From assembly GCA_947177575.1 (NCBI GenBank), contig CAMWVA010000008.1, positions 1-49,714 of the forward strand: a stretch of 49,714 bases of DNA, written 5' to 3'. Positions 1 through 49,714 of the stretch are shown piece after piece; positions within the stretch are counted from its first letter, which is position 1; each line of letters opens with the position of its first letter. The DNA is from an uncultured Porphyromonadaceae bacterium (lineage in GTDB: Bacteria > Bacteroidota > Bacteroidia > Bacteroidales > Muribaculaceae). The notes beneath the pieces are model-generated. The model was given only the letters and a program-made list of their open reading frames with translations. It was not told the DNA's origin and searched no databases. The position numbers and the translations under genes are program-made.

Positions 1-955
1 AGTACACAGGCAGACCGCAAAGACGGTCATTTTCGATGACCATGATACCGCTGCCAGCATCCTTGGGAGTAGCCTCAAGTATTGCCTTAGTAGCCTCGGT
101 CATTACCCATACCATACCCACGGCGGAATATCCCTTACTCAGCAGGGCAGCCTTGCCCATATTAAGCTCTTTAAACGTTTTATTCCCCGGAGCGCTCAGC
201 GCTATACCTTTCTTGCCGACTAACGGCCCCTTTATCTTACAATTTTTGAGCTGTGTGCGCGAGAACAGCATCTTATTAATATCTCTTACGATGCTGTGAG
301 GCATACGCTCCTTAGCTATTGACTCGATTTTACCGTTGCTATTAAATATCGACTGTGAGGTCATACGCACATAAGCTCCGATACGCTGCTGTACAGCCGG
401 TATGGAGTCCAAATCTATTTTCTGAGCCTCCAATTCCTCGCCTTCGGCGACAAAAGTACCTTCTATGTCTCCGACTACCGGCCATTCGTAACGACCTGAC
501 AGACCCGTAGGTATACGCACACCTATCTTATGCCATATAAGCTCGGCCTCAACCGGCTCCAATATCTCACCTATAGTAAGAGGCTGTAATGCTCCGTCAT
601 TAAGGTCGTCGGTGACATGAGTGTTGACAGCCACACCGGTAACATCCGGAGTAACCGTTGTGCCGCCGGCAGCCTCCCCTTCGCGCAGCAGTATCTCAAG
701 CGGACGGGTCGGGTCCTCCAGCAGACGGGCACGCACATACTGTGTCAGTGTCTGGCGCTGACGCTGTGGCATAGTGCCGGCCTGACTTATACCTTCGGCT
801 GCAATCTCGATTTCAATGAGCTGCTTTTCGCGCAGCAGCTCGTTAAACTCGGTGGTCTCCTCGTCGGTGCGCTGGCGCTTTTCGGTGCGCAGTGTCTCGG
901 CCATAGCACGCAGTCTGGTGCTGATTTCGCGCAGCCTTGCAAATTTTTTCTTCAT
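1..955 (-). CDS. HK97-family major capsid protein (3' end cut by window edge)
   Basis: The frame is open from the ATG at 955 to the window edge, giving about 318 residues. The first 60 residues are charged and helical (MKKKFARLREIS, then a K/E/R-rich stretch), as in the N-terminal delta/scaffold domain that the prohead protease removes in HK97 phages. The mature part begins near an alanine/glycine region and contains a section with EPVEAELIWHKIG, an EGTFVAEGEELE loop resembling the E-loop, and QRIGAYVRMTSQSIFN, all typical of capsid proteins. It follows the prohead protease by 47 nt, which is the canonical order. The product would form the icosahedral shell. The C-terminal P and A domains are partly off the window. 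Confidence 0.9.
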   Translation of the reverse strand, partial: MKKKFARLREISTRLRAMAETLRTEKRQRTDEETTEFNELLREKQLIEIEIAAEGISQAGTMPQRQRQTLTQYVRARLLEDPTRPLEILLREGEAAGGTTVTPDVTGVAVNTHVTDDLNDGALQPLTIGEILEPVEAELIWHKIGVRIPTGLSGRYEWPVVGDIEGTFVAEGEELEAQKIDLDSIPAVQQRIGAYVRMTSQSIFNSNGKIESIAKERMPHSIVRDINKMLFSRTQLKNCKIKGPLVGKKGIALSAPGNKTFKELNMGKAALLSKGYSAVGMVWVMTEATKAILEATPKDAGSGIMVIENDRLCGLPVY

Positions 956-1002
956 GTCTCTATCCCTATATTACTATATTAATATATATTTTTTTACTCG
1001 GC

Positions 1003-1632
1003 TTACTCAGCAGCCCTCTCCATCTCGGCCGCTTGGGCCTCAATAGCGGACTGCATGGCAGCATCCGGTCCGGCGGCATCAGCATAACGACGCAGGCTGA
1101 CAGATGTCTGAGGATAAGCTGGAGTAACGACCAGCGAAAAATCCGCAACCTCACGCACGGCAGTGACCTCGCAGTGATACACAGTCTTATCCCCCTTCTT
1201 CGACCGGCTTACCTTATATCCCCCTCTGGCCGGGATAAAGGCAAATGAGCAGCCGGATATATCACCACGACGCACAAGCTCCAGAGCTTTGTCGCCGTCT
1301 ACGGTGTGCGGTGCATCAAAAGCAAAATATACGCCGTCATCATGTACATCATAACTGAGTGTACCTCTGCCCTCCTGTGACCGGCCTAAAAGTTGCTGCG
1401 GGTCATGATTCAGGGTCATCTTGATGTCGCAACGGTCTAACAGCTCACGGGTAATGGCGCCGGGCATTATCACCTCGCGTATCTCCTCATCCTCATACCG
1501 CGCTACTAAGCCCTCCTGTCCGAAGACTATTGCACAGCCCTCGATTGTGCGTCCCGGTGTGCCGTCGGCCGCCGAACGTATTTTGAGCGGCGTAGCACAC
1601 CGTGTGTATATTGTTGTGATCTGCTTATCCAT
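1003..1632 (-). CDS. HK97-type prohead (maturation) protease, U35/S78 family
   Basis: This 209-residue protein has the layout of phage prohead proteases, which cleave the capsid delta domain after assembly. An N-terminal beta-rich part contains EGCAIVFGQEG and VIMPGAITRELL. The probable catalytic His is in the LNHDPQQLLGR motif (His76), and the probable catalytic Ser is in DISGCSFAF (about Ser129), followed by a conserved acidic stretch VTAVREVADFSLV. Family length is usually 180-230 residues, so this is full length. It sits between portal and capsid, as in HK97. The C-terminal tail is alanine- and glutamate-rich, which is common in these enzymes and may tether the protease to the scaffold. 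Confidence 0.92.
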   Translation of the reverse strand: MDKQITTIYTRCATPLKIRSAADGTPGRTIEGCAIVFGQEGLVARYEDEEIREVIMPGAITRELLDRCDIKMTLNHDPQQLLGRSQEGRGTLSYDVHDDGVYFAFDAPHTVDGDKALELVRRGDISGCSFAFIPARGGYKVSRSKKGDKTVYHCEVTAVREVADFSLVVTPAYPQTSVSLRRYADAAGPDAAMQSAIEAQAAEMERAAE

Positions 1633-1687
1633 ACTTACATTTTGTCAGATTACATAATAGATATCGCTATCCGGCTCTTACAGATTG

Positions 1688-2950
1688 TCAGCCCACCTGC
1701 GGTCCGGACGACTGAGCCAGCTCCGTAACCGGCTTGAGATTGGCGCTGACAAACTGTACATCACCACCCTCTACCGGTGTTTTACCGTGCCGGCGCCTTG
1801 CCTCGTTAGGAGTGTCGATACCGGCGGCTATACGCTTTTCCTGATACGTCATTTGCGTCGTTAAATCGCAGGCATGTATAGCGTCCCGGTCAAACCGATA
1901 CTTGCAGTACCGTCCCTCATCCGGTGTGAGCAGCTTACGCCGCAGCTCGCACTCAATTTGAGTGAGCATCGGCGACAGCGTATCCGATAAAAACGATACG
2001 TTAGCCATTTCGGCACTCTTATAGTTGTTACTCGTATCGTCAAAGACAAACGACGGATGCACACCGAAAAAGCGGCAAATTTCGCGCACCGTAAACTTAC
2101 GCGACTCCAAAAACTGCATGTCGCTCGAGTTAAGGGTCCAAGGGTGAAACTCGGCCTTACCCGGCATCGAAGAGATGCCCACACGACGCTTAATATTATC
2201 CCATACCTTGCCGGCAAGTGACTCAAGAGCGTTGTCCTGATACTCGCCCATGCCGAAAACTCCGGACTCGTTGGTGATAAATCCCCTGACGTTACCGCCG
2301 GTCTCAAACCGGTACAGCGTCTCGATGTCGCCTGCCCTGGCTATTTTGCCCACAATCCTACAAAACGTGGTTATCGCCCAGCCGTCTGTCTGGCCCGGAC
2401 CATACCCTTTGAGCACGATAATATCCTCCTCATCGAGAGTCCTGACAACATGCTGTTCAACGTCATTAACCGAGTAGATACGCGACTGGCTATCGTAGCC
2501 TACCGTACCGGTATTGAGCAGCACAAGGCTCTCAAGCTCGCCGTCACTCAGTGACCACTGAGGCACAATGTAGGCCACCCGGTTAAGTAATATCTGTGTC
2601 ACCGTCTGCCGCCAGAAGTCAAAGGCATTGATAGTGCTGTTAGGCTCGACCTCGAGCAACCACCATTCACGGCCACGACGGTCAGGCTCGTAAATATCGG
2701 CATCACGCAGACGCAGCTTGAGCAGCGGCAGTTTGGCCACCGATTCCGACAGCAGACGCACGCACCTGTAGACCGTTGCTATTTGCAACACCGCCGGCAC
2801 CGAAGCATCCATAGACAACCGGTCAGGCCACACCGTCAGCGACGGGTCAACCTCAACGGGCAGCGCCTGCTGCTCACGTCTGTGTAATCGTTTTTTTCGG
2901 CCGAATAGTCTCACGTATTGTGTCGGGTTAATTGTTAGCGGAGACAACAT
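1688..2950 (-). CDS. Phage portal protein, HK97 family
   Basis: The 420-residue product is a portal protein: the dodecameric ring at the capsid vertex through which DNA enters. Family marks are an N-terminal YRCVRLLSESVAKLPL helix, LEVEPNSTINAFDFW, and near the C-terminal third SNNYKSAEMANVSFLSD followed by TLSPMLTQIECELRR. I chose the ATG at 2950. A longer reading from a TTG at 3001 would run through a tandem palindrome (2982-3002) that looks regulatory, and its first 17 residues are not portal-like. An AGGAGG lies only one base before this ATG, which is too close to act normally; Bacteroidetes rarely depend on it. The gene lies between terminase and protease. Confidence 0.9.
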   Translation of the reverse strand: MLSPLTINPTQYVRLFGRKKRLHRREQQALPVEVDPSLTVWPDRLSMDASVPAVLQIATVYRCVRLLSESVAKLPLLKLRLRDADIYEPDRRGREWWLLEVEPNSTINAFDFWRQTVTQILLNRVAYIVPQWSLSDGELESLVLLNTGTVGYDSQSRIYSVNDVEQHVVRTLDEEDIIVLKGYGPGQTDGWAITTFCRIVGKIARAGDIETLYRFETGGNVRGFITNESGVFGMGEYQDNALESLAGKVWDNIKRRVGISSMPGKAEFHPWTLNSSDMQFLESRKFTVREICRFFGVHPSFVFDDTSNNYKSAEMANVSFLSDTLSPMLTQIECELRRKLLTPDEGRYCKYRFDRDAIHACDLTTQMTYQEKRIAAGIDTPNEARRRHGKTPVEGGDVQFVSANLKPVTELAQSSGPQVG

Positions 2951-2981
2951 GCCTCCTACATACCCTGCGCGATACCCCCGT

Positions 2982-3002
2982 TTTGCGCAAACTTTGCGCA
3001 AA
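2982..3002. promoter_or_regulatory. Tandem TTTGCGCAAA palindromes before the portal gene
   Basis: Two perfect 10-bp palindromes TTTGCGCAAA stand at 2982-2991 and 2993-3002, 11 bp centre to centre, which places them on about the same face of the helix. They lie 30-50 bp upstream of the portal ATG in an otherwise gene-free gap of about 215 bp after terL. Spacing and symmetry suggest a protein-binding site, perhaps for a late-gene regulator. No factor is identified. Confidence 0.4.
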
Positions 3003-3165
3003 ATACCCCAAACTTTAACAATCTTTAACTATAATACCCAATTCTCACTGCCTAATCCCTATTTCCTGCCTCCCCGTTACCAGCGCGAAGCAGGTTGCCG
3101 CCCGGAGCTCTGCTCCGATTACCCGTCCGTGCCTCCCGGTTCTGTGAGCGAGCTGTTTGCCGCGC

Positions 3166-4884
3166 CTACTCCGCCGTCCTGTACAGCTCGGCAAACAGCT
3201 TATGGCACATCAGCATCGTGATCACACCGTCGATACGCTGTGTGTCCTGTCTCTTTTCGGGCTTACAGTTGTCGAGACTGTCCGTCATCAGCACGGCATT
3301 GCCAAAGCAATAGTGATTAATCGGGTTGGAGTTAATGATAATATGCCCTGTCCGAGCTCCAACCTCGAAGCTCTCGCAAGCCGAGGTAAATGCACCCAAA
3401 GTCTGCGGTACTGCCCGGAGCACATGCCCCGCTCCGGAAGCGTGTAGCATGTTTACCGGCTCCTTAGCCTTATAGCTATCATAACCTATTGCCACTATAT
3501 TGAGATACGGCTGTAGACCTAATATATACTCGACAATACACCGGTAGTCTATAACATCTCCCGGCGTCAAACGCAGATGTCCCTGGGCTGCCCAGCCCCG
3601 GTACAGACGCTCGTTAGGATGATCCGTCAAAGCGCCTTCCGGGAAGAAATAAGCCGTATAATAGAAAAAGCTCTTAATATCCCGTATATAGATACCCCAC
3701 GTCACGGCCGAAAAGTCACCACGCACCGAAAGGTCCATTGATACCGTAGCCGCCGGTCGTCCTTTAATGTCGGTCAGCTCAATTTTGCGGCTCATCTCTC
3801 TGGCAAGCTTAGCCGGTATCCATGACTTGCGGTCATCGACACAATAGATGTTAAGCAGCTTGGTCCGAAATGCTAACTTAGCCTCAGCCCCCTCACGCTG
3901 GGCACGACGCCACTCGCTCTCATAAAATTCCGGGTGTACCGTAATGCCGAGGTGTGGGTGTACCTTACGCCATGTAACAGGGTCGTCCTCACGGTCGCCG
4001 ATGTCAGGCTCAAATAAGTGCGCAAAAAGCGTATCGTCCGGACAGTTACCTAATAATACCTGCTTATATCCCTCTAACATGCCGTAAAAAGGCCCGTCGA
4101 AAACATCGGAGGCTGTGGTAATAATCACCGTCAGCGGATTGTCACGCACGCCCATTGATGTAGTGAGCACTTGAAACAGTGTGGCATCACGTGCCTGAGA
4201 ATACTCGTCCATGATGATGACCGAGGCGTTAAGGCCGTCCTTCGTGCGTGCATTGGCTGTCAGACACTGCGCAAATGCCGGACGACTATTCCTCCGCGTA
4301 GGTTTGATGACCTCTTTGTTGACGACATACCGTGTACCTTCAGGGTCGAGCTTGAGCACACAACCCCGAATCACGTCAAAGCACTTTTTAGCCTGATCCT
4401 GCGAGTTTGCGCCGATATAGCTCTCGGCATTGGCATCACCAAACAACAAATCCCACAGCGCGAAGGCGGCCGACCCGGTCGTCTTGCTGAATTTACGTGG
4501 GACATACAGTGCACACTCCCTGACCACCCGGCGCCCATCACGCCAGAACCCGTACACGCTGGCAAACTGAAAACATTGTACCGGTGTCAGACTATAACGC
4601 ACTGAACCGACTTTACCCGGGAAATACAAAAACTCGTAGAAAGCGTAAAACCTTCGCACCCTAAGGGAATCCAGTCCGTACCGGTCACACATCTCCAGGA
4701 AGTGCACGACGGCTAACTGCTCCCAAAGGTTGTGTCCTGCCGGGTCCCGTGCAACCGTGCATACATATTGATACAGTCGGCCGTCAACCGTAGCCAGACC
4801 GTAACGGTCTATATCGAGACTTGCCAGCTGTTCCGACACCTGACGCTTGCGCACCATCAGTATCTCTTTCTCCTCCTCGGTCAT
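3166..4884 (-). CDS. terL: Terminase large subunit (DNA-packaging ATPase/nuclease)
   Basis: The 572-residue product carries both terminase activities. The ATPase half shows a phage-type Walker A variant, PRKFSKT at residues 129-135, and a Walker B IIMDEYSQA with Asp226-Glu227, followed by the coupling motif TVIITTASD. The RNase H-like nuclease half has acidic residues at Asp384 (VSMDLSVRGDFSAVTW), Asp469 (AIGYDSYK) and Asp552 (RIDGVITML), which are the metal ligands expected of HK97-type TerL. Length is normal. Its ATG overlaps the stop of the small subunit by one base (TAATG), so the two are translationally coupled. A gap of about 215 bp separates it from the portal gene. Confidence 0.95.
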   Translation of the reverse strand: MTEEEKEILMVRKRQVSEQLASLDIDRYGLATVDGRLYQYVCTVARDPAGHNLWEQLAVVHFLEMCDRYGLDSLRVRRFYAFYEFLYFPGKVGSVRYSLTPVQCFQFASVYGFWRDGRRVVRECALYVPRKFSKTTGSAAFALWDLLFGDANAESYIGANSQDQAKKCFDVIRGCVLKLDPEGTRYVVNKEVIKPTRRNSRPAFAQCLTANARTKDGLNASVIIMDEYSQARDATLFQVLTTSMGVRDNPLTVIITTASDVFDGPFYGMLEGYKQVLLGNCPDDTLFAHLFEPDIGDREDDPVTWRKVHPHLGITVHPEFYESEWRRAQREGAEAKLAFRTKLLNIYCVDDRKSWIPAKLAREMSRKIELTDIKGRPAATVSMDLSVRGDFSAVTWGIYIRDIKSFFYYTAYFFPEGALTDHPNERLYRGWAAQGHLRLTPGDVIDYRCIVEYILGLQPYLNIVAIGYDSYKAKEPVNMLHASGAGHVLRAVPQTLGAFTSACESFEVGARTGHIIINSNPINHYCFGNAVLMTDSLDNCKPEKRQDTQRIDGVITMLMCHKLFAELYRTAE

Positions 4885-5234
4885 TATTTTATAGCTAACA
4901 GTTTGTCGGTAAGCTCGTCTATCGGCCCGGACTTCTCCGGAGTACCTACAAGATCGGCTACAGTCAGCTTGAGTATCTTGAGCTGCTTTGTCACCTCAGC
5001 CATCGCCCCACGCTGTGTCCGAAACGCCGGATGCTCTACCGGCTTACTGCCATACTTACTCTCCTCTATCCCGCATGTCGAGTCAAGCCCCTCGATGTCC
5101 CGGTTAGACATACGCAATGCCAGTACAGCTGACGCCAGACAGTACACCTGTGTCGCCAACTGCGGAGACCATAACCCCGCTTTTTTAAGATCCGTCTGTA
5201 TCGAGCGCCTGATCGAGTCAACAGTCATCTTCAT
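4884..5234 (-). CDS. terS: Terminase small subunit-like protein (P27-like)
   Basis: This 116-residue protein immediately precedes terL and is coupled to it by a one-base overlap. The C-terminal half HPAFRTQRGAMAEVTKQLKI resembles the P27-type small terminase, where a conserved NPA/HPA is followed by a long helix and then a short L-T/S-P segment. Small subunits bind the packaging site and load the large subunit. Assignment rests on position plus this weak pattern. The gap of 120 bp between it and the HNH gene holds a repeated CACTTTTTT/AAAAGTCAC tract and a CCCCT...AGGGG inverted pair (about 5284-5334). A cos site would be expected near here in HNH-encoding phages, but I cannot define one. Confidence 0.72.
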   Translation of the reverse strand: MKMTVDSIRRSIQTDLKKAGLWSPQLATQVYCLASAVLALRMSNRDIEGLDSTCGIEESKYGSKPVEHPAFRTQRGAMAEVTKQLKILKLTVADLVGTPEKSGPIDELTDKLLAIK

Positions 5235-5354
5235 AATTTCACTTTTTTAAATCAATCCCAAAAGTCACTTTTTTGCAAAAATCCCCTCGCACAGAAGGTG
5301 ACCTGCACGGTGAAGTTTACACGGGTAGGGGTCCTTTTAAAAATACCGCCCCGG

Positions 5355-5723
5355 TCAAGCTGTCACATCCGCTCCTTCCGCGCCCAACTCCTCACCGTAG
5401 AATCTACGCATAAACTCGGCCGTCTCGGCTTTGCGGCGTGACGTCTGCTCCGCCTTGCCCTTACTGCCGAGATGCTCATGCTCGCGCTGATGACACTCGG
5501 GACACAGAGGCATGAGATTAGCCGGATCGTATGCCAACCGCTCACGCTCCCAAGGCGTGACGCCCGTCTGTATAGGTTGCACATGGTGCACCTCGCGTGC
5601 CTGGCGTACACGGCCTGCCTGTGCACAGCGCCGGCAAAGCGGCTCACGACTGAGCACCGACAGGCGCAGCTCCCGCCAGCGCCGGTTATTGATAAGCTTA
5701 ATATACTCTCTGTCGCGTGCCAT
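5355..5723 (-). CDS. HNH endonuclease (packaging-associated)
   Basis: The 122-residue product has a clear HNH/zinc fold: CRRCAQAGRVRQAREVHHV, then AYDPANLMPLCPECH and QREHEH. The first CxxC and the later CPEC form the structural zinc site; the HH and H residues form the beta-beta-alpha metal site. I chose the ATG at 5723 (MARDREYIK). A longer reading would overlap the upstream RHH gene, and its extra residues are not HNH-like. HNH genes next to terminases in HK97-like and cos phages are required for terminase cleavage at cos, which is the likely role here. The C-terminal tail is charged and probably disordered. Confidence 0.9.
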   Translation of the reverse strand: MARDREYIKLINNRRWRELRLSVLSREPLCRRCAQAGRVRQAREVHHVQPIQTGVTPWERERLAYDPANLMPLCPECHQREHEHLGSKGKAEQTSRRKAETAEFMRRFYGEELGAEGADVTA

Positions 5724-5730
5724 AATTATA

Positions 5731-6003
5731 CTATATACGTGTCCTGAGTCTATAACCCGCATCCACCCGCGACCGCTCAGCTTCGGCCAGTGCCGTGAAC
5801 ATAGCTGCCACACTATCCTCCTCCGCTGCCTCCTGCTCCTGCTCGCTGGCAGCTGTCCTGTAAGGCTCGACAGTCAACCTCAACAGGGCCGACACCATAG
5901 CCGGGACTCCCCGGAACCCACACCTGTGAGCAAGCACGGTCAGCCGGGAGTGCACCTCCCCGCTGACCGTCACGTTTAAACGTTTTTTTGAAATGTCTGA
6001 CAT
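5731..6003 (-). CDS. Ribbon-helix-helix-like small DNA-binding protein
   Basis: A 90-residue protein with an N-terminal RHH pattern: a short basic strand (KRLNVTVSGEVHSRL) followed by two helices (TVLAHRCGFRGVPAMVSALLRL). The second half is glutamate-rich (EQEQEAAEEDS) and predicted helical. RHH dimers bind operators through the paired strands, so this may repress the late operon or autoregulate. It is the first gene of the leftward packaging operon (RHH, HNH, terS, terL), which makes a regulatory role plausible. Alternatively it is a structural accessory protein. The fold is inferred by eye. Confidence 0.6.
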   Translation of the reverse strand: MSDISKKRLNVTVSGEVHSRLTVLAHRCGFRGVPAMVSALLRLTVEPYRTAASEQEQEAAEEDSVAAMFTALAEAERSRVDAGYRLRTRI

Positions 6004-6096
6004 CTGATATACACCCTATCCCCACAATAATGAGGTAAATTAAGACTCTCAAAGTTAGGAAATATCTATGATATATCCAACGGTTTACGCAAAAAC

Positions 6097-6138
6097 AAAA
6101 AAATCGGACAAACCGTTTCTCAACGTCTTGCCCGATTT
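6097..6138 (-). terminator. Rho-independent terminator of the CRISPR-repeat sRNA
   Basis: Read on the minus strand, AAATCGGGCAA at the 5' side pairs with TTGTCCGATTT at the 3' side (11 bp, one G-U). It encloses a CGTT-GAGA-AACG tetraloop stem and is followed by seven T. This is a textbook intrinsic terminator pointing left. Confidence 0.85.
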
Positions 6139-6182
6139 TGTCTCCTTGTGTAAGATTCCATACTGTTTTTCAGTTTGGGGTT

Positions 6183-6214
6183 GTTTCAATCCACGCACCC
6201 GCGTGGGGTACGAC
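6183..6214 (-). repeat. Solitary CRISPR repeat, type I-C class
   Basis: On the minus strand the 32 nt begin with GTCGTACCCC, fold through a six-pair stem (GTACCC with GGGTGC, one U-G pair) over a five-base loop, and end in GTGCGTGGATTGAAAC. Length, 5' GTCG, stem position and the 3' end match the well-known type I-C repeat family, in which Cas5c (Cas5d) cuts at the base of the stem and leaves an 11-nt handle ending in ATTGAAAC. All of these features are intact. I searched one repeat-plus-spacer length to either side and found no second copy. Confidence 0.85.
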
Positions 6215-6264
6215 TTCCCTAAGTAAAAAGAAGGTTGAAGGAAAAAAAATCTTATTCTGTACCA

Positions 6265-6296
6265 CAAAGATACTCCGAAAGTTGCGAAATATCAAA
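6265..6296 (-). promoter_or_regulatory. Bacteroidetes-type promoter for the CRISPR-repeat sRNA
   Basis: Minus strand: TTTG (6296-6293), 20 nt spacer, TATCTTTG (6272-6265). This fits both consensus boxes exactly (TTTG and TAnnTTTG) with the ideal spacing. Transcription should start near 6260, about 45 nt before the repeat. Confidence 0.8.
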
Positions 6297-6339
6297 CTTT
6301 TCAAGTTTTTTTAGTTACTATTTATACAAATACAGACAC

Positions 6340-6375
6340 AAAAAAAAGCCCTACTGCCGGAGAAGGCAGCAGGGC
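6340..6375 (-). terminator. Terminator of the DUF5053-like gene
   Basis: The arms GCCCTACTGCC (6348-6358) and GGCAGCAGGGC (6365-6375) form an 11-bp stem with one mismatch. On the minus strand the stem is followed by eight T. It lies 42 bp beyond the stop at 6417 and separates this unit from the sRNA unit further left. Confidence 0.85.
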
Positions 6376-6416
6376 GTAACCGGTCGAGCTGATTATTAAA
6401 AAGGATGACGAAATGT

Positions 6417-6677
6417 TTATTTCAGCTCGTCGGCAAAATCCTGAAGCTCGTAGGACAGAGTGTAGAGAGCGTCGCGTAAAGTCTTCATCTCTTCAGGTGT
6501 GAAATCGGCAGGCTTGCCGTTTTTAACGTTGTTATTCAGCTTCTGGCTGAACCAACTGTTTGACTTACCAAAGAAGCGTTGTGCCATGTAGGCACCGTTC
6601 AGAACTTTCAGTAGATCATGTGCAGTCAGAAACTCTACTTTAGAGAGCACGGGATTGTTTTCGCTGTTTGCACACAT
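6417..6677 (-). CDS. DUF5053-like small phage protein
   Basis: An 86-residue protein whose centre, FFGKSNSWFSQKLNNN, and following NGKPADFTPEEMKTLRDAL match what I remember of DUF5053, a family found in Bacteroidetes phages and mobile elements. The pattern FGKS-W-x(2)-KLN looks like a helix-turn-helix core followed by a helical tail, so nucleic-acid binding is possible; function is unknown. It is a one-gene or two-gene unit with its own terminator, placed next to the CRISPR-repeat sRNA between the packaging and replication operons, a usual site for accessory genes. Two GGATTGAAAA direct repeats (6685-6694, 6700-6709) lie just before its ATG on the opposite strand. Confidence 0.7.
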   Translation of the reverse strand: MCANSENNPVLSKVEFLTAHDLLKVLNGAYMAQRFFGKSNSWFSQKLNNNVKNGKPADFTPEEMKTLRDALYTLSYELQDFADELK

Positions 6678-6758
6678 GGGACAAGGATTGAAAAAAATTG
6701 GATTGAAAATTATAAATTAATACAATGCTTCCCCGGAGGAGAGTCGGGGAAACACGTC

Positions 6759-6908
6759 TTAGTCATGCTCGTCATTGAGCAGGGTGGTAAGATGGTGTCG
6801 AATTTCAACCTTTAACCATCTTTTACGACCTTTGTCCTTTATCAGACGGAAGTTAGTGAGCATAGCCACAAGGTCTTCGACTTCCTTTTTGAAGGTTTCG
6901 TCATCCAT
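6759..6908 (-). CDS. Small 49-residue phage protein, unknown
   Basis: An ATG at 6908 opens a 49-residue frame (MDDETFKKEVEDLVAML...RKRWLKVEIRHH...LNDEHD) ending at TAA 6759-6761. It is predicted wholly helical, with an acidic N-terminus and a basic middle. A Bacteroidetes-type promoter with an internal palindrome stands 26 bp upstream (6934-6964), which supports expression. The small size, charge and position beside an RNA anti-CRISPR candidate resemble anti-defence or regulator genes, but I recognise no family. The DUF5053-like gene follows after about 80 nt and may be cotranscribed. Confidence 0.6.
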   Translation of the reverse strand: MDDETFKKEVEDLVAMLTNFRLIKDKGRKRWLKVEIRHHLTTLLNDEHD

Positions 6909-6933
6909 ATAATTAAATTATTTAATGACGAAA

Positions 6934-6964
6934 CAAAGTTAGTAAACTTTTATTTACTAAACAA
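6934..6964 (-). promoter_or_regulatory. Promoter with overlapping operator palindrome
   Basis: Minus strand: TTG (6964-6962), 20 nt, TAACTTTG (6941-6934). Inside the spacer, TTAGTAAA (6939-6946) and TTTACTAA (6953-6960) form a perfect 8-bp inverted repeat overlapping the -7 box, the position of a repressor site. It would drive the 49-residue gene and probably the DUF5053-like gene. Confidence 0.65.
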
Positions 6965-6982
6965 TTTTCAAGGCATTTTTCT

Positions 6983-8344
6983 TTATGCTCCTCTGTTATT
7001 TTTCCTTAACTCGGCCATCAGCACATCCTGCACGCCTGTCTTGTCGCGCAGCGCCGCCAGCATAGCCTCGTCAACGGTGCCGCGCGCGCAGATACGTGTG
7101 ACTGTCACCGGGCGCGCCTGACCCTGACGGTGCAGCCTGGCGTTAGCCTGTAGATACTGCTCGAGATTATAGCCCGTCGAGTACCATACCACGTGACGGC
7201 CGCCCTGCTGCATATTCAATCCGTAGGCACATGAAGCAGGATGTGCTAAAAGCAGCTTTATAGTCCCGTTATTCCACTTTCTCAGTATTTCCGCACCGTT
7301 ATACATCTCAACGGCAAAACGCCCTTTAAAGGCCCTTAAAATACGTTCGGCGTCGTGCCGGTACTGATAAAAGCACAGCACAGGCGTATCGGCCGCCTCG
7401 ACTATCTCCGACAGTGCATCGGTCTTTGCCGTGTGCACCTCATGCACGCTGCCGTCACCGTCATAGACACCTCCGTTTGCCAGTTGCGAAAGCTTGCCGA
7501 CAAGCACGGCGGCAGAATCGGCCGTTACGCCGGAGCCGTCGCCGAACTCCAGCAGCAACTCACGCTTCAGGGCCTCGTATGCCCGGCGTGCCTTCGGAGG
7601 CAGCTCAACGGCGAAGTCCGACACCGTACACGGCGGCAGCGTCAGCCAGTCGGCAGCGCGCATCGACAGCGCTATGTCTGCTATAGCCGCACGGATCCGC
7701 GCTTCAGACCCCTTTTTAAGGCTCAGTTTCTCCCAGTTCTGTATCCTGTAGACATCAAAATACTCGGATTTAAACCGTGTGTATGTCGTCTCCAGCCTTT
7801 TGCCGCCGTCGATACAGTACACCTGAGCCCAGAGATCCTGCATACCGTTTGGCGCCGGCGTGCCGGTCAGCCCCACTACACGCGACACCACGCCGGTAAG
7901 CCTGCGCATCGCCCGGAAACGGGCCGAGCCCGGAGACTTGAAGCTTGTCAGCTCGTCGAGCACGATCATGTCCCACGGCCAGCGACGCCGACGGTAATAC
8001 GTCACAAGCCATACAAGCAGATCACGGCTGATAACGTTAACATCCGCATCCGTGCCTAACAGTTTCTCGCGCTGTCCGGGTGAGCCTGTGAGCGGTACCA
8101 CCCGCATGTCCTCCGTATGGCGCCACTTGGCCGCCTCGTCGCTCCATGTCGTTGCCGTGACCATTGCCGGAGCCACGACCAGAACCCGGCGCACATCACC
8201 CCACCACATCAGACGCCTGACGGCCGTCAGCGTGATTACCGTCTTGCCGAGTCCCATGTCGAGAAACAGCAGACTGCGCTCATTGTCGATGACATGATCT
8301 ATCGCCCGCGACTGGTAGGCATGAGGCTTAAACTCCGTACTCAT
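6983..8344 (-). CDS. SNF2-type DNA helicase/ATPase of phage replication module
   Basis: A 453-residue superfamily 2 ATPase. Motif I is LDMGLGKT near residue 35, motif II is the DExx box VLDELTSFKS, motif III is GLTGTPAPNG, and the second RecA lobe ends with motif VI QANARLHRQGQ. This compact SNF2-like form is common in phages of Firmicutes and Bacteroidetes, next to VRR-NUC and primase genes, where it is thought to remodel or unwind replication intermediates. The ATG at 8344 overlaps the VRR-NUC stop (ATGA), which fixes the start better than a TTG-type start 15 nt upstream. Last gene of the replication operon, 18 bp before the accessory pocket promoter. Confidence 0.92.
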   Translation of the reverse strand: MSTEFKPHAYQSRAIDHVIDNERSLLFLDMGLGKTVITLTAVRRLMWWGDVRRVLVVAPAMVTATTWSDEAAKWRHTEDMRVVPLTGSPGQREKLLGTDADVNVISRDLLVWLVTYYRRRRWPWDMIVLDELTSFKSPGSARFRAMRRLTGVVSRVVGLTGTPAPNGMQDLWAQVYCIDGGKRLETTYTRFKSEYFDVYRIQNWEKLSLKKGSEARIRAAIADIALSMRAADWLTLPPCTVSDFAVELPPKARRAYEALKRELLLEFGDGSGVTADSAAVLVGKLSQLANGGVYDGDGSVHEVHTAKTDALSEIVEAADTPVLCFYQYRHDAERILRAFKGRFAVEMYNGAEILRKWNNGTIKLLLAHPASCAYGLNMQQGGRHVVWYSTGYNLEQYLQANARLHRQGQARPVTVTRICARGTVDEAMLAALRDKTGVQDVLMAELRKNNRGA

Positions 8345-8706
8345 CGGCCCCGGAAGCAACTGGAGACGACGGAAGGCAACTCCGTAGCCGGATACGAGCG
8401 GAACACTCCTAAAAGCTCATCCACCTCGCTCTCGTCACTTATCCAGCAGGCAGCCTGACCTTGTGCACGCAGCTCGGCAAGACGGCAGATCTGCAAAGGT
8501 GTGGGCCGGCGCCCCGGAGCTTTTACCTCGACCCATACCGACAGCGCTGCTCCCTGGCGGTCACGCATCATGCAGATCCGGTCCGGATAGCCTCTTTGCC
8601 CCGGGTTATAGTATTTCAGGCACAGACCTCCTGCCTGCTCAACCTTGCGTACAAGATAGCTCTCGATTGTACGCTCGCGTGTATATTTCTGTTTCGATTG
8701 TGTCAT
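8341..8706 (-). CDS. VRR-NUC domain nuclease
   Basis: A 121-residue stand-alone VRR-NUC protein. The nuclease core reads: an early Glu (RERTIESYLVRKVE), GGLCLKYYNPGQRGYPDRI with the catalytic Asp, then VWVEVKAPGRRPTPLQ with the E-x-K, and a final LRAQGQAACWI helix-strand. These are the PD-(D/E)XK residues of the family. Phage VRR-NUC proteins act as structure-specific nucleases in replication or recombination. It overlaps the SNF2 helicase by four bases, a pairing seen in many phages. A gap with repeats and a duplicated gene fragment lies upstream. Confidence 0.92.
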   Translation of the reverse strand: MTQSKQKYTRERTIESYLVRKVEQAGGLCLKYYNPGQRGYPDRICMMRDRQGAALSVWVEVKAPGRRPTPLQICRLAELRAQGQAACWISDESEVDELLGVFRSYPATELPSVVSSCFRGR

Positions 8707-8760
8707 CGTTTCGGATTCTGTTTCTTAGTTTTGCCCATATATTTCGAGTGTTTTTAACTT

Positions 8761-8826
8761 CATGTGCCAGGCGTCGATGTAAGTACGACGGGCTGTGATG
8801 TCACGTGAGTCCCAGTCGTGAGGCAG
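8761..8826 (-). pseudogene. Third, broken copy of the primase C-terminal domain (66 bp)
   Basis: These 66 bp match 10234-10299 inside the large primase gene at 60 of 66 positions. Translated on the minus strand they still read LPHDWDSRDITARR and TYIDAWHM, the start of the C-terminal domain. There is no start codon in frame. After the copy the frame adds only about a dozen unrelated residues before a stop. It is a direct repeat of the primase segment, 1.47 kb away, with the stand-alone paralogue (9169-9756) between them. Confidence 0.8.
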
Positions 8827-8827
8827 G

Positions 8828-9168
8828 GTTGTAAGCAGAATTTTGACTATGTAAGAATGTAAGCAAAATGTGCTTACAAAATAAAATACTTGTTTTTAAC
8901 ATATTAGCTTCTATAGTTACATTATGTAAGCAATTCTCGCGCACGCGCGCGAGAGTAAAAATGCTTGCTAAAATTGCTAAAATCGCTAAAATTGCCTTTG
9001 TCAGTATTTTTAGTATATATTTTAGCATACATTTTTTTATTTTCTAAAATATTGCTTACAATGCTTACAAAGCTTACAAAGAGATATAAAAGCATGTTTT
9101 TTAAAACGATAACAAGTTTTTTTGTGTAAGCATAAGATTTTCATTATTGCTTACATTGCTTACTACTG
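8828..9168. repeat. Repeat-rich gap: TGTAAGC iterons, GC hairpin, TTGCTAAAA array
   Basis: This A/T-rich gap of about 340 bp has roughly ten copies of TGTAAGC or its complement GCTTACA, in both orientations (for example a GTAAGCA...TGCTTAC pair near 8850-8870, and TTGCTTACATTGCTTAC near 9147-9163). In the middle is a perfect 8-bp hairpin TCTCGCGC-ACGC-GCGCGAGA (8935-8954). Next to it, a 9-bp unit (TTGCTAAAA, TTGCTAAAA, TCGCTAAAA) is repeated three times at 8965-8991. The pattern resembles iterons of a replication origin or a repressor-binding array. I see no convincing gene; a 75-codon frame here is low-complexity. Confidence 0.6.
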
Positions 9169-9756
9169 TTAATCCTGCGGATCCGGTGTATTCTCCAGAT
9201 TGGAGATAGCTTCCACAAGAGCTTTTGCATACATGACGACTTCTTTTGCGCACTCGTCGTGAGAAAGAAGTGACTTACCACGATAATGAATAAAAAGAGA
9301 AATTGCAGAAGGGAGACATTTAATTAAAAGTTCTTCTTTATGCTCTCTGCTTGATTTATGCTCTCTGTTTGAAGTTTTGCGAGAAGGCAAAGGCGGTATT
9401 TCTACACTATGGATTCTCTTTATATTCTTTCTACGCCAACCTTTTTGTATGCCGTAAAGAGGTATACGGACACCTGTTTTCTTATTCCACCCTTCAAGGG
9501 TATCAATATATGCAGCTATTGCCCGAGCGAAATAGAAGTACTCTTTATCTTCTTTTCTGAGATCGAAAAGCTCGTAACAGATTTCCTTTACGCAAACTCT
9601 GCTGCGTAAAACGGAGTCTTTGTTTGAAGTCTGTCTGTCATAGTTGGCAATATAACTTTGCCTTGATTTGATGTCTCGTTTTGACCAATCTTTAGGTAAT
9701 TCCATATTAAGAAAGACATCAATCGCTTTTTTCATTTTTTGTGTTAATGATTCCAT
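9169..9756 (-). CDS. Stand-alone paralogue of the primase/VapE C-terminal domain (DUF3874-like)
   Basis: A 195-residue protein. Residues 10-110 are homologous to the last 115 residues of the large primase gene next door: both have a DxFL(N/D)MELPxDW start, S-(R/K)-D-I, then RVC(V/A)KEICYEL, and a closing YGxQKGW-(R/Y)RN/K. The remaining 85 residues are basic then helical and have no match here. The domain resembles DUF3874, known as the C-terminal part of Bacteroidetes VirE/VapE-type proteins; I am going from memory on that name. Base composition is A/T-richer than the neighbours. It lies between two different sets of short repeats, which suggests that the domain binds DNA and that this copy has diverged with its own site. 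Confidence 0.75.
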   Translation of the reverse strand: MESLTQKMKKAIDVFLNMELPKDWSKRDIKSRQSYIANYDRQTSNKDSVLRSRVCVKEICYELFDLRKEDKEYFYFARAIAAYIDTLEGWNKKTGVRIPLYGIQKGWRRKNIKRIHSVEIPPLPSRKTSNREHKSSREHKEELLIKCLPSAISLFIHYRGKSLLSHDECAKEVVMYAKALVEAISNLENTPDPQD

Positions 9757-9779
9757 ATATTTTTTAAGTGAGGTAAACC

Positions 9780-9929
9780 ATTAAACCGAGTAAACCGATT
9801 TTTCTATGGAGTATAAAAATACATGCTAAAATATGCTAAAATTATAGCTATTCCCTACACATAGGTATTTTAGCGTATTTTAGCAGCGATTTTTGCTCTA
9901 TATAAGAAAATCGGTTTACTCGGTTTAAT
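9780..9929. repeat. Nested inverted repeats between the two domain copies
   Basis: The outer arms are a perfect 23-bp inverted repeat (9780-9802 and 9907-9929; each contains GAGTAAACCG or its complement). The inner arms are 19 bp with one mismatch (9824-9842 and 9867-9885), each built from two GCTAAAAT units. Further GTAAACC copies lie outside at 9773 and 9966. The structure could extrude as a long cruciform. GCTAAAAT is shared with the other gap (8965-8991), whereas the outer motif differs (GTAAACC here, TGTAAGC there). Candidate origin of replication or operator for the primase-domain proteins. Confidence 0.7.
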
Positions 9930-10008
9930 AGTTTAAATAATATATTTATAATCAAGAATATAACAGGTAAACCGGAAAAGCATATTTTTATCATGATTTT
10001 TCCAAGTT

Positions 10009-12525
10009 TTAAAAAGCAAGCTTATTACGGTACCAGCCTTTTTGCGTGCCGTATTGTGCTATTTTTACGGTTGAAGTACGTTTCCAATCCTTCCGGCTAT
10101 CGAGATAGGCACTCACCTCGCGTGCTTTGCGCGAATAGTCGCGGTCCCTTGTCTCGATACGTAGCAGCTCGTAGCAAATTTCCTTTGCACATACGCGGTC
10201 CCGTCGATAGCCTCCTAACACGCCTTGCTCTTCCATGTGCCAGGCGTCGATGTAAGTGCGACGTGCGGTGATGTCACGCGAATCCCAGTCATGAGGCAGC
10301 TCCATGTCGAGAAAGGCATCAATCTCATCGAAAAGAGGATCGTTAAGGTCGTAATTATGTGCGTCGGATATTCGCTTGGCTTCAGCCTCGAGATCCTTAT
10401 CAAGATACAGCCGGACTTCCCCGGAGCGGTAAAGCGCCACAGCTTCAGCCCACAGCTGGTCGCGGTAGACGGTAAGGTAGTCACGCACCGACATGTCGCA
10501 GTTGCGCAGCGACGGCGACACGTCAATAACCGGGAAGCGACGTGCCCCGGTAAGTCCACGTAGCGGCAGCCTCTCGTTAGTTGTGGCACTGAAAACACAG
10601 CTACGCGGTGATACTGTCTCGTTACGCTCGTAAGCAGCGCGGAAGGTATCGGTCTGCGATGTCAAAAAGCACTTGATAGACTCGACGTCCTGACGCTTTA
10701 CGCCGGCCAGCTCAGCCAGCTCTACAAGTACCTTACCGCGTATCAGAGCCATCGTGTCCTTGCTGCGCAGATCCATTACCGAGTCGGTAAACCATGCACC
10801 GCCCATGATACGGAACAGCGACGACTTGCCGCACCCTTCGGGGCCGCACAGTGTAAGGCATATATCATACTGTATGCCGCGCGGATCATCGTTATATACC
10901 CTTGCTACAGCCGCGCAGAAATGAGTCTTTGTAAGTGTCCGGTTTAGCTCCGTATCCTCAGCCCCGATAACGTCTATTATTACTCTTTCGAGTCTTGGCA
11001 CGCCGTCCCATTCCAGCGAGTCGAAATACTCGCGGACAGGGTGGTAGGCGTTGTGTGCAAGAGCCTGTAGCAGTCCCTTGCGTATCTTATTTTCCGATGT
11101 TATCCCGTACTTTTTTTCAATCCACGCACACAGCCCCGCGTCGTCGTTGTCGGTCCAGCCTCCCGGATCGCGCTGCCAGGGCAAATCCCCTCTAATATCC
11201 ACACAGCGTTCAAAGGTATTTTTCCGGATTTTGCCTTTTAGGTCCGGATCATTAAGTAATATAATTGTGACGTTGTTTATAGTGCTGCGTGTCTCACCTT
11301 TGGAGCCTGTGTCAAGTTCCGCCTCCCAGTTACTCCCGTCATCTGTCACAGTGTCCGTCGTCTCTTCCGGTGTCTCTATCCCGTCGAAGTCGTATGTCTC
11401 AAAAGTCTTATTACGCTCTCTGATAAGCCGCAGCTTAACGTCCTTATCCTTCAGTGCGTGTTGCTCCATAGCCCGGAACGACGGAAGTCTTTGCGGGGTG
11501 GTTCTGTTACGCTCGATGTCGTCGTCTGTATCAAGATCACCGAACAGCCATATCCTTGTAAGGTCAAAAGCGTTAAGGCAGCGGCCTGCCAGCGGATCGG
11601 AGGCGTGATTGGAGTACATCCATTTGCCGCCGTGTGTAACGGCCCCTCCGGTATCGTATATTGCCACGCCGTTTGCCGAGTCGGCGCCGATGAGCGACCA
11701 CCGTCCGGGGTATCCCGGGCGATAATGGTCGGCCATGTACTCGGTGATAACTCTCTCGACGGGCCACTCACGGCACCAGGCACCGACAATATCGGTACGC
11801 AGTGTCGGGTCGCTAAGCGGTCTGCCTGCCGTGCCGCCGGTGCGGGGCAGCCTCGGTGCCGCACGTCCCCCGGGACGTACCGGCGCTTCGGGCTCGGGCC
11901 ATGTCGAGACGTCGTGCCAGTCGTCGTATGTGGCAAGCACGGCGTCGGCGCTGAGTGCTTCGCCGTCGGCAAGGCGTGTCACCCACTCTCCGTCGGCGCA
12001 GCATGAGCCCCAGAACATGAGGCGCGCCACCTCGAAGGTAGAGCCGTCGATACCGTCGAAGCCTATACGCTCGGCCACACGCCGCGCAATGGCGCCGTAT
12101 TCCTCGGCCGTCACGTCGCGGTCCAGCGGTATTACGATACGGTAACGCGGCTTTTTGGGCTGATGCTTGCGCGTCGAGTGCATCAGCATCGCGGTGCCGG
12201 GCCATGCCGCGCAGGCACGCTCCCATAGGTCGGCCGGTGCGTTGTCGTAGTCGAGCGACACACCCGAGCGGCTTACGACGGCGTCGTTTGTGCGGCGCCG
12301 CTGGCCGTTAAGCTCCCTAAGGGTGCCGAGCACGTAGCCGCCCCAGTCCTTTAACTGTGTCTGCGTCGGGGCAGCTAACAACAGGTAATCCTTCAGCGTC
12401 TCTTCCCCGCGCCGCTCGGTCAAAGCATGGTGTGCGAACTCGCTCCACGTCATCTGTGTGTTGGTCCACGACTTCGATAGCCGCGACGCGGCCAAGGCCA
12501 TTCTGATTCTGATTTCGTTACTCAT
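10009..12525 (-). CDS. Primase-polymerase / VapE (VirE)-type helicase fusion
   Basis: An 838-residue replication protein. The N-terminal part looks like an archaeo-eukaryotic primase fold: VSLDYDNAPADLW supplies the paired acidic residues and MHSTRKHQPKKPRYRIVIPL the later His/Arg motif (about residues 85-170). The middle is a VapE/VirE P-loop ATPase: Walker A GPEGCGKSS near residue 560, Walker B VELAELAG, a sensor FSATTNE, and an arginine segment GARRFPVI. The last 115 residues are a DUF3874-like domain ending in YGTQKGWYRN. It would prime and unwind phage DNA. The same C-terminal domain is present as a separate gene and a fragment downstream. Length and order are usual for the family. Confidence 0.9.
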   Translation of the reverse strand: MSNEIRIRMALAASRLSKSWTNTQMTWSEFAHHALTERRGEETLKDYLLLAAPTQTQLKDWGGYVLGTLRELNGQRRRTNDAVVSRSGVSLDYDNAPADLWERACAAWPGTAMLMHSTRKHQPKKPRYRIVIPLDRDVTAEEYGAIARRVAERIGFDGIDGSTFEVARLMFWGSCCADGEWVTRLADGEALSADAVLATYDDWHDVSTWPEPEAPVRPGGRAAPRLPRTGGTAGRPLSDPTLRTDIVGAWCREWPVERVITEYMADHYRPGYPGRWSLIGADSANGVAIYDTGGAVTHGGKWMYSNHASDPLAGRCLNAFDLTRIWLFGDLDTDDDIERNRTTPQRLPSFRAMEQHALKDKDVKLRLIRERNKTFETYDFDGIETPEETTDTVTDDGSNWEAELDTGSKGETRSTINNVTIILLNDPDLKGKIRKNTFERCVDIRGDLPWQRDPGGWTDNDDAGLCAWIEKKYGITSENKIRKGLLQALAHNAYHPVREYFDSLEWDGVPRLERVIIDVIGAEDTELNRTLTKTHFCAAVARVYNDDPRGIQYDICLTLCGPEGCGKSSLFRIMGGAWFTDSVMDLRSKDTMALIRGKVLVELAELAGVKRQDVESIKCFLTSQTDTFRAAYERNETVSPRSCVFSATTNERLPLRGLTGARRFPVIDVSPSLRNCDMSVRDYLTVYRDQLWAEAVALYRSGEVRLYLDKDLEAEAKRISDAHNYDLNDPLFDEIDAFLDMELPHDWDSRDITARRTYIDAWHMEEQGVLGGYRRDRVCAKEICYELLRIETRDRDYSRKAREVSAYLDSRKDWKRTSTVKIAQYGTQKGWYRNKLAF

Positions 12526-12667
12526 AGACAGTCAGTTTGCACCATGCCGGAGGCATAGTTGTTAATGAGTAACTTTACCGGTCTCTCGTGACTGGACACA
12601 GCTCCGCCATGTCCCTGTCTGCTTACATCTTGGTTTGGCATAATGTGGGATGTTTACATAAGGGTAT

Positions 12668-12853
12668 AAAAAAGGCCGTCGGGCCTCTCTGTAGTCGCCA
12701 AACCACCACATATACGTATTTCACCATATATATGTCCACAGAGGCCCGACGGCTGATGTCGTCAGGTATGATAAAATACTCTCTCTTTCGCCCTTCGGCG
12801 TTCGAGATATGTCAGTGGTTTGGCAACCGCGAAGTTAACATATCTCACCATAC
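12668..12853 (-). ncRNA. Structured small RNA candidate in the prophage
   Basis: Minus strand, between the DUF2815 operon terminator (12890-12925) and the primase gene. A TAAATTTG box (12865-12858) gives a plausible start near 12853, though its upstream box is weak. The 5' part folds into a 9-bp perfect stem GAGATATGT/ACATATCTC (12846-12838 with 12812-12804) that encloses a GGTT-GCCA-AACC hairpin. A CGCC-GAAG-GGCG hairpin follows. The 3' end is a long stem of about 16 bp (GCCGTCGGGCCTCT with AGAGGCCCGACGGC, arms at 12675-12692 and 12738-12753) and then six T. GCCAAACCA and its complement TGGTTTGGC occur three times between 12630 and 12825. No protein frame fits and no known family is recognised. 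Confidence 0.5.
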
Positions 12854-12889
12854 TTTGCAAATTTAATCCGGTAAAATTACTCTTTTGAT

Positions 12890-12925
12890 AAAAAAGGGCC
12901 TGCGACTCTCACGGGCAGCAGGCCC
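12890..12925 (-). terminator. Terminator of the early/replication operon (after DUF2815 gene)
   Basis: GGGCCTGC (12896-12903) and GCAGGCCC (12918-12925) form a perfect 8-bp stem with a 14-nt loop. On the minus strand the stem is followed by six T (12890-12895). It lies 38 bp beyond the stop at 12964. Confidence 0.8.
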
Positions 12926-12963
12926 GGGAATGTTATGAATAATCTTATGAAATAAGGGTATTT

Positions 12964-13596
12964 TTACATATCAAAGTATTTCTCTTCTGCCTCCTCCGTT
13001 TCGGATGCCATGTCGGAAAAGTCGTAAGAGTCGAACGACTCGGTACCGCCTCCGGAGCCGCCCATGCGCGGACCGTCGGCCACCTTCATCACGGCGTTAA
13101 GTCCGCAGGATATACCTTTGTTGACCTTCGCGGCGAAGGCAAAGAAATTAGCATCTATCATAGCCCAGATACCGCTGTAGACTTCCGAATCGTCTGTAAG
13201 GTCATTCTTTGCGAGGTCGAATACTTCCGGTCTCCGTCGCGAACTCATCGACAGCGCGAAGTGTCCGGCGAAGCCTTCGTACTCGGCATAGTTGCCCGTA
13301 TCGCCGTCCTTAACACATCGGTTCCATGTCTCAGGCAGACGGCCTCCCCACTTGTCGCTCAGGCCTTCCTGCTTTGCGGCTTCAAGTGCGGCCCCGATAG
13401 CATTAAGTGTGGCCTTTTCTGTTTTTGGTATGAGGGCTACGGCTTCATAGCGTGCCGTGTCATCAGCAGCACGGTCATCAAACTTACGGGGCTTGTTCAG
13501 ATGTACAAAGGCCAGACGGACGGGACCGAACTTAACCGATGTCTGTGTCTGTGCCGGCTGCTTGCAGGCGAGCTGCCTGCGGAATATTTTTCCCAT
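12964..13596 (-). CDS. DUF2815 phage ssDNA-binding-type protein
   Basis: A 210-residue protein with the DUF2815 pattern: VKFGPVRLAFVHLNKP at the start, YEAVALIPKTEKATL, a WGGRLPETWNRC-KDGD stretch, then GFAGHFALSMSSRRRPEV, VYSGIWAMIDANFFAF and NKGISCGLNAVMK. Members of this family are OB-fold single-strand DNA-binding proteins in phage replication modules. The C-terminal tail is acidic with an aromatic end (EETEEAEEKYFDM-like), as in SSB proteins that dock partners. It follows the Cas4-like nuclease by 18 bp and ends the early operon before a strong terminator. Confidence 0.88.
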   Translation of the reverse strand: MGKIFRRQLACKQPAQTQTSVKFGPVRLAFVHLNKPRKFDDRAADDTARYEAVALIPKTEKATLNAIGAALEAAKQEGLSDKWGGRLPETWNRCVKDGDTGNYAEYEGFAGHFALSMSSRRRPEVFDLAKNDLTDDSEVYSGIWAMIDANFFAFAAKVNKGISCGLNAVMKVADGPRMGGSGGGTESFDSYDFSDMASETEEAEEKYFDM

Positions 13597-13614
13597 TGTT
13601 GTTGCTTTTAGAAG

Positions 13615-14403
13615 TTATTGAATAAGGTCTGTGAGGTCACGGAAATCGTACTCGTTAAATCCGTTGCGGCGGTTCTGCCCGGCGAGTGCGGAGTAGGCCT
13701 TACAGTCGGTTTTTGCCATGCAGAACCGGCACCACTCGCCGGCCTGCCGGTCTCCTTCGCCGCGCCATGCAAGGAGCGCCCTGGGCTTCAGTGTTCCGCC
13801 GGCCCAGAGCAGCAGCTCGCGGCGTGAGACGGTGTAGGTGGAGATGTTGAGCCGGCGCGGCTGGACGATGTGCATCGATACCGTCTCGATGTCATAGTGC
13901 AGCGGCATGATGCCCAGCGCACCGAGACCGTAAAGCATGAGCTGCGGGTTTTGCGGTGCCTCGACTTTGACGCCCCGGCCGTATTTAAGATCCACAATGT
14001 CGAGCCGTCCGTCCGAGAGGATCACACAGTCGCCGGTGCCGTAAGCTTCGGGCACCCACTCGCGCAGGTCAAGAGGCTGCTCCACCAGCACGCGGCAGCC
14101 TCCGGCCGCACGTCTGGCTCTTGCAACAAGGCCATCGATATATCCGGTGTACATACCCGTGTAAGCCCACATCGTCGATGATCCGTACTTACTCCAGTAG
14201 CGCCGGATCTCGTCCTCCTCGCCTTTGATGTCGTGCCCGGGCATGTAGCGCAGCTTCAGTGCGCGGGCTGCCATGGCGTGAGCCAGTGTACCCTCCTCGG
14301 TGTAGGCATTAGGCGGGTTAGGCAGATGCTCGGCTGCACGCACGGCCGGCGTGCAGTGCAGCCATATATGAGCCCCTGAAGGCGACAGCAGCGCGTGTGA
14401 CAT
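13615..14403 (-). CDS. DUF2800 Cas4/RecB-like nuclease
   Basis: A 262-residue protein with a PD-(D/E)XK layout of the DUF2800 (Cas4/RecB-like) type. An N-terminal LSPSGAHIWLHCTPAVRA and EGTLAHAMAARAL hold the first Cys and motif I. YGTGDCVILSDGRLDIVDLKYGRG gives the GxxD and D-x-K active site, PQNPQLMLYGLGAL is the Q-x3-Y motif, and EWCRFCMAKTDC supplies the C-terminal cysteines that may hold an Fe-S cluster. Phage members probably act as 5' exonucleases in recombination. The ATG at 14403 overlaps the preceding stop by one base (TGATG), and the DUF2815 partner follows directly. Confidence 0.88.
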   Translation of the reverse strand: MSHALLSPSGAHIWLHCTPAVRAAEHLPNPPNAYTEEGTLAHAMAARALKLRYMPGHDIKGEEDEIRRYWSKYGSSTMWAYTGMYTGYIDGLVARARRAAGGCRVLVEQPLDLREWVPEAYGTGDCVILSDGRLDIVDLKYGRGVKVEAPQNPQLMLYGLGALGIMPLHYDIETVSMHIVQPRRLNISTYTVSRRELLLWAGGTLKPRALLAWRGEGDRQAGEWCRFCMAKTDCKAYSALAGQNRRNGFNEYDFRDLTDLIQ

Positions 14404-14891
14404 CAGAAAGGTAAATCTACAATCTCCGGCGTGCCGGCTGCATTAATCTCAACCTTGTCGCAGTAGTGCATAAATGACAGGGCTTTCTCCGGAGGCAGCT
14501 GTGTGGGCTTGGCATCAGGTCCGCCCAGTTCGGCTGCCATATTCATCAGCAGCTTGTAGACAGCCTGCTTACAGGTCTTCCCCTGCGGAGTCGCCGGTGC
14601 CTGCCAGTCCGCTCCCACGCACCGCGCGAAGGCACGGTCAAGAGCATCGCGCACCTGCTTTGCCATGTCGGTCTTTGCTGTCTGTTGCTGCGGCGGAATC
14701 TCGGCTATTTTCTTCGGTTCCGGTTTCGGTTCCGGAGCTACGGCCGGCTTCATTGCCTCCGGCTGTCGGGGCGGCTGTGTCTGCTGTGACATCACCACAT
14801 CGGTTGCGATCATACGCACCGCCAGCGGTTCTCCACACTCCAGAGCCACTGTCACGCGGCCCGTCACGTTTATGTTAAGGTTTATATCCAT
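14403..14891 (-). CDS. Phage early protein with Pro/Glu/Lys-rich linker, unknown
   Basis: A 162-residue protein I cannot assign to a family. The N-terminal 30 residues are beta-like (MDINLNINVTGRVTVALECGE in part). Residues 35-75 are a proline-, glutamate- and lysine-rich linker with repeated PEPKPEPKK. The C-terminal half is helical with a DRAFARCVGADW core and VYKLLMNMAAELGG. It lies in a tightly packed early operon, coupled to the Cas4-like nuclease by a one-base overlap, so a role in recombination or as its partner is reasonable. Nothing in the sequence shows activity. Confidence 0.75.
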   Translation of the reverse strand: MDINLNINVTGRVTVALECGEPLAVRMIATDVVMSQQTQPPRQPEAMKPAVAPEPKPEPKKIAEIPPQQQTAKTDMAKQVRDALDRAFARCVGADWQAPATPQGKTCKQAVYKLLMNMAAELGGPDAKPTQLPPEKALSFMHYCDKVEINAAGTPEIVDLPF

Positions 14892-14893
14892 TG

Positions 14894-15181
14894 TTATTTA
14901 TGTTTATGTTTGTGTAGAGCCACGTATGTTGCAGCCATACTCTCTGTCTCGGCCTGTGTCGGTATCCGTGTTGCCAGGCACCAGCTGGTCAGCTCGCTGC
15001 GCAGGAAGGTTATCCGGTCCGCGCCGTTACGATAGTGCGGCAGCTCTCTCTCGGCTACCAGACGGCGTACCCTGTCGGCCGATATACCCAGCATCGCGGC
15101 TGCCTCCCTCACATTGAGCACCTCTTTTACTCCGATACTCAGCAGCGCTTCTATACGCTCAAGTCTTTCCTCTATGCTCAT
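14894..15181 (-). CDS. Excisionase-like HTH DNA-binding protein
   Basis: A 95-residue protein. After a 20-residue coiled N-terminus, residues 21-65 match the HTH_17/excisionase pattern of the MerR-like winged helix: VLNVREAAAMLGISADRVRR, then RELPHYRNGADRITFLRSEL, with the wing and an adjoining Leu/Trp helix. Such proteins bend DNA for integrase (Xis) or act as small transcription factors. The protein ends in KHKHK. It overlaps the upstream 103-residue gene by four bases, so it is translated from the early operon mRNA. No integrase is in the window to pair it with. Confidence 0.8.
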   Translation of the reverse strand: MSIEERLERIEALLSIGVKEVLNVREAAAMLGISADRVRRLVAERELPHYRNGADRITFLRSELTSWCLATRIPTQAETESMAATYVALHKHKHK

Positions 15182-15489
15182 GGCTCCGGTATTATATCAA
15201 GTTTAGCCAGCAGCGCGTCTGCCTGTCTGAGGGCTTCGGCCGCTGTGTCGCTGTGCTCGGCCAGATAGCCGCCGGCAAGCAGGCCCTGCATGGCGGCCGT
15301 AGCCACACGCAGACGCAGCGAGTTTATACGTCTGACCGGACGGCTGTCACGATAGCCGCTGTTATATCCGGTCATATAGCCGCAACTAAATCCGTATTCT
15401 ATCAGCTCCTCCGGCTCCTTCAGAGCACATCTGGAGATACACTCTCTGAGTGCTTTGTCATATATCATATCCATATAGGTCTGAAGCAT
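15178..15489 (-). CDS. Phage early protein, unknown (helical)
   Basis: A 103-residue protein without a recognised family. The C-terminal third, AMQGLLAGGYLAEHSDTAAEALRQADALLAKL, resembles the tail of small proteins common in Bacteroidetes phages, where AMQ(G/A)LLA precedes a conserved AD-x-L-(I/L)-x-(E/K)-L helix. The N-terminal part is rich in tyrosine and glycine (YGFSCGYMTGYNSGYRDSR). It overlaps the excisionase-like gene downstream by four bases and a Cys-rich 46-residue frame upstream. Confidence 0.65.
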   Translation of the reverse strand: MLQTYMDMIYDKALRECISRCALKEPEELIEYGFSCGYMTGYNSGYRDSRPVRRINSLRLRVATAAMQGLLAGGYLAEHSDTAAEALRQADALLAKLDIIPEP

Positions 15490-15605
15490 GATTTTAAGTT
15501 GTCAAGTGATTTAAGTCGTATCCTCCGCAGGCAGCACCAGAAATAAGGACTCCCGTAGAAGCGCTGCACCGTAGCGCAGTAGAGGCAAAACAGGCACCGG
15601 CCCAT
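15465..15605 (-). CDS. Possible 46-residue Cys-rich small protein
   Basis: An ATG at 15605 overlaps the stop of the LuxR-type gene (TGATG) and opens a 46-residue frame beginning MGRCLFCLYC, with a later WCC and a basic tail ending at TGA 15465. The CxxCxxC plus CC pattern could bind zinc. Coupling to the upstream stop and the lack of any other gene in 15490-15604 favour it, as does the overlap into the next gene, which is typical of this operon. Against it: it is very short and has no known family. Confidence 0.4.
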   Translation of the reverse strand: MGRCLFCLYCATVQRFYGSPYFWCCLRRIRLKSLDNLKSCFRPIWI

Positions 15606-16147
15606 CAGTCGAAAAGGTGATGCCGTGAGGCGTATGCTATAAACTCGGCCCGGCTGTGTACTCCCAGTTTGATGTAAGCAGCCTTGATATGGTTGCGCAC
15701 CGTGTGTGGAGACAGGTACAGAGTACCGGCAATCTCGTCCGGATCACTGCCGTGCCGGAACATCCGCATTACCCGTTCCTCGGCCTTCGAGAGCCGCGAA
15801 TCGAAACGCGGCATACAGATCACACCGTCATGGAGGCACTCGCCTCTTAGCGGGCACTGGATCCGCTCGAAGTTAAACACGCCGTTGTCATCATCACAGG
15901 CTGTGGTGTCGAGCTGGCCGAAGTTGCAGCGAAGAAACCGGCGCACCCGTAGGTAATTGTAGTAAGACACATTGCGGCTGCTCTTAGCGTAGCACTCGTT
16001 TAGTGCCTTCAGCGCTTCCGGATAATAGGTCTCTATCCGGGTGAGCATCTCGTCAATAAGCTCGCGGCTCTTCTCGGTGACTTCCTCACTCTTACCGTCT
16101 GTCATGACATACAGCCGGTCATCACAGATGTAAAACTCCCTTTTCAT
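15605..16147 (-). CDS. LuxR-type HTH transcriptional regulator of the phage early operon
   Basis: A 180-residue regulator. The C-terminal 65 residues are a LuxR/GerE HTH: RLSKAEERVMRMFRHG, DPDEIAGTLYLSPHTVRNHI, then KLGVHSRAEFIAYA. The N-terminal part has no receiver domain; it is helical and includes a cysteine-bearing segment with NFERIQCPLRGECLHD and GVICMPRFDS, which could bind a metal. Proteins of this build occur in Bacteroidetes phages and elements, usually early, and probably switch on later genes. It overlaps the Cro-like gene upstream by four bases, so it is made as soon as the leftward promoter fires. Confidence 0.85.
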   Translation of the reverse strand: MKREFYICDDRLYVMTDGKSEEVTEKSRELIDEMLTRIETYYPEALKALNECYAKSSRNVSYYNYLRVRRFLRCNFGQLDTTACDDDNGVFNFERIQCPLRGECLHDGVICMPRFDSRLSKAEERVMRMFRHGSDPDEIAGTLYLSPHTVRNHIKAAYIKLGVHSRAEFIAYASRHHLFD

Positions 16148-16392
16148 GACTCAAAAAGTTTTTCCGGAGCAATGCCGGTTATTTCCGAGAGAATGAGATA
16201 GTGATCCTGCTTTTGCGGTTTTATCTTACCGGTTATCCAGTTGTGGGCAGTTCTCACGGTAATTCCGCACCTTTTACATATCTCAGCGATAAAAATCCTT
16301 CGCGAAAAAACAGGGCTATTTTTATAGTAGTCCTTTAAGGTCATTAAGTTTTTCGAGCTTCCGGAAGGATTTGTTTTATTGGTACTTTTCAT
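16144..16392 (-). CDS. Cro-like HTH regulator
   Basis: An 82-residue protein, the first gene of the leftward lytic operon. Residues 35-60, IAEICKRCGITVRTAHNWITG, form a helix-turn-helix, followed by a short C-terminal helix (GIAPEKLFES). Its place divergent to the S24 repressor, across a 117-bp gap with TTCATAAGAA operator halves, is that of Cro or a Cro/C1-type antirepressor. It should bind the same operators and favour lytic transcription. It overlaps the LuxR-type gene by four bases. Confidence 0.8.
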   Translation of the reverse strand: MKSTNKTNPSGSSKNLMTLKDYYKNSPVFSRRIFIAEICKRCGITVRTAHNWITGKIKPQKQDHYLILSEITGIAPEKLFES

Positions 16393-16427
16393 TACTTTTG
16401 CATCGAGATATTATATTTGAGGTAAAG

Positions 16428-16491
16428 TTAATAAGAATTTTTTATAATTTCATAAGAAATACCTGTGAAATGATTGTGAAATTCTTATGAA
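16428..16491. promoter_or_regulatory. Lysogeny control region with TTCATAAGAA operator halves
   Basis: In the 117-bp gap between cro-like and repressor genes, TTCATAAGAA (16449-16458) and TTCTTATGAA (16482-16491) form a perfect 10-bp inverted repeat with a 23-bp gap. A near copy, TTAATAAGAA (16428-16437), lies in direct orientation. Their 21- and 33-bp offsets place them on about the same DNA face (two and three turns). They are the likely binding sites of the S24 repressor and Cro-like protein. Confidence 0.6.
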
Positions 16492-16509
16492 TTAACATTT
16501 TTTAAGACT

Positions 16510-17163
16510 ATGGAGGAAGCTCTGATAGGAAGACTAATGACCTTAATGAGTCATTACGAATTGACTACGAACGCTTTTGCCAAAAAATCAAATCTTGACT
16601 CTTCGCATTATGCCAGAATGCTGAAGGGTGAGCTGAGTATTACAAAAAAGACTTTGGATAAAATTTGCACAGCTTTCCCGGAAATTAATTTCGATTGGCT
16701 TAAAAAAGGCGAGGGTGAGATGCTGAAAACGAAAGTACCCGAAAAACCGGAAACGGAAGACCCTTATCTTATTCCTCTTATCCCTGACAGTGCGCTGGCC
16801 GGTCCGCTCCCCGACTTTTCGTCTCCGGTGGTCCGCGACCGTTGCGAACGGGTACATGTCCCGGTTCCGGACTGCGACTTTGCCATACAGATCTCCGGAG
16901 ACTCAATGGCACCCGAATACAAGCCCGGCGACTACGTTGCCGTAAGCCGCATCAACGACCGCCGTTTTATCCCCTACTCAACGCCGCTGTTACTCGACAC
17001 CACCGAAGGCGCGGTCCTCAAATGTCTCGAGCCCGGCGACGACCCCGACTGCCTGTCAGCCGTCAGCCTCAATCCTCACTATCTCCCCTACCCCATACCC
17101 AAAGACCTCATACGCGGCATCTACCGTATAAAAGCCGTCATCCGTATCATCAAGACCATGTGA
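16510..17163 (+). CDS. Phage repressor, HTH plus S24 (LexA/CI-type) autopeptidase
   Basis: A 217-residue CI-like repressor. An N-terminal HTH (residues 8-45, with NAFAKKSNLDSSHYARMLKG) is followed by a linker and an S24 peptidase domain. The catalytic Ser132 lies in GDSMAPEYKPGD and the Lys171 in GAVLKCLEPGDD. An Ala97-Gly98 pair (SALAGP) just before the domain fits the self-cleavage site of this family. RecA-stimulated cleavage would induce the prophage. It is the only rightward phage gene and stands at the chromosome-side end, transcribed away from the lytic operon through the operator region at 16428-16491. Confidence 0.92.
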   Translation: MEEALIGRLMTLMSHYELTTNAFAKKSNLDSSHYARMLKGELSITKKTLDKICTAFPEINFDWLKKGEGEMLKTKVPEKPETEDPYLIPLIPDSALAGPLPDFSSPVVRDRCERVHVPVPDCDFAIQISGDSMAPEYKPGDYVAVSRINDRRFIPYSTPLLLDTTEGAVLKCLEPGDDPDCLSAVSLNPHYLPYPIPKDLIRGIYRIKAVIRIIKTM

Positions 17164-17184
17164 CATCGCTTTTTCACATACGCC

Positions 17185-17205
17185 TTTGGTACTCTTTTGG
17201 TACTC
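17185..17205. repeat. Direct repeat near the prophage right end
   Basis: TTTGGTACTC occurs twice (17185-17194, 17196-17205), 11 bp apart, 22 bp after the repressor stop. A further inverted pair GATAATC/GATTATC is at 17233-17252. These lie in the only gap where the prophage-chromosome junction can be. Arm-type integrase or Xis sites would look like this, but an att core cannot be fixed from one end. Confidence 0.35.
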
Positions 17206-17259
17206 CTCTCCCTTCTCCTATCATAACCGATTGATAATCAAAACCGATTATCATACAAT

Positions 17260-17267
17260 TAAATTTG
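17260..17267 (+). promoter_or_regulatory. Promoter -7 box of ychF
   Basis: TAAATTTG matches TAnnTTTG and stands 29 bp before the ychF start; the upstream box is poor. If the prophage junction lies just upstream, the phage end may supply or replace the -33 region. Confidence 0.5.
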
Positions 17268-17295
17268 CACTCAGAAATCAATCATAGAATCAGAA

Positions 17296-18399
17296 ATGTC
17301 ATTGAAATGCGGTATAGTGGGTCTGCCTAATGTAGGCAAATCGACCCTGTTCAACTGTCTTAGCAACGCCAAGGCCCAGTCGGCCAACTTTCCCTTCTGT
17401 ACAATCGAACCTAACGTCGGTGTCATTACAGTGCCCGACGACCGTCTCAACCGTCTGGTGGAGATGTGTAAGCCCCGTTCGGTAGTGCCTGCAACAGTCG
17501 AGATTGTCGATATAGCAGGTCTGGTCAAAGGTGCATCAAAAGGTGAAGGTCTCGGCAATAAGTTTCTTGCCAACATACGTGAGACGGATGCCATTCTGCA
17601 TGTGCTCCGCTGCTTTGACGACGACAACATAACACATGTCGATACAACAGTCGACCCTGTGCGCGATATGGAGATAATCAACTATGAACTCCAGATAAAA
17701 GACCTTGAGACCGTAGAAAACCGATTGGCAAAGACCCTGAAAGCGGCTCAGACAGGAGGTGACAAAACAGCCCGTATGCAGGCCGATGTGCTGTCAGCAT
17801 ATAAGGAAGCTCTCGAACAGGGTCGTCCGGCACGCAGCGTACAGTTCGAAACCAAAGACGAACAGCGCTTTGCCCGGGACCTGTTCCTGCTTACCAACAA
17901 ACCGGTCCTGTATGTCTGCAATGTCGATGATGACTCGGCTGTCAACGGTAACCATTATGTAGATGAAGTACGCAAGGCTATAGAAGGCACCGATGCCAGC
18001 CTGATGATAGTGGCAGCCAAGACCGAAAGCGAGATAGCCGAACTCGACACATACGAGGAACGTCAGGAATTTCTTGAGGAAATCGGTCTAAGTGAAAGCG
18101 GGGTGGCGCGCCTTATCCGTGCAGCCTACAACTTGCTCGACCTTCAGACATATTTCACCGCCGGACCTGACGAATGTCGTGCATGGACATTTATGCGCGG
18201 TACTAAGGCACCACAGGCCGCCGGCATCATACATACCGACTTCGAAAAGGGCTTCATACGTGCCGAAGTGATAAAATATGACGATTTCGTCAATCTCGGT
18301 TCGGAGACAGCAGTTAAGGAAGCTGGCAAGATGTCTGTGGAAGGAAAAGAATATGTGGTGCAGGACGGTGATATAATGCACTTCCGTTTCAATGTCTGA
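17296..18399 (+). CDS. ychF: Redox-regulated ATPase / Obg-family GTPase YchF
   Basis: A 367-residue full-length YchF. G1 is [12 protein letters not shown] (residues 8-19), the switch region holds [15 protein letters not shown]3 is [16 protein letters not shown], and the NxxE motif that gives YchF its ATP preference falls near the [12 protein letters not shown] stretch. A coiled arm follows, and the TGS-like C-terminal domain ends in [19 protein letters not shown]. YchF binds ribosomes and is linked to oxidative-stress control. It is the first host gene beside the prophage. No partner genes in an operon are visible. Confidence 0.96.
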
Positions 18400-18541
18400 A
18401 TCGGTATTTTTCCTCATTTTTGTGTGTTGCGCACAGGTCAGTTAAGTGAACCATTATCAGACGTAGGGCGTTTAAAACGGTGAGACGCCGCTTACTGTAG
18501 CTGCGTCCGTATATGTATCACTTTATCAACACATAGAAATT

Positions 18542-18898
18542 ATGGACAACGAAAACGGAATGAAATTATATATAGTAAGCTTCGGCGACTCGGAGAAATA
18601 CCGTCTTGCCGTAAGAGAAGGCGATTCCGATCCGTTACAGGGCTTAGAAAAGGAACTGGACAGCTATCTGCGCGAAAGATTCCCCGGTGACAGTTTTGCC
18701 TATTTCACTTCACCTAAGGTGACCGAAGTAACATGGGAACATCGTGACCGTTATGAGAACTATCCCGAGCTTAACGATAAGGCTATCGAAAACATAAAGG
18801 CTGTACTCGTTAAGGAAGTGAAAGACCGTAACGACATGCAGCAGCTTAACTCAGACGCTCCTTATGATAACACAGGTGACGGTGTAGGCACACTCTGA
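18542..18898 (+). CDS. Conserved Bacteroidales hypothetical protein
   Basis: A 118-residue protein I do not recognise beyond a general resemblance to short Bacteroidales proteins starting with MKLYIVSFGDS. It opens with a beta strand of that sequence (a second ATG at 18560 would start right there). The middle has EKELDSYLRERFPGDSF and a FTSPKVTEV strand, and the C-terminus is helical then acidic and disordered. No signal peptide or membrane segment, so cytoplasmic. It stands alone; a 142-bp gap separates it from ychF, and it ends inside the palindrome shared with mscL. Confidence 0.75.
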   Translation: MDNENGMKLYIVSFGDSEKYRLAVREGDSDPLQGLEKELDSYLRERFPGDSFAYFTSPKVTEVTWEHRDRYENYPELNDKAIENIKAVLVKEVKDRNDMQQLNSDAPYDNTGDGVGTL

Positions 18899-18971
18899 TA
18901 CGGTAATAACATTATAAATACAGCGGGCTCCAATGGAGCCCGCTGTATTTATAATGTTATTACCGTATCAG
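18895..18971. terminator. Perfect 77-nt palindrome, bidirectional terminator between convergent genes
   Basis: Arms 18895-18932 and 18934-18971 are perfectly complementary over 38 bp around a single central base. The GC-rich core AGCGGGCTCC is flanked by AAATAC/GTATTT tracts, giving terminator function both ways. The palindrome includes the stop codons of both the upstream gene (18896-18898) and mscL (18968-18970). Confidence 0.9.
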
Positions 18972-19420
18972 TTTTTCTTGAGGTTGATGTTCTGCTGATC
19001 TTTGAGAAGATCACGTATCTGTGTAAGCAGAACTTCCTCCTTGGTAGGTTCGGGAGCCGGGGGTTCGGGAGCTGGTTCTTCTTCTTTCTTCTTTAGCTTC
19101 ATAACTATGCGCAGAGCTACAAAGATACTGAAAGCAATGATAAAGAAGTCAACAACATTCTGGATAAAGATACCGTAGTTGATAGCTACTTCCTCAACAG
19201 CGGCCACACCTTCGGCAGCCTCACGGCCCTCAGTAATGACATACTTCAGATTCTTGTAACCGTCACCGCCGGTACAGATTGAAATTACCGGCATGATAAT
19301 ATCGTTGACCAATGACGATACAATCTTACCGAAAGCACCACCTACGATTACACCGACAGCCATGTCGATGACGTTGCCCTTAATGGCGAACTCTTTGAAA
19401 TCCTGTAAAAATTTACCCAT
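18968..19420 (-). CDS. mscL: Large-conductance mechanosensitive channel MscL
   Basis: A 150-residue MscL. The amphipathic N-terminus and first membrane helix read FKEFAIKGNVIDMAVGVIVG (about residues 9-28), with the pore-lining AVGVIVGGAFGKIV and the conserved LVNDIIMP. A periplasmic loop is followed by the second helix (FIQNVVDFFIIAFSIFV) and a cytoplasmic bundle after KKKEEEPAPEPP. The loop (residues 48-80) is somewhat longer than in E. coli. The homopentamer opens under membrane tension during osmotic downshock. Its start is overlapped by a small hydrophobic frame upstream (19413-19520). Confidence 0.97.
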   Translation of the reverse strand: MGKFLQDFKEFAIKGNVIDMAVGVIVGGAFGKIVSSLVNDIIMPVISICTGGDGYKNLKYVITEGREAAEGVAAVEEVAINYGIFIQNVVDFFIIAFSIFVALRIVMKLKKKEEEPAPEPPAPEPTKEEVLLTQIRDLLKDQQNINLKKN

Positions 19421-19520
19421 ATCGGATAGTAAAAATAAAAAATAATACTGTTAATAAAACAGAAAGCAATATACCGCTAAGGCCATAGCCAGTTAGCAGG
19501 GCTGTCAGCTCTCTGTACAT
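19413..19520 (-). CDS. Possible 35-residue membrane microprotein upstream of mscL
   Basis: An ATG at 19520 opens MYRELTALLTGYGLSG and continues as a hydrophobic helix (LLSVLLTVLFFIFTI) ending RYG and TAA. The stop overlaps the mscL start by eight bases (CGATATGGGTAA holds both), so translation could be coupled. One membrane span with positive ends is a common build for small bacterial membrane proteins, and its place before a membrane channel is suggestive. It is not supported by any family I know. Confidence 0.4.
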   Translation of the reverse strand: MYRELTALLTGYGLSGILLSVLLTVLFFIFTIRYG

Positions 19521-19675
19521 AGTAACACACAAAAAGATTAAAAAGATTTAAGGTTAATTAAAAAAAAGAAGAAAATTTACATGACCACTTCACAAGGCGC
19601 ACAATAAAGATAAAAAAAAGTGACCCCGGGACGATAAAAAACGCAGCTGAAGTGTTATATCATAAAAAATATGAC

Positions 19676-19683
19676 TAATTTTG
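19676..19683 (+). promoter_or_regulatory. Promoter -7 box of gapA
   Basis: TAATTTTG fits TAnnTTTG; the upstream box is weak. Transcription would start near 19690, leaving a 5' leader of about 130 nt before the gapA ATG. The rest of the 19521-19820 gap is A/T-rich with no further gene seen. Confidence 0.55.
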
Positions 19684-19808
19684 CAGATGCAACTGAACCG
19701 GTAGTACCGGCATACGATAACGGCGACTGCCCGCGACAGCGCCTGCATATATCATATTTTTTATTTATAACAGCAGAAACATATCATCTATAAGCAAACC
19801 CTTAATAA

Positions 19809-20831
<1,023 letters not shown>

Positions 20832-20854
20832 TCACCGTCCTATCCTTTTCTCAT

Positions 20855-20904
20855 AAACATGCAGCGTCTCTGCAGCTATAGGGCTACGGGGACGCTGCAT
20901 GTTT
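20855..20904 (+). terminator. gapA terminator
   Basis: AAACATGCAGCGTC (20855-20868) and GACGCTGCATGTTT (20891-20904) form a perfect 14-bp stem with a 22-nt loop, followed by CATTTTAC. Confidence 0.8.
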
Positions 20905-21188
20905 CATTTTACTATATCTCCATTACAGACAAAAGTAGATTAAATTCTGACATATTGCTACTATTTAGCATATCATACCTTAGTATAACCCTTAATATAC
21001 TTGACGTATGAAAAGAAAACCTTATCATTTTATCATAAATACCCTAAAATACCTTAAAAATATTGCCTTAGATAGGTTAACACACTGCTTAAACTCCCTT
21101 AAAGCAACCATTCAGCCTTAAATTAAAGCATGTTGACAAAAGAGAAATACTTTTTTTTACAATATGGTTAAAATTTCTTTAAAAATAA
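20905..21188. other. A/T-rich gap with no supported feature
   Basis: Between the gapA terminator and the ncRNA promoter the sequence is A/T-rich with CCTTAAA/CCCTAAAAT stretches. A 37-codon frame at 21008-21121 (starting MKRKPYHF) has no promoter, family or coding bias I can point to. I see no gene here. Confidence 0.5.
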
Positions 21189-21220
21189 TTTGATTAGTTC
21201 ATTTTTTAGTGCTAACTTTG
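21189..21220 (+). promoter_or_regulatory. Ideal Bacteroidetes promoter of an ncRNA candidate
   Basis: TTTG (21189-21192), 20 nt, TAACTTTG (21213-21220): both consensus boxes and the spacing are exact. Start expected near 21225. No open frame of useful length follows. Confidence 0.8.
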
Positions 21221-21224
21221 CACC

Positions 21225-21588
21225 AGCAAAATAGAATATAGCATACCAAGGTTAATATCATCATAACAATAGATGTACCCGACTGTACCGGGCCGTGAGG
21301 CTGTGGAAAGCCGGGGAATTATAAAAACAACTTTGAGCCGCAACGATGGTCTGAGTGATTCAAACCGTCGTTGCCATTGGAATTGCTAAATGCACGCCAA
21401 TGTATGTTTGGTTGAATAATGGTACATCACCTGCCGAAGCTCTTCGCTGAAGGCAGGGGGCATGATACCGGTACAGGTGCTTCCTAATATTGACCGTAAC
21501 GGTCCGTCTGTGATAGCGCTACCGTATTATGTCACACAGAAAGCCGCCTGACGTGACGTCAGGCGGCTTTCTGTGTGACATAATACGG
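21225..21588 (+). ncRNA. Structured non-coding RNA candidate, about 360 nt
   Basis: A perfect promoter leads into a stretch with no protein frame that ends in a large palindromic terminator. It contains an 11-bp stem GCAACGATGGT with ACCGTCGTTGC (about 21341-21376, one G-U). It also holds a CCTGCC...GGCAGG hairpin with an inner AGC-TCTTC-GCT (about 21432-21460), GGCT-GTGGAA-AGCC (about 21300-21312) and GACCG-TAA-CGGTC (21492-21504). It lies between gapA and a convergent aminotransferase. I checked by eye for tmRNA, RNase P and SRP signatures and found none. A Bacteroidales 6S-type RNA is possible, but I cannot assign it. Confidence 0.6.
21522..21588. terminator. Perfect 67-nt palindrome, bidirectional terminator
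   Basis: Arms of 33 bp (21522-21554, 21556-21588) pair perfectly around one central base. The core GCCGCCTGACG is flanked by AAA and TTT, so it can end the rightward ncRNA and the leftward aminotransferase mRNA. It ends seven bases from the aminotransferase stop (21595). Confidence 0.9.
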
Positions 21589-21594
21589 AGTTGA

Positions 21595-22848
21595 TTATTC
21601 TATAGAGTCAGCTATAAGCTTAACAATAAAGCGTACATCATCATCACTCACCCAGGGTCCGGCAGGCAGGCATAATCCCCGTCGGAATAAGTCTTCGGCA
21701 ACACCGCTGATATACGCCGGAGCACCGGCGAATACCGGCTGACGATGCAGCGGTTTCCAAAGCGGCCGGCTCTCTATACCTTCATCAGCCAAACACAAAC
21801 GCAGAGCCTCGACATCTACCGAAGGCTCACAGTCGGTATGCACCGATACTGTCTCAGCTGTCGTAGCAGCGGCTCCTCCTATTACACCTTGAATACCGGC
21901 TGTATATGCCCGCTCGCGGCCACGTACACGCACACTATCATCAAGCAAAATATTGCATAACCAGAAATTACTGTCGTATTCTGGCGAAGGATTATCAAAC
22001 AGAGTTAGGCCAGCTACATCGGAAAGCAACTCCCTATACAAAGCATGAACATGTCGATGATGTGCTATATGCTCTTCAGCCACAAGCATCTGACCGCGTC
22101 CTATAGCAGCCGATATGTTGCTCAGACGGTAATTGTAACCTATTTCGTCATGCTGGTAATAAGCGTAACCCTGCCGGGCCTGAGTTGCCAGATACATGGC
22201 ACGGTGTGCCTGTTCGCTGTCAGCACACATCAGTGCTCCGCCGCCGGAAGTGGTTATCATCTTGTTGCCGTTAAACGACAGCACACCGAACCGGCCGAAT
22301 GAGCCGCACCGACGACCGTTGTACGAACTTCCGAAAGCTTCAGCAGCATCTTCGATAAGCGGAATCTCCCACTTTGCAGCTACGGCTGCGATAGCATCCA
22401 GTGAGGCAGGCATACCGTAAAGATCAACAGCCACGATAGCTTTGGGCATTCGCCCGGTAGCACGCACACGGGCATCTATAGCAGTGTCAAGCAAAGCCGG
22501 GTCCATATTCCATGTCGAAGGCTCGGAATCGACAAACACCGGTGTGGCACCTAAATAGACCACCGGATTGACCGAAGCACAGAAAGTGAATGTCGGTACC
22601 ATGACCTCATCATCCGGCCCGACGCCGCAGCAATCAAGAGCTATATGCATAGCTGCCGTACCCGAACACAGAGCCACAGCCTTGCGGTCACCGCCGATGA
22701 AATGTTCGAGCTCACTCTCAAAAGCCTTGACATCGGGGCCAAGCGGTACAATCCAATTGTCAGCAAAAGCCTTCAGTACGAAATCAATCTCGCGTCCTCC
22801 AAGATGGTTGAGACACAGCAGCACCTTTCTTTTCTCACTCATAAGCAT
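21595..22848 (-). CDS. DegT/DnrJ/EryC1/StrS-type PLP sugar aminotransferase
   Basis: A 417-residue fold-type I aminotransferase that makes amino sugars from nucleotide-linked keto sugars. The PLP lysine is Lys196 in SFNGNKMITTSGGG, the pyridine-binding Asp is Asp167 in PLIEDAAEAFGS, and CSGTAAMHIALD and VPTFTFCASVNP are the usual cofactor and dimer segments. A second ATG six bases downstream (22842) would remove two residues. No other surface-sugar gene is nearby; it follows a small peptidase-like gene by 42 bp on the same strand. The substrate cannot be told from sequence; PglE- or DesV-like enzymes have this build. Confidence 0.93.
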   Translation of the reverse strand: MLMSEKRKVLLCLNHLGGREIDFVLKAFADNWIVPLGPDVKAFESELEHFIGGDRKAVALCSGTAAMHIALDCCGVGPDDEVMVPTFTFCASVNPVVYLGATPVFVDSEPSTWNMDPALLDTAIDARVRATGRMPKAIVAVDLYGMPASLDAIAAVAAKWEIPLIEDAAEAFGSSYNGRRCGSFGRFGVLSFNGNKMITTSGGGALMCADSEQAHRAMYLATQARQGYAYYQHDEIGYNYRLSNISAAIGRGQMLVAEEHIAHHRHVHALYRELLSDVAGLTLFDNPSPEYDSNFWLCNILLDDSVRVRGRERAYTAGIQGVIGGAAATTAETVSVHTDCEPSVDVEALRLCLADEGIESRPLWKPLHRQPVFAGAPAYISGVAEDLFRRGLCLPAGPWVSDDDVRFIVKLIADSIE

Positions 22849-22890
22849 CTATGATTTTCTATACCGCAAAATTACAAACTATCGTTCATA

Positions 22891-23220
22891 TCACCTCCGC
22901 AGATAACGTAGAAATGAATATCGGCGACGTTGTCTGAGGTAGCCGTAATCACCTTCGTTAGCGTATGCCTCACGTTCGAACGATATGTCGCGGTAAGCCT
23001 TAAACGTATCTCCACGTCTCACCAGCAGTCTCACAAGCCACTCCAGCACATACCAAATATAGAAACCTATATAAGCTAATTCCTTTATCTGCGCTGTATG
23101 TATACGCTCATGATTCAGCATCCGACGGTCACACGGTCCCTTGGCAAACAGCACTCCGCACAGATTTATGGCATAAAAACGTCTGCCGAAAGGTATAATC
23201 TTGTTATATATTATCTTCAT
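22891..23220 (-). CDS. Small protein with HExxH motif (metallopeptidase-like), Bacteroidales
   Basis: A 109-residue protein with His37-Glu38-x-x-His41 in LNHERIHTAQIKEL and acidic residues 45 positions later (FEREAYANEGDY), the layout of a minimal gluzincin-type zinc site. Between them, IGFYIWYVLEWLVRLLV is hydrophobic enough for a membrane or interface helix. The termini are basic (RRRYSFLRYLRR). Similar short proteins occur widely in Bacteroidales; a catalytic role has not been shown to my knowledge. It heads a leftward pair with the aminotransferase. Confidence 0.7.
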   Translation of the reverse strand: MKIIYNKIIPFGRRFYAINLCGVLFAKGPCDRRMLNHERIHTAQIKELAYIGFYIWYVLEWLVRLLVRRGDTFKAYRDISFEREAYANEGDYGYLRQRRRYSFLRYLRR

Positions 23221-23346
23221 CTGAAATAAACGTATATATTACCCTGTTATGTAGCTGTTATAAAAAGAAAGATAAAAGATATAATTTTTGTAAAAGTATA
23301 CAATATTTTTTAACTTAGTGAATTTAAGAAATAAAATCAATCTGTT

Positions 23347-24414
23347 ATGGACAAATTACTTCGACTTTTCGCAGGTATAACGCTGGTAATTCTGCCAGCG
23401 CTATGTACTGCCGCAGGCTTGGTACCTGAGCACTGCTACCTCGAAAGCGGTACGTTAGGAGGCACTTTTGACCACCCCTTAGACGGTCCTCTTAACATGT
23501 TTACTCTGTCTTTTGACGGAAAAATCGAACTTACGGATAAAGCTCAAGCTTACGTTATCTGTGACGGTAAAGAAATAGCCCGTGCTGTTTCTTTCAAAAC
23601 AGACAACTATATAGGACCAAATCGGACGCAGGGATGGGTATATATAAATTTTTCAGGTGAATACCTGCCTTTAGGTAAGGCATACAAATTGTATGTAGCA
23701 CCAGGTAGCATCAGACTTAGTGAGGACTTAACTGTCACAAACGATGAACTCCTATTGACATTCAGGGTACCGGCCGATCTCGGAGAACCAAATTTTAGTC
23801 CCTTCTATAACGGATGTCAGATTATAAGCGAGCAGTGTATAAGCTGCACTTTAGGTTTAGAGGCATTACCGGTAGGTAATCCTGAATGGGAATTATATCG
23901 TGAAGGAGAACTGATGCGTACCTATCCTGCCGATATAAACAGTGACTGGAACCTTGGATCAGCATTTCTTGACTTCGGAGAAAAACTACATTTCGAGAAA
24001 GGTGTCAATTACCGTATAATACTACGAGCTGGTAGTGCCTGCGGTCGTAGAGAAGATCTGCTAAGTCGTGAAGCGGTATTGGATTTTGTCGGTGGGTACG
24101 AAGAGCCTTTACAACATCCCTCTTATTACCGGTGTAGTTATTTTGATGAACACCCAGCGGTAATCAATGAAGTGAGCTTCTATTATAGTAGCCCTATTAT
24201 GCTTATACGAGATAAGCCAATATATCTTGTCGAAATAGTCTATAATAATTCAGAAGCCACTTATAATATACTGAGCGAGACTATACCCACACTTACACAA
24301 GAAGGTGAGGATTGGGTCCTAAAAGCTGATTTCGGAGGTATCGTACCTAAATCAGGGAAAGGATTTTCTTTCCTAATACCAGAAGGAACCATAGTCAATG
24401 CTGAAGGTGACTGA
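23347..24414 (+). CDS. Secreted Bacteroidales protein, unknown
   Basis: A 355-residue protein with a clear signal peptide (MDKLLRLFAGITLVILPALC then TAAG). The rest is beta-rich with two or three Ig-like repeats, each with a pattern of strands and W/Y-rich turns (QGWVYINFSGEYLPLGKAY near 100; VNYRIILRAGS near 220; GKGFSFLIPEGTIVNAEG at the end). Two repeats share a KxY(K/R)(L/I) and (A/P)xG(S/T)I step, suggesting an internal duplication. It has no lipobox and no C-terminal sorting signal, and stands alone, so a periplasmic or released role is likely. I know no characterised homologue. Confidence 0.75.
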   Translation: MDKLLRLFAGITLVILPALCTAAGLVPEHCYLESGTLGGTFDHPLDGPLNMFTLSFDGKIELTDKAQAYVICDGKEIARAVSFKTDNYIGPNRTQGWVYINFSGEYLPLGKAYKLYVAPGSIRLSEDLTVTNDELLLTFRVPADLGEPNFSPFYNGCQIISEQCISCTLGLEALPVGNPEWELYREGELMRTYPADINSDWNLGSAFLDFGEKLHFEKGVNYRIILRAGSACGRREDLLSREAVLDFVGGYEEPLQHPSYYRCSYFDEHPAVINEVSFYYSSPIMLIRDKPIYLVEIVYNNSEATYNILSETIPTLTQEGEDWVLKADFGGIVPKSGKGFSFLIPEGTIVNAEGD

Positions 24415-24476
24415 GCTGTTAATTTTACGGGTTTATACACTAAACCGACGGCTTTATACAGGGGATAATAAAAAAA

Positions 24477-24507
24477 TTGCAGCAGCGACAGACAGGTACT
24501 AATTTTG
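24477..24507 (+). promoter_or_regulatory. Promoter of the small secreted protein gene
   Basis: TTG (24477-24479), 20 nt, TAATTTTG (24500-24507). Start expected near 24513, 43 nt before the ATG at 24556. Confidence 0.75.
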
Positions 24508-24555
24508 CATCGTCTCCGATAGACGGAGACCTCGAAACCTAAAATTATAAAAGAA

Positions 24556-24939
24556 ATGAAGACACTCGTTTCAATCTTCGCATCACTCGTTATCCTCGTA
24601 GCTACTCTCGTATCGGCACCCGCAGCACAGGCAGCTACCGCTCCGGCACAGCCAACAGAACAGAAGTCACTGCTCTCGCTCATTCCTGTCTCGATAGTGG
24701 TCGAACAGACCGCGACGCTCGGTGACGGGCGCCATATCACGGTCTACTACCAGAAAAACGGAGACCAGTGTGAAATCTATTCGGAGTGTGACCTCAACGG
24801 TTATAACGTCAGCGATCTTGCCTCACTGCAGTCGACAAGTTTCCGTATCGTCAACAGTGTAAAGGGCAAGCGTGTGTACAGCACCTCTTTCGCACAGGCC
24901 CGCAAACTCTTCAAACAGCTCGTGAATCAATATCTCTAA
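24556..24939 (+). CDS. Small secreted protein, unknown
   Basis: A 127-residue protein with a signal peptide (MKTLVSIFASLVILVATLVS, cleavage probably after AQA). The mature part has a strand-rich core (VVEQTATLGDGRHITVYYQK, DQCEIYSECDLNGYN) and a helical C-terminus with YSTSFAQARKLFKQL. Two cysteines 7 apart in the core could form a disulphide. The gene is a single-gene unit with a canonical promoter and an 18-bp-stem terminator. Function unknown. Confidence 0.75.
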   Translation: MKTLVSIFASLVILVATLVSAPAAQAATAPAQPTEQKSLLSLIPVSIVVEQTATLGDGRHITVYYQKNGDQCEIYSECDLNGYNVSDLASLQSTSFRIVNSVKGKRVYSTSFAQARKLFKQLVNQYL

Positions 24940-24951
24940 AAATATCCATGC

Positions 24952-24993
24952 CGTAACCGGCCGGGTCAGACAGAACTGACCCGGCCGGTTACG
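24952..24993 (+). terminator. Strong terminator after the small secreted protein
   Basis: CGTAACCGGCCGGGTCAG (24952-24969) pairs perfectly with 24976-24993 over 18 bp, with a six-base loop. There is no strong T-run after it (CAAAAAC). Confidence 0.75.
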
Positions 24994-25051
24994 CAAAAAC
25001 AGATACTTTACAAAGCAATTAATTTCACCTTCCGGGCGTTATGGAAATAAT

Positions 25052-25432
25052 ATGGAATGGCTGAAAATATCCACTGCATCAGAAATTGTACGCGTCGCCG
25101 TAGACGAAATAGTCTATATCATGGCCGACGGCAACTATTGTGACCTTGTGCTCTCAAACGGGTCGACACATAACATGACATTCCAGTTACATTACTTCGA
25201 GGAATATTTCGCCCGGCTCAGACACAATACGTTCACACGTGTAGGAAGAAGCCTTATTGTCAACAAGCGTCATATCCGCGTAGTCAATGTACCCGGCCGA
25301 CTTATAAAGTTCGGTGGTCATACTGTATCGACTTCACTGCCAATGCTGCGCATGGATAAGCTCGGACGCGACTCTCTGAAGGAACTTAAAAAAGAAATGG
25401 ACGAATATGAAGACCGAGCAAAGAGTGATTGA
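25052..25432 (+). CDS. LytTR-type DNA-binding regulator without receiver
   Basis: A 126-residue protein made almost wholly of a LytTR domain: VDEIVYIMADGNYCDLVLSN, the basic recognition strands FARLRHNTFTRVGRSLIVNK and RHIRVVNVPGRLIKFGG. It has no receiver domain, so another signal must act, perhaps its partner. Its C-terminus overlaps the next gene, a single-span membrane protein, by 26 bp in another frame. LytTR regulators with a cotranscribed membrane partner are often controlled by it. Confidence 0.9.
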   Translation: MEWLKISTASEIVRVAVDEIVYIMADGNYCDLVLSNGSTHNMTFQLHYFEEYFARLRHNTFTRVGRSLIVNKRHIRVVNVPGRLIKFGGHTVSTSLPMLRMDKLGRDSLKELKKEMDEYEDRAKSD

Positions 25433-26363
25433 GGTAACCGAGACACCGCGTCCTGACGACAGACCGGTCGATATACCTGTAATCAGTATCGAGAACAGTT
25501 CGGATAGTAGTTACGGGAATGAAGAATACTTCGGGGCTACTCGTAAGCAGCCTAAGCAGAAAAAGAATATTTTACTGATACTTAGTCTGCTGACGACAAT
25601 ACTTATAGCAGGTGTTCTGTTGTGGATATTCCGATATAACCTCATGGAGACCGAAGTACCTGTAAGCGTCAGTGACCGAGAAAATATCGAAAAACTGCAA
25701 CAACCCTTCACACCTACTGCTAAAGGCACAGAACTGATTTCGGACAGCGTATTAGGAGTAGCTATGGAAATATATCCGCTCCAAGGACTAAGAGCTTCGC
25801 TGGAGACGGAACTACCCGATACTGCTGACAGAACACTTGTACTTTTCACACGCAGTGCCGATTATCATTCCGATGGTTCGCTTATCGGCACAGTAGTGAA
25901 TGAAGGCCGAAAAGTCAATTCCAAAGAACGCAAATCGCGTCAGGGCTATCTGGCTATCTCCAAGTCAGGACGACCCGTTACAGGAGTCTCGCTATCTGAT
26001 AAAGTCGCGGATTATACAGCACAAAACGGAGGTTCTTTTTTCCGGCAATATGTATTGCTCGGCGATGGAGAATTGCCTTCATCTTTCCATCTGCATGGCA
26101 AAGTGGAACGTGCTGCCATAGCACGTGACGCTGACGACCAACTGTACTACATCGTGACCCGCCACAAAGAAACTATGTACGACTTTGCCGACGCAATGCG
26201 GGAATACGGTCTTACAGACGCTATCTATCTCACCGGAGGTAACAGCTATACCTTCTATCGCGATTCAACAGGCGCTGCGCATGTCACAGACCGGCTACGT
26301 CAGAAATACGCTAAATATAATGACACACCATTACCGGCACCACTGCTGGTATTCAGACAATAA
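25407..26363 (+). CDS. Membrane-anchored DUF2233 (phosphodiester glycosidase-like) protein
   Basis: A 318-residue protein: an acidic cytoplasmic N-terminus of about 50 residues, one membrane helix (ILLILSLLTTILIAGVLLWI, residues 54-73), and an extracytoplasmic DUF2233/NAGPA-like domain. The latter shows VERAAIARDADDQLYYIV, then FADAMREYGLTDAIYLTGGNSYTFY, a variant of the family's LDGGGS signature (here LTGGNS). In NAGPA relatives this fold uncovers phosphodiester-linked sugars. The altered signature leaves catalysis uncertain. It is encoded overlapping the LytTR gene, and the luxS start is three bases beyond its stop. Confidence 0.78.
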   Translation: MKTEQRVIEVTETPRPDDRPVDIPVISIENSSDSSYGNEEYFGATRKQPKQKKNILLILSLLTTILIAGVLLWIFRYNLMETEVPVSVSDRENIEKLQQPFTPTAKGTELISDSVLGVAMEIYPLQGLRASLETELPDTADRTLVLFTRSADYHSDGSLIGTVVNEGRKVNSKERKSRQGYLAISKSGRPVTGVSLSDKVADYTAQNGGSFFRQYVLLGDGELPSSFHLHGKVERAAIARDADDQLYYIVTRHKETMYDFADAMREYGLTDAIYLTGGNSYTFYRDSTGAAHVTDRLRQKYAKYNDTPLPAPLLVFRQ

Positions 26364-26365
26364 AT

Positions 26366-26848
26366 ATGAAAAAAATAGCAAGTTTCACTATCGACCATAC
26401 ACGTCTTGAACCAGGCGTCTATGTATCACGCAAAGATACAACGCCGTCAGGCGATGTTATTACTACCTTCGACATACGCATGACGCGACCTAACCGTGAA
26501 TCCGCTCTGTCACCTGAGGCCCTCCACGCTATGGAACATTTAGCCGCTACTTATCTGCGCAACAATCCAGAATGGGCATCACGTGTAGTGTACTGGGGAC
26601 CGATGGGCTGCTGTACAGGCAACTATCTGCTGATAAACGGAGACCTACAGAGCCGTGACATTCTACCGTTGATGCGTGATACGATGGAGTTCGTAGCCGG
26701 TTACGAAGGTGAAATACCGGGAGCCTCAGCACACGACTGTGGTAACTATACCTTCATGGATCTTGAGGCAGCCCGTCTTGCCGCACGACGCTACCTCGAC
26801 GAGACTCTGTACTGTCCCGAAGAAAGCAATCTCAATTATCCAGCATAA
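26366..26848 (+). CDS. luxS: S-ribosylhomocysteine lyase
   Basis: A 160-residue LuxS. It cleaves S-ribosylhomocysteine to homocysteine and the AI-2 precursor DPD in the activated methyl cycle. The zinc ligands are His54 and His58 (HAMEHL) and Cys125 (SAHDCGNY); Glu57 and Cys82 (MGCCTGNY) are the acid-base residues. FDIRMTRPN is the substrate loop. The ATG lies right after the DUF2233 stop, so it is cotranscribed with the LytTR/DUF2233 pair. I see no pfs gene in the window. Confidence 0.97.
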   Translation: MKKIASFTIDHTRLEPGVYVSRKDTTPSGDVITTFDIRMTRPNRESALSPEALHAMEHLAATYLRNNPEWASRVVYWGPMGCCTGNYLLINGDLQSRDILPLMRDTMEFVAGYEGEIPGASAHDCGNYTFMDLEAARLAARRYLDETLYCPEESNLNYPA

Positions 26849-26877
26849 AAATCAGCACGGATTGCGCAATAAATCGA

Positions 26878-26915
26878 CGACTTCGTAAACTTATTTTTAC
26901 GGAGTCGTTTTTTTT
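26878..26915 (+). terminator. Terminator of the LytTR-DUF2233-luxS unit
   Basis: CGACTTCGTAAA (26878-26889) pairs with TTTACGGAGTCG (26896-26907) over 12 positions with one T-G pair, followed by eight T. Confidence 0.88.
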
Positions 26916-26918
26916 AAC

Positions 26919-26926
26919 TACTTTTG
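26919..26926 (+). promoter_or_regulatory. Promoter -7 box of mutS
   Basis: TACTTTTG fits TAnnTTTG and begins only four bases after the luxS terminator T-run. Start expected near 26931, about 60 nt before the mutS ATG. Confidence 0.6.
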
Positions 26927-26989
26927 CAGCCTCAGGCAGGACAAGGCCACAAGCACAGTTCCGCACTTCCAACAACCTCTCTGACCTAT

Positions 26990-29599
26990 ATGGCAACAGA
27001 CACACCTCTGATGACGCAGTATGAGCAGATGAAACGCAAACATCCGGATGCTATACTGCTATTTCGCGTCGGTGACTTCTACGAGACGTTCTCGGACGAT
27101 GCCATCGCCGCAAGCGAAATTTTAGGTATCACACTTACACGCCGGGGTAACGGCAAATCCGGTCCGATACCTCTGGCCGGATTTCCACATCATGCCCTCG
27201 ACACTTATCTGCCCAAACTTGTGAGGGCCGGGAAGCGTGTAGCCATCTGCGAACAGCTCGAAGACCCTAAGCAGACCAAGAAACTGGTAAAACGCGGTAT
27301 CACCGAACTGGTAACTCCAGGCGTAAACACCAGTGACAGCGCAATGAACACACCGGAGAATAATTTTCTGGCCGGTATCCATGTAGGACGCAAACAGGTA
27401 GGAGTAGCTTTTCTCGACATATCGACAGGTGAATTTCTGTGTGCACAGGGAGATGATACGTACGTTGACAAATTGTTAGCCGACATGGCACCGCGTGAAC
27501 TGTTACGTATGCGCGGTTTGCGTGATTATTGTGACAATCACTTCACGTTGCGTTGTCCTACCTACGAACTGGATGACTGGGTGTATACAGACCAGACAGC
27601 ACGCGGACGCCTGCTGAAACACTTCGATGTACAGACTCTCAAAGGTTTCGGCGTAGATGGTATGGGTGAAGCTATCATAGCCGCCGGCAGTCTGTTGCAT
27701 TATCTTGACCTTACACAACATACTGAGACTGCCCATATCACTTCGCTGGCCAGACTTGATGAAGACCGTTATGTACGTCTCGACCGGTTTACAGTACGTA
27801 ACCTTGAACTGCATGAGCCGCTCAATCCCGAAGGATGGAGTCTGCGGCAGGTTATCGACCGTACACTGACACCTATGGGGCGTCGTATGCTCGGGCGCTG
27901 GCTACAGTTTCCGTTGCTTGATCAGGAGAATATCAATGCCCGTCTCGATGCTGTCGAACACTTCTATGCCAATCCGGAACTACGCAGCCAGCTTACTGAC
28001 ACACTGCGCGGTATAGGCGATATCGAAAAACTGGTATGTAAAATATCTTCACGACGTATCGGGCCACGCGAGATGCTGCATCTGCGCGATGCTATAGACA
28101 ATATATCTCATATTCGCTCGATGCTGACAGGTTGCGGCTGTGAGGTGCTTGAAAAGCTTAACAGCAAGTATAATGATCTCAATGCTCTGGCACGCCGGAT
28201 AGAACGTACCATCACCGATGATCCCCCGGCTACATTCGGTAAGGGAGGAGGCGAAGTCATACGTGCAGGTGTAGATATAGAGCTTGATAAAATGCGTTCG
28301 TTTGCCCGTGACAGCAAGTCGGCTCTGCAACAGATAGTAGACCGTGAGATACAGGCCACCGGTATCACATCACTCAAGATAAGTAACAATAACGTCTTCG
28401 GTTACTACATAGAAGTGCGTAATACACACCGCTCCAAAGTGCCTCCCGAGTGGATACGCAAACAGACTCTGGTAAACGCCGAACGTTACATCACCCCCGA
28501 ACTCAAGGAATACGAACAGAAGATACTTCACGCACAAGAAGGTATCGGTATAGCCGAAAGCAGAATATACAACGGACTGCTTGACGAACTGACCCTGCAC
28601 ATAGGCGAACTCCAGAACAACGCTGTGCTGACAGCACGTATCGACTGTCTGTGCGGTCTGGGCACCGTAGCCGCTGACAACGGATACGTAAGGCCGGTGC
28701 TTGACAAAGGACGTAAACTCAGCATACGTCAGGGACGCCACCCGGTTATAGAACGCCGCCTACCGCCGGGACAGTCATATATAGCCAATGATGTCGAACT
28801 GGACCCGGAAAAGACTCAGATAATGATGATAACGGGGCCTAATATGAGCGGTAAGTCAGCTTTGCTCCGCCAGACAGCATTAATCGTACTCATGGCACAG
28901 ACAGGCAGCTTCGTGCCTGCGGCTGAAGCCCACATAGGCATCACTGACAAGATATTTACCCGCGTCGGGGCAAGCGATAACATATCTCTGGGTGAATCAA
29001 CCTTTATGGTTGAGATGACCGAAGCAGCTGCTATACTCAATAATATGAGCGACCGCTCGCTGATACTGTTTGACGAATTGGGTCGCGGCACATCGACCTA
29101 CGACGGTATATCAATAGCATGGGCTATTGTAGAACATATCCACAATAACAAACGTTACCGTCCTAAGACATTATTTGCTACTCATTATCACGAACTTAAT
29201 GAGATGGAGAAAAGCTATCCGAGGGTAGTCAACTACAATGTTTCGGTACGCGACATTGACGGTAAGGTGGTGTTCATGCGCAAACTGGAACGAGGTGGCT
29301 CAGAACATAGTTTCGGTATCCATGTAGCCAAACTCGCGGGTATGCCGCCAGCCATAGTAAAACGTGCCTCACAGGTACTGCGACAACTCGAAAAGAATGC
29401 ACCACGCGACCCGGGAGGTAAACCAGCTCTCACGGCACCGGTGCCCGATGCCTGCCAGATGTCAATATTTCAGCTTGATGATCCTCTGCTCTCACAGCTG
29501 CGTGACCGTCTTCTGGACCTCAATATTGACAATCTCACTCCACGTCAGGCTCTTGATCTGCTCTACGACATGCGCTCGTTGCTGACAGGTTCAGACTGA
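26990..29599 (+). CDS. mutS: DNA mismatch repair protein MutS
   Basis: An 869-residue MutS1. The mismatch-reading Phe-x-Glu is Phe30-Tyr-Glu32 in RVGDFYETF. Connector, lever and clamp domains follow, then the ATPase: Walker A GPNMSGKSALLR near residue 615, GESTFMVEM, Walker B ILFDELGRGTSTYDG, and FATHYHEL. The C-terminal HTH part ends with LDLLYDMRSLLTGSD. I chose the ATG at 26990 because the residues in front of it are not MutS-like and lie at the transcription start. It recognises mismatches and recruits MutL; mutL is not in the window. Confidence 0.97.
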   Translation: MATDTPLMTQYEQMKRKHPDAILLFRVGDFYETFSDDAIAASEILGITLTRRGNGKSGPIPLAGFPHHALDTYLPKLVRAGKRVAICEQLEDPKQTKKLVKRGITELVTPGVNTSDSAMNTPENNFLAGIHVGRKQVGVAFLDISTGEFLCAQGDDTYVDKLLADMAPRELLRMRGLRDYCDNHFTLRCPTYELDDWVYTDQTARGRLLKHFDVQTLKGFGVDGMGEAIIAAGSLLHYLDLTQHTETAHITSLARLDEDRYVRLDRFTVRNLELHEPLNPEGWSLRQVIDRTLTPMGRRMLGRWLQFPLLDQENINARLDAVEHFYANPELRSQLTDTLRGIGDIEKLVCKISSRRIGPREMLHLRDAIDNISHIRSMLTGCGCEVLEKLNSKYNDLNALARRIERTITDDPPATFGKGGGEVIRAGVDIELDKMRSFARDSKSALQQIVDREIQATGITSLKISNNNVFGYYIEVRNTHRSKVPPEWIRKQTLVNAERYITPELKEYEQKILHAQEGIGIAESRIYNGLLDELTLHIGELQNNAVLTARIDCLCGLGTVAADNGYVRPVLDKGRKLSIRQGRHPVIERRLPPGQSYIANDVELDPEKTQIMMITGPNMSGKSALLRQTALIVLMAQTGSFVPAAEAHIGITDKIFTRVGASDNISLGESTFMVEMTEAAAILNNMSDRSLILFDELGRGTSTYDGISIAWAIVEHIHNNKRYRPKTLFATHYHELNEMEKSYPRVVNYNVSVRDIDGKVVFMRKLERGGSEHSFGIHVAKLAGMPPAIVKRASQVLRQLEKNAPRDPGGKPALTAPVPDACQMSIFQLDDPLLSQLRDRLLDLNIDNLTPRQALDLLYDMRSLLTGSD

Positions 29600-29712
29600 C
29601 GTCAGTTCTCTCTCCGTCTCCCTCTCCTCCCATCACTTTACAGGAGGCCCAAGGGGCCGGATAAGAAATCTATAAGACACCTATTTTTACCTATGCTTCA
29701 ATAACTTCACAC

Positions 29713-32658
29713 ATGAAACTATATCTGTCTGTCATTGCTTTGGGATTAGCCTTTAATGCCTTGGCCGAAAGCCCTGACACGACATACACCGACATCTCAC
29801 CTATAGATTCAGCTTTCTTCAGTCAGCTTGACGATTTGGTAGTGACAGCCATGGGCATTAAAAAAGACCGTCGCACATTAGGTTACGGCATACAGCATCT
29901 TGATGCCGATCAGCTCAATACGGCCGGTACCGCCTCTTTAGCCTCGGCAATGCAGGGACGCCTTTCAGGTGTAGACATCAGACCTTCGTCAGGTTCGCCA
30001 GGTGCCTCGGCCCAGATTGTGATACGCGGAGCACGTTCGTTCACAGGTAATAACCGCCCGCTTTACGTAGTTGACGGTATGCCGGTCGAATCGACTCCTG
30101 ATTTCAGTACCGGTAATTCGACACGTGGGGCTAATCTTGCTGACCGCTCAATCGACATCAACCCGGAAGATATAGAGTCGATAAACGTACTCAAAGGTCA
30201 GGCCGCGGCCGCCCTTTACGGTATACGTGCTTCGAACGGTGTCATTGTCATCACTACACGACGCAGTCATAGTAAAGCTGCACACCCCACCGTTATCCTA
30301 TCGACTGACGTATCGGCCGAAATAGCTTCCCGTCGTTTCAGACGTCAGGAAGTTTATGCCCAAGGCACTTCTATCTCGGCCTTTTCTCCCACTTCAGCCA
30401 TGACATGGGGACCGCGTATATCCATGCTTCCAGCTGATTCAAAATACGGCGGTGACAGGCAGGGACATCCGGGAGAGTACTACAATCCCGTACTGGCAGA
30501 TGCCGGATTGAACGGCTGGACGACCCCGACTATCTACGACAATATAGGAGCCTTCTTTCAGACAGGTATAACTGCCAATACCAATATATCGGTAAGCCAA
30601 CATACAACAAAGGGTGATTATGCTTTCGGAATAAGTAACTCGTACCAGAAAGGTATAGTTCCCACAACGGGTATGAAGCGCTGGGGTGTACGTGCTCTCA
30701 CAGATATAAAGCTTACTGACCAGCTGTCAACAGGTTTTTCAGCTAATTATGCTTCGACACGCATCAAATCAGCACCATCGGCCAACTCGGCTATACTAAA
30801 TTCAGTGTACACAGCACCGGCTGAATTTGACCTGAAAGGCACACCCTGTCATCTTCCCGGCGATCCTGCCGCACAAATATCTTATCGGCCGACTGTATAT
30901 GACAACCCGTACTGGTGGATAGCCAACAACAGCTATAACCAAAACACTGACAGAGGTTACGGGAATGTATGGGCGGAATATAATCCGCTGTACGGTCTGA
31001 GTGAAATATTTACTCTTAAGATACGCGAACAGGCAGGTCTTGATGTCTATACAACTAACGATTCCGATGTGCTCGAAATGGGAAGCGCAGGCAATAACAA
31101 AGGTTCGATAGATAATTACGGAGTCAGTCGTATAATTTTCAACAATCTTGCCACAGCCGACTTCAACGCTTATTTAGGTACTGACTGGGAGGCCGGTCTT
31201 ATGATAGGTTGTGAAGTAAACCAGAACAATGCCCGTTGGTGGAATTATACCGGTACAAACTTCAACTTCTATGGTATGCCTGTAATAGGTAATGCCACAT
31301 CTTACTCAAGCTCGGAATATAACCGGTGTAGCCGCACGGTCGGATTCTTCGGTAACTTAAGTGCCTCGTGGCGTTCAATGCTGTATCTGAATGTTACCGG
31401 GCGTAACGATTATGTATCGAGTATGCCACGTGCACATAGGTCGGTATTCTATCCTTCGGTTTCGTTGGCATGGATGTGGAGCCAGCTGCCTGCGCTACAG
31501 GGAGTCACAGCCATCGACCACGGCAAACTGCGAGTGTCATACGCACAGGTCGGACAGGCCGGTACATATCTTACTGACTATTACTATACTCCACAGTATG
31601 GCAGCGGTATGTACACTTACTATCCGCTACGCTATCCTATAGACGGAATATCAGCTTATGTGCCGTATCAGCAGATATATGATCCCCAGCTGAGACCTCA
31701 GAACACAGAGAATGTGGAAGCAGGTGTGGAAGTCGGACTGTTCGGCAATCGTCTCCATGCCGAGTACACAATATCCTATCAGAACATCACAGACCAGATA
31801 TTCTCGGTACCGACAGCAGGGTCAACCGGTTATCAGTACATGACTATGAATGCAGGACGTATGCGCACATGGAGTCATGAAATACTTATAGATGGCACTT
31901 TGGTACGTGGTGCTGACTGGGAAGTAAATCTCGGAGCCAATCTTACACTTACTGACAATAAAGTGGTAGAACTGGCTCCCGGGGTTGAATCGCTTATGCT
32001 TGGTGGATTCACTTCGCCTCAAGTACGTGCCGAAGCAGGAAAGACTTATCCTATTATCTATGGTACAGCTTTTAAACGTACTGATGACGGCCAGCTACTT
32101 CTCAGTAAGGGACTTCCGCAGGCAACGGCAGCATCAACAGATCTCGGCAACTGCTCGCCTGATTTCGTGACAGGCTTCAACCTCAGCGCTCGCTGGCGTA
32201 GAATTTCGCTTAATGCCACACTCAGCTGGCAACATGGAGGTCGTATGTATCACGGCACTAATATGGTACTTAACAATGCCGGTGTCACAATGGAATCGCT
32301 ACCCTGGCACGAAGGGACTTTCATAGCCGAAGGTATAGATGAAGCTACAGGAAAACCTAATACCATAGAAGTCGAACGTCAGCAATATTATATGAATTAT
32401 TATCAGGTGGGAGAGAGCGGTGTATATGACATGAGTTTCGTCAAACTTCGTGATATATCGCTGACGTGGCAGCTTCCTGACCTCGGCCCGCTGAAACTTC
32501 AGCTGTCAGCTTTCGCACGCAACGTGCTGCTATGGACACGTCTGCCAAACTTCGACCCTGAATCCTCACAGGGTAACGGCAATATGGGCGGCTATTTCGA
32601 GCGTTTCTCCATGCCCGCCACAACAGCAATAGGAGGAGGTCTTAAAATTACTTTTTAA
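29713..32658 (+). CDS. SusC/RagA-family TonB-linked outer-membrane transporter
   Basis: A 981-residue protein with a signal peptide (MKLYLSVIALGLAFNALA). The plug begins at once with the TonB box-like DDLVVTAMGI, then LASAMQGRLSGVDIRPSSGS, IVIRGARSF, and the SusC signature IESINVLKGQAAAALYGIRASNGVIVI. A 22-strand barrel follows and ends in an aromatic residue (GGGLKITF). The usual CarboxypepD-regulatory-like N-terminal domain of about 80 residues is absent, so this is the short form. It imports an unknown glycan or peptide together with the SusD partner 26 bp downstream. No glycosidase or regulator is linked, so the substrate is open. Confidence 0.94.
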   Translation: MKLYLSVIALGLAFNALAESPDTTYTDISPIDSAFFSQLDDLVVTAMGIKKDRRTLGYGIQHLDADQLNTAGTASLASAMQGRLSGVDIRPSSGSPGASAQIVIRGARSFTGNNRPLYVVDGMPVESTPDFSTGNSTRGANLADRSIDINPEDIESINVLKGQAAAALYGIRASNGVIVITTRRSHSKAAHPTVILSTDVSAEIASRRFRRQEVYAQGTSISAFSPTSAMTWGPRISMLPADSKYGGDRQGHPGEYYNPVLADAGLNGWTTPTIYDNIGAFFQTGITANTNISVSQHTTKGDYAFGISNSYQKGIVPTTGMKRWGVRALTDIKLTDQLSTGFSANYASTRIKSAPSANSAILNSVYTAPAEFDLKGTPCHLPGDPAAQISYRPTVYDNPYWWIANNSYNQNTDRGYGNVWAEYNPLYGLSEIFTLKIREQAGLDVYTTNDSDVLEMGSAGNNKGSIDNYGVSRIIFNNLATADFNAYLGTDWEAGLMIGCEVNQNNARWWNYTGTNFNFYGMPVIGNATSYSSSEYNRCSRTVGFFGNLSASWRSMLYLNVTGRNDYVSSMPRAHRSVFYPSVSLAWMWSQLPALQGVTAIDHGKLRVSYAQVGQAGTYLTDYYYTPQYGSGMYTYYPLRYPIDGISAYVPYQQIYDPQLRPQNTENVEAGVEVGLFGNRLHAEYTISYQNITDQIFSVPTAGSTGYQYMTMNAGRMRTWSHEILIDGTLVRGADWEVNLGANLTLTDNKVVELAPGVESLMLGGFTSPQVRAEAGKTYPIIYGTAFKRTDDGQLLLSKGLPQATAASTDLGNCSPDFVTGFNLSARWRRISLNATLSWQHGGRMYHGTNMVLNNAGVTMESLPWHEGTFIAEGIDEATGKPNTIEVERQQYYMNYYQVGESGVYDMSFVKLRDISLTWQLPDLGPLKLQLSAFARNVLLWTRLPNFDPESSQGNGNMGGYFERFSMPATTAIGGGLKITF

Positions 32659-32684
32659 ATCCGTACAGAAGAAAACCAAGCCCC

Positions 32685-34160
32685 ATGAAGATTTCAAATT
32701 TAATATCTCTTATAGCTGCAGGTATGCTGATAACTGCCGGATCCTGTACAGATGCTGAAATGGACCGCCTTAACCGTAATACCAGCAACCCACCGGCCGA
32801 AACGGTCAATGCACGTTTCCAGATTACAGACGCAATCGTCTCAACAGGATTCTCCAACATCGGAGGTAGCTACGCATGGTATGTATCATCATACAACGAG
32901 CAGATGTTCGGCGACGGTAATAATCTTCTGATGTACGCTGAGCTACGTGATCCGGGAGTAACCGCTGCTGCTACAACTTTCAATAACGACTGGAACACAA
33001 TCTACCGCAATCTACAGAACATAAAGCAAATCATAGAGAAATGCGGAGAAGATGGTCTTAATGCCGGTCAGCTTGACCTGTTAGGTATGGCGGAAACACT
33101 CTGGTGTATCAAATGGGAAATCGTTACTTTACTGCATGGTGATATACCCTGCAGTGAGGCCCTGAATGCCAATATTAAGACTCCTAAACTTGACAAACAA
33201 GAAGATATATATGCCGGACTGCTTAAAACAATAGACAGTGCTATCAGTCATCTGACTGAGGCAGATCGCGAACATCTTGACAACGTCGGTACACAGGATT
33301 TACTTTATCAAGGCAGTGCGGCAAAATGGCTTGCTCTTGCATACGGAATTAAGGCCCGGCTTCTGTTAGATGGTATGTACCGTTACCCCGACTGTCTGAC
33401 AGCTATAGATGAAACGGCACAGAAAGCATTTGACCTCGGTTTTGACGGTGCCATACTCGATATTTTTGATAATCCTGACCGCGACAATCCATGGGCTGCC
33501 TTTATGCGTAGCCGCAAATATCTCGGAGCTAACGGCACATTAGCCGCACTTTTAGCCGAAAATAACGATCCGCGTCTTGATATGTATGCATACGATACTT
33601 TCAATACCGGTATTTTGTGGGCACCGGCAGGCGATGCTTCTCTTGCTGTTACCACCCAACAGGTAGGCGCTCCGGCATGGCTTTCAAATACCAATGCGCC
33701 GCTCTATATTCTTTCTAAGTCAGAACTGCTGCTGATACAAGCCGAAGCCCGTGCTCGTCTCGGTCTTGATGCTGCTACACCTATGCTCGAAGCTATGACA
33801 TGTTCATACGAAGAATACCGGTGCGTGGCCGACTTCGAATACACAGAATTGCCAACACTGCCCACTCCGAAAGCAACTCTAAATGAAGTAATGCGGCAGA
33901 AATTTATCTCTACTGCTGTAACAGGCCCCATAAGCTTCTATAACGACCTGCGTCGTGGCCGTGCACTCGGCGAGGAATGGCTCACACCTCAGAATCCTAA
34001 CAATACTGTTGCAGGGGCAAATCGCTGGCCTTTACGTCTCCCTTATGGTAACAGCGATGTAGCTGCCAATCCTAATATAGCTCAGGCTTTCGGTACTGGC
34101 AACGATGCCGGTATGTACATTTTCACCGAACCCATCTGGCTTTTCGGCGGTACCCGCTGA
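32685..34160 (+). CDS. SusD/RagB-like surface lipoprotein
   Basis: A 491-residue SusD_like_2-type lipoprotein with lipobox LITAGSC (Cys20). Helical TPR-like units carry YRNLQNIKQIIEKC, ETLWCIKWEIVTLLHGDIPCSEAL and LAYGIKARLLLDGMY, and the C-terminal part has LSKSELLLIQAEARARLGLD, as in the family. It forms the lid over the SusC partner and binds substrate outside. The pair is one operon (26 bp gap). A broken unrelated gene starts six bases after its stop, so the locus has been cut here. Confidence 0.93.
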   Translation: MKISNLISLIAAGMLITAGSCTDAEMDRLNRNTSNPPAETVNARFQITDAIVSTGFSNIGGSYAWYVSSYNEQMFGDGNNLLMYAELRDPGVTAAATTFNNDWNTIYRNLQNIKQIIEKCGEDGLNAGQLDLLGMAETLWCIKWEIVTLLHGDIPCSEALNANIKTPKLDKQEDIYAGLLKTIDSAISHLTEADREHLDNVGTQDLLYQGSAAKWLALAYGIKARLLLDGMYRYPDCLTAIDETAQKAFDLGFDGAILDIFDNPDRDNPWAAFMRSRKYLGANGTLAALLAENNDPRLDMYAYDTFNTGILWAPAGDASLAVTTQQVGAPAWLSNTNAPLYILSKSELLLIQAEARARLGLDAATPMLEAMTCSYEEYRCVADFEYTELPTLPTPKATLNEVMRQKFISTAVTGPISFYNDLRRGRALGEEWLTPQNPNNTVAGANRWPLRLPYGNSDVAANPNIAQAFGTGNDAGMYIFTEPIWLFGGTR

Positions 34161-34166
34161 GAAATA

Positions 34167-34622
34167 TTGTACACAGGCGAGGTGTTCGACGACTACATGC
34201 GTATGACCTATATCATGTTTCCGCAGATGAAGTACGGGTCGATAGAGGAGTGTGAGGATAATTTCGAACGTATCATTTTTATTCTGAAAAATATGAAGAC
34301 AATGGAATATATACCGGGAAAGGAGCATCTTCCGATAATCGAAAAACTGGAGCAGGTGGCACGTCTCGGTGCTCTGAGCGACGGAGAACGTCTTGCCTAT
34401 GACCGTGCTGTCGATGCCTATCGTGTGGAACAGGATGCATGGAAAACGGCAATAGAAGAAGGACGCGAGGAAGGGCGTGAGGAAGGTCGCGAAGAAGGAC
34501 GTGAAGAAGGACGTGAAGAAGGAATAAGGGAAATGGCTCGTAAACTAAAGGCTTTAGGCGTAGCTGTAAAAGATATAATATCAGCCAGCGGTCTTTCCGA
34601 ATCAGTAATAGCCTCCTTATAA
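34167..34622 (+). pseudogene. C-terminal remnant of an Rpn/PD-(D/E)XK nuclease-family transposase-like gene
   Basis: About 150 codons open from a TTG with no start of its own, six bases after the susD stop. The sequence (FDDYMRMTYIMFPQMKYGSI, FILKNMKTMEYIP, LSDGERLAYDRAVDAYR) matches the C-terminal half of the Bacteroidales PD-(D/E)XK family transposase/Rpn proteins of about 300 residues. The N-terminal nuclease half is missing. A (G-R-E-E) tract from a 12-bp repeat (about 34459-34524) precedes the terminal helix, as in intact family members. Either insertion of the susCD pair or a deletion removed the front half. Confidence 0.8.
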
Positions 34623-34669
34623 ATTCACATAACATTAGAAGCACAAAACAAACAGCTACTGTCCCCTTT

Positions 34670-34701
34670 TTTGGCTATTAAGAAATTTTTACATACTTTT
34701 G
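34670..34701 (+). promoter_or_regulatory. Promoter plus 5' UTR hairpin for the large secreted protein
   Basis: TTTG (34670-34673), 20 nt, TACTTTTG (34694-34701): an ideal promoter. Immediately downstream, CCTATACCG (34705-34713) pairs perfectly with CGGTATAGG (34731-34739), a 9-bp hairpin at the very 5' end of the mRNA, possibly for stability. Confidence 0.75.
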
Positions 34702-34763
34702 TTTCCTATACCGTGAAATTAAAATCATTGCGGTATAGGATTTTTAATTTTAAACCTGTGTTT

Positions 34764-37121
34764 ATGAAGCATTATTTACTTACAGCAGGAGTACTGGCGA
34801 CCACTTTCAGTCTGTGTACCGCCCAGCAGTTGCCTGCATTACAACAGGTTAAGGCTATAGATAACCTGCAAGTCAGAAATGTTAAAAACTCCGGTAAGGT
34901 TTCAACGACTATATGCCTTGCTCCGGGTATTACTCTCACAAAAAATCACGGTATAAAAAAATTGCATACCGACCTACCGAAAGAAAATTCGGTTCTTAAA
35001 CTCCCGGCTCGTAATGCTGCAAAAGCAACCTTACCGGAAGGATATGTTCTATACGAAAGCTTTGAAGATTGGGACGGTACCGATTATGAATGGACTCCCG
35101 AAGGATGGTCAGTAGAAATGAAAGGTGATGTTGACCGTGGAGAAAGCTGGGGGCCCGGTGCTGTTGCGCCCGGACTTCCCGGACCTGCGGACGGTGATTT
35201 CTATTATGGTATTAATTTTTCAACAGGTCAGCAAGATGAATGGCTCATTTCACCCTACGTGAATGTAGGAGAAGGTATGAGTCTTTCTTACTGGCTCTAT
35301 CTGGATCCAATTTTCCTTTTCAATCTTGAAAACGTTGATTGGGATACCATGTCTTTCATCGGCGAACCACAGGTATCTGCAAATCTCCAGATATGGGCTC
35401 AGAGCGAGGGAGATGAATGGACTCTGCTGCGCGACTATTTCGAGGAATACAAAGAATATAGTATTGAAGACCTCTTTAATCTTACACCAAGTGCTCTTGA
35501 ACAGCATACAGTCAGTCTCGATGGCTTTTATGATAAAACAACCCGTGTAGCTTTCCGTTATGTAGGCACTGACGGAAACACAATGTTTATCGATGCTATC
35601 GGTATAGGATATCCGGCTCTCGAAGACATCAGTTATATGTCACCATTTGAGACTCTTTACTGGGGCTTTACACGCGACTGGAGTCTTACAGGCCTCAATG
35701 GAGCTATAGCTCAGTATCCTGTCTATGCACCGCTCACATGGACAAATATGTCATATATAGACGATGCCGAATTTAGCTGGACTTACTGTGACCCTGTCAC
35801 AGGTGAATACTTGGAATCATACAACCAAGACGAACTCACTGTTACTTATGTGCCGGATTACCGCAGTGAGGCTGCTATGCGTAACAACTTCTTCTACCCT
35901 CCTACTCTTAATGCTACCGCACCTAATTCTACTCCGGAATCATATACTGCTCCGTATCTTTATTTCCAGGCCGGTGGTAAACCGGAACGTACACTCAACG
36001 ACGGTACTGAACTGGAATGTTCGCTACTACCGTTTAACTATCATGAAGCCGGCATCGGCATGACTACTGTTGATGATGCTACAATAGGCGATATGTCGAT
36101 ACCTGTATTCGGTTACAACAGCAATACAGATGCTTACTGGCTTAACTACTCACTCAACGGCGAACCTAAGGAAGAGGGTGATTATTCACACCTCATCGGT
36201 ATCGGTAATCTCTTTATGCCTTCGGCTTACGCACCTATTGTAATCAATGGTGTCAATGTCTACGGCTTCGGTCTTATTGATAATGATGCCGAACTGAAAG
36301 CCACTATCTATGGTGTTGACGCTGACATGAGTACCGACTTTAATACTTTTACAGTTATTGCTACAACTACTATCAAAGGAGCTGACATCATCACTCAGTA
36401 CAGTGACTCGAAAGGTTATCTGTGTTTACCATTCCACTTCGATGAACCGGCTGTGATTAAGAGCACCGAAGAGCACCCTGCTTATTTTATCATGCTCGAA
36501 GGCTTTAACTCAGATAAAGTTGAATATTTTGCACCATTACAGTCAGTTATTCCTGATTCTAACTATATATGCTGGGGTTATATACTCAATCATATAGACC
36601 TGAGTAACCACATTGACCGTCCGGCATATTATAGCCTGAAACCTTTGGTATATATGGAGGATGGAGAATATGTAGATCCTTACTCAGCTTTTGCTATGGG
36701 TCTTGATGCGGAATATCCATGGCTCACCACCGACTGTGAAAGAATCATACTGCCTGATGATGGTTCGGCCGAAACTATCGCTTTAGGTAGTTACTATGAC
36801 GGTAGCCAGCTGACTGTAGAAGCCCCCGAAGGTGTAATAGCCACAGTAGCCGGACGTTATAACAAATGTGAACTCACTGTACGTCTTGCCGAACCCGGTA
36901 CTGCAGTGACAGGAAATGTTATAGTTAAGGGTCCCGGTGTTGAGGTAACAATTCCTGTAGAGCCGATTGCTATAGGAGTAGCTGGTATCAATGCAGACGA
37001 TACCGGTATTGAAGGTATTTACGACCTTTCCGGATGCCGTATAAATTCGGTTAAGCCTGAAGTCGGTATTTATATAGTCAAATATACCGACGGCACTACC
37101 CGTAAGCTGGTAGTAAAGTAA
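34764..37121 (+). CDS. Large secreted protein with choice-of-anchor J domain and T9SS-like C-terminus
   Basis: A 785-residue protein with a signal peptide (MKHYLLTAGVLATTFSLCTA). Residues about 95-300 form a cleaved-adhesin/choice-of-anchor J domain: VLYESFEDWDG, WTPEGWSVEMKGD, WLISPYVNVGEGMSLSYWL, RVAFRYVGTDGNTMFIDAIG. A long beta-rich middle follows, and the end GIYDLSGCRINSV...GIYIVKYTDGTTRKLVV is the Bacteroidales C-terminal module resembling type A T9SS sorting domains. I chose the ATG at 34764 because the extra 31 residues upstream lie within the mRNA leader. A surface role in binding or degradation is likely; whether this organism has a T9SS is unknown from the window. Confidence 0.82.
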   Translation: MKHYLLTAGVLATTFSLCTAQQLPALQQVKAIDNLQVRNVKNSGKVSTTICLAPGITLTKNHGIKKLHTDLPKENSVLKLPARNAAKATLPEGYVLYESFEDWDGTDYEWTPEGWSVEMKGDVDRGESWGPGAVAPGLPGPADGDFYYGINFSTGQQDEWLISPYVNVGEGMSLSYWLYLDPIFLFNLENVDWDTMSFIGEPQVSANLQIWAQSEGDEWTLLRDYFEEYKEYSIEDLFNLTPSALEQHTVSLDGFYDKTTRVAFRYVGTDGNTMFIDAIGIGYPALEDISYMSPFETLYWGFTRDWSLTGLNGAIAQYPVYAPLTWTNMSYIDDAEFSWTYCDPVTGEYLESYNQDELTVTYVPDYRSEAAMRNNFFYPPTLNATAPNSTPESYTAPYLYFQAGGKPERTLNDGTELECSLLPFNYHEAGIGMTTVDDATIGDMSIPVFGYNSNTDAYWLNYSLNGEPKEEGDYSHLIGIGNLFMPSAYAPIVINGVNVYGFGLIDNDAELKATIYGVDADMSTDFNTFTVIATTTIKGADIITQYSDSKGYLCLPFHFDEPAVIKSTEEHPAYFIMLEGFNSDKVEYFAPLQSVIPDSNYICWGYILNHIDLSNHIDRPAYYSLKPLVYMEDGEYVDPYSAFAMGLDAEYPWLTTDCERIILPDDGSAETIALGSYYDGSQLTVEAPEGVIATVAGRYNKCELTVRLAEPGTAVTGNVIVKGPGVEVTIPVEPIAIGVAGINADDTGIEGIYDLSGCRINSVKPEVGIYIVKYTDGTTRKLVVK

Positions 37122-37161
37122 GCTTCATGCCATAACTGACAAATAAAACATAGTTATTGAT

Positions 37162-37208
37162 AAAACGTTGCTAGCGGTTATATTCAGTAAACCGCTAGCA
37201 ACGTTTTT
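37162..37208. terminator. Terminator between convergent genes
   Basis: AAAACGTTGCTAGCGGTT (37162-37179) pairs perfectly with 37190-37207 over 18 bp with a loop of 10 nt, followed by T-rich TTTATTT on the plus side and A-rich sequence on the other. It serves the rightward secreted-protein gene and perhaps also the leftward DUF4249 gene. Confidence 0.85.
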
Positions 37209-37225
37209 ATTTGATTGCTCAAATA

Positions 37226-38035
37226 TCAATAGTCAGGAATACTATCAGGACGAAAGACAATAGAAGTTTCAGACACAGGAGCGGCAAGGAAATAGCCAAG
37301 ACAGAAAGAACCGGAGAACAGCGAAGGCCCGTTACTGTCGGAAGATACTGCTTCCAGATAATCATACATCTCACGGCTTATAGGCGTTACAGTCGCACTA
37401 ACCACATCGCCATCATACAGAGCAGTAGCTTCGTCCTCTTCATCAAGGTCTCTGCGTGAAGTCATAAACACATCATTTATGATTCCGTCGGTAGCATACA
37501 GGTCAGTGACAAGATTCCACATATAGGCCTCACCATTCCTGTAAAGTCTTACCCAATAATAACTGGTAATCGTCGGTGAAAAGTCAGAGAAGGTCACCTG
37601 AAGTACCGCTACATGGTCGTATGGCATTTTTATCCAATTGAAAGCTATATCCGATATTTCCACCAGAGCCGGCATTTCACAACGGGCAGTATAAATATCT
37701 GTACCTCTTTTCACATTCAGTTCATATAAATGGTCCGTAATACCAGCTGTAAGACTTACATAATCACCTTGTTCATTAATAGTCAGAGTCTGGCTACTAC
37801 CAGCAGTAATATCGGTCAGTATGACAGTAGCATCAGTAAGAGGTGTAAGGTTTATAGGCTCATCCATAGGTGTAGTCATGGTAATACGAACGTTAGCACC
37901 TTGCTGTGTAAGCCTACCTTCTATAACCGTTATGGGCGCTATATCTTTGTAGTCTATATCAATTTCCTTTTTACAACCCTGTAAAGCCAGCACAATAATC
38001 ACAATACAGGTATTCCAAATGAATTGTTTCATCAC
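37226..38035 (-). CDS. DUF4249 lipoprotein, partner of a TonB-dependent receptor
   Basis: A 269-residue lipoprotein with lipobox ALQGCKKEI (Cys21). DUF4249 marks are ITVIEGRLTQQ near 37, TPMDEPINLTPLTDATVIL, YELNVKRGTDIYTARCEMP, and the C-terminal YFLAAPVSETSIVF. The family is regularly encoded right after TonB-dependent receptors in Bacteroidetes and probably forms an outer-membrane complex with them, in the way SusD does with SusC. Its ATG is three bases after the receptor stop, so they are cotranscribed. Confidence 0.92.
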   Translation of the reverse strand: MMKQFIWNTCIVIIVLALQGCKKEIDIDYKDIAPITVIEGRLTQQGANVRITMTTPMDEPINLTPLTDATVILTDITAGSSQTLTINEQGDYVSLTAGITDHLYELNVKRGTDIYTARCEMPALVEISDIAFNWIKMPYDHVAVLQVTFSDFSPTITSYYWVRLYRNGEAYMWNLVTDLYATDGIINDVFMTSRRDLDEEDEATALYDGDVVSATVTPISREMYDYLEAVSSDSNGPSLFSGSFCLGYFLAAPVSETSIVFRPDSIPDY

Positions 38036-38038
38036 AGA

Positions 38039-40123
38039 TCAGAATTTTATAGTGTAAGACACGGAAGGAACAAGTCCGAAAAGCGCCTGTTGTACAGCAC
38101 GAGTGCCGGAAGGCTTTGAAGGGTCGTCCTCAAAATAGATTACATAAGGGTTATAACGGCAATAAGCATTATAAACACCGAAAGCCCACTGCGTTGTGAA
38201 TCGCTTTCCTTCTCTGGTATAAACAGCAGATAAGTCAAGTCGATGAACAGGCGGAGTACGGTAACCATTTCTTTGTGAATAATAATAGTAGGTTATTCCG
38301 TCAAGTTCATATTTAACATCAGGAGCTGTTAATGGTTGTCCGGAAGAAAATATCCATGAGCCCGAAAAGCTCCAACTGTTGTTAAGATTATAAATAGCAG
38401 TGACTGATATATCGTGACGTCTGTCATTAGTTGCATCATACCAACGGCCATCATTGATACCTGCTATACAGGTCTGGGTCTTCGATATGGTATATGCAAT
38501 CCAGCCGGTAAGAGCACCTGTATTCTTACGTAACATAAACTCCGCACCCCAACTGCGACCTTTACCACCCAATATTATGCTTTCCAGATTTATACGCGAG
38601 AACATTGTCCGACCGTCAGCATAGTCGTAAACATTGTGAAGATTCTTATAATAACCTTCAACCGACCAATCAAAAGCACTGTTACCGGTCATTCCGGTAT
38701 ATCCTATTCCAAATTGTGAAGCTCTCTCCGGTCTGACTCCGGCAGAAGTCAAAGCATAGCGGTCAAAAGGGAAACTTGTCGAACTGGAGCGTATGGAATG
38801 AAGGTTCTGAGTAGTCATTGAATAACCTACTCTGATATTATGACAGGAGGAAAGGTTATATTTCATGCTTATTCTCGGTTCGGCATCGATATAGGTTCGG
38901 CTTCTGAAATCGGGAGTAGCCTCAGAAGCTGATACAAACTCATGAAAACGTTTACCTCCTAAAGCCGAAAATATACTGAGACGTATACCTCCTGACAGGG
39001 CGAACAGTGTTCCGAATTCCTTTTCATAATTAGCCCATACAGCATTCTGCCAACCTGAACGTATCTCTTTCTCATTATTCCCGCCTACTTCAACTTCAGC
39101 AGATTTCACACGCAGTAATTCCGAACGGAGTCCGAACTCGAGCAAGTGCGCCTCGTCACCGATATGCAGTTGTATTTTTTCGTTTACCGAAGCATTGCGT
39201 ATGTATTCTTTCAATGTCTGGTCAACATTCATCATTGTCATTGCCATCTTAGGCGAATAGTCAGTATAAGCAGCTGTAGTCGTAAAAGTAAGGTTATCTC
39301 CCCTACGTGTCTTCCAGTTAAGCGAAGTTCCGACATTTCCCCAGTATAATCCCATAAGACGTCTCAAAGCCATATTGTCATGACCTATAATAAACGAAAC
39401 ATCAAGAAAATCACCCAGACGCGGAGAATAACGCAGTTTGGCAGTCACATCGTAAAAATTCATAATTGTACCCCTATATTGAGGGACAAGATGAAGAAAA
39501 GCATCTACGTATGAACGCCGGGCCGATACGGCAAACGACAGTCTGTCCTTTACTATCGGGCCACCGGCCATAACCTTTGCCGCTAATATTCCTATCGTAC
39601 CGGCAGCATGATAATGCTTCATATCACCGTGAGTCAGTGAAGTCTCAAGTACAGATGATGTGGCTCCGCCGAATGATGTAGGTATAGGACCCTTATGCAA
39701 AGTGGCCCATCCTAAAGACTGGTCATTGAAAGTAGAGAAAATACCCATCACATGTGAAGGGTTATAAAGAGTTATACCGTCCAACTGTACAAGATTCTGC
39801 GATGCAGTACCGCCTCTCACCTCAAATCCACCACCGCCGTCTCCTTCACCGTGTACACCTGGCAGTAACGCAATCGATTTGATAATATCATTCTCGCCGA
39901 AAAGCATAGGCATCTTTGACAATGTAGAGAGTTCGAGATTTTCTACTCCGAGATTTATTCTTCTTATTCTTTGGCTGGCAGACTGTGCGGTTACTACAAC
40001 AGTTTCCAATCTCTGAGTCTGTATACTGTCGCTGCCAGACCGTTCCTCAGCATATACATTTGTTATGGCAAATGACATAGCAGCCTGTAAAACAGCTATT
40101 GACCTTTTTAGATTTTTATTCAT
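38039..40123 (-). CDS. TonB-dependent outer-membrane receptor (DUF4249-linked)
   Basis: A 694-residue receptor. A signal peptide precedes the TonB box LETVVVTAQS; the plug has MPMLFGENDIIKSIALLPGV, GFEVRGGTASQNLVQLDGITLYNPSH and VLETSLTHGD. The barrel ends in SVSYTIKF with a terminal Phe. I chose the ATG at 40123 (MNKNLKRS), since the upstream residues precede the signal peptide. The N-terminal CarboxypepD-like domain common in DUF4249-linked receptors is missing. The ligand is unknown, perhaps an iron chelate or peptide. The gene is divergent from the AlbA-type gene with a short shared promoter region. Confidence 0.92.
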   Translation of the reverse strand: MNKNLKRSIAVLQAAMSFAITNVYAEERSGSDSIQTQRLETVVVTAQSASQRIRRINLGVENLELSTLSKMPMLFGENDIIKSIALLPGVHGEGDGGGGFEVRGGTASQNLVQLDGITLYNPSHVMGIFSTFNDQSLGWATLHKGPIPTSFGGATSSVLETSLTHGDMKHYHAAGTIGILAAKVMAGGPIVKDRLSFAVSARRSYVDAFLHLVPQYRGTIMNFYDVTAKLRYSPRLGDFLDVSFIIGHDNMALRRLMGLYWGNVGTSLNWKTRRGDNLTFTTTAAYTDYSPKMAMTMMNVDQTLKEYIRNASVNEKIQLHIGDEAHLLEFGLRSELLRVKSAEVEVGGNNEKEIRSGWQNAVWANYEKEFGTLFALSGGIRLSIFSALGGKRFHEFVSASEATPDFRSRTYIDAEPRISMKYNLSSCHNIRVGYSMTTQNLHSIRSSSTSFPFDRYALTSAGVRPERASQFGIGYTGMTGNSAFDWSVEGYYKNLHNVYDYADGRTMFSRINLESIILGGKGRSWGAEFMLRKNTGALTGWIAYTISKTQTCIAGINDGRWYDATNDRRHDISVTAIYNLNNSWSFSGSWIFSSGQPLTAPDVKYELDGITYYYYSQRNGYRTPPVHRLDLSAVYTREGKRFTTQWAFGVYNAYCRYNPYVIYFEDDPSKPSGTRAVQQALFGLVPSVSYTIKF

Positions 40124-40207
40124 ATATCTATTCAGAATATAATAGACAGGTTTCTTATACACCAACAGCAAAAATAGACATTATAACCGGAATACAAAAA
40201 TTTTTAA

Positions 40208-40215
40208 TAACTTTG
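40208..40215 (+). promoter_or_regulatory. Promoter -7 box of the AlbA/Schlafen-type gene
   Basis: TAACTTTG fits TAnnTTTG; the -33 box is weak. Start expected near 40220. This makes the ATG at 40246 (or 40252) the real start and excludes codons further upstream. Confidence 0.6.
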
Positions 40216-40245
40216 CAGGTAAGCTCACCATTTAATGTATCGGTT

Positions 40246-41733
40246 ATGACTATGACAATTGAAGAAATACTATCTCGACAGGAAAGTCAGACGTTTGATT
40301 GCAAAAGTTTCGCAATCGATCCTAAAGGACTTGCAGTTACGATAGTTGCCATGGCTAATGCCGACGGTGGTGAACTTGCTGTGGGTATTTCAGACCGACG
40401 ACGTGAGATTGAAGGTACCAATTCTAATCCTACGCATTTAAATGAATTAATACGCGTGCCTTACGACTTCTGTAATCCTACTGTTAAGGCATCATTCGAA
40501 TTGCTTGACTGTATTAATCGAAACGGACAGCCAGACAAAATTCTACTTTTCCATATTCAGCCGAGTCCTAATCTACATGCAACCCAAAATGACGAATGTT
40601 ATCTTCGTCTTGGAGACAAATCACGTAAACTCACATTTATGGAACGTATACAGCTCATGTATGATAAAGGAGTTCAATCTTTTGAGGATACTCCGGTAAT
40701 GGGTGCGACAATTGATGATTTGGATTTAGAGGCAGTAAAAAATTACATAGATATACTGGGATATGGAAAATCAGTTATAGACTTTCTTACAGAGAACCAT
40801 GATTTTGTAAGAGAAGTTAACGGCTTACAAAAAATCAGTACCGCTGCAATACTTCTATTCGGCAAAAAACCTCAACGTTTTTTCCCTCGGGCAAGAGTAA
40901 GGTTTATAAAATATAAAGGTACTGAAGAGAAGGTAGGAACACAAATGAATGTAGTCAAAGATATTATATTTGAAGGTACTATCTTAAATCAGATACAGAA
41001 AATGGTTGAATTACTGGAATTGCAGATTGATGAACCCACTTATTTAGGCTCTGATGGGTTATTTGTAACCAAACGCGAATATCCTCACTTCGTATTGCAG
41101 GAAATGACGGTTAATGCCTGTTGTCACCGTGATTACTCAATACGTGGTACAGAGATACAGATTAAGATGTTCGATGACCGTTTAGTATTTGAAAGCCCTG
41201 GCACCTTACCGGGCAATGTAAAACCTGATAACATACGCCATACCCATTTTTCACGTAACCCTCACATAGCCCAATTTCTTAAAGCCTATAAGTTTGTTAA
41301 AGAATTCGGAGAAGGCGTTGACCGTATGTGTCGTGAAATGGCTGATGTGGATATGGAGCCTCCCACATATCATCTTAATGCCTTTATCTTAAAAGCTACA
41401 GCTAAAAATCGAGTACAGACAGAAGAAACAGTATCCGATTCACACAGTTACCCCACAGTTACCCCACAGTTACCCCACAGTTACCCCACAGTTACCGACC
41501 GTACTATAAAATTATTAATTTTATTAAAAAATAAGGAGTTATCTACTAAAGAAATGATGGCCGAATTATCATTAAAGGATAAAACTAACTTTCTTACTAC
41601 CTATTTATATCCTACTATAGAGGCAGAATTAATAAAAGCACTCTATGCATCTGCAAATCATCCAAAACAGAAATATTTTCTGACTGCTAAAGGTTATGAG
41701 TTACTGTCTGCACAAGACAAAATAATCAAATGA
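40246..41733 (+). CDS. AlbA_2/Schlafen-type ATP-binding regulator with winged-helix tail
   Basis: A 495-residue protein of the putative DNA-binding AlbA_2 (AAA_4) plus HATPase_c_4 family. The N-terminal part has RQESQTFDCKSFAID and VAMANADGGELAVGISD. The C-terminal ATPase-like part has LQEMTVNACCHRDYSIRGTE, IQIKMFDDRLVFESPG and KEFGEGVDRMCREM. After a linker made by an 11-bp tandem repeat, a helical tail (NKELSTKEMMAELSLKDKTN) looks like a winged helix. The family is thought to regulate transcription or act in phage defence; which applies here is unknown. Because the repeat unit is 11 bp, gain or loss of one unit would cut off the tail. Confidence 0.85.
   Translation: MTMTIEEILSRQESQTFDCKSFAIDPKGLAVTIVAMANADGGELAVGISDRRREIEGTNSNPTHLNELIRVPYDFCNPTVKASFELLDCINRNGQPDKILLFHIQPSPNLHATQNDECYLRLGDKSRKLTFMERIQLMYDKGVQSFEDTPVMGATIDDLDLEAVKNYIDILGYGKSVIDFLTENHDFVREVNGLQKISTAAILLFGKKPQRFFPRARVRFIKYKGTEEKVGTQMNVVKDIIFEGTILNQIQKMVELLELQIDEPTYLGSDGLFVTKREYPHFVLQEMTVNACCHRDYSIRGTEIQIKMFDDRLVFESPGTLPGNVKPDNIRHTHFSRNPHIAQFLKAYKFVKEFGEGVDRMCREMADVDMEPPTYHLNAFILKATAKNRVQTEETVSDSHSYPTVTPQLPHSYPTVTDRTIKLLILLKNKELSTKEMMAELSLKDKTNFLTTYLYPTIEAELIKALYASANHPKQKYFLTAKGYELLSAQDKIIK
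41444..41496 (+). repeat. 11-bp tandem repeat inside the AlbA-type gene (possible phase variation)
   Basis: The unit ACAGTTACCCC is present four times in full (41444-41487) plus nine bases of a fifth, without a mismatch. It encodes HSYPTVTPQLP and then HSYPTVT. Eleven is not a multiple of three, so each change of copy number shifts the frame ahead of the C-terminal winged helix. Confidence 0.9.
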
Positions 41734-41763
41734 GCTTTAAATAGAACAAACTTAAATATTTAT

Positions 41764-42330
41764 ATGATGAAAACAGCTGAAGAAATATGGCAGGCGATGG
41801 TTAGTGGCGAAGTTTATGATGCTACACATCCCGAATTGATGCGACGTCTTAAAGCAACACGCGAAAAACTATGGGAATTCAACAGACTGAATCCCTCACA
41901 GACCGAAAAAAAGAATGCTATTCTGCATGAACTTCTCGGAGGTCACGGCAAATGGTTTCATATAAATCAACCGTTCAGATGTGATTACGGCTGTAATATC
42001 TTTATCGGTGAGAATTTTTTTGCAAATTTCAATCTGACAATTCTTGATGAAGCCGAAGTAAGGATTGGTGATAATGTATTTATCGGACCGAACGTAAGTA
42101 TATACACAGCCTGTCATCCTCTTGACGCCGAAACACGCAATACCGCAGTTGAATGGGCCGAGCCGGTGACAATAGGTAATAACGTATGGATAGGAGGCTC
42201 AGCAACACTAATTCCAGGTGTCACGATAGGCGATAACGTTGTAATAGGTGCCGGAGCGGTCGTAACAAAAGATGTACCCGCCAACGTAGTAGTTGGAGGC
42301 AATCCGGCACGAATCATTAAGAAGTTATAA
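41764..42330 (+). CDS. Maltose O-acetyltransferase-type acyltransferase
   Basis: A 188-residue left-handed beta-helix acetyltransferase. The Mac domain is at the N-terminus ([20 protein letters not shown]), then the hexapeptide repeats with the catalytic His in [14 protein letters not shown], the loop [20 protein letters not shown], and the closing [18 protein letters not shown]. It transfers acetyl from acetyl-CoA to a sugar hydroxyl (maltose, galactoside or a related acceptor). It follows the AlbA-type gene by 30 bp and may be cotranscribed. A second ATG three bases in (41767) is equally possible. Confidence 0.93.
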
Positions 42331-42338
42331 GTTCCGGA

Positions 42339-42368
42339 TTGCCGGCTCATGTATTTTTAGTAATTTTG
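42339..42368 (+). promoter_or_regulatory. Promoter of the ncRNA/leader before the ABC pair
   Basis: TTG (42339-42341), 19 nt, TAATTTTG (42361-42368). Start expected near 42374. Confidence 0.7.
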
Positions 42369-42373
42369 CAGTC

Positions 42374-42694
42374 AGATTGCGTGTTGTGCGGTGCCTTGGA
42401 GAAGGAAACACACCGCTCTACGGGCAGTCTGATACATACGAAAGGCGTTTACCAACGCTTTATTCTCCGGCTCTGAGAAACTACCACTTTCAAAAGACAT
42501 AGTCTGAAATAAAGCAATAGTAGATGCCCCTTGGATACGTATATGTATATCCTACTCACAGCAGGGATGCTATGAGCAGGATATTTTACATATTCATACG
42601 CCACGGGGTAGATTCTACCATTGCTCGTTTTACTATGTCGGGCTGTGGTAGGCCTCTTAGAGCGGAACGAGCAAGGTGTGGCTCCCCGTTTTTC
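42374..42694 (+). ncRNA. Structured RNA: free ncRNA or long leader of the ABC operon
   Basis: After a good promoter there is no protein frame for 375 bp. The RNA would fold into CAGATTGC with GCAGTCTG (42374-42443, one G-U), enclosing GCGGTG...CACCGC with a CCTT-GGAG-AAGG tip. Further along are AAAGGCGTT-TACC-AACGCTTT (about 42440-42460) and ATCCTACTC with GAGCAGGAT (about 42549-42582). The 3' end is a large terminator-like stem, ACGGGG (42603-42608) with CCCCGT (42684-42689) and TTGCTCGTT (42621-42629) with AACGAGCAA (42666-42674), then five T. The ABC gene starts 55 bp later with no clear promoter of its own. So this is either an attenuating leader or a separate RNA. No known riboswitch core is recognised. 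Confidence 0.55.
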
Positions 42695-42748
42695 GTTTTA
42701 TTTCCTTCTTTGTCATGTACCGAAAAATATGAATTTAATCAAATATGT

Positions 42749-43702
42749 ATGGATATAATCAAAGCTGAAAACATCACCAAACGATTTACTAATCACGTCG
42801 CTCTCGACAACGTGAGCGTCAATATTCCCGAAGGCTCTATCTATGGCCTGCTCGGACCTAACGGTGCAGGCAAAACGACCTTGATACGTATCATCAACCA
42901 TATCACAGCACCTGACCAGGGACAGGTGCTTTTCGACCGCCACCCTCTTACAGCCGAAGATGTAGTCAACATAGGCTATCTGCCTGAGGAACGCGGACTG
43001 TACAAAAAGATGAAAGTCGGCGAACAGGCACTTTTTTTCGCCAAACTTAAAGGCCTTAAAACCCGCGAAGCCACAGAACAGCTACGTATGTGGTTCGAGC
43101 GCTTCGGTATACTTGACTGGTGGAACAGGAAAGTCGAGGAACTGTCAAAAGGTATGGCACAGAAAGTACAGTTTATAGTGACAGTACTGCATCGTCCCAA
43201 ACTGCTCATTTTTGACGAACCGTTTTCCGGATTTGATCCGATAAACGCCGAATTACTCAAAAATGAGATTCTACGTCTGCGCGACGAGGGAGCGACTGTG
43301 ATATTCTCCACACATAACATGGAAAGTGTCGAAGCCCTTTGTGATAATTTCACCCTTATCAATCGTTCGCATAATATTCTTTCCGGCAATGTAGCCGAAA
43401 TCCGCCGCGAGATGGGACGTAATCATTACCGCCTTGCTTTCCAAGGCGTACCGGCCACACTTCTTGAGCGCCTCGGCGACAGAGTGGTAAACCACACCAT
43501 GGGTAAACCTGAACTTACTCATAACGGACCGATATTCAAAGCTGAGTTTACTCTTAAAGAGGACGTAGCTATGCATGATTTTATCTCACTGGCAAATGAT
43601 ACAGTAGATATAGTGACTTTCGACCGTGCCTTACCGTCTATGAACGAAATTTTTATCAGAACTGTCGAACAATCCAATGCTACTCCGCCGGCACAACAGT
43701 GA
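42749..43702 (+). CDS. ABC exporter ATP-binding protein (NatA/CcmA-like)
   Basis: A 317-residue ABC ATPase. Walker A is GPNGAGKTT, the Q-loop region has YLPEERGLYKKMKV, the signature is ELSKGMAQKVQF (a LSKGM variant of LSGGQ typical of NatA-type subunits), Walker B is LLIFDEPFSGFD, and the H-loop STHNMESVEALCD. The C-terminal 90 residues form the extra domain common in this group. I chose the ATG at 42749 (MDIIKAENI); the frame is open further upstream, but through the structured leader. It powers the membrane partner 39 bp downstream, probably to export Na+ or a toxic compound. Confidence 0.93.
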   Translation: MDIIKAENITKRFTNHVALDNVSVNIPEGSIYGLLGPNGAGKTTLIRIINHITAPDQGQVLFDRHPLTAEDVVNIGYLPEERGLYKKMKVGEQALFFAKLKGLKTREATEQLRMWFERFGILDWWNRKVEELSKGMAQKVQFIVTVLHRPKLLIFDEPFSGFDPINAELLKNEILRLRDEGATVIFSTHNMESVEALCDNFTLINRSHNILSGNVAEIRREMGRNHYRLAFQGVPATLLERLGDRVVNHTMGKPELTHNGPIFKAEFTLKEDVAMHDFISLANDTVDIVTFDRALPSMNEIFIRTVEQSNATPPAQQ

Positions 43703-43741
43703 CAAACCGATTTTCTAATAAATAAAAACTGACTAACACCA

Positions 43742-45064
43742 ATGAGTTCTAATATAGGAATCATAATATCGCGTGAGGTACGCGAACGTGTGGTAAAGAA
43801 AAGTTTTATAATCACCACCCTGCTCACGCCTCTCATTATGGTACTGCTCTGGGCAGCTCCGGTTCTTATCATGGAGTTTTCTACTCCATCGGACAAAAAT
43901 ATGGCTGTCATAGATGAAAGCGGTATCATATTTCCCGAACTTGTAAAAAATGCAGACGATATGTCATATCTGACTCTGTCACATACCGACATGCCGCTTG
44001 ACTCCGCTCTACACGATGACCGTTATGATGCCGTACTGTTCATAAACTCCGATGTCGTCACCAATCCCCAGAACGTGATGCTATACACTCACGAATCAGG
44101 GTCGATGGAGGTGGAAGGATTGCTGAATCGTGTCATATCAAAAACAGTCGAAGATAAGCGTCTGGAAAAATACAATATCGAGAACATTTCCGAAATTCTT
44201 GACGAGATAAGTGTCAATACTTCCATACGCACCCTGCGTATTACTGACGACGGCAGCGAGAAAGATGTATCGTCAATGACCTCTTTTATGCTTGGTCTGG
44301 GTATGACATTTATTCTCTATATGTTCCTGCTTATTTATGGACAGATGGTCATGACTTCCATAATCGAGGAGAAAAACAATCGCGTACTGGAACTTGTAGT
44401 CTCATCTGTCAAGCCTCTGCAGCTGATGTTAGGCAAAATAATAGGTGTAGGACTTGTAGCTGTGATACAGATTGTACTATGGTGCGCACTAATGTGTTTG
44501 GTAAGTGCCTTCCTTATGCCTATCATAATGCCTGCCGGCATGACCGAAGAGATAGCCTTAATGAACAGCGGTAGTCTTGATGCTGCTACTTCAGCGTTCG
44601 ATCCGGACCTCCTGAAAGCCGTAGCTCTTTTCTCGTCAGTAGGCTATCTGCTCAAACTCTTTATGTATCTGACTCTGTTCCTTATCGGAGGATTCCTGTT
44701 CTATGCAGCTATCTTCGCTGCTATAGGTTCATCGGTTGATAATGTGCAGGATGCTTCACAGTTACAGACATTCGCTATAATGCCTATACTTGTTGCACTG
44801 GTGTTTGGTCTTTCGGTAGGTAACGATCCTAACACAACTTTAGCTTTGTGGCTATCCATGATTCCTTTCACCTCGCCTATGGTGATGCTTTCACGTATAC
44901 CTTTTGATATACCTTCATGGCAGATATGGGTATCGCTTATCATACTCTACGCGTCATTCGTGGGCATGACATGGATAGCAGCCAAAATATACCGTGTCGG
45001 TATCTTTATGTATGGTAAGAAACCTAATATCAAAGACCTCATACGCTGGGCTCGTTATAAATAA
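43742..45064 (+). CDS. ABC-2 type exporter permease (NatB-like)
   Basis: A 440-residue membrane protein. A first membrane helix (SFIITTLLTPLIMVLLWAAP, about 22-41) is followed by an extracytoplasmic domain of about 120 residues. The C-terminal half then has five or more helices, among them LGMTFILYMFLLIYG, VALVFGLSVGN-containing segments and WQIWVSLIILYASFVGM. The conserved MVMTSIIEEKNNRVLELVVS coupling segment is typical of the YhaP/NatB/ABC2_membrane_3 family. It forms the transporter with the preceding ATPase. The substrate is unknown. A 16-bp-stem terminator ends the operon. Confidence 0.92.
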   Translation: MSSNIGIIISREVRERVVKKSFIITTLLTPLIMVLLWAAPVLIMEFSTPSDKNMAVIDESGIIFPELVKNADDMSYLTLSHTDMPLDSALHDDRYDAVLFINSDVVTNPQNVMLYTHESGSMEVEGLLNRVISKTVEDKRLEKYNIENISEILDEISVNTSIRTLRITDDGSEKDVSSMTSFMLGLGMTFILYMFLLIYGQMVMTSIIEEKNNRVLELVVSSVKPLQLMLGKIIGVGLVAVIQIVLWCALMCLVSAFLMPIIMPAGMTEEIALMNSGSLDAATSAFDPDLLKAVALFSSVGYLLKLFMYLTLFLIGGFLFYAAIFAAIGSSVDNVQDASQLQTFAIMPILVALVFGLSVGNDPNTTLALWLSMIPFTSPMVMLSRIPFDIPSWQIWVSLIILYASFVGMTWIAAKIYRVGIFMYGKKPNIKDLIRWARYK

Positions 45065-45131
45065 ATTTACACAAATATATTTATTTTTGAGTATTTTTTA
45101 AGATACTTAAACTCTTTTGACATAATATACG

Positions 45132-45172
45132 TTAATAAAGCAGACATCCACTATGAATGTCTGCTTTATTAA
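45132..45172 (+). terminator. Terminator after the ABC operon
   Basis: TTAATAAAGCAGACAT (45132-45147) and ATGTCTGCTTTATTAA (45157-45172) are perfectly complementary over 16 bp with a nine-base loop. The TTTATTAATTT end gives the U-tract. Confidence 0.85.
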
Positions 45173-45204
45173 TTTACTGAATTTAATCTATAAAAAACAC
45201 TGTT

Positions 45205-45576
45205 ATGTTTAAAGAAATTATCATCGCTGGTTGCGGAGGTTTTGTAGGTACTGCCGGACGTTATTTAGTAGGTAAATGGTCAGCCGGTATGTGGCATGGA
45301 GCTTTTCCTATGGGTACATTCCTTGTCAACATTATAGGCTGTTTTATCATAGGTCTTTTCTTTGGTCTGCTTGAACATGCCAAAGTAATGACACCAAGTG
45401 AGAACGTACTTCTTATCACCGGTTTCTGCGGTGGTTTCACTACTTTCTCTTCATTTGCTGATGATATGTGGGTACTTGGTTCGAAAGGTGACTGGGCAAC
45501 ATTTGCTATCTACCTTGGTCTCAGCGTAGTATTAGGTATACTCTGCGTATGGGCAGGCCGTGCTATAATCCGCTGA
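45205..45576 (+). CDS. crcB: Fluoride channel CrcB/FluC
   Basis: A 123-residue, four-helix Fluc protein. It has the start GCGGFVGTAGRYLVG, the conserved FLVNIIGCFIIGLFFG and the signature ITGFCGGFTTFSSFADD, whose Phe and Thr/Ser residues line the pore. As a dual-topology dimer it exports fluoride. I looked for a fluoride riboswitch in the 140 bp upstream and did not see one. It stands alone between two hairpins. Confidence 0.97.
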   Translation: MFKEIIIAGCGGFVGTAGRYLVGKWSAGMWHGAFPMGTFLVNIIGCFIIGLFFGLLEHAKVMTPSENVLLITGFCGGFTTFSSFADDMWVLGSKGDWATFAIYLGLSVVLGILCVWAGRAIIR

Positions 45577-45614
45577 TAATATCACTCAAATAACTGACTG
45601 ATTAGTCAAAAGAC

Positions 45615-45671
45615 ATTATAAAACATATAAGTTTGTTATGTTAAACATAACAAACTTATATGTTTTATAAT
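45615..45671. terminator. Perfect 57-nt palindrome between convergent genes
   Basis: Arms 45615-45642 and 45644-45671 are perfectly complementary over 28 bp around one central base. It is A/T-rich (TATAAGTTTGTTATGTT core), 39 bp after the crcB stop and 17 bp before the stop of the leftward secreted-protein gene. Confidence 0.85.
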
Positions 45672-45687
45672 TATTGATGTTTAGGGA

Positions 45688-47388
45688 TTAATGCACTGTT
45701 ATCTTTCGACTAATCGTGGTACCATCATCAAATCGTTTAACTTCAACTGCTACTCCCTTTTTAGGTTGTTCTATACGTCTACCCATCATATCAAAATACA
45801 GAGTTTCCACCAATGTAGATGATTTTATCTCTGTCATGCCAATTCCTGTATTTTCAGTGGTAAAAGTGATTATTTCGGATTCTCTACGTTCATTACCACC
45901 GAAGTAAACACTTCTCGCTCCAAACGATTTGTATTCAGGATTAAAGAAACTGATTAAAACAGTATTGTCCTCCATATAAGATTGCATGAAGTAGTAGCCA
46001 TCATAAAATCCGTAGGGAATAAGTGTAACGGGTTCTATGAATATATAGTATAGGTTAGGTTCGAATGTAAAGAGTTCTCCATCAACAAATATCTCATATC
46101 CAAGTTGCGATGGATTAATTTCCTCTCCCTCTTTACCGATAGGCGGAATCATGAATGATACCTGCATAGACTGCATCATATCGTCAAAGGGATAATATTC
46201 TTCCCCAACTACCGGGTTGGCGGGTATAACAGGTACATCATTAAATGGATGCATTTCTATTCCATGTAGTCCATCGCAATATAGTAATTCATTGTCCGGG
46301 AAAGCATTTATCAAAATCCAATCGGGGAAAGTAATAACACCTGTCTCTTTATCATATGACATTGTGAATGTAGGGATAATTTCCCAAGACATATCATACT
46401 CTTTAACTCCTACATAATAGACATATCTTCTATCCATTATACCTATCATCTGTCCAGAAGAGAAGTTAACTTTATTACCGTCAATCTCTCCTATAAGCCA
46501 AGAGTCTGGAAATGTGGAATCCATTAATCCTTGTATATACATTTTGTTACCATCGATAGCTACAGTTACTATTTGACTACCACTACTTCCTGTCACAGCA
46601 GAGAGGTCATAGTTCATATAGTAAGATTCCCTAACAATATCATCAGCAGGTGCCTCGTTGAATTTGACTTCTATTGGAATGTATTCTGTTGTAAGGTCGG
46701 CATAGCCAAGCCATTTACCATCATAACCATTTTCTACAAGGAATGGATCAGTGGTCTCACGACAAAGACCTATACCGCTTGTGCCTTCCTCAGGAACGAG
46801 AGTAAGCACATCAAAGTCATCAATTTTAAATACGATATCTCCCTTAATACATTGATACCAGTCATATCCTCCTATTTCTCCTTCTGGATTTTCTTTGATT
46901 GGAGTGACTGTGTATGCAGTATAGTAATCACCGTCATAATAGTAATACCATGCATATTGTCCACCCGGAATTGTAATTTGATTTCCTTCCCGTTCTCCTC
47001 GAATCCATCCGAAGCAATATGCAGCTGTTGAGACTAACTCATAAAACCATACTGTCTTTCCATCTTCTGCAAACACCACCTTCATTGTCATCCCATCTTG
47101 AGAAACTTCCTGAGTCCCTCCGAGATAAGAGGTTATGGCAGTACCTTTACGCACATAATTTCTTAATTCTCCCTCCGGTTGAGTAATAATATAATCAGGA
47201 TGCGAAACACTTTCTTTGAATATAGGAGCCTCCTTTTTCTGATTGACTTGTTCGACATAGTCAAACGGTTGCCCAATAGTTTTCACTTGTTTTGGCGCTC
47301 GGAATCCGACGGGTGGGAGTACTGTAAATGCTGTCGCCACAGATGTAAGTGTGGCTGCCAATACAGTTGTTAAGATAAATTTTCTCAT
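45688..47388 (-). CDS. Secreted Bacteroidales protein with C-terminal sorting-like module
   Basis: A 566-residue protein with a signal peptide (MRKFILTTVLAATLTSVATA). The body is beta-rich with many Tyr and Trp residues and at least two related segments: QDGMTMKVVFAEDGKTVWFY with WIRGEREGNQITIPGGQYAW, and TVAIDGNKMYIQGLMD with WLIGEIDGNKVNFSSGQMIG. The end (LYFDMMGRRIEQPKKGVAVE then FDDGTTISRKITVH) is the C-terminal module also seen in the 34764-37121 protein. I chose the ATG at 47388, since the 14 residues before it lie upstream of the signal peptide. Surface location is likely; function unknown. Confidence 0.78.
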   Translation of the reverse strand: MRKFILTTVLAATLTSVATAFTVLPPVGFRAPKQVKTIGQPFDYVEQVNQKKEAPIFKESVSHPDYIITQPEGELRNYVRKGTAITSYLGGTQEVSQDGMTMKVVFAEDGKTVWFYELVSTAAYCFGWIRGEREGNQITIPGGQYAWYYYYDGDYYTAYTVTPIKENPEGEIGGYDWYQCIKGDIVFKIDDFDVLTLVPEEGTSGIGLCRETTDPFLVENGYDGKWLGYADLTTEYIPIEVKFNEAPADDIVRESYYMNYDLSAVTGSSGSQIVTVAIDGNKMYIQGLMDSTFPDSWLIGEIDGNKVNFSSGQMIGIMDRRYVYYVGVKEYDMSWEIIPTFTMSYDKETGVITFPDWILINAFPDNELLYCDGLHGIEMHPFNDVPVIPANPVVGEEYYPFDDMMQSMQVSFMIPPIGKEGEEINPSQLGYEIFVDGELFTFEPNLYYIFIEPVTLIPYGFYDGYYFMQSYMEDNTVLISFFNPEYKSFGARSVYFGGNERRESEIITFTTENTGIGMTEIKSSTLVETLYFDMMGRRIEQPKKGVAVEVKRFDDGTTISRKITVH

Positions 47389-47562
47389 GTCTTTATAATT
47401 TAGATGAAAGTGGATTGTTCCACTGCGCAAAATTATAAAGATTATGATTTATAGTATTACTAAAACATTCCAACCAATTCCTAATTCTTGAAAAAATACT
47501 GATTTTCAAGCAATCGTTTAGAAATTTCTCAAGCAAAAATATTAAGAAATTATCATGGCAAC

Positions 47563-47593
47563 TTGCCAGCAAGACAAAAAATACCTAATTTTG
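47563..47593 (+). promoter_or_regulatory. Promoter of an orphan short transcript
   Basis: TTG (47563-47565), 20 nt, TAATTTTG (47586-47593): a near-ideal promoter. Start expected near 47599, then a 39-codon frame and about 380 bp without an intact gene before the AraC-type regulator. Confidence 0.7.
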
Positions 47594-47615
47594 TCTTATA
47601 TAAGATATATTAGGT

Positions 47616-47735
47616 ATGGTAAACAACATTCATTATGTATTTCCATTCTCATTCAATGAGTATGTTAAAATAAACGGTATTAACCCTAATAATAAGCCCT
47701 TGACGATAACCACGGCTGATAGCTCAAAACTATAA
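47616..47735 (+). CDS. Possible 39-residue protein behind a good promoter
   Basis: An ATG 17 nt after the expected transcription start opens a 39-residue frame (MVNNIHYVFPFSFNEYVKIN, then GINPNNKPLTITTADSSKL). It is polar with aromatic residues and no membrane segment. Support is only the promoter and the short leader. It may be the intact front of a gene whose rear is decayed (see 47900-48061). Confidence 0.35.
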   Translation: MVNNIHYVFPFSFNEYVKINGINPNNKPLTITTADSSKL

Positions 47736-47899
47736 TAAGCCATTTTGAGAAATATTACTTGTTTGAATTTTTCCGAATTTGCCACACTTTAACTCAAGAG
47801 AGACTATATAACAAGTCTATATCAAAAATCTTCTTAGAAGATATAAAAGCACGAGACTCGTACTGATACTATTTAAGAAGATGGAAAAGAGTGTAAAGC

Positions 47900-48061
47900 A
47901 TTAAGAAAGTACCAAACATTATAACATCAACAGGAACTAAGATAAAGAAAAATACAGTTATTAATCATCTCGTGTATGGCTCAGATGTATATTTTTGCTG
48001 GCAGTACCAAATATTGCCTCCTCAATATCTTCCTACATCTCTGTCAGAACTTGATTATTAA
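47900..48061 (+). pseudogene. Decayed C-terminal gene fragment
   Basis: A 53-codon open stretch without a start codon encodes TSTGTKIKKNTVINHLVYGS, then DVYFCWQYQILPPQYLPTSL and SELDY. Residue use (paired aromatic residues, a proline step, an acidic end) looks like a real protein tail rather than random frame. The stretch between 47736 and 47899 has stops in this frame. Together with the 39-codon frame it may be the relic of one gene. Family unknown. Confidence 0.35.
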
Positions 48062-48150
48062 CGATGACGAAATCCAACTCCTTAACTGATATTATATAGT
48101 AATCTGTCTATTTATGAATAAGATAATACTTGGAAAATACTCCTATAAAT

Positions 48151-48195
48151 ACATAAATACTTTTAAATATCTAAGATATTTAAAAGTATTTATGT
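48151..48195. repeat. Perfect 45-nt palindrome over the start of the AraC-type regulator
   Basis: Arms of 22 bp (48151-48172, 48174-48195) pair perfectly around one base. The right arm contains the ATG at 48192. In RNA the start codon would be locked in a 22-bp A/U-rich stem. Confidence 0.85.
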
Positions 48196-49613
48196 TCATA
48201 ATTTGTATACTATATACTAATCTGCCAGTTATCGCTTCAAAAACCTTAGAATCTCTTTCAGCGGAAGATTTAAAAAATAAAGGAAATACATATCTTAAAG
48301 ATAATCAGTATATAAAAGCTCTGACTGTATATACAGAGGCGATGAAAAAAGCTGTTAGAGAAAAAAATTCTAATATAGAAAGTGAAAGCATAAATAATAT
48401 AGGTACTATTTATGCTGTGTTCAAGGATTATGAAACCTCTGTAAGATATTTTGAAAAAGCATTTAAGTTAGCAAAAGAACGTCATGACAATCGTTTGATG
48501 ACGATATCAGCAATTAATCTTGTCTCGGCTTGTGTGTCTCTATGTAAAATTGCCGATGCTGAGTATTATGCTAACGTAATAGATTCATTATCCTATTTTC
48601 CTATGCTGACACCATTCTATCATGAATATCATTCCGGTCAGATAGCAACTGCCAAAAAAAGATATGCAGAGGCAATATCTTTTTATAGACAGGCACTCCG
48701 AATTTCCGATAGAGATAAGTTAAACTCATCTCTCAAAGTTTGCCAAGATATGGCGAAGGTCTTCAAATCCTATGCAGAAACTGATTCGGCATTAAAGTAT
48801 TATAGAAGAGTTATAGAGATGTCCTTGAGACAGAATCTTTTTGAAGAGACATGCGATGCCTATCTCGATATGGCGGAGTTATACAGACTGAATGGTAATA
48901 TCGATAGTGTAGCTAAATGTCAGGAATCTTATATTGTCTTGGCAGATTCTCTATTTAATATAAGAAATTTCAATACGGCAAAATCTGAACTTATAGAATA
49001 TGAGAACCAGTACCAAGAGATTCGTATGATGCGTCAACGCTTCTGGACAATTGGATTAGGTATTATAGCAGGAATTGTAGTGATTTGTCTTATTATCACT
49101 CATTATTACTATGGAAAACTCAGGGTCTCTCGAATGATTTTGGTAAAGACAAATGAGGAGTTACTTCGTAGTATTAACCAGAAAGCGTCTCAACTGTCCA
49201 GCTCAGTCATTTTCCCTATGGAAACGAAGTCTCCTGAAGAACTAAGGCGTCAACGTTTGGTAAACGATATACGTAATGCGTTAAATGATACTAAGCTTAT
49301 ATGCGATCCGAATTTTAGTCTTCAGATTTTGGCCTCACACATTAATTCCAATACAAAATACGTTTCAGCTGCCATCAATGAAGAATTTAATATGAACTTT
49401 AAGACTCTTCTAAATGAGCGCCGTATTCAAGAGGTATGCCGTATGATGATGGATAATGATAAATATGGTAATTATACAATTTCTGCAATTGCTCAGGAAG
49501 CAGGATATAACTCAATGAACAGTTTTATTACAGCTTTTAAGCGGTTAATGGGAATGACCCCGTCAAAATATCGTGAGTTATCTTTACAATCAAATGAAAT
49601 AAAATCGGAATAA
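48192..49613 (+). CDS. TPR - membrane helix - AraC-type transcriptional regulator
   Basis: A 473-residue regulator (499 if started at the ATG 48114). A signal or anchor segment (MFIICILYTNLPVIAS) leads into about six TPR units, with NKGNTYLKDNQYIKALTVYT and FKDYETSVRYFEKAFKLAKE clear. A membrane helix follows (FWTIGLGIIAGIVVICLII), then a coil and a C-terminal AraC/HTH_18 domain (NFSLQILASHINSNTKYVSA, ISAIAQEAGYNSMNSFITAF, KRLMGMTPSKYREL). The build is known from Bacteroidetes inner-membrane sensors in which periplasmic TPRs signal to the DNA-binding domain. I prefer the ATG at 48192 because residues before it are encoded by a palindrome; the longer start cannot be excluded. Its target is not evident. 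Confidence 0.88.
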   Translation: MFIICILYTNLPVIASKTLESLSAEDLKNKGNTYLKDNQYIKALTVYTEAMKKAVREKNSNIESESINNIGTIYAVFKDYETSVRYFEKAFKLAKERHDNRLMTISAINLVSACVSLCKIADAEYYANVIDSLSYFPMLTPFYHEYHSGQIATAKKRYAEAISFYRQALRISDRDKLNSSLKVCQDMAKVFKSYAETDSALKYYRRVIEMSLRQNLFEETCDAYLDMAELYRLNGNIDSVAKCQESYIVLADSLFNIRNFNTAKSELIEYENQYQEIRMMRQRFWTIGLGIIAGIVVICLIITHYYYGKLRVSRMILVKTNEELLRSINQKASQLSSSVIFPMETKSPEELRRQRLVNDIRNALNDTKLICDPNFSLQILASHINSNTKYVSAAINEEFNMNFKTLLNERRIQEVCRMMMDNDKYGNYTISAIAQEAGYNSMNSFITAFKRLMGMTPSKYRELSLQSNEIKSE

Positions 49614-49660
49614 TTCTTGTGATTTAGTATTAGTGCCATAAAATCGCGTTAGTTAAGAAT

Positions 49661-49714
49661 CATCAGTATATAAAGGTGTCGTGCTGTACAGCACGACACC
49701 TTTATATACTGATG
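49661..49714. terminator. Perfect palindrome of at least 54 nt at the window end
   Basis: Arms 49661-49687 and 49688-49714 are perfectly complementary over 27 bp with no spacer, and reach the window edge. The core GGTGTCGTGCTGT is followed by ACACCTTTATATA. It stands 48 bp after the regulator stop, and by analogy with the other cases a convergent gene probably lies just outside. Confidence 0.85.

What the first reader, a model, noticed from the sequence alone, without database searches (positions are those of the whole stretch)
6097..6296. Prophage sRNA gene built around one type I-C CRISPR repeat: candidate RNA anti-CRISPR
A single 32-nt repeat with every mark of the I-C class (5' GTCG, central stem, 3' GTGCGTGGATTGAAAC) sits in its own transcription unit: exact Bacteroidetes promoter, U-rich leader, repeat in the sense direction, terminator with an 11-bp stem and seven T. 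No cas gene or second repeat is nearby. Solitary repeat units in phages are known to act as Racrs by decoying Cas proteins; a free-standing, promoter-to-terminator example in a Bacteroidales prophage against type I-C would be new to me. The intact stem and handle suggest that Cas5c (Cas5d) can bind and cut it.
Basis: partly seen in the sequence, partly recalled or inferred. Interest (0 to 1): 0.92.

Follow-up and report, generated by a model that had tools for sequence, protein, structure and literature searches.

The report
Prophage decoy of host CRISPR repeat
A bacterial virus lying dormant in a Bacteroidales-type bacterium carries a tiny RNA gene built around one near-perfect copy of its host's own CRISPR repeat, most likely to jam the host's CRISPR immune system; such decoy RNAs are already known, but the setting here makes this one readily testable.

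Summary
Promoter 6296-6265, one 32-nt type I-C repeat 6214-6183, terminator 6139-6097, no second repeat in the flanks. It lies between replication and packaging genes of a prophage joined to Bacteroidales-like host DNA. The key test was positive: the window's own genome holds an I-C-type array (contig C78) whose repeat matches the solitary one at 31 of 32 bases; the single change turns a stem C-G into U-G. Four of the array's 14 distinct spacers match a phage contig (C43) in the same assembly, one perfectly with a TTC PAM: the self-targeting pattern expected where CRISPR is inhibited. No I-C cas gene was found in this 86.5%-complete assembly; the array contig ends on the side where cas genes lie in relatives. 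Best reading: an RNA anti-CRISPR (Racr) decoying Cas5c/Cas7. This is a known kind: a type I-C Racr is validated in print, and 62 of 89 IMG/VR stretches with this repeat class were solitary here. One oddity: the 30 bases after the repeat resemble the start of the host's exbB gene (27 of 30), so a crRNA-like guide is possible but lacks the PAM. Function is untested.

The parts
6265..6296 (-). promoter: TTTG (6296-6293), 20-nt spacer, TATCTTTG (6272-6265); start of RNA inferred near 6258
   Evidence: pattern match; consensus recalled
6215..6258 (-). U-rich leader of the RNA with a small hairpin; by eye unlike the AT-rich leaders of I-C arrays in the genus
6183..6214 (-). solitary type I-C CRISPR repeat, 31/32 to host array repeat (position 5 differs); 7-bp stem, 11-nt 5' handle UGGAUUGAAAC after the expected Cas5c cut
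   Evidence: handle length from PMC5965380 passages
6149..6182 (-). 34 nt in the place of a spacer; first 30 nt (6182-6153) align to the 5' UTR and start codon of the host exbB-like gene with 27 of 30 columns identical, 2 mismatches, 1 gap
6097..6139 (-). intrinsic terminator: 12-pair stem with inner hairpin, then T run
1688..16392 (-). prophage genes around the unit, among them portal, terminase large subunit, HNH, (unit), DUF5053, SNF2-type helicase, VapE-like protein, Gp2.5-like SSB, exonuclease
16510..17163 (+). CI-like phage repressor
26924..34160 (+). host side of the contig: MutS, TonB-dependent receptor plug, SusD-like genes

Best explanation
The unit is a stand-alone racr gene (RNA anti-CRISPR). 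Inferred steps: the prophage transcribes a ~160-nt RNA; the host's Cas5c binds the repeat hairpin as if it were pre-crRNA and cuts at the base of the stem, giving an RNA with the correct 11-nt 5' handle but no useful guide; Cas5c and Cas7 are tied up on it, so fewer working I-C Cascade complexes form and interference drops. This protects the prophage and any other phage in the cell. Shown here: the unit's anatomy, its near-identity to the host repeat, the structure-keeping base change, the prophage setting, and a self-targeted phage contig in the same assembly. Not shown: transcription, binding, cutting, inhibition.
For: Host array repeat GTCGCACCCCACGCGGGTGCGTGGATTGAAAC in G000:C78, 31/32. 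The one change (C5 to T) keeps the stem as U-G; the stem-loop is predicted in the single repeat (-10.8 vs -12.8 kcal/mol for the host repeat) and keeps pair probabilities of 0.74-0.85 in the whole RNA. Own promoter, and terminator by fold. It meets the published SRU criteria that I could check: over 90% identity and coverage, 56.0 bits against a 41.1 cut-off, no partial repeat in 100-bp flanks. Self-targeting: spacer 1 matches contig C43 34/34 with TTC PAM, spacer 5 30/34 with TTC, spacers 6 and 3 32/34 and 30/36 with TTT and CTC; C43 has head-maturation protease and weak terminase hits. A type I-C Racr is validated in PMC10651486 (passages).
Against: No Cas5d, Cas8c or Cas7c gene in the own assembly. 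The assembly is 86.5% complete and its array contig ends 23 nt before the first repeat held, but a cas-less host cannot be excluded, and that would also explain tolerance of self-targeting. C43 may be a co-binned phage rather than a resident. No homologous unit beyond the repeat was found in 111 genus genomes or, for the part 3' of the repeat, in 397 family genomes, so there is no conservation signal. Neighbouring genes gave no acr-named family in the Pfam and PHROGs scans; no dedicated acr search was run. The host-like 30 nt after the repeat is not needed for a Racr.
Confidence: 0.72

Rival explanations
1. crRNA-like guide: after Cas5c cuts the repeat, the next ~34 nt act as a spacer that brings the host's Cascade to the start of the host exbB-like gene and represses it without cutting, in the manner of CreA. 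Lower TonB-ExbBD energy could exclude other phages that use TonB-dependent receptors (inference).
For: The 30 nt right after the repeat align (27 of 30 identical) to the 5' UTR, ATG and first two codons of the host's own MotA/TolQ/ExbB gene, starting at the first post-repeat base. It is the only match other than itself in 397 family genomes at E <= 1e-3 (E 8.1e-4). The best places in 18 relatives' exbB loci score 20-32 against 43. A Gumbel fit to 120 shuffles gives 8e-4 for such a score in the whole genome. Beyond about 34 nt the likeness ends, and array spacers are 33-36 nt.
Against: The flank on the spacer's 5' side is AAT, not TTC; CreA's target has a TTC PAM (figure legend passage). A mismatch at seed position 4, and a gap and mismatch at 11-12. 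A match of equal strength (score 44), apparently by chance, lies inside another gene of one genus genome. The other prophage's post-repeat sequence matches nothing else in its own genome (1 of 1 tested).
Confidence: 0.08
2. Relic of a host repeat-spacer piece: the phage once captured a repeat with a self-derived spacer and the unit now does nothing.
For: Post-repeat segment of about spacer length resembling host DNA; on the opposite strand a TTC lies just beyond 31 nt of the exbB match, as a flipped spacer would have, though 31 is shorter than the array's 33-36 (sequence).
Against: Own promoter and terminator; leader unlike genus I-C leaders by eye; the single change keeps the stem.
Confidence: 0.1
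3. Mini-CRISPR guide against a competing phage.
For: Such arrays exist in archaeal viruses (PMC11656645 passages).
Against: Only one repeat; no match of the 421-base region in 50,697 phage records at E <= 1e-5 (which would show only a near-perfect 34-nt match) and no exact match of the 22-base repeat-spacer junction in IMG/VR (this tests for the unit, not for a target).
Confidence: 0.04
4. An ordinary phage sRNA or other site with a chance repeat.
For: Terminator and promoter would suit any sRNA.
Against: 31/32 identity to the host's repeat at E 1.5e-11, amid phage genes.
Confidence: 0.03

Closest known systems
RacrIC1 (Bifidobacterium pseudocatenulatum prophage; PMC10651486, passages, section 30)
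   Same: Solitary type I-C repeat in a prophage; shown there to restore infection by a targeted phage.
   Different: RacrIC1 is co-transcribed, 11 nt downstream of an AcrIC5 homologue; this one has its own predicted promoter and terminator, a different host group, and no acr-named neighbour in the family scans.
RacrIF1 (Thiocystis prophage, same paper)
   Same: Intergenic prophage small RNA from its own promoter with one repeat.
   Different: Type I-F, processed by Cas6f; here the processing enzyme would be Cas5c.
CreA antitoxin RNA of CreTA (PMC9458426, abstract in listing and one passage)
   Same: Ectopic repeat(s) giving crRNA-like RNA with a partly matching guide.
   Different: CreA targets a toxin promoter with a TTC PAM; here the best host match lacks the PAM, and no toxin was sought.
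Solitary I-C repeats in IMG/VR contigs (L101-L189)
   Same: 62 of 89 fetched stretches have one I-C repeat without a neighbour within 150 nt; 20 array-like, 7 too near an edge.
   Different: The 29-base 3' part of this repeat and the repeat-spacer junction have no exact match in IMG/VR.

Membership tests
Solitary repeat unit (SRU; published SRUFinder rules) | At least 90% identity and coverage to a known repeat, bit score at least 41.1 | tested here: met
   31/32, 32 of 32 covered, 56.0 bits against the host repeat (rules). The published repeat database was not available.
Solitary repeat unit (SRU; published SRUFinder rules) | No other full or partial repeat within 100 bp | tested here: met
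   Best ungapped match in flanks 13 and 14 of 32; gapped alignment as in the published rule was not run
Solitary repeat unit (SRU; published SRUFinder rules) | Intergenic, in a virus, prophage or plasmid | tested here: met
   Between DUF5053 and a small gene beside HNH/terminase; phage genes on both sides; only a 60-aa TTG ORF overlaps. Prodigal itself was not run.
Racr (RNA anti-CRISPR), type I-C | Host has a CRISPR-Cas system with the matching repeat | tested here: inconclusive
   Matching array present; cas5d, cas8c, cas7c not found in the incomplete assembly; 17 of 111 genus genomes have Cas8c over the cut-off
Racr (RNA anti-CRISPR), type I-C | Repeat stem-loop and handle kept so that the processing enzyme can bind | tested here: met
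   7-bp stem predicted and last 27 bases identical to the host repeat; binding itself not tested
Racr (RNA anti-CRISPR), type I-C | Transcribed as small RNA | not testable with these tools
   Promoter and terminator predicted only
Racr (RNA anti-CRISPR), type I-C | Inhibits I-C interference | not testable with these tools
   Needs a plating assay
CreA-type Cascade guide | Guide partly matching a target beside a functional PAM | tested here: not met
   Best host match flanked by AAT, not TTC; the one TTC+AACCCC site in the four stretches scanned (window, L011, L221, L261) matches 11 of 34. The rest of the genome was not scanned for PAM plus seed.
CreA-type Cascade guide | Adjacent toxin gene | not tested
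   Neighbours are DUF5053, a small unnamed gene and HNH; no toxin search was run
Viral mini-CRISPR array | At least two repeats round a spacer that matches another virus | tested here: not met
   One repeat; no phage match, which sees only near-perfect short matches

The most novel reading that the evidence does not exclude
A prophage RNA that does both jobs: its repeat loads the host's I-C Cascade, and its host-derived 30-34 nt segment steers that complex to the start of the host's exbB gene, so that the phage turns the host's immune complex into a repressor of TonB energy supply and thereby shuts out competing phages.
Probability: 0.06. Interest if true: 0.88.

Novelty: new member of a known kind. 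Interest (0 to 1): 0.55.

Why it matters
It pairs, in one assembly, a prophage repeat decoy, the cognate array at 31/32 identity, and a phage contig hit by that array's spacers, so the idea that such decoys permit self-targeted phages to persist becomes directly testable. It would extend RNA anti-CRISPRs against type I-C to a Bacteroidales-type host with a free-standing promoter-to-terminator gene, a compact part for tuning I-C tools. If the exbB-like segment proves functional, it would be a phage reprogramming host Cascade against a host gene.

Tried and rejected
Known RNA families: none over Rfam's gathering score in the window. Second repeat in the window: the 11114-11129 near-match is coding. 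Exact 29-base repeat end in IMG/VR: none; in genome contigs one exact hit, the degenerate end of a Desulfovibrio array. Array spacers against the window itself: no protospacer at up to 9 mismatches; spacer 4 shares 15 bp with 5262-5276, judged low-complexity. Homologous unit in cultured kin: no repeat at up to 9 mismatches in Bacteroides phages Bacuni_F1 (27.7 of 40.4 kb read) and F4. A 27-nt match of the post-repeat region in G059:C502 lies in an apparent coding region and was set aside as chance; it warns that the exbB match could be chance as well. The 'best in control 44' is this same locus, which was in the control set because it had been fetched as a hit. From the helicase search (47 of 111 genomes with any match) I fetched the five prophages at 50-55% identity plus L098, a distant helicase (26%) not counted among homologous loci. 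From the array I dropped the partial 23 nt before the first repeat and the 247-nt gap near its end before counting 14 distinct spacers. An earlier count said 28 of 30 for the exbB match; the right count is 27 of 30.

Literature: searches (listings); passages of PMC10651486 (section 30), PMC11656645, PMC9458426, PMC5965380, PMC7684278. I saw no report of this unit or of an SRU guide against exbB in those listings; subscription papers are mostly not held.

Full report
What is there. On the minus strand of the window a small transcription unit runs from 6296 to 6097: TTTG-N20-TATCTTTG promoter (6296-6265), a U-rich leader, the 32-nt repeat 6214-6183, 43 further bases, and a terminator hairpin with a T run (6139-6097). 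The RNA folds much better than its shuffles (-49.3 kcal/mol, z -3.9, 0 of 200). The repeat is single: the flanks hold nothing above 14 of 32 matches, and the one other strong hit to the handle in the window is VapE-like coding sequence. Rfam finds no known RNA over its gathering scores.

Where it is. The neighbours are portal, large terminase, HNH nuclease, then the unit, DUF5053, SNF2-type helicase and VapE-like protein, a Gp2.5-like protein, an exonuclease and a CI-like repressor. The nearest cultured phages by terminase are Bacteroides phages Bacuni_F1, F4 and F2, 62.7% identity. In Bacuni_F1 the helicase is followed by a small gene, HNH and the terminase genes, with no repeat; in G002 (L097) two DUF5053 genes sit between helicase and HNH without a repeat. 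The helicase-HNH gap therefore looks like a place where extra genes come and go (inference).

The host array. The own assembly (G000, 3.2 Mb, 210 contigs, 86.5% complete) has 18 further exact copies of the 16-base repeat end, all on contig C78. C78 ends in an array read on its minus strand; its repeat GTCGCACCCCACGCGGGTGCGTGGATTGAAAC and close variants are mostly separated by 33-36-nt spacers. The solitary repeat differs at one base, C5 to T, which turns a stem C-G into U-G: the same 7-bp stem is predicted (-10.8 vs -12.8 kcal/mol) and in the whole RNA its pairs keep probabilities of 0.74-0.85. The last 27 bases are identical, so the features needed for an 11-nt 5' handle by Cas5d/Cas5c processing (review passage) and for the handle gripped by Cas5c and Cas7 (passage) are kept. 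No Cas5d, Cas8c or Cas7c gene was found in the assembly. In relatives such as G024, G059, G077 and G034 the cas8c gene lies a few kb upstream of the array's first repeats (positions), and C78 stops 23 nt before its first held repeat, either leader or another spacer. The cas genes may thus fall in the gap; that is inference.

Self-targeting. Fourteen distinct spacers were searched in 111 genus genomes. Outside the array they hit two contigs: C43 of the own genome and C7 of G082. On C43, spacer 1 matches 34 of 34 with TTC before it, spacer 5 30 of 34 with TTC, spacer 6 32 of 34 with TTT, spacer 3 30 of 36 with CTC; on G082 C7 three spacers match at 1, 3 and 5 mismatches. No hit at up to 8 mismatches was seen in 1.14 Mb of other loci, 0.84 Mb viral and 0.31 Mb genus. 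C43 codes for a head maturation protease and a weak terminase match among ten proteins scanned, eight of these without a named function, so I take it for a phage. A perfect, PAM-flanked target inside the same assembly is what an inhibited or broken I-C system would permit. The assembly cannot tell inhibition from loss, nor rule out that C43 was binned from a free phage.

How common. Of 89 IMG/VR stretches with an I-C-type repeat of the pattern used (a few contigs gave two stretches), 62 are solitary within 150 nt, 20 array-like and 7 too near an edge to judge. In the genus, 18 of 111 genomes have the pattern. One of them, G023, has a single copy, in a prophage related to this one, right after an S24-type repressor gene; G023 has no Cas8c hit. 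Of 11 homologous prophage or phage loci examined (L049-L052, L093-L097, L264, L265, some of them partial), only that one has a repeat-like element that looks real; L094 and L095 show 11-mismatch hits inside the portal gene that I take as chance. A free-standing repeat also occurs outside a phage setting: in G001 (C25:25189-25220) one I-C repeat, followed after about 45 nt by a terminator-like hairpin, lies about 3 kb upstream of cas8c on the other strand. That looks like a CRISPR-derived regulator of the cas operon, although its post-repeat 34 nt found no convincing target in 3 kb around it (best scores 15 and 21). Units of this shape can therefore be regulators as well as decoys, which is why the guide reading is kept as a rival.

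The post-repeat segment. The 30 bases directly after the repeat align to the 5' UTR, start codon and first two codons of the host's MotA/TolQ/ExbB gene on contig C13: 27 of 30 columns identical, two mismatches, one gap (family by Pfam). It is the only non-self match in 397 family genomes at E <= 1e-3 (only a few candidates per genome are scored there). It scores 43 against 20-32 for the best places in 18 relatives' loci, and a Gumbel fit to 120 shuffles gives 8e-4 for the whole genome. Against this, a score-44 match occurs by apparent chance in one other genus genome. The 5' flank is AAT, whereas the array's targets carry TTC or something near it. I regard the likeness as probably real and unexplained: a guide, a decayed self-spacer, or luck.

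Verdict. The simplest account that uses the shown facts except the exbB likeness is a Racr. Type I-C Racr function has been shown for RacrIC1, and in that survey 83% of prophage SRUs in hosts with a cas operon match the host's subtype (passages). This is therefore a new, unusually well-set member of a known kind, with function untested.

Noticed in passing
L093:18180-18211 (G023:C18:42180-42211, + strand): A second solitary I-C repeat in a related prophage, just 3' of an S24-type repressor gene; by eye the following bases could pair back with its stem. G023 has no Cas8c hit.
   Followed up: partly
L190:1501-1532 (G001:C25:25189-25220, - strand): A free-standing I-C repeat followed by about 45 nt and a terminator-like hairpin, about 3 kb upstream of cas8c and on the opposite strand: a candidate CRISPR-derived regulator of the cas operon.
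   Followed up: partly
L120, repeat at 5724 in its minus-strand reading (IMG/VR 3300032053_000217): A solitary I-C repeat flanked on both sides by the same 34-nt phage sequence, the first copy preceded by TTC: looks like a repeat-spacer unit inserted beside its own protospacer, or an assembly chimera.
   Followed up: partly
L136:8107 and 3015-3044 (IMG/VR 3300025317_000072): Solitary I-C repeat whose downstream sequence recurs exactly over 30 nt 5 kb away in the same contig.
   Followed up: no
window 6680-6710: Two GGATTGAAAA motifs on the plus strand, opposite the sequence just upstream of the DUF5053 gene, resembling the repeat handle in antisense.
   Followed up: no
L011:13029-13060 (G000:C78): The array's last perfect repeat stands about 250 nt apart from the rest and is followed at once by a long palindrome; a sequence 92% alike over 37 nt lies in G082:C54 just after a repeat.
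   Followed up: no
L011:13605-14106 (G000:C78): A block of four spacers is duplicated in tandem within the array.
   Followed up: no
L261 (G000:C43): Phage contig matched by four spacers of the host array, with TTC at two of the four targets.
   Followed up: partly
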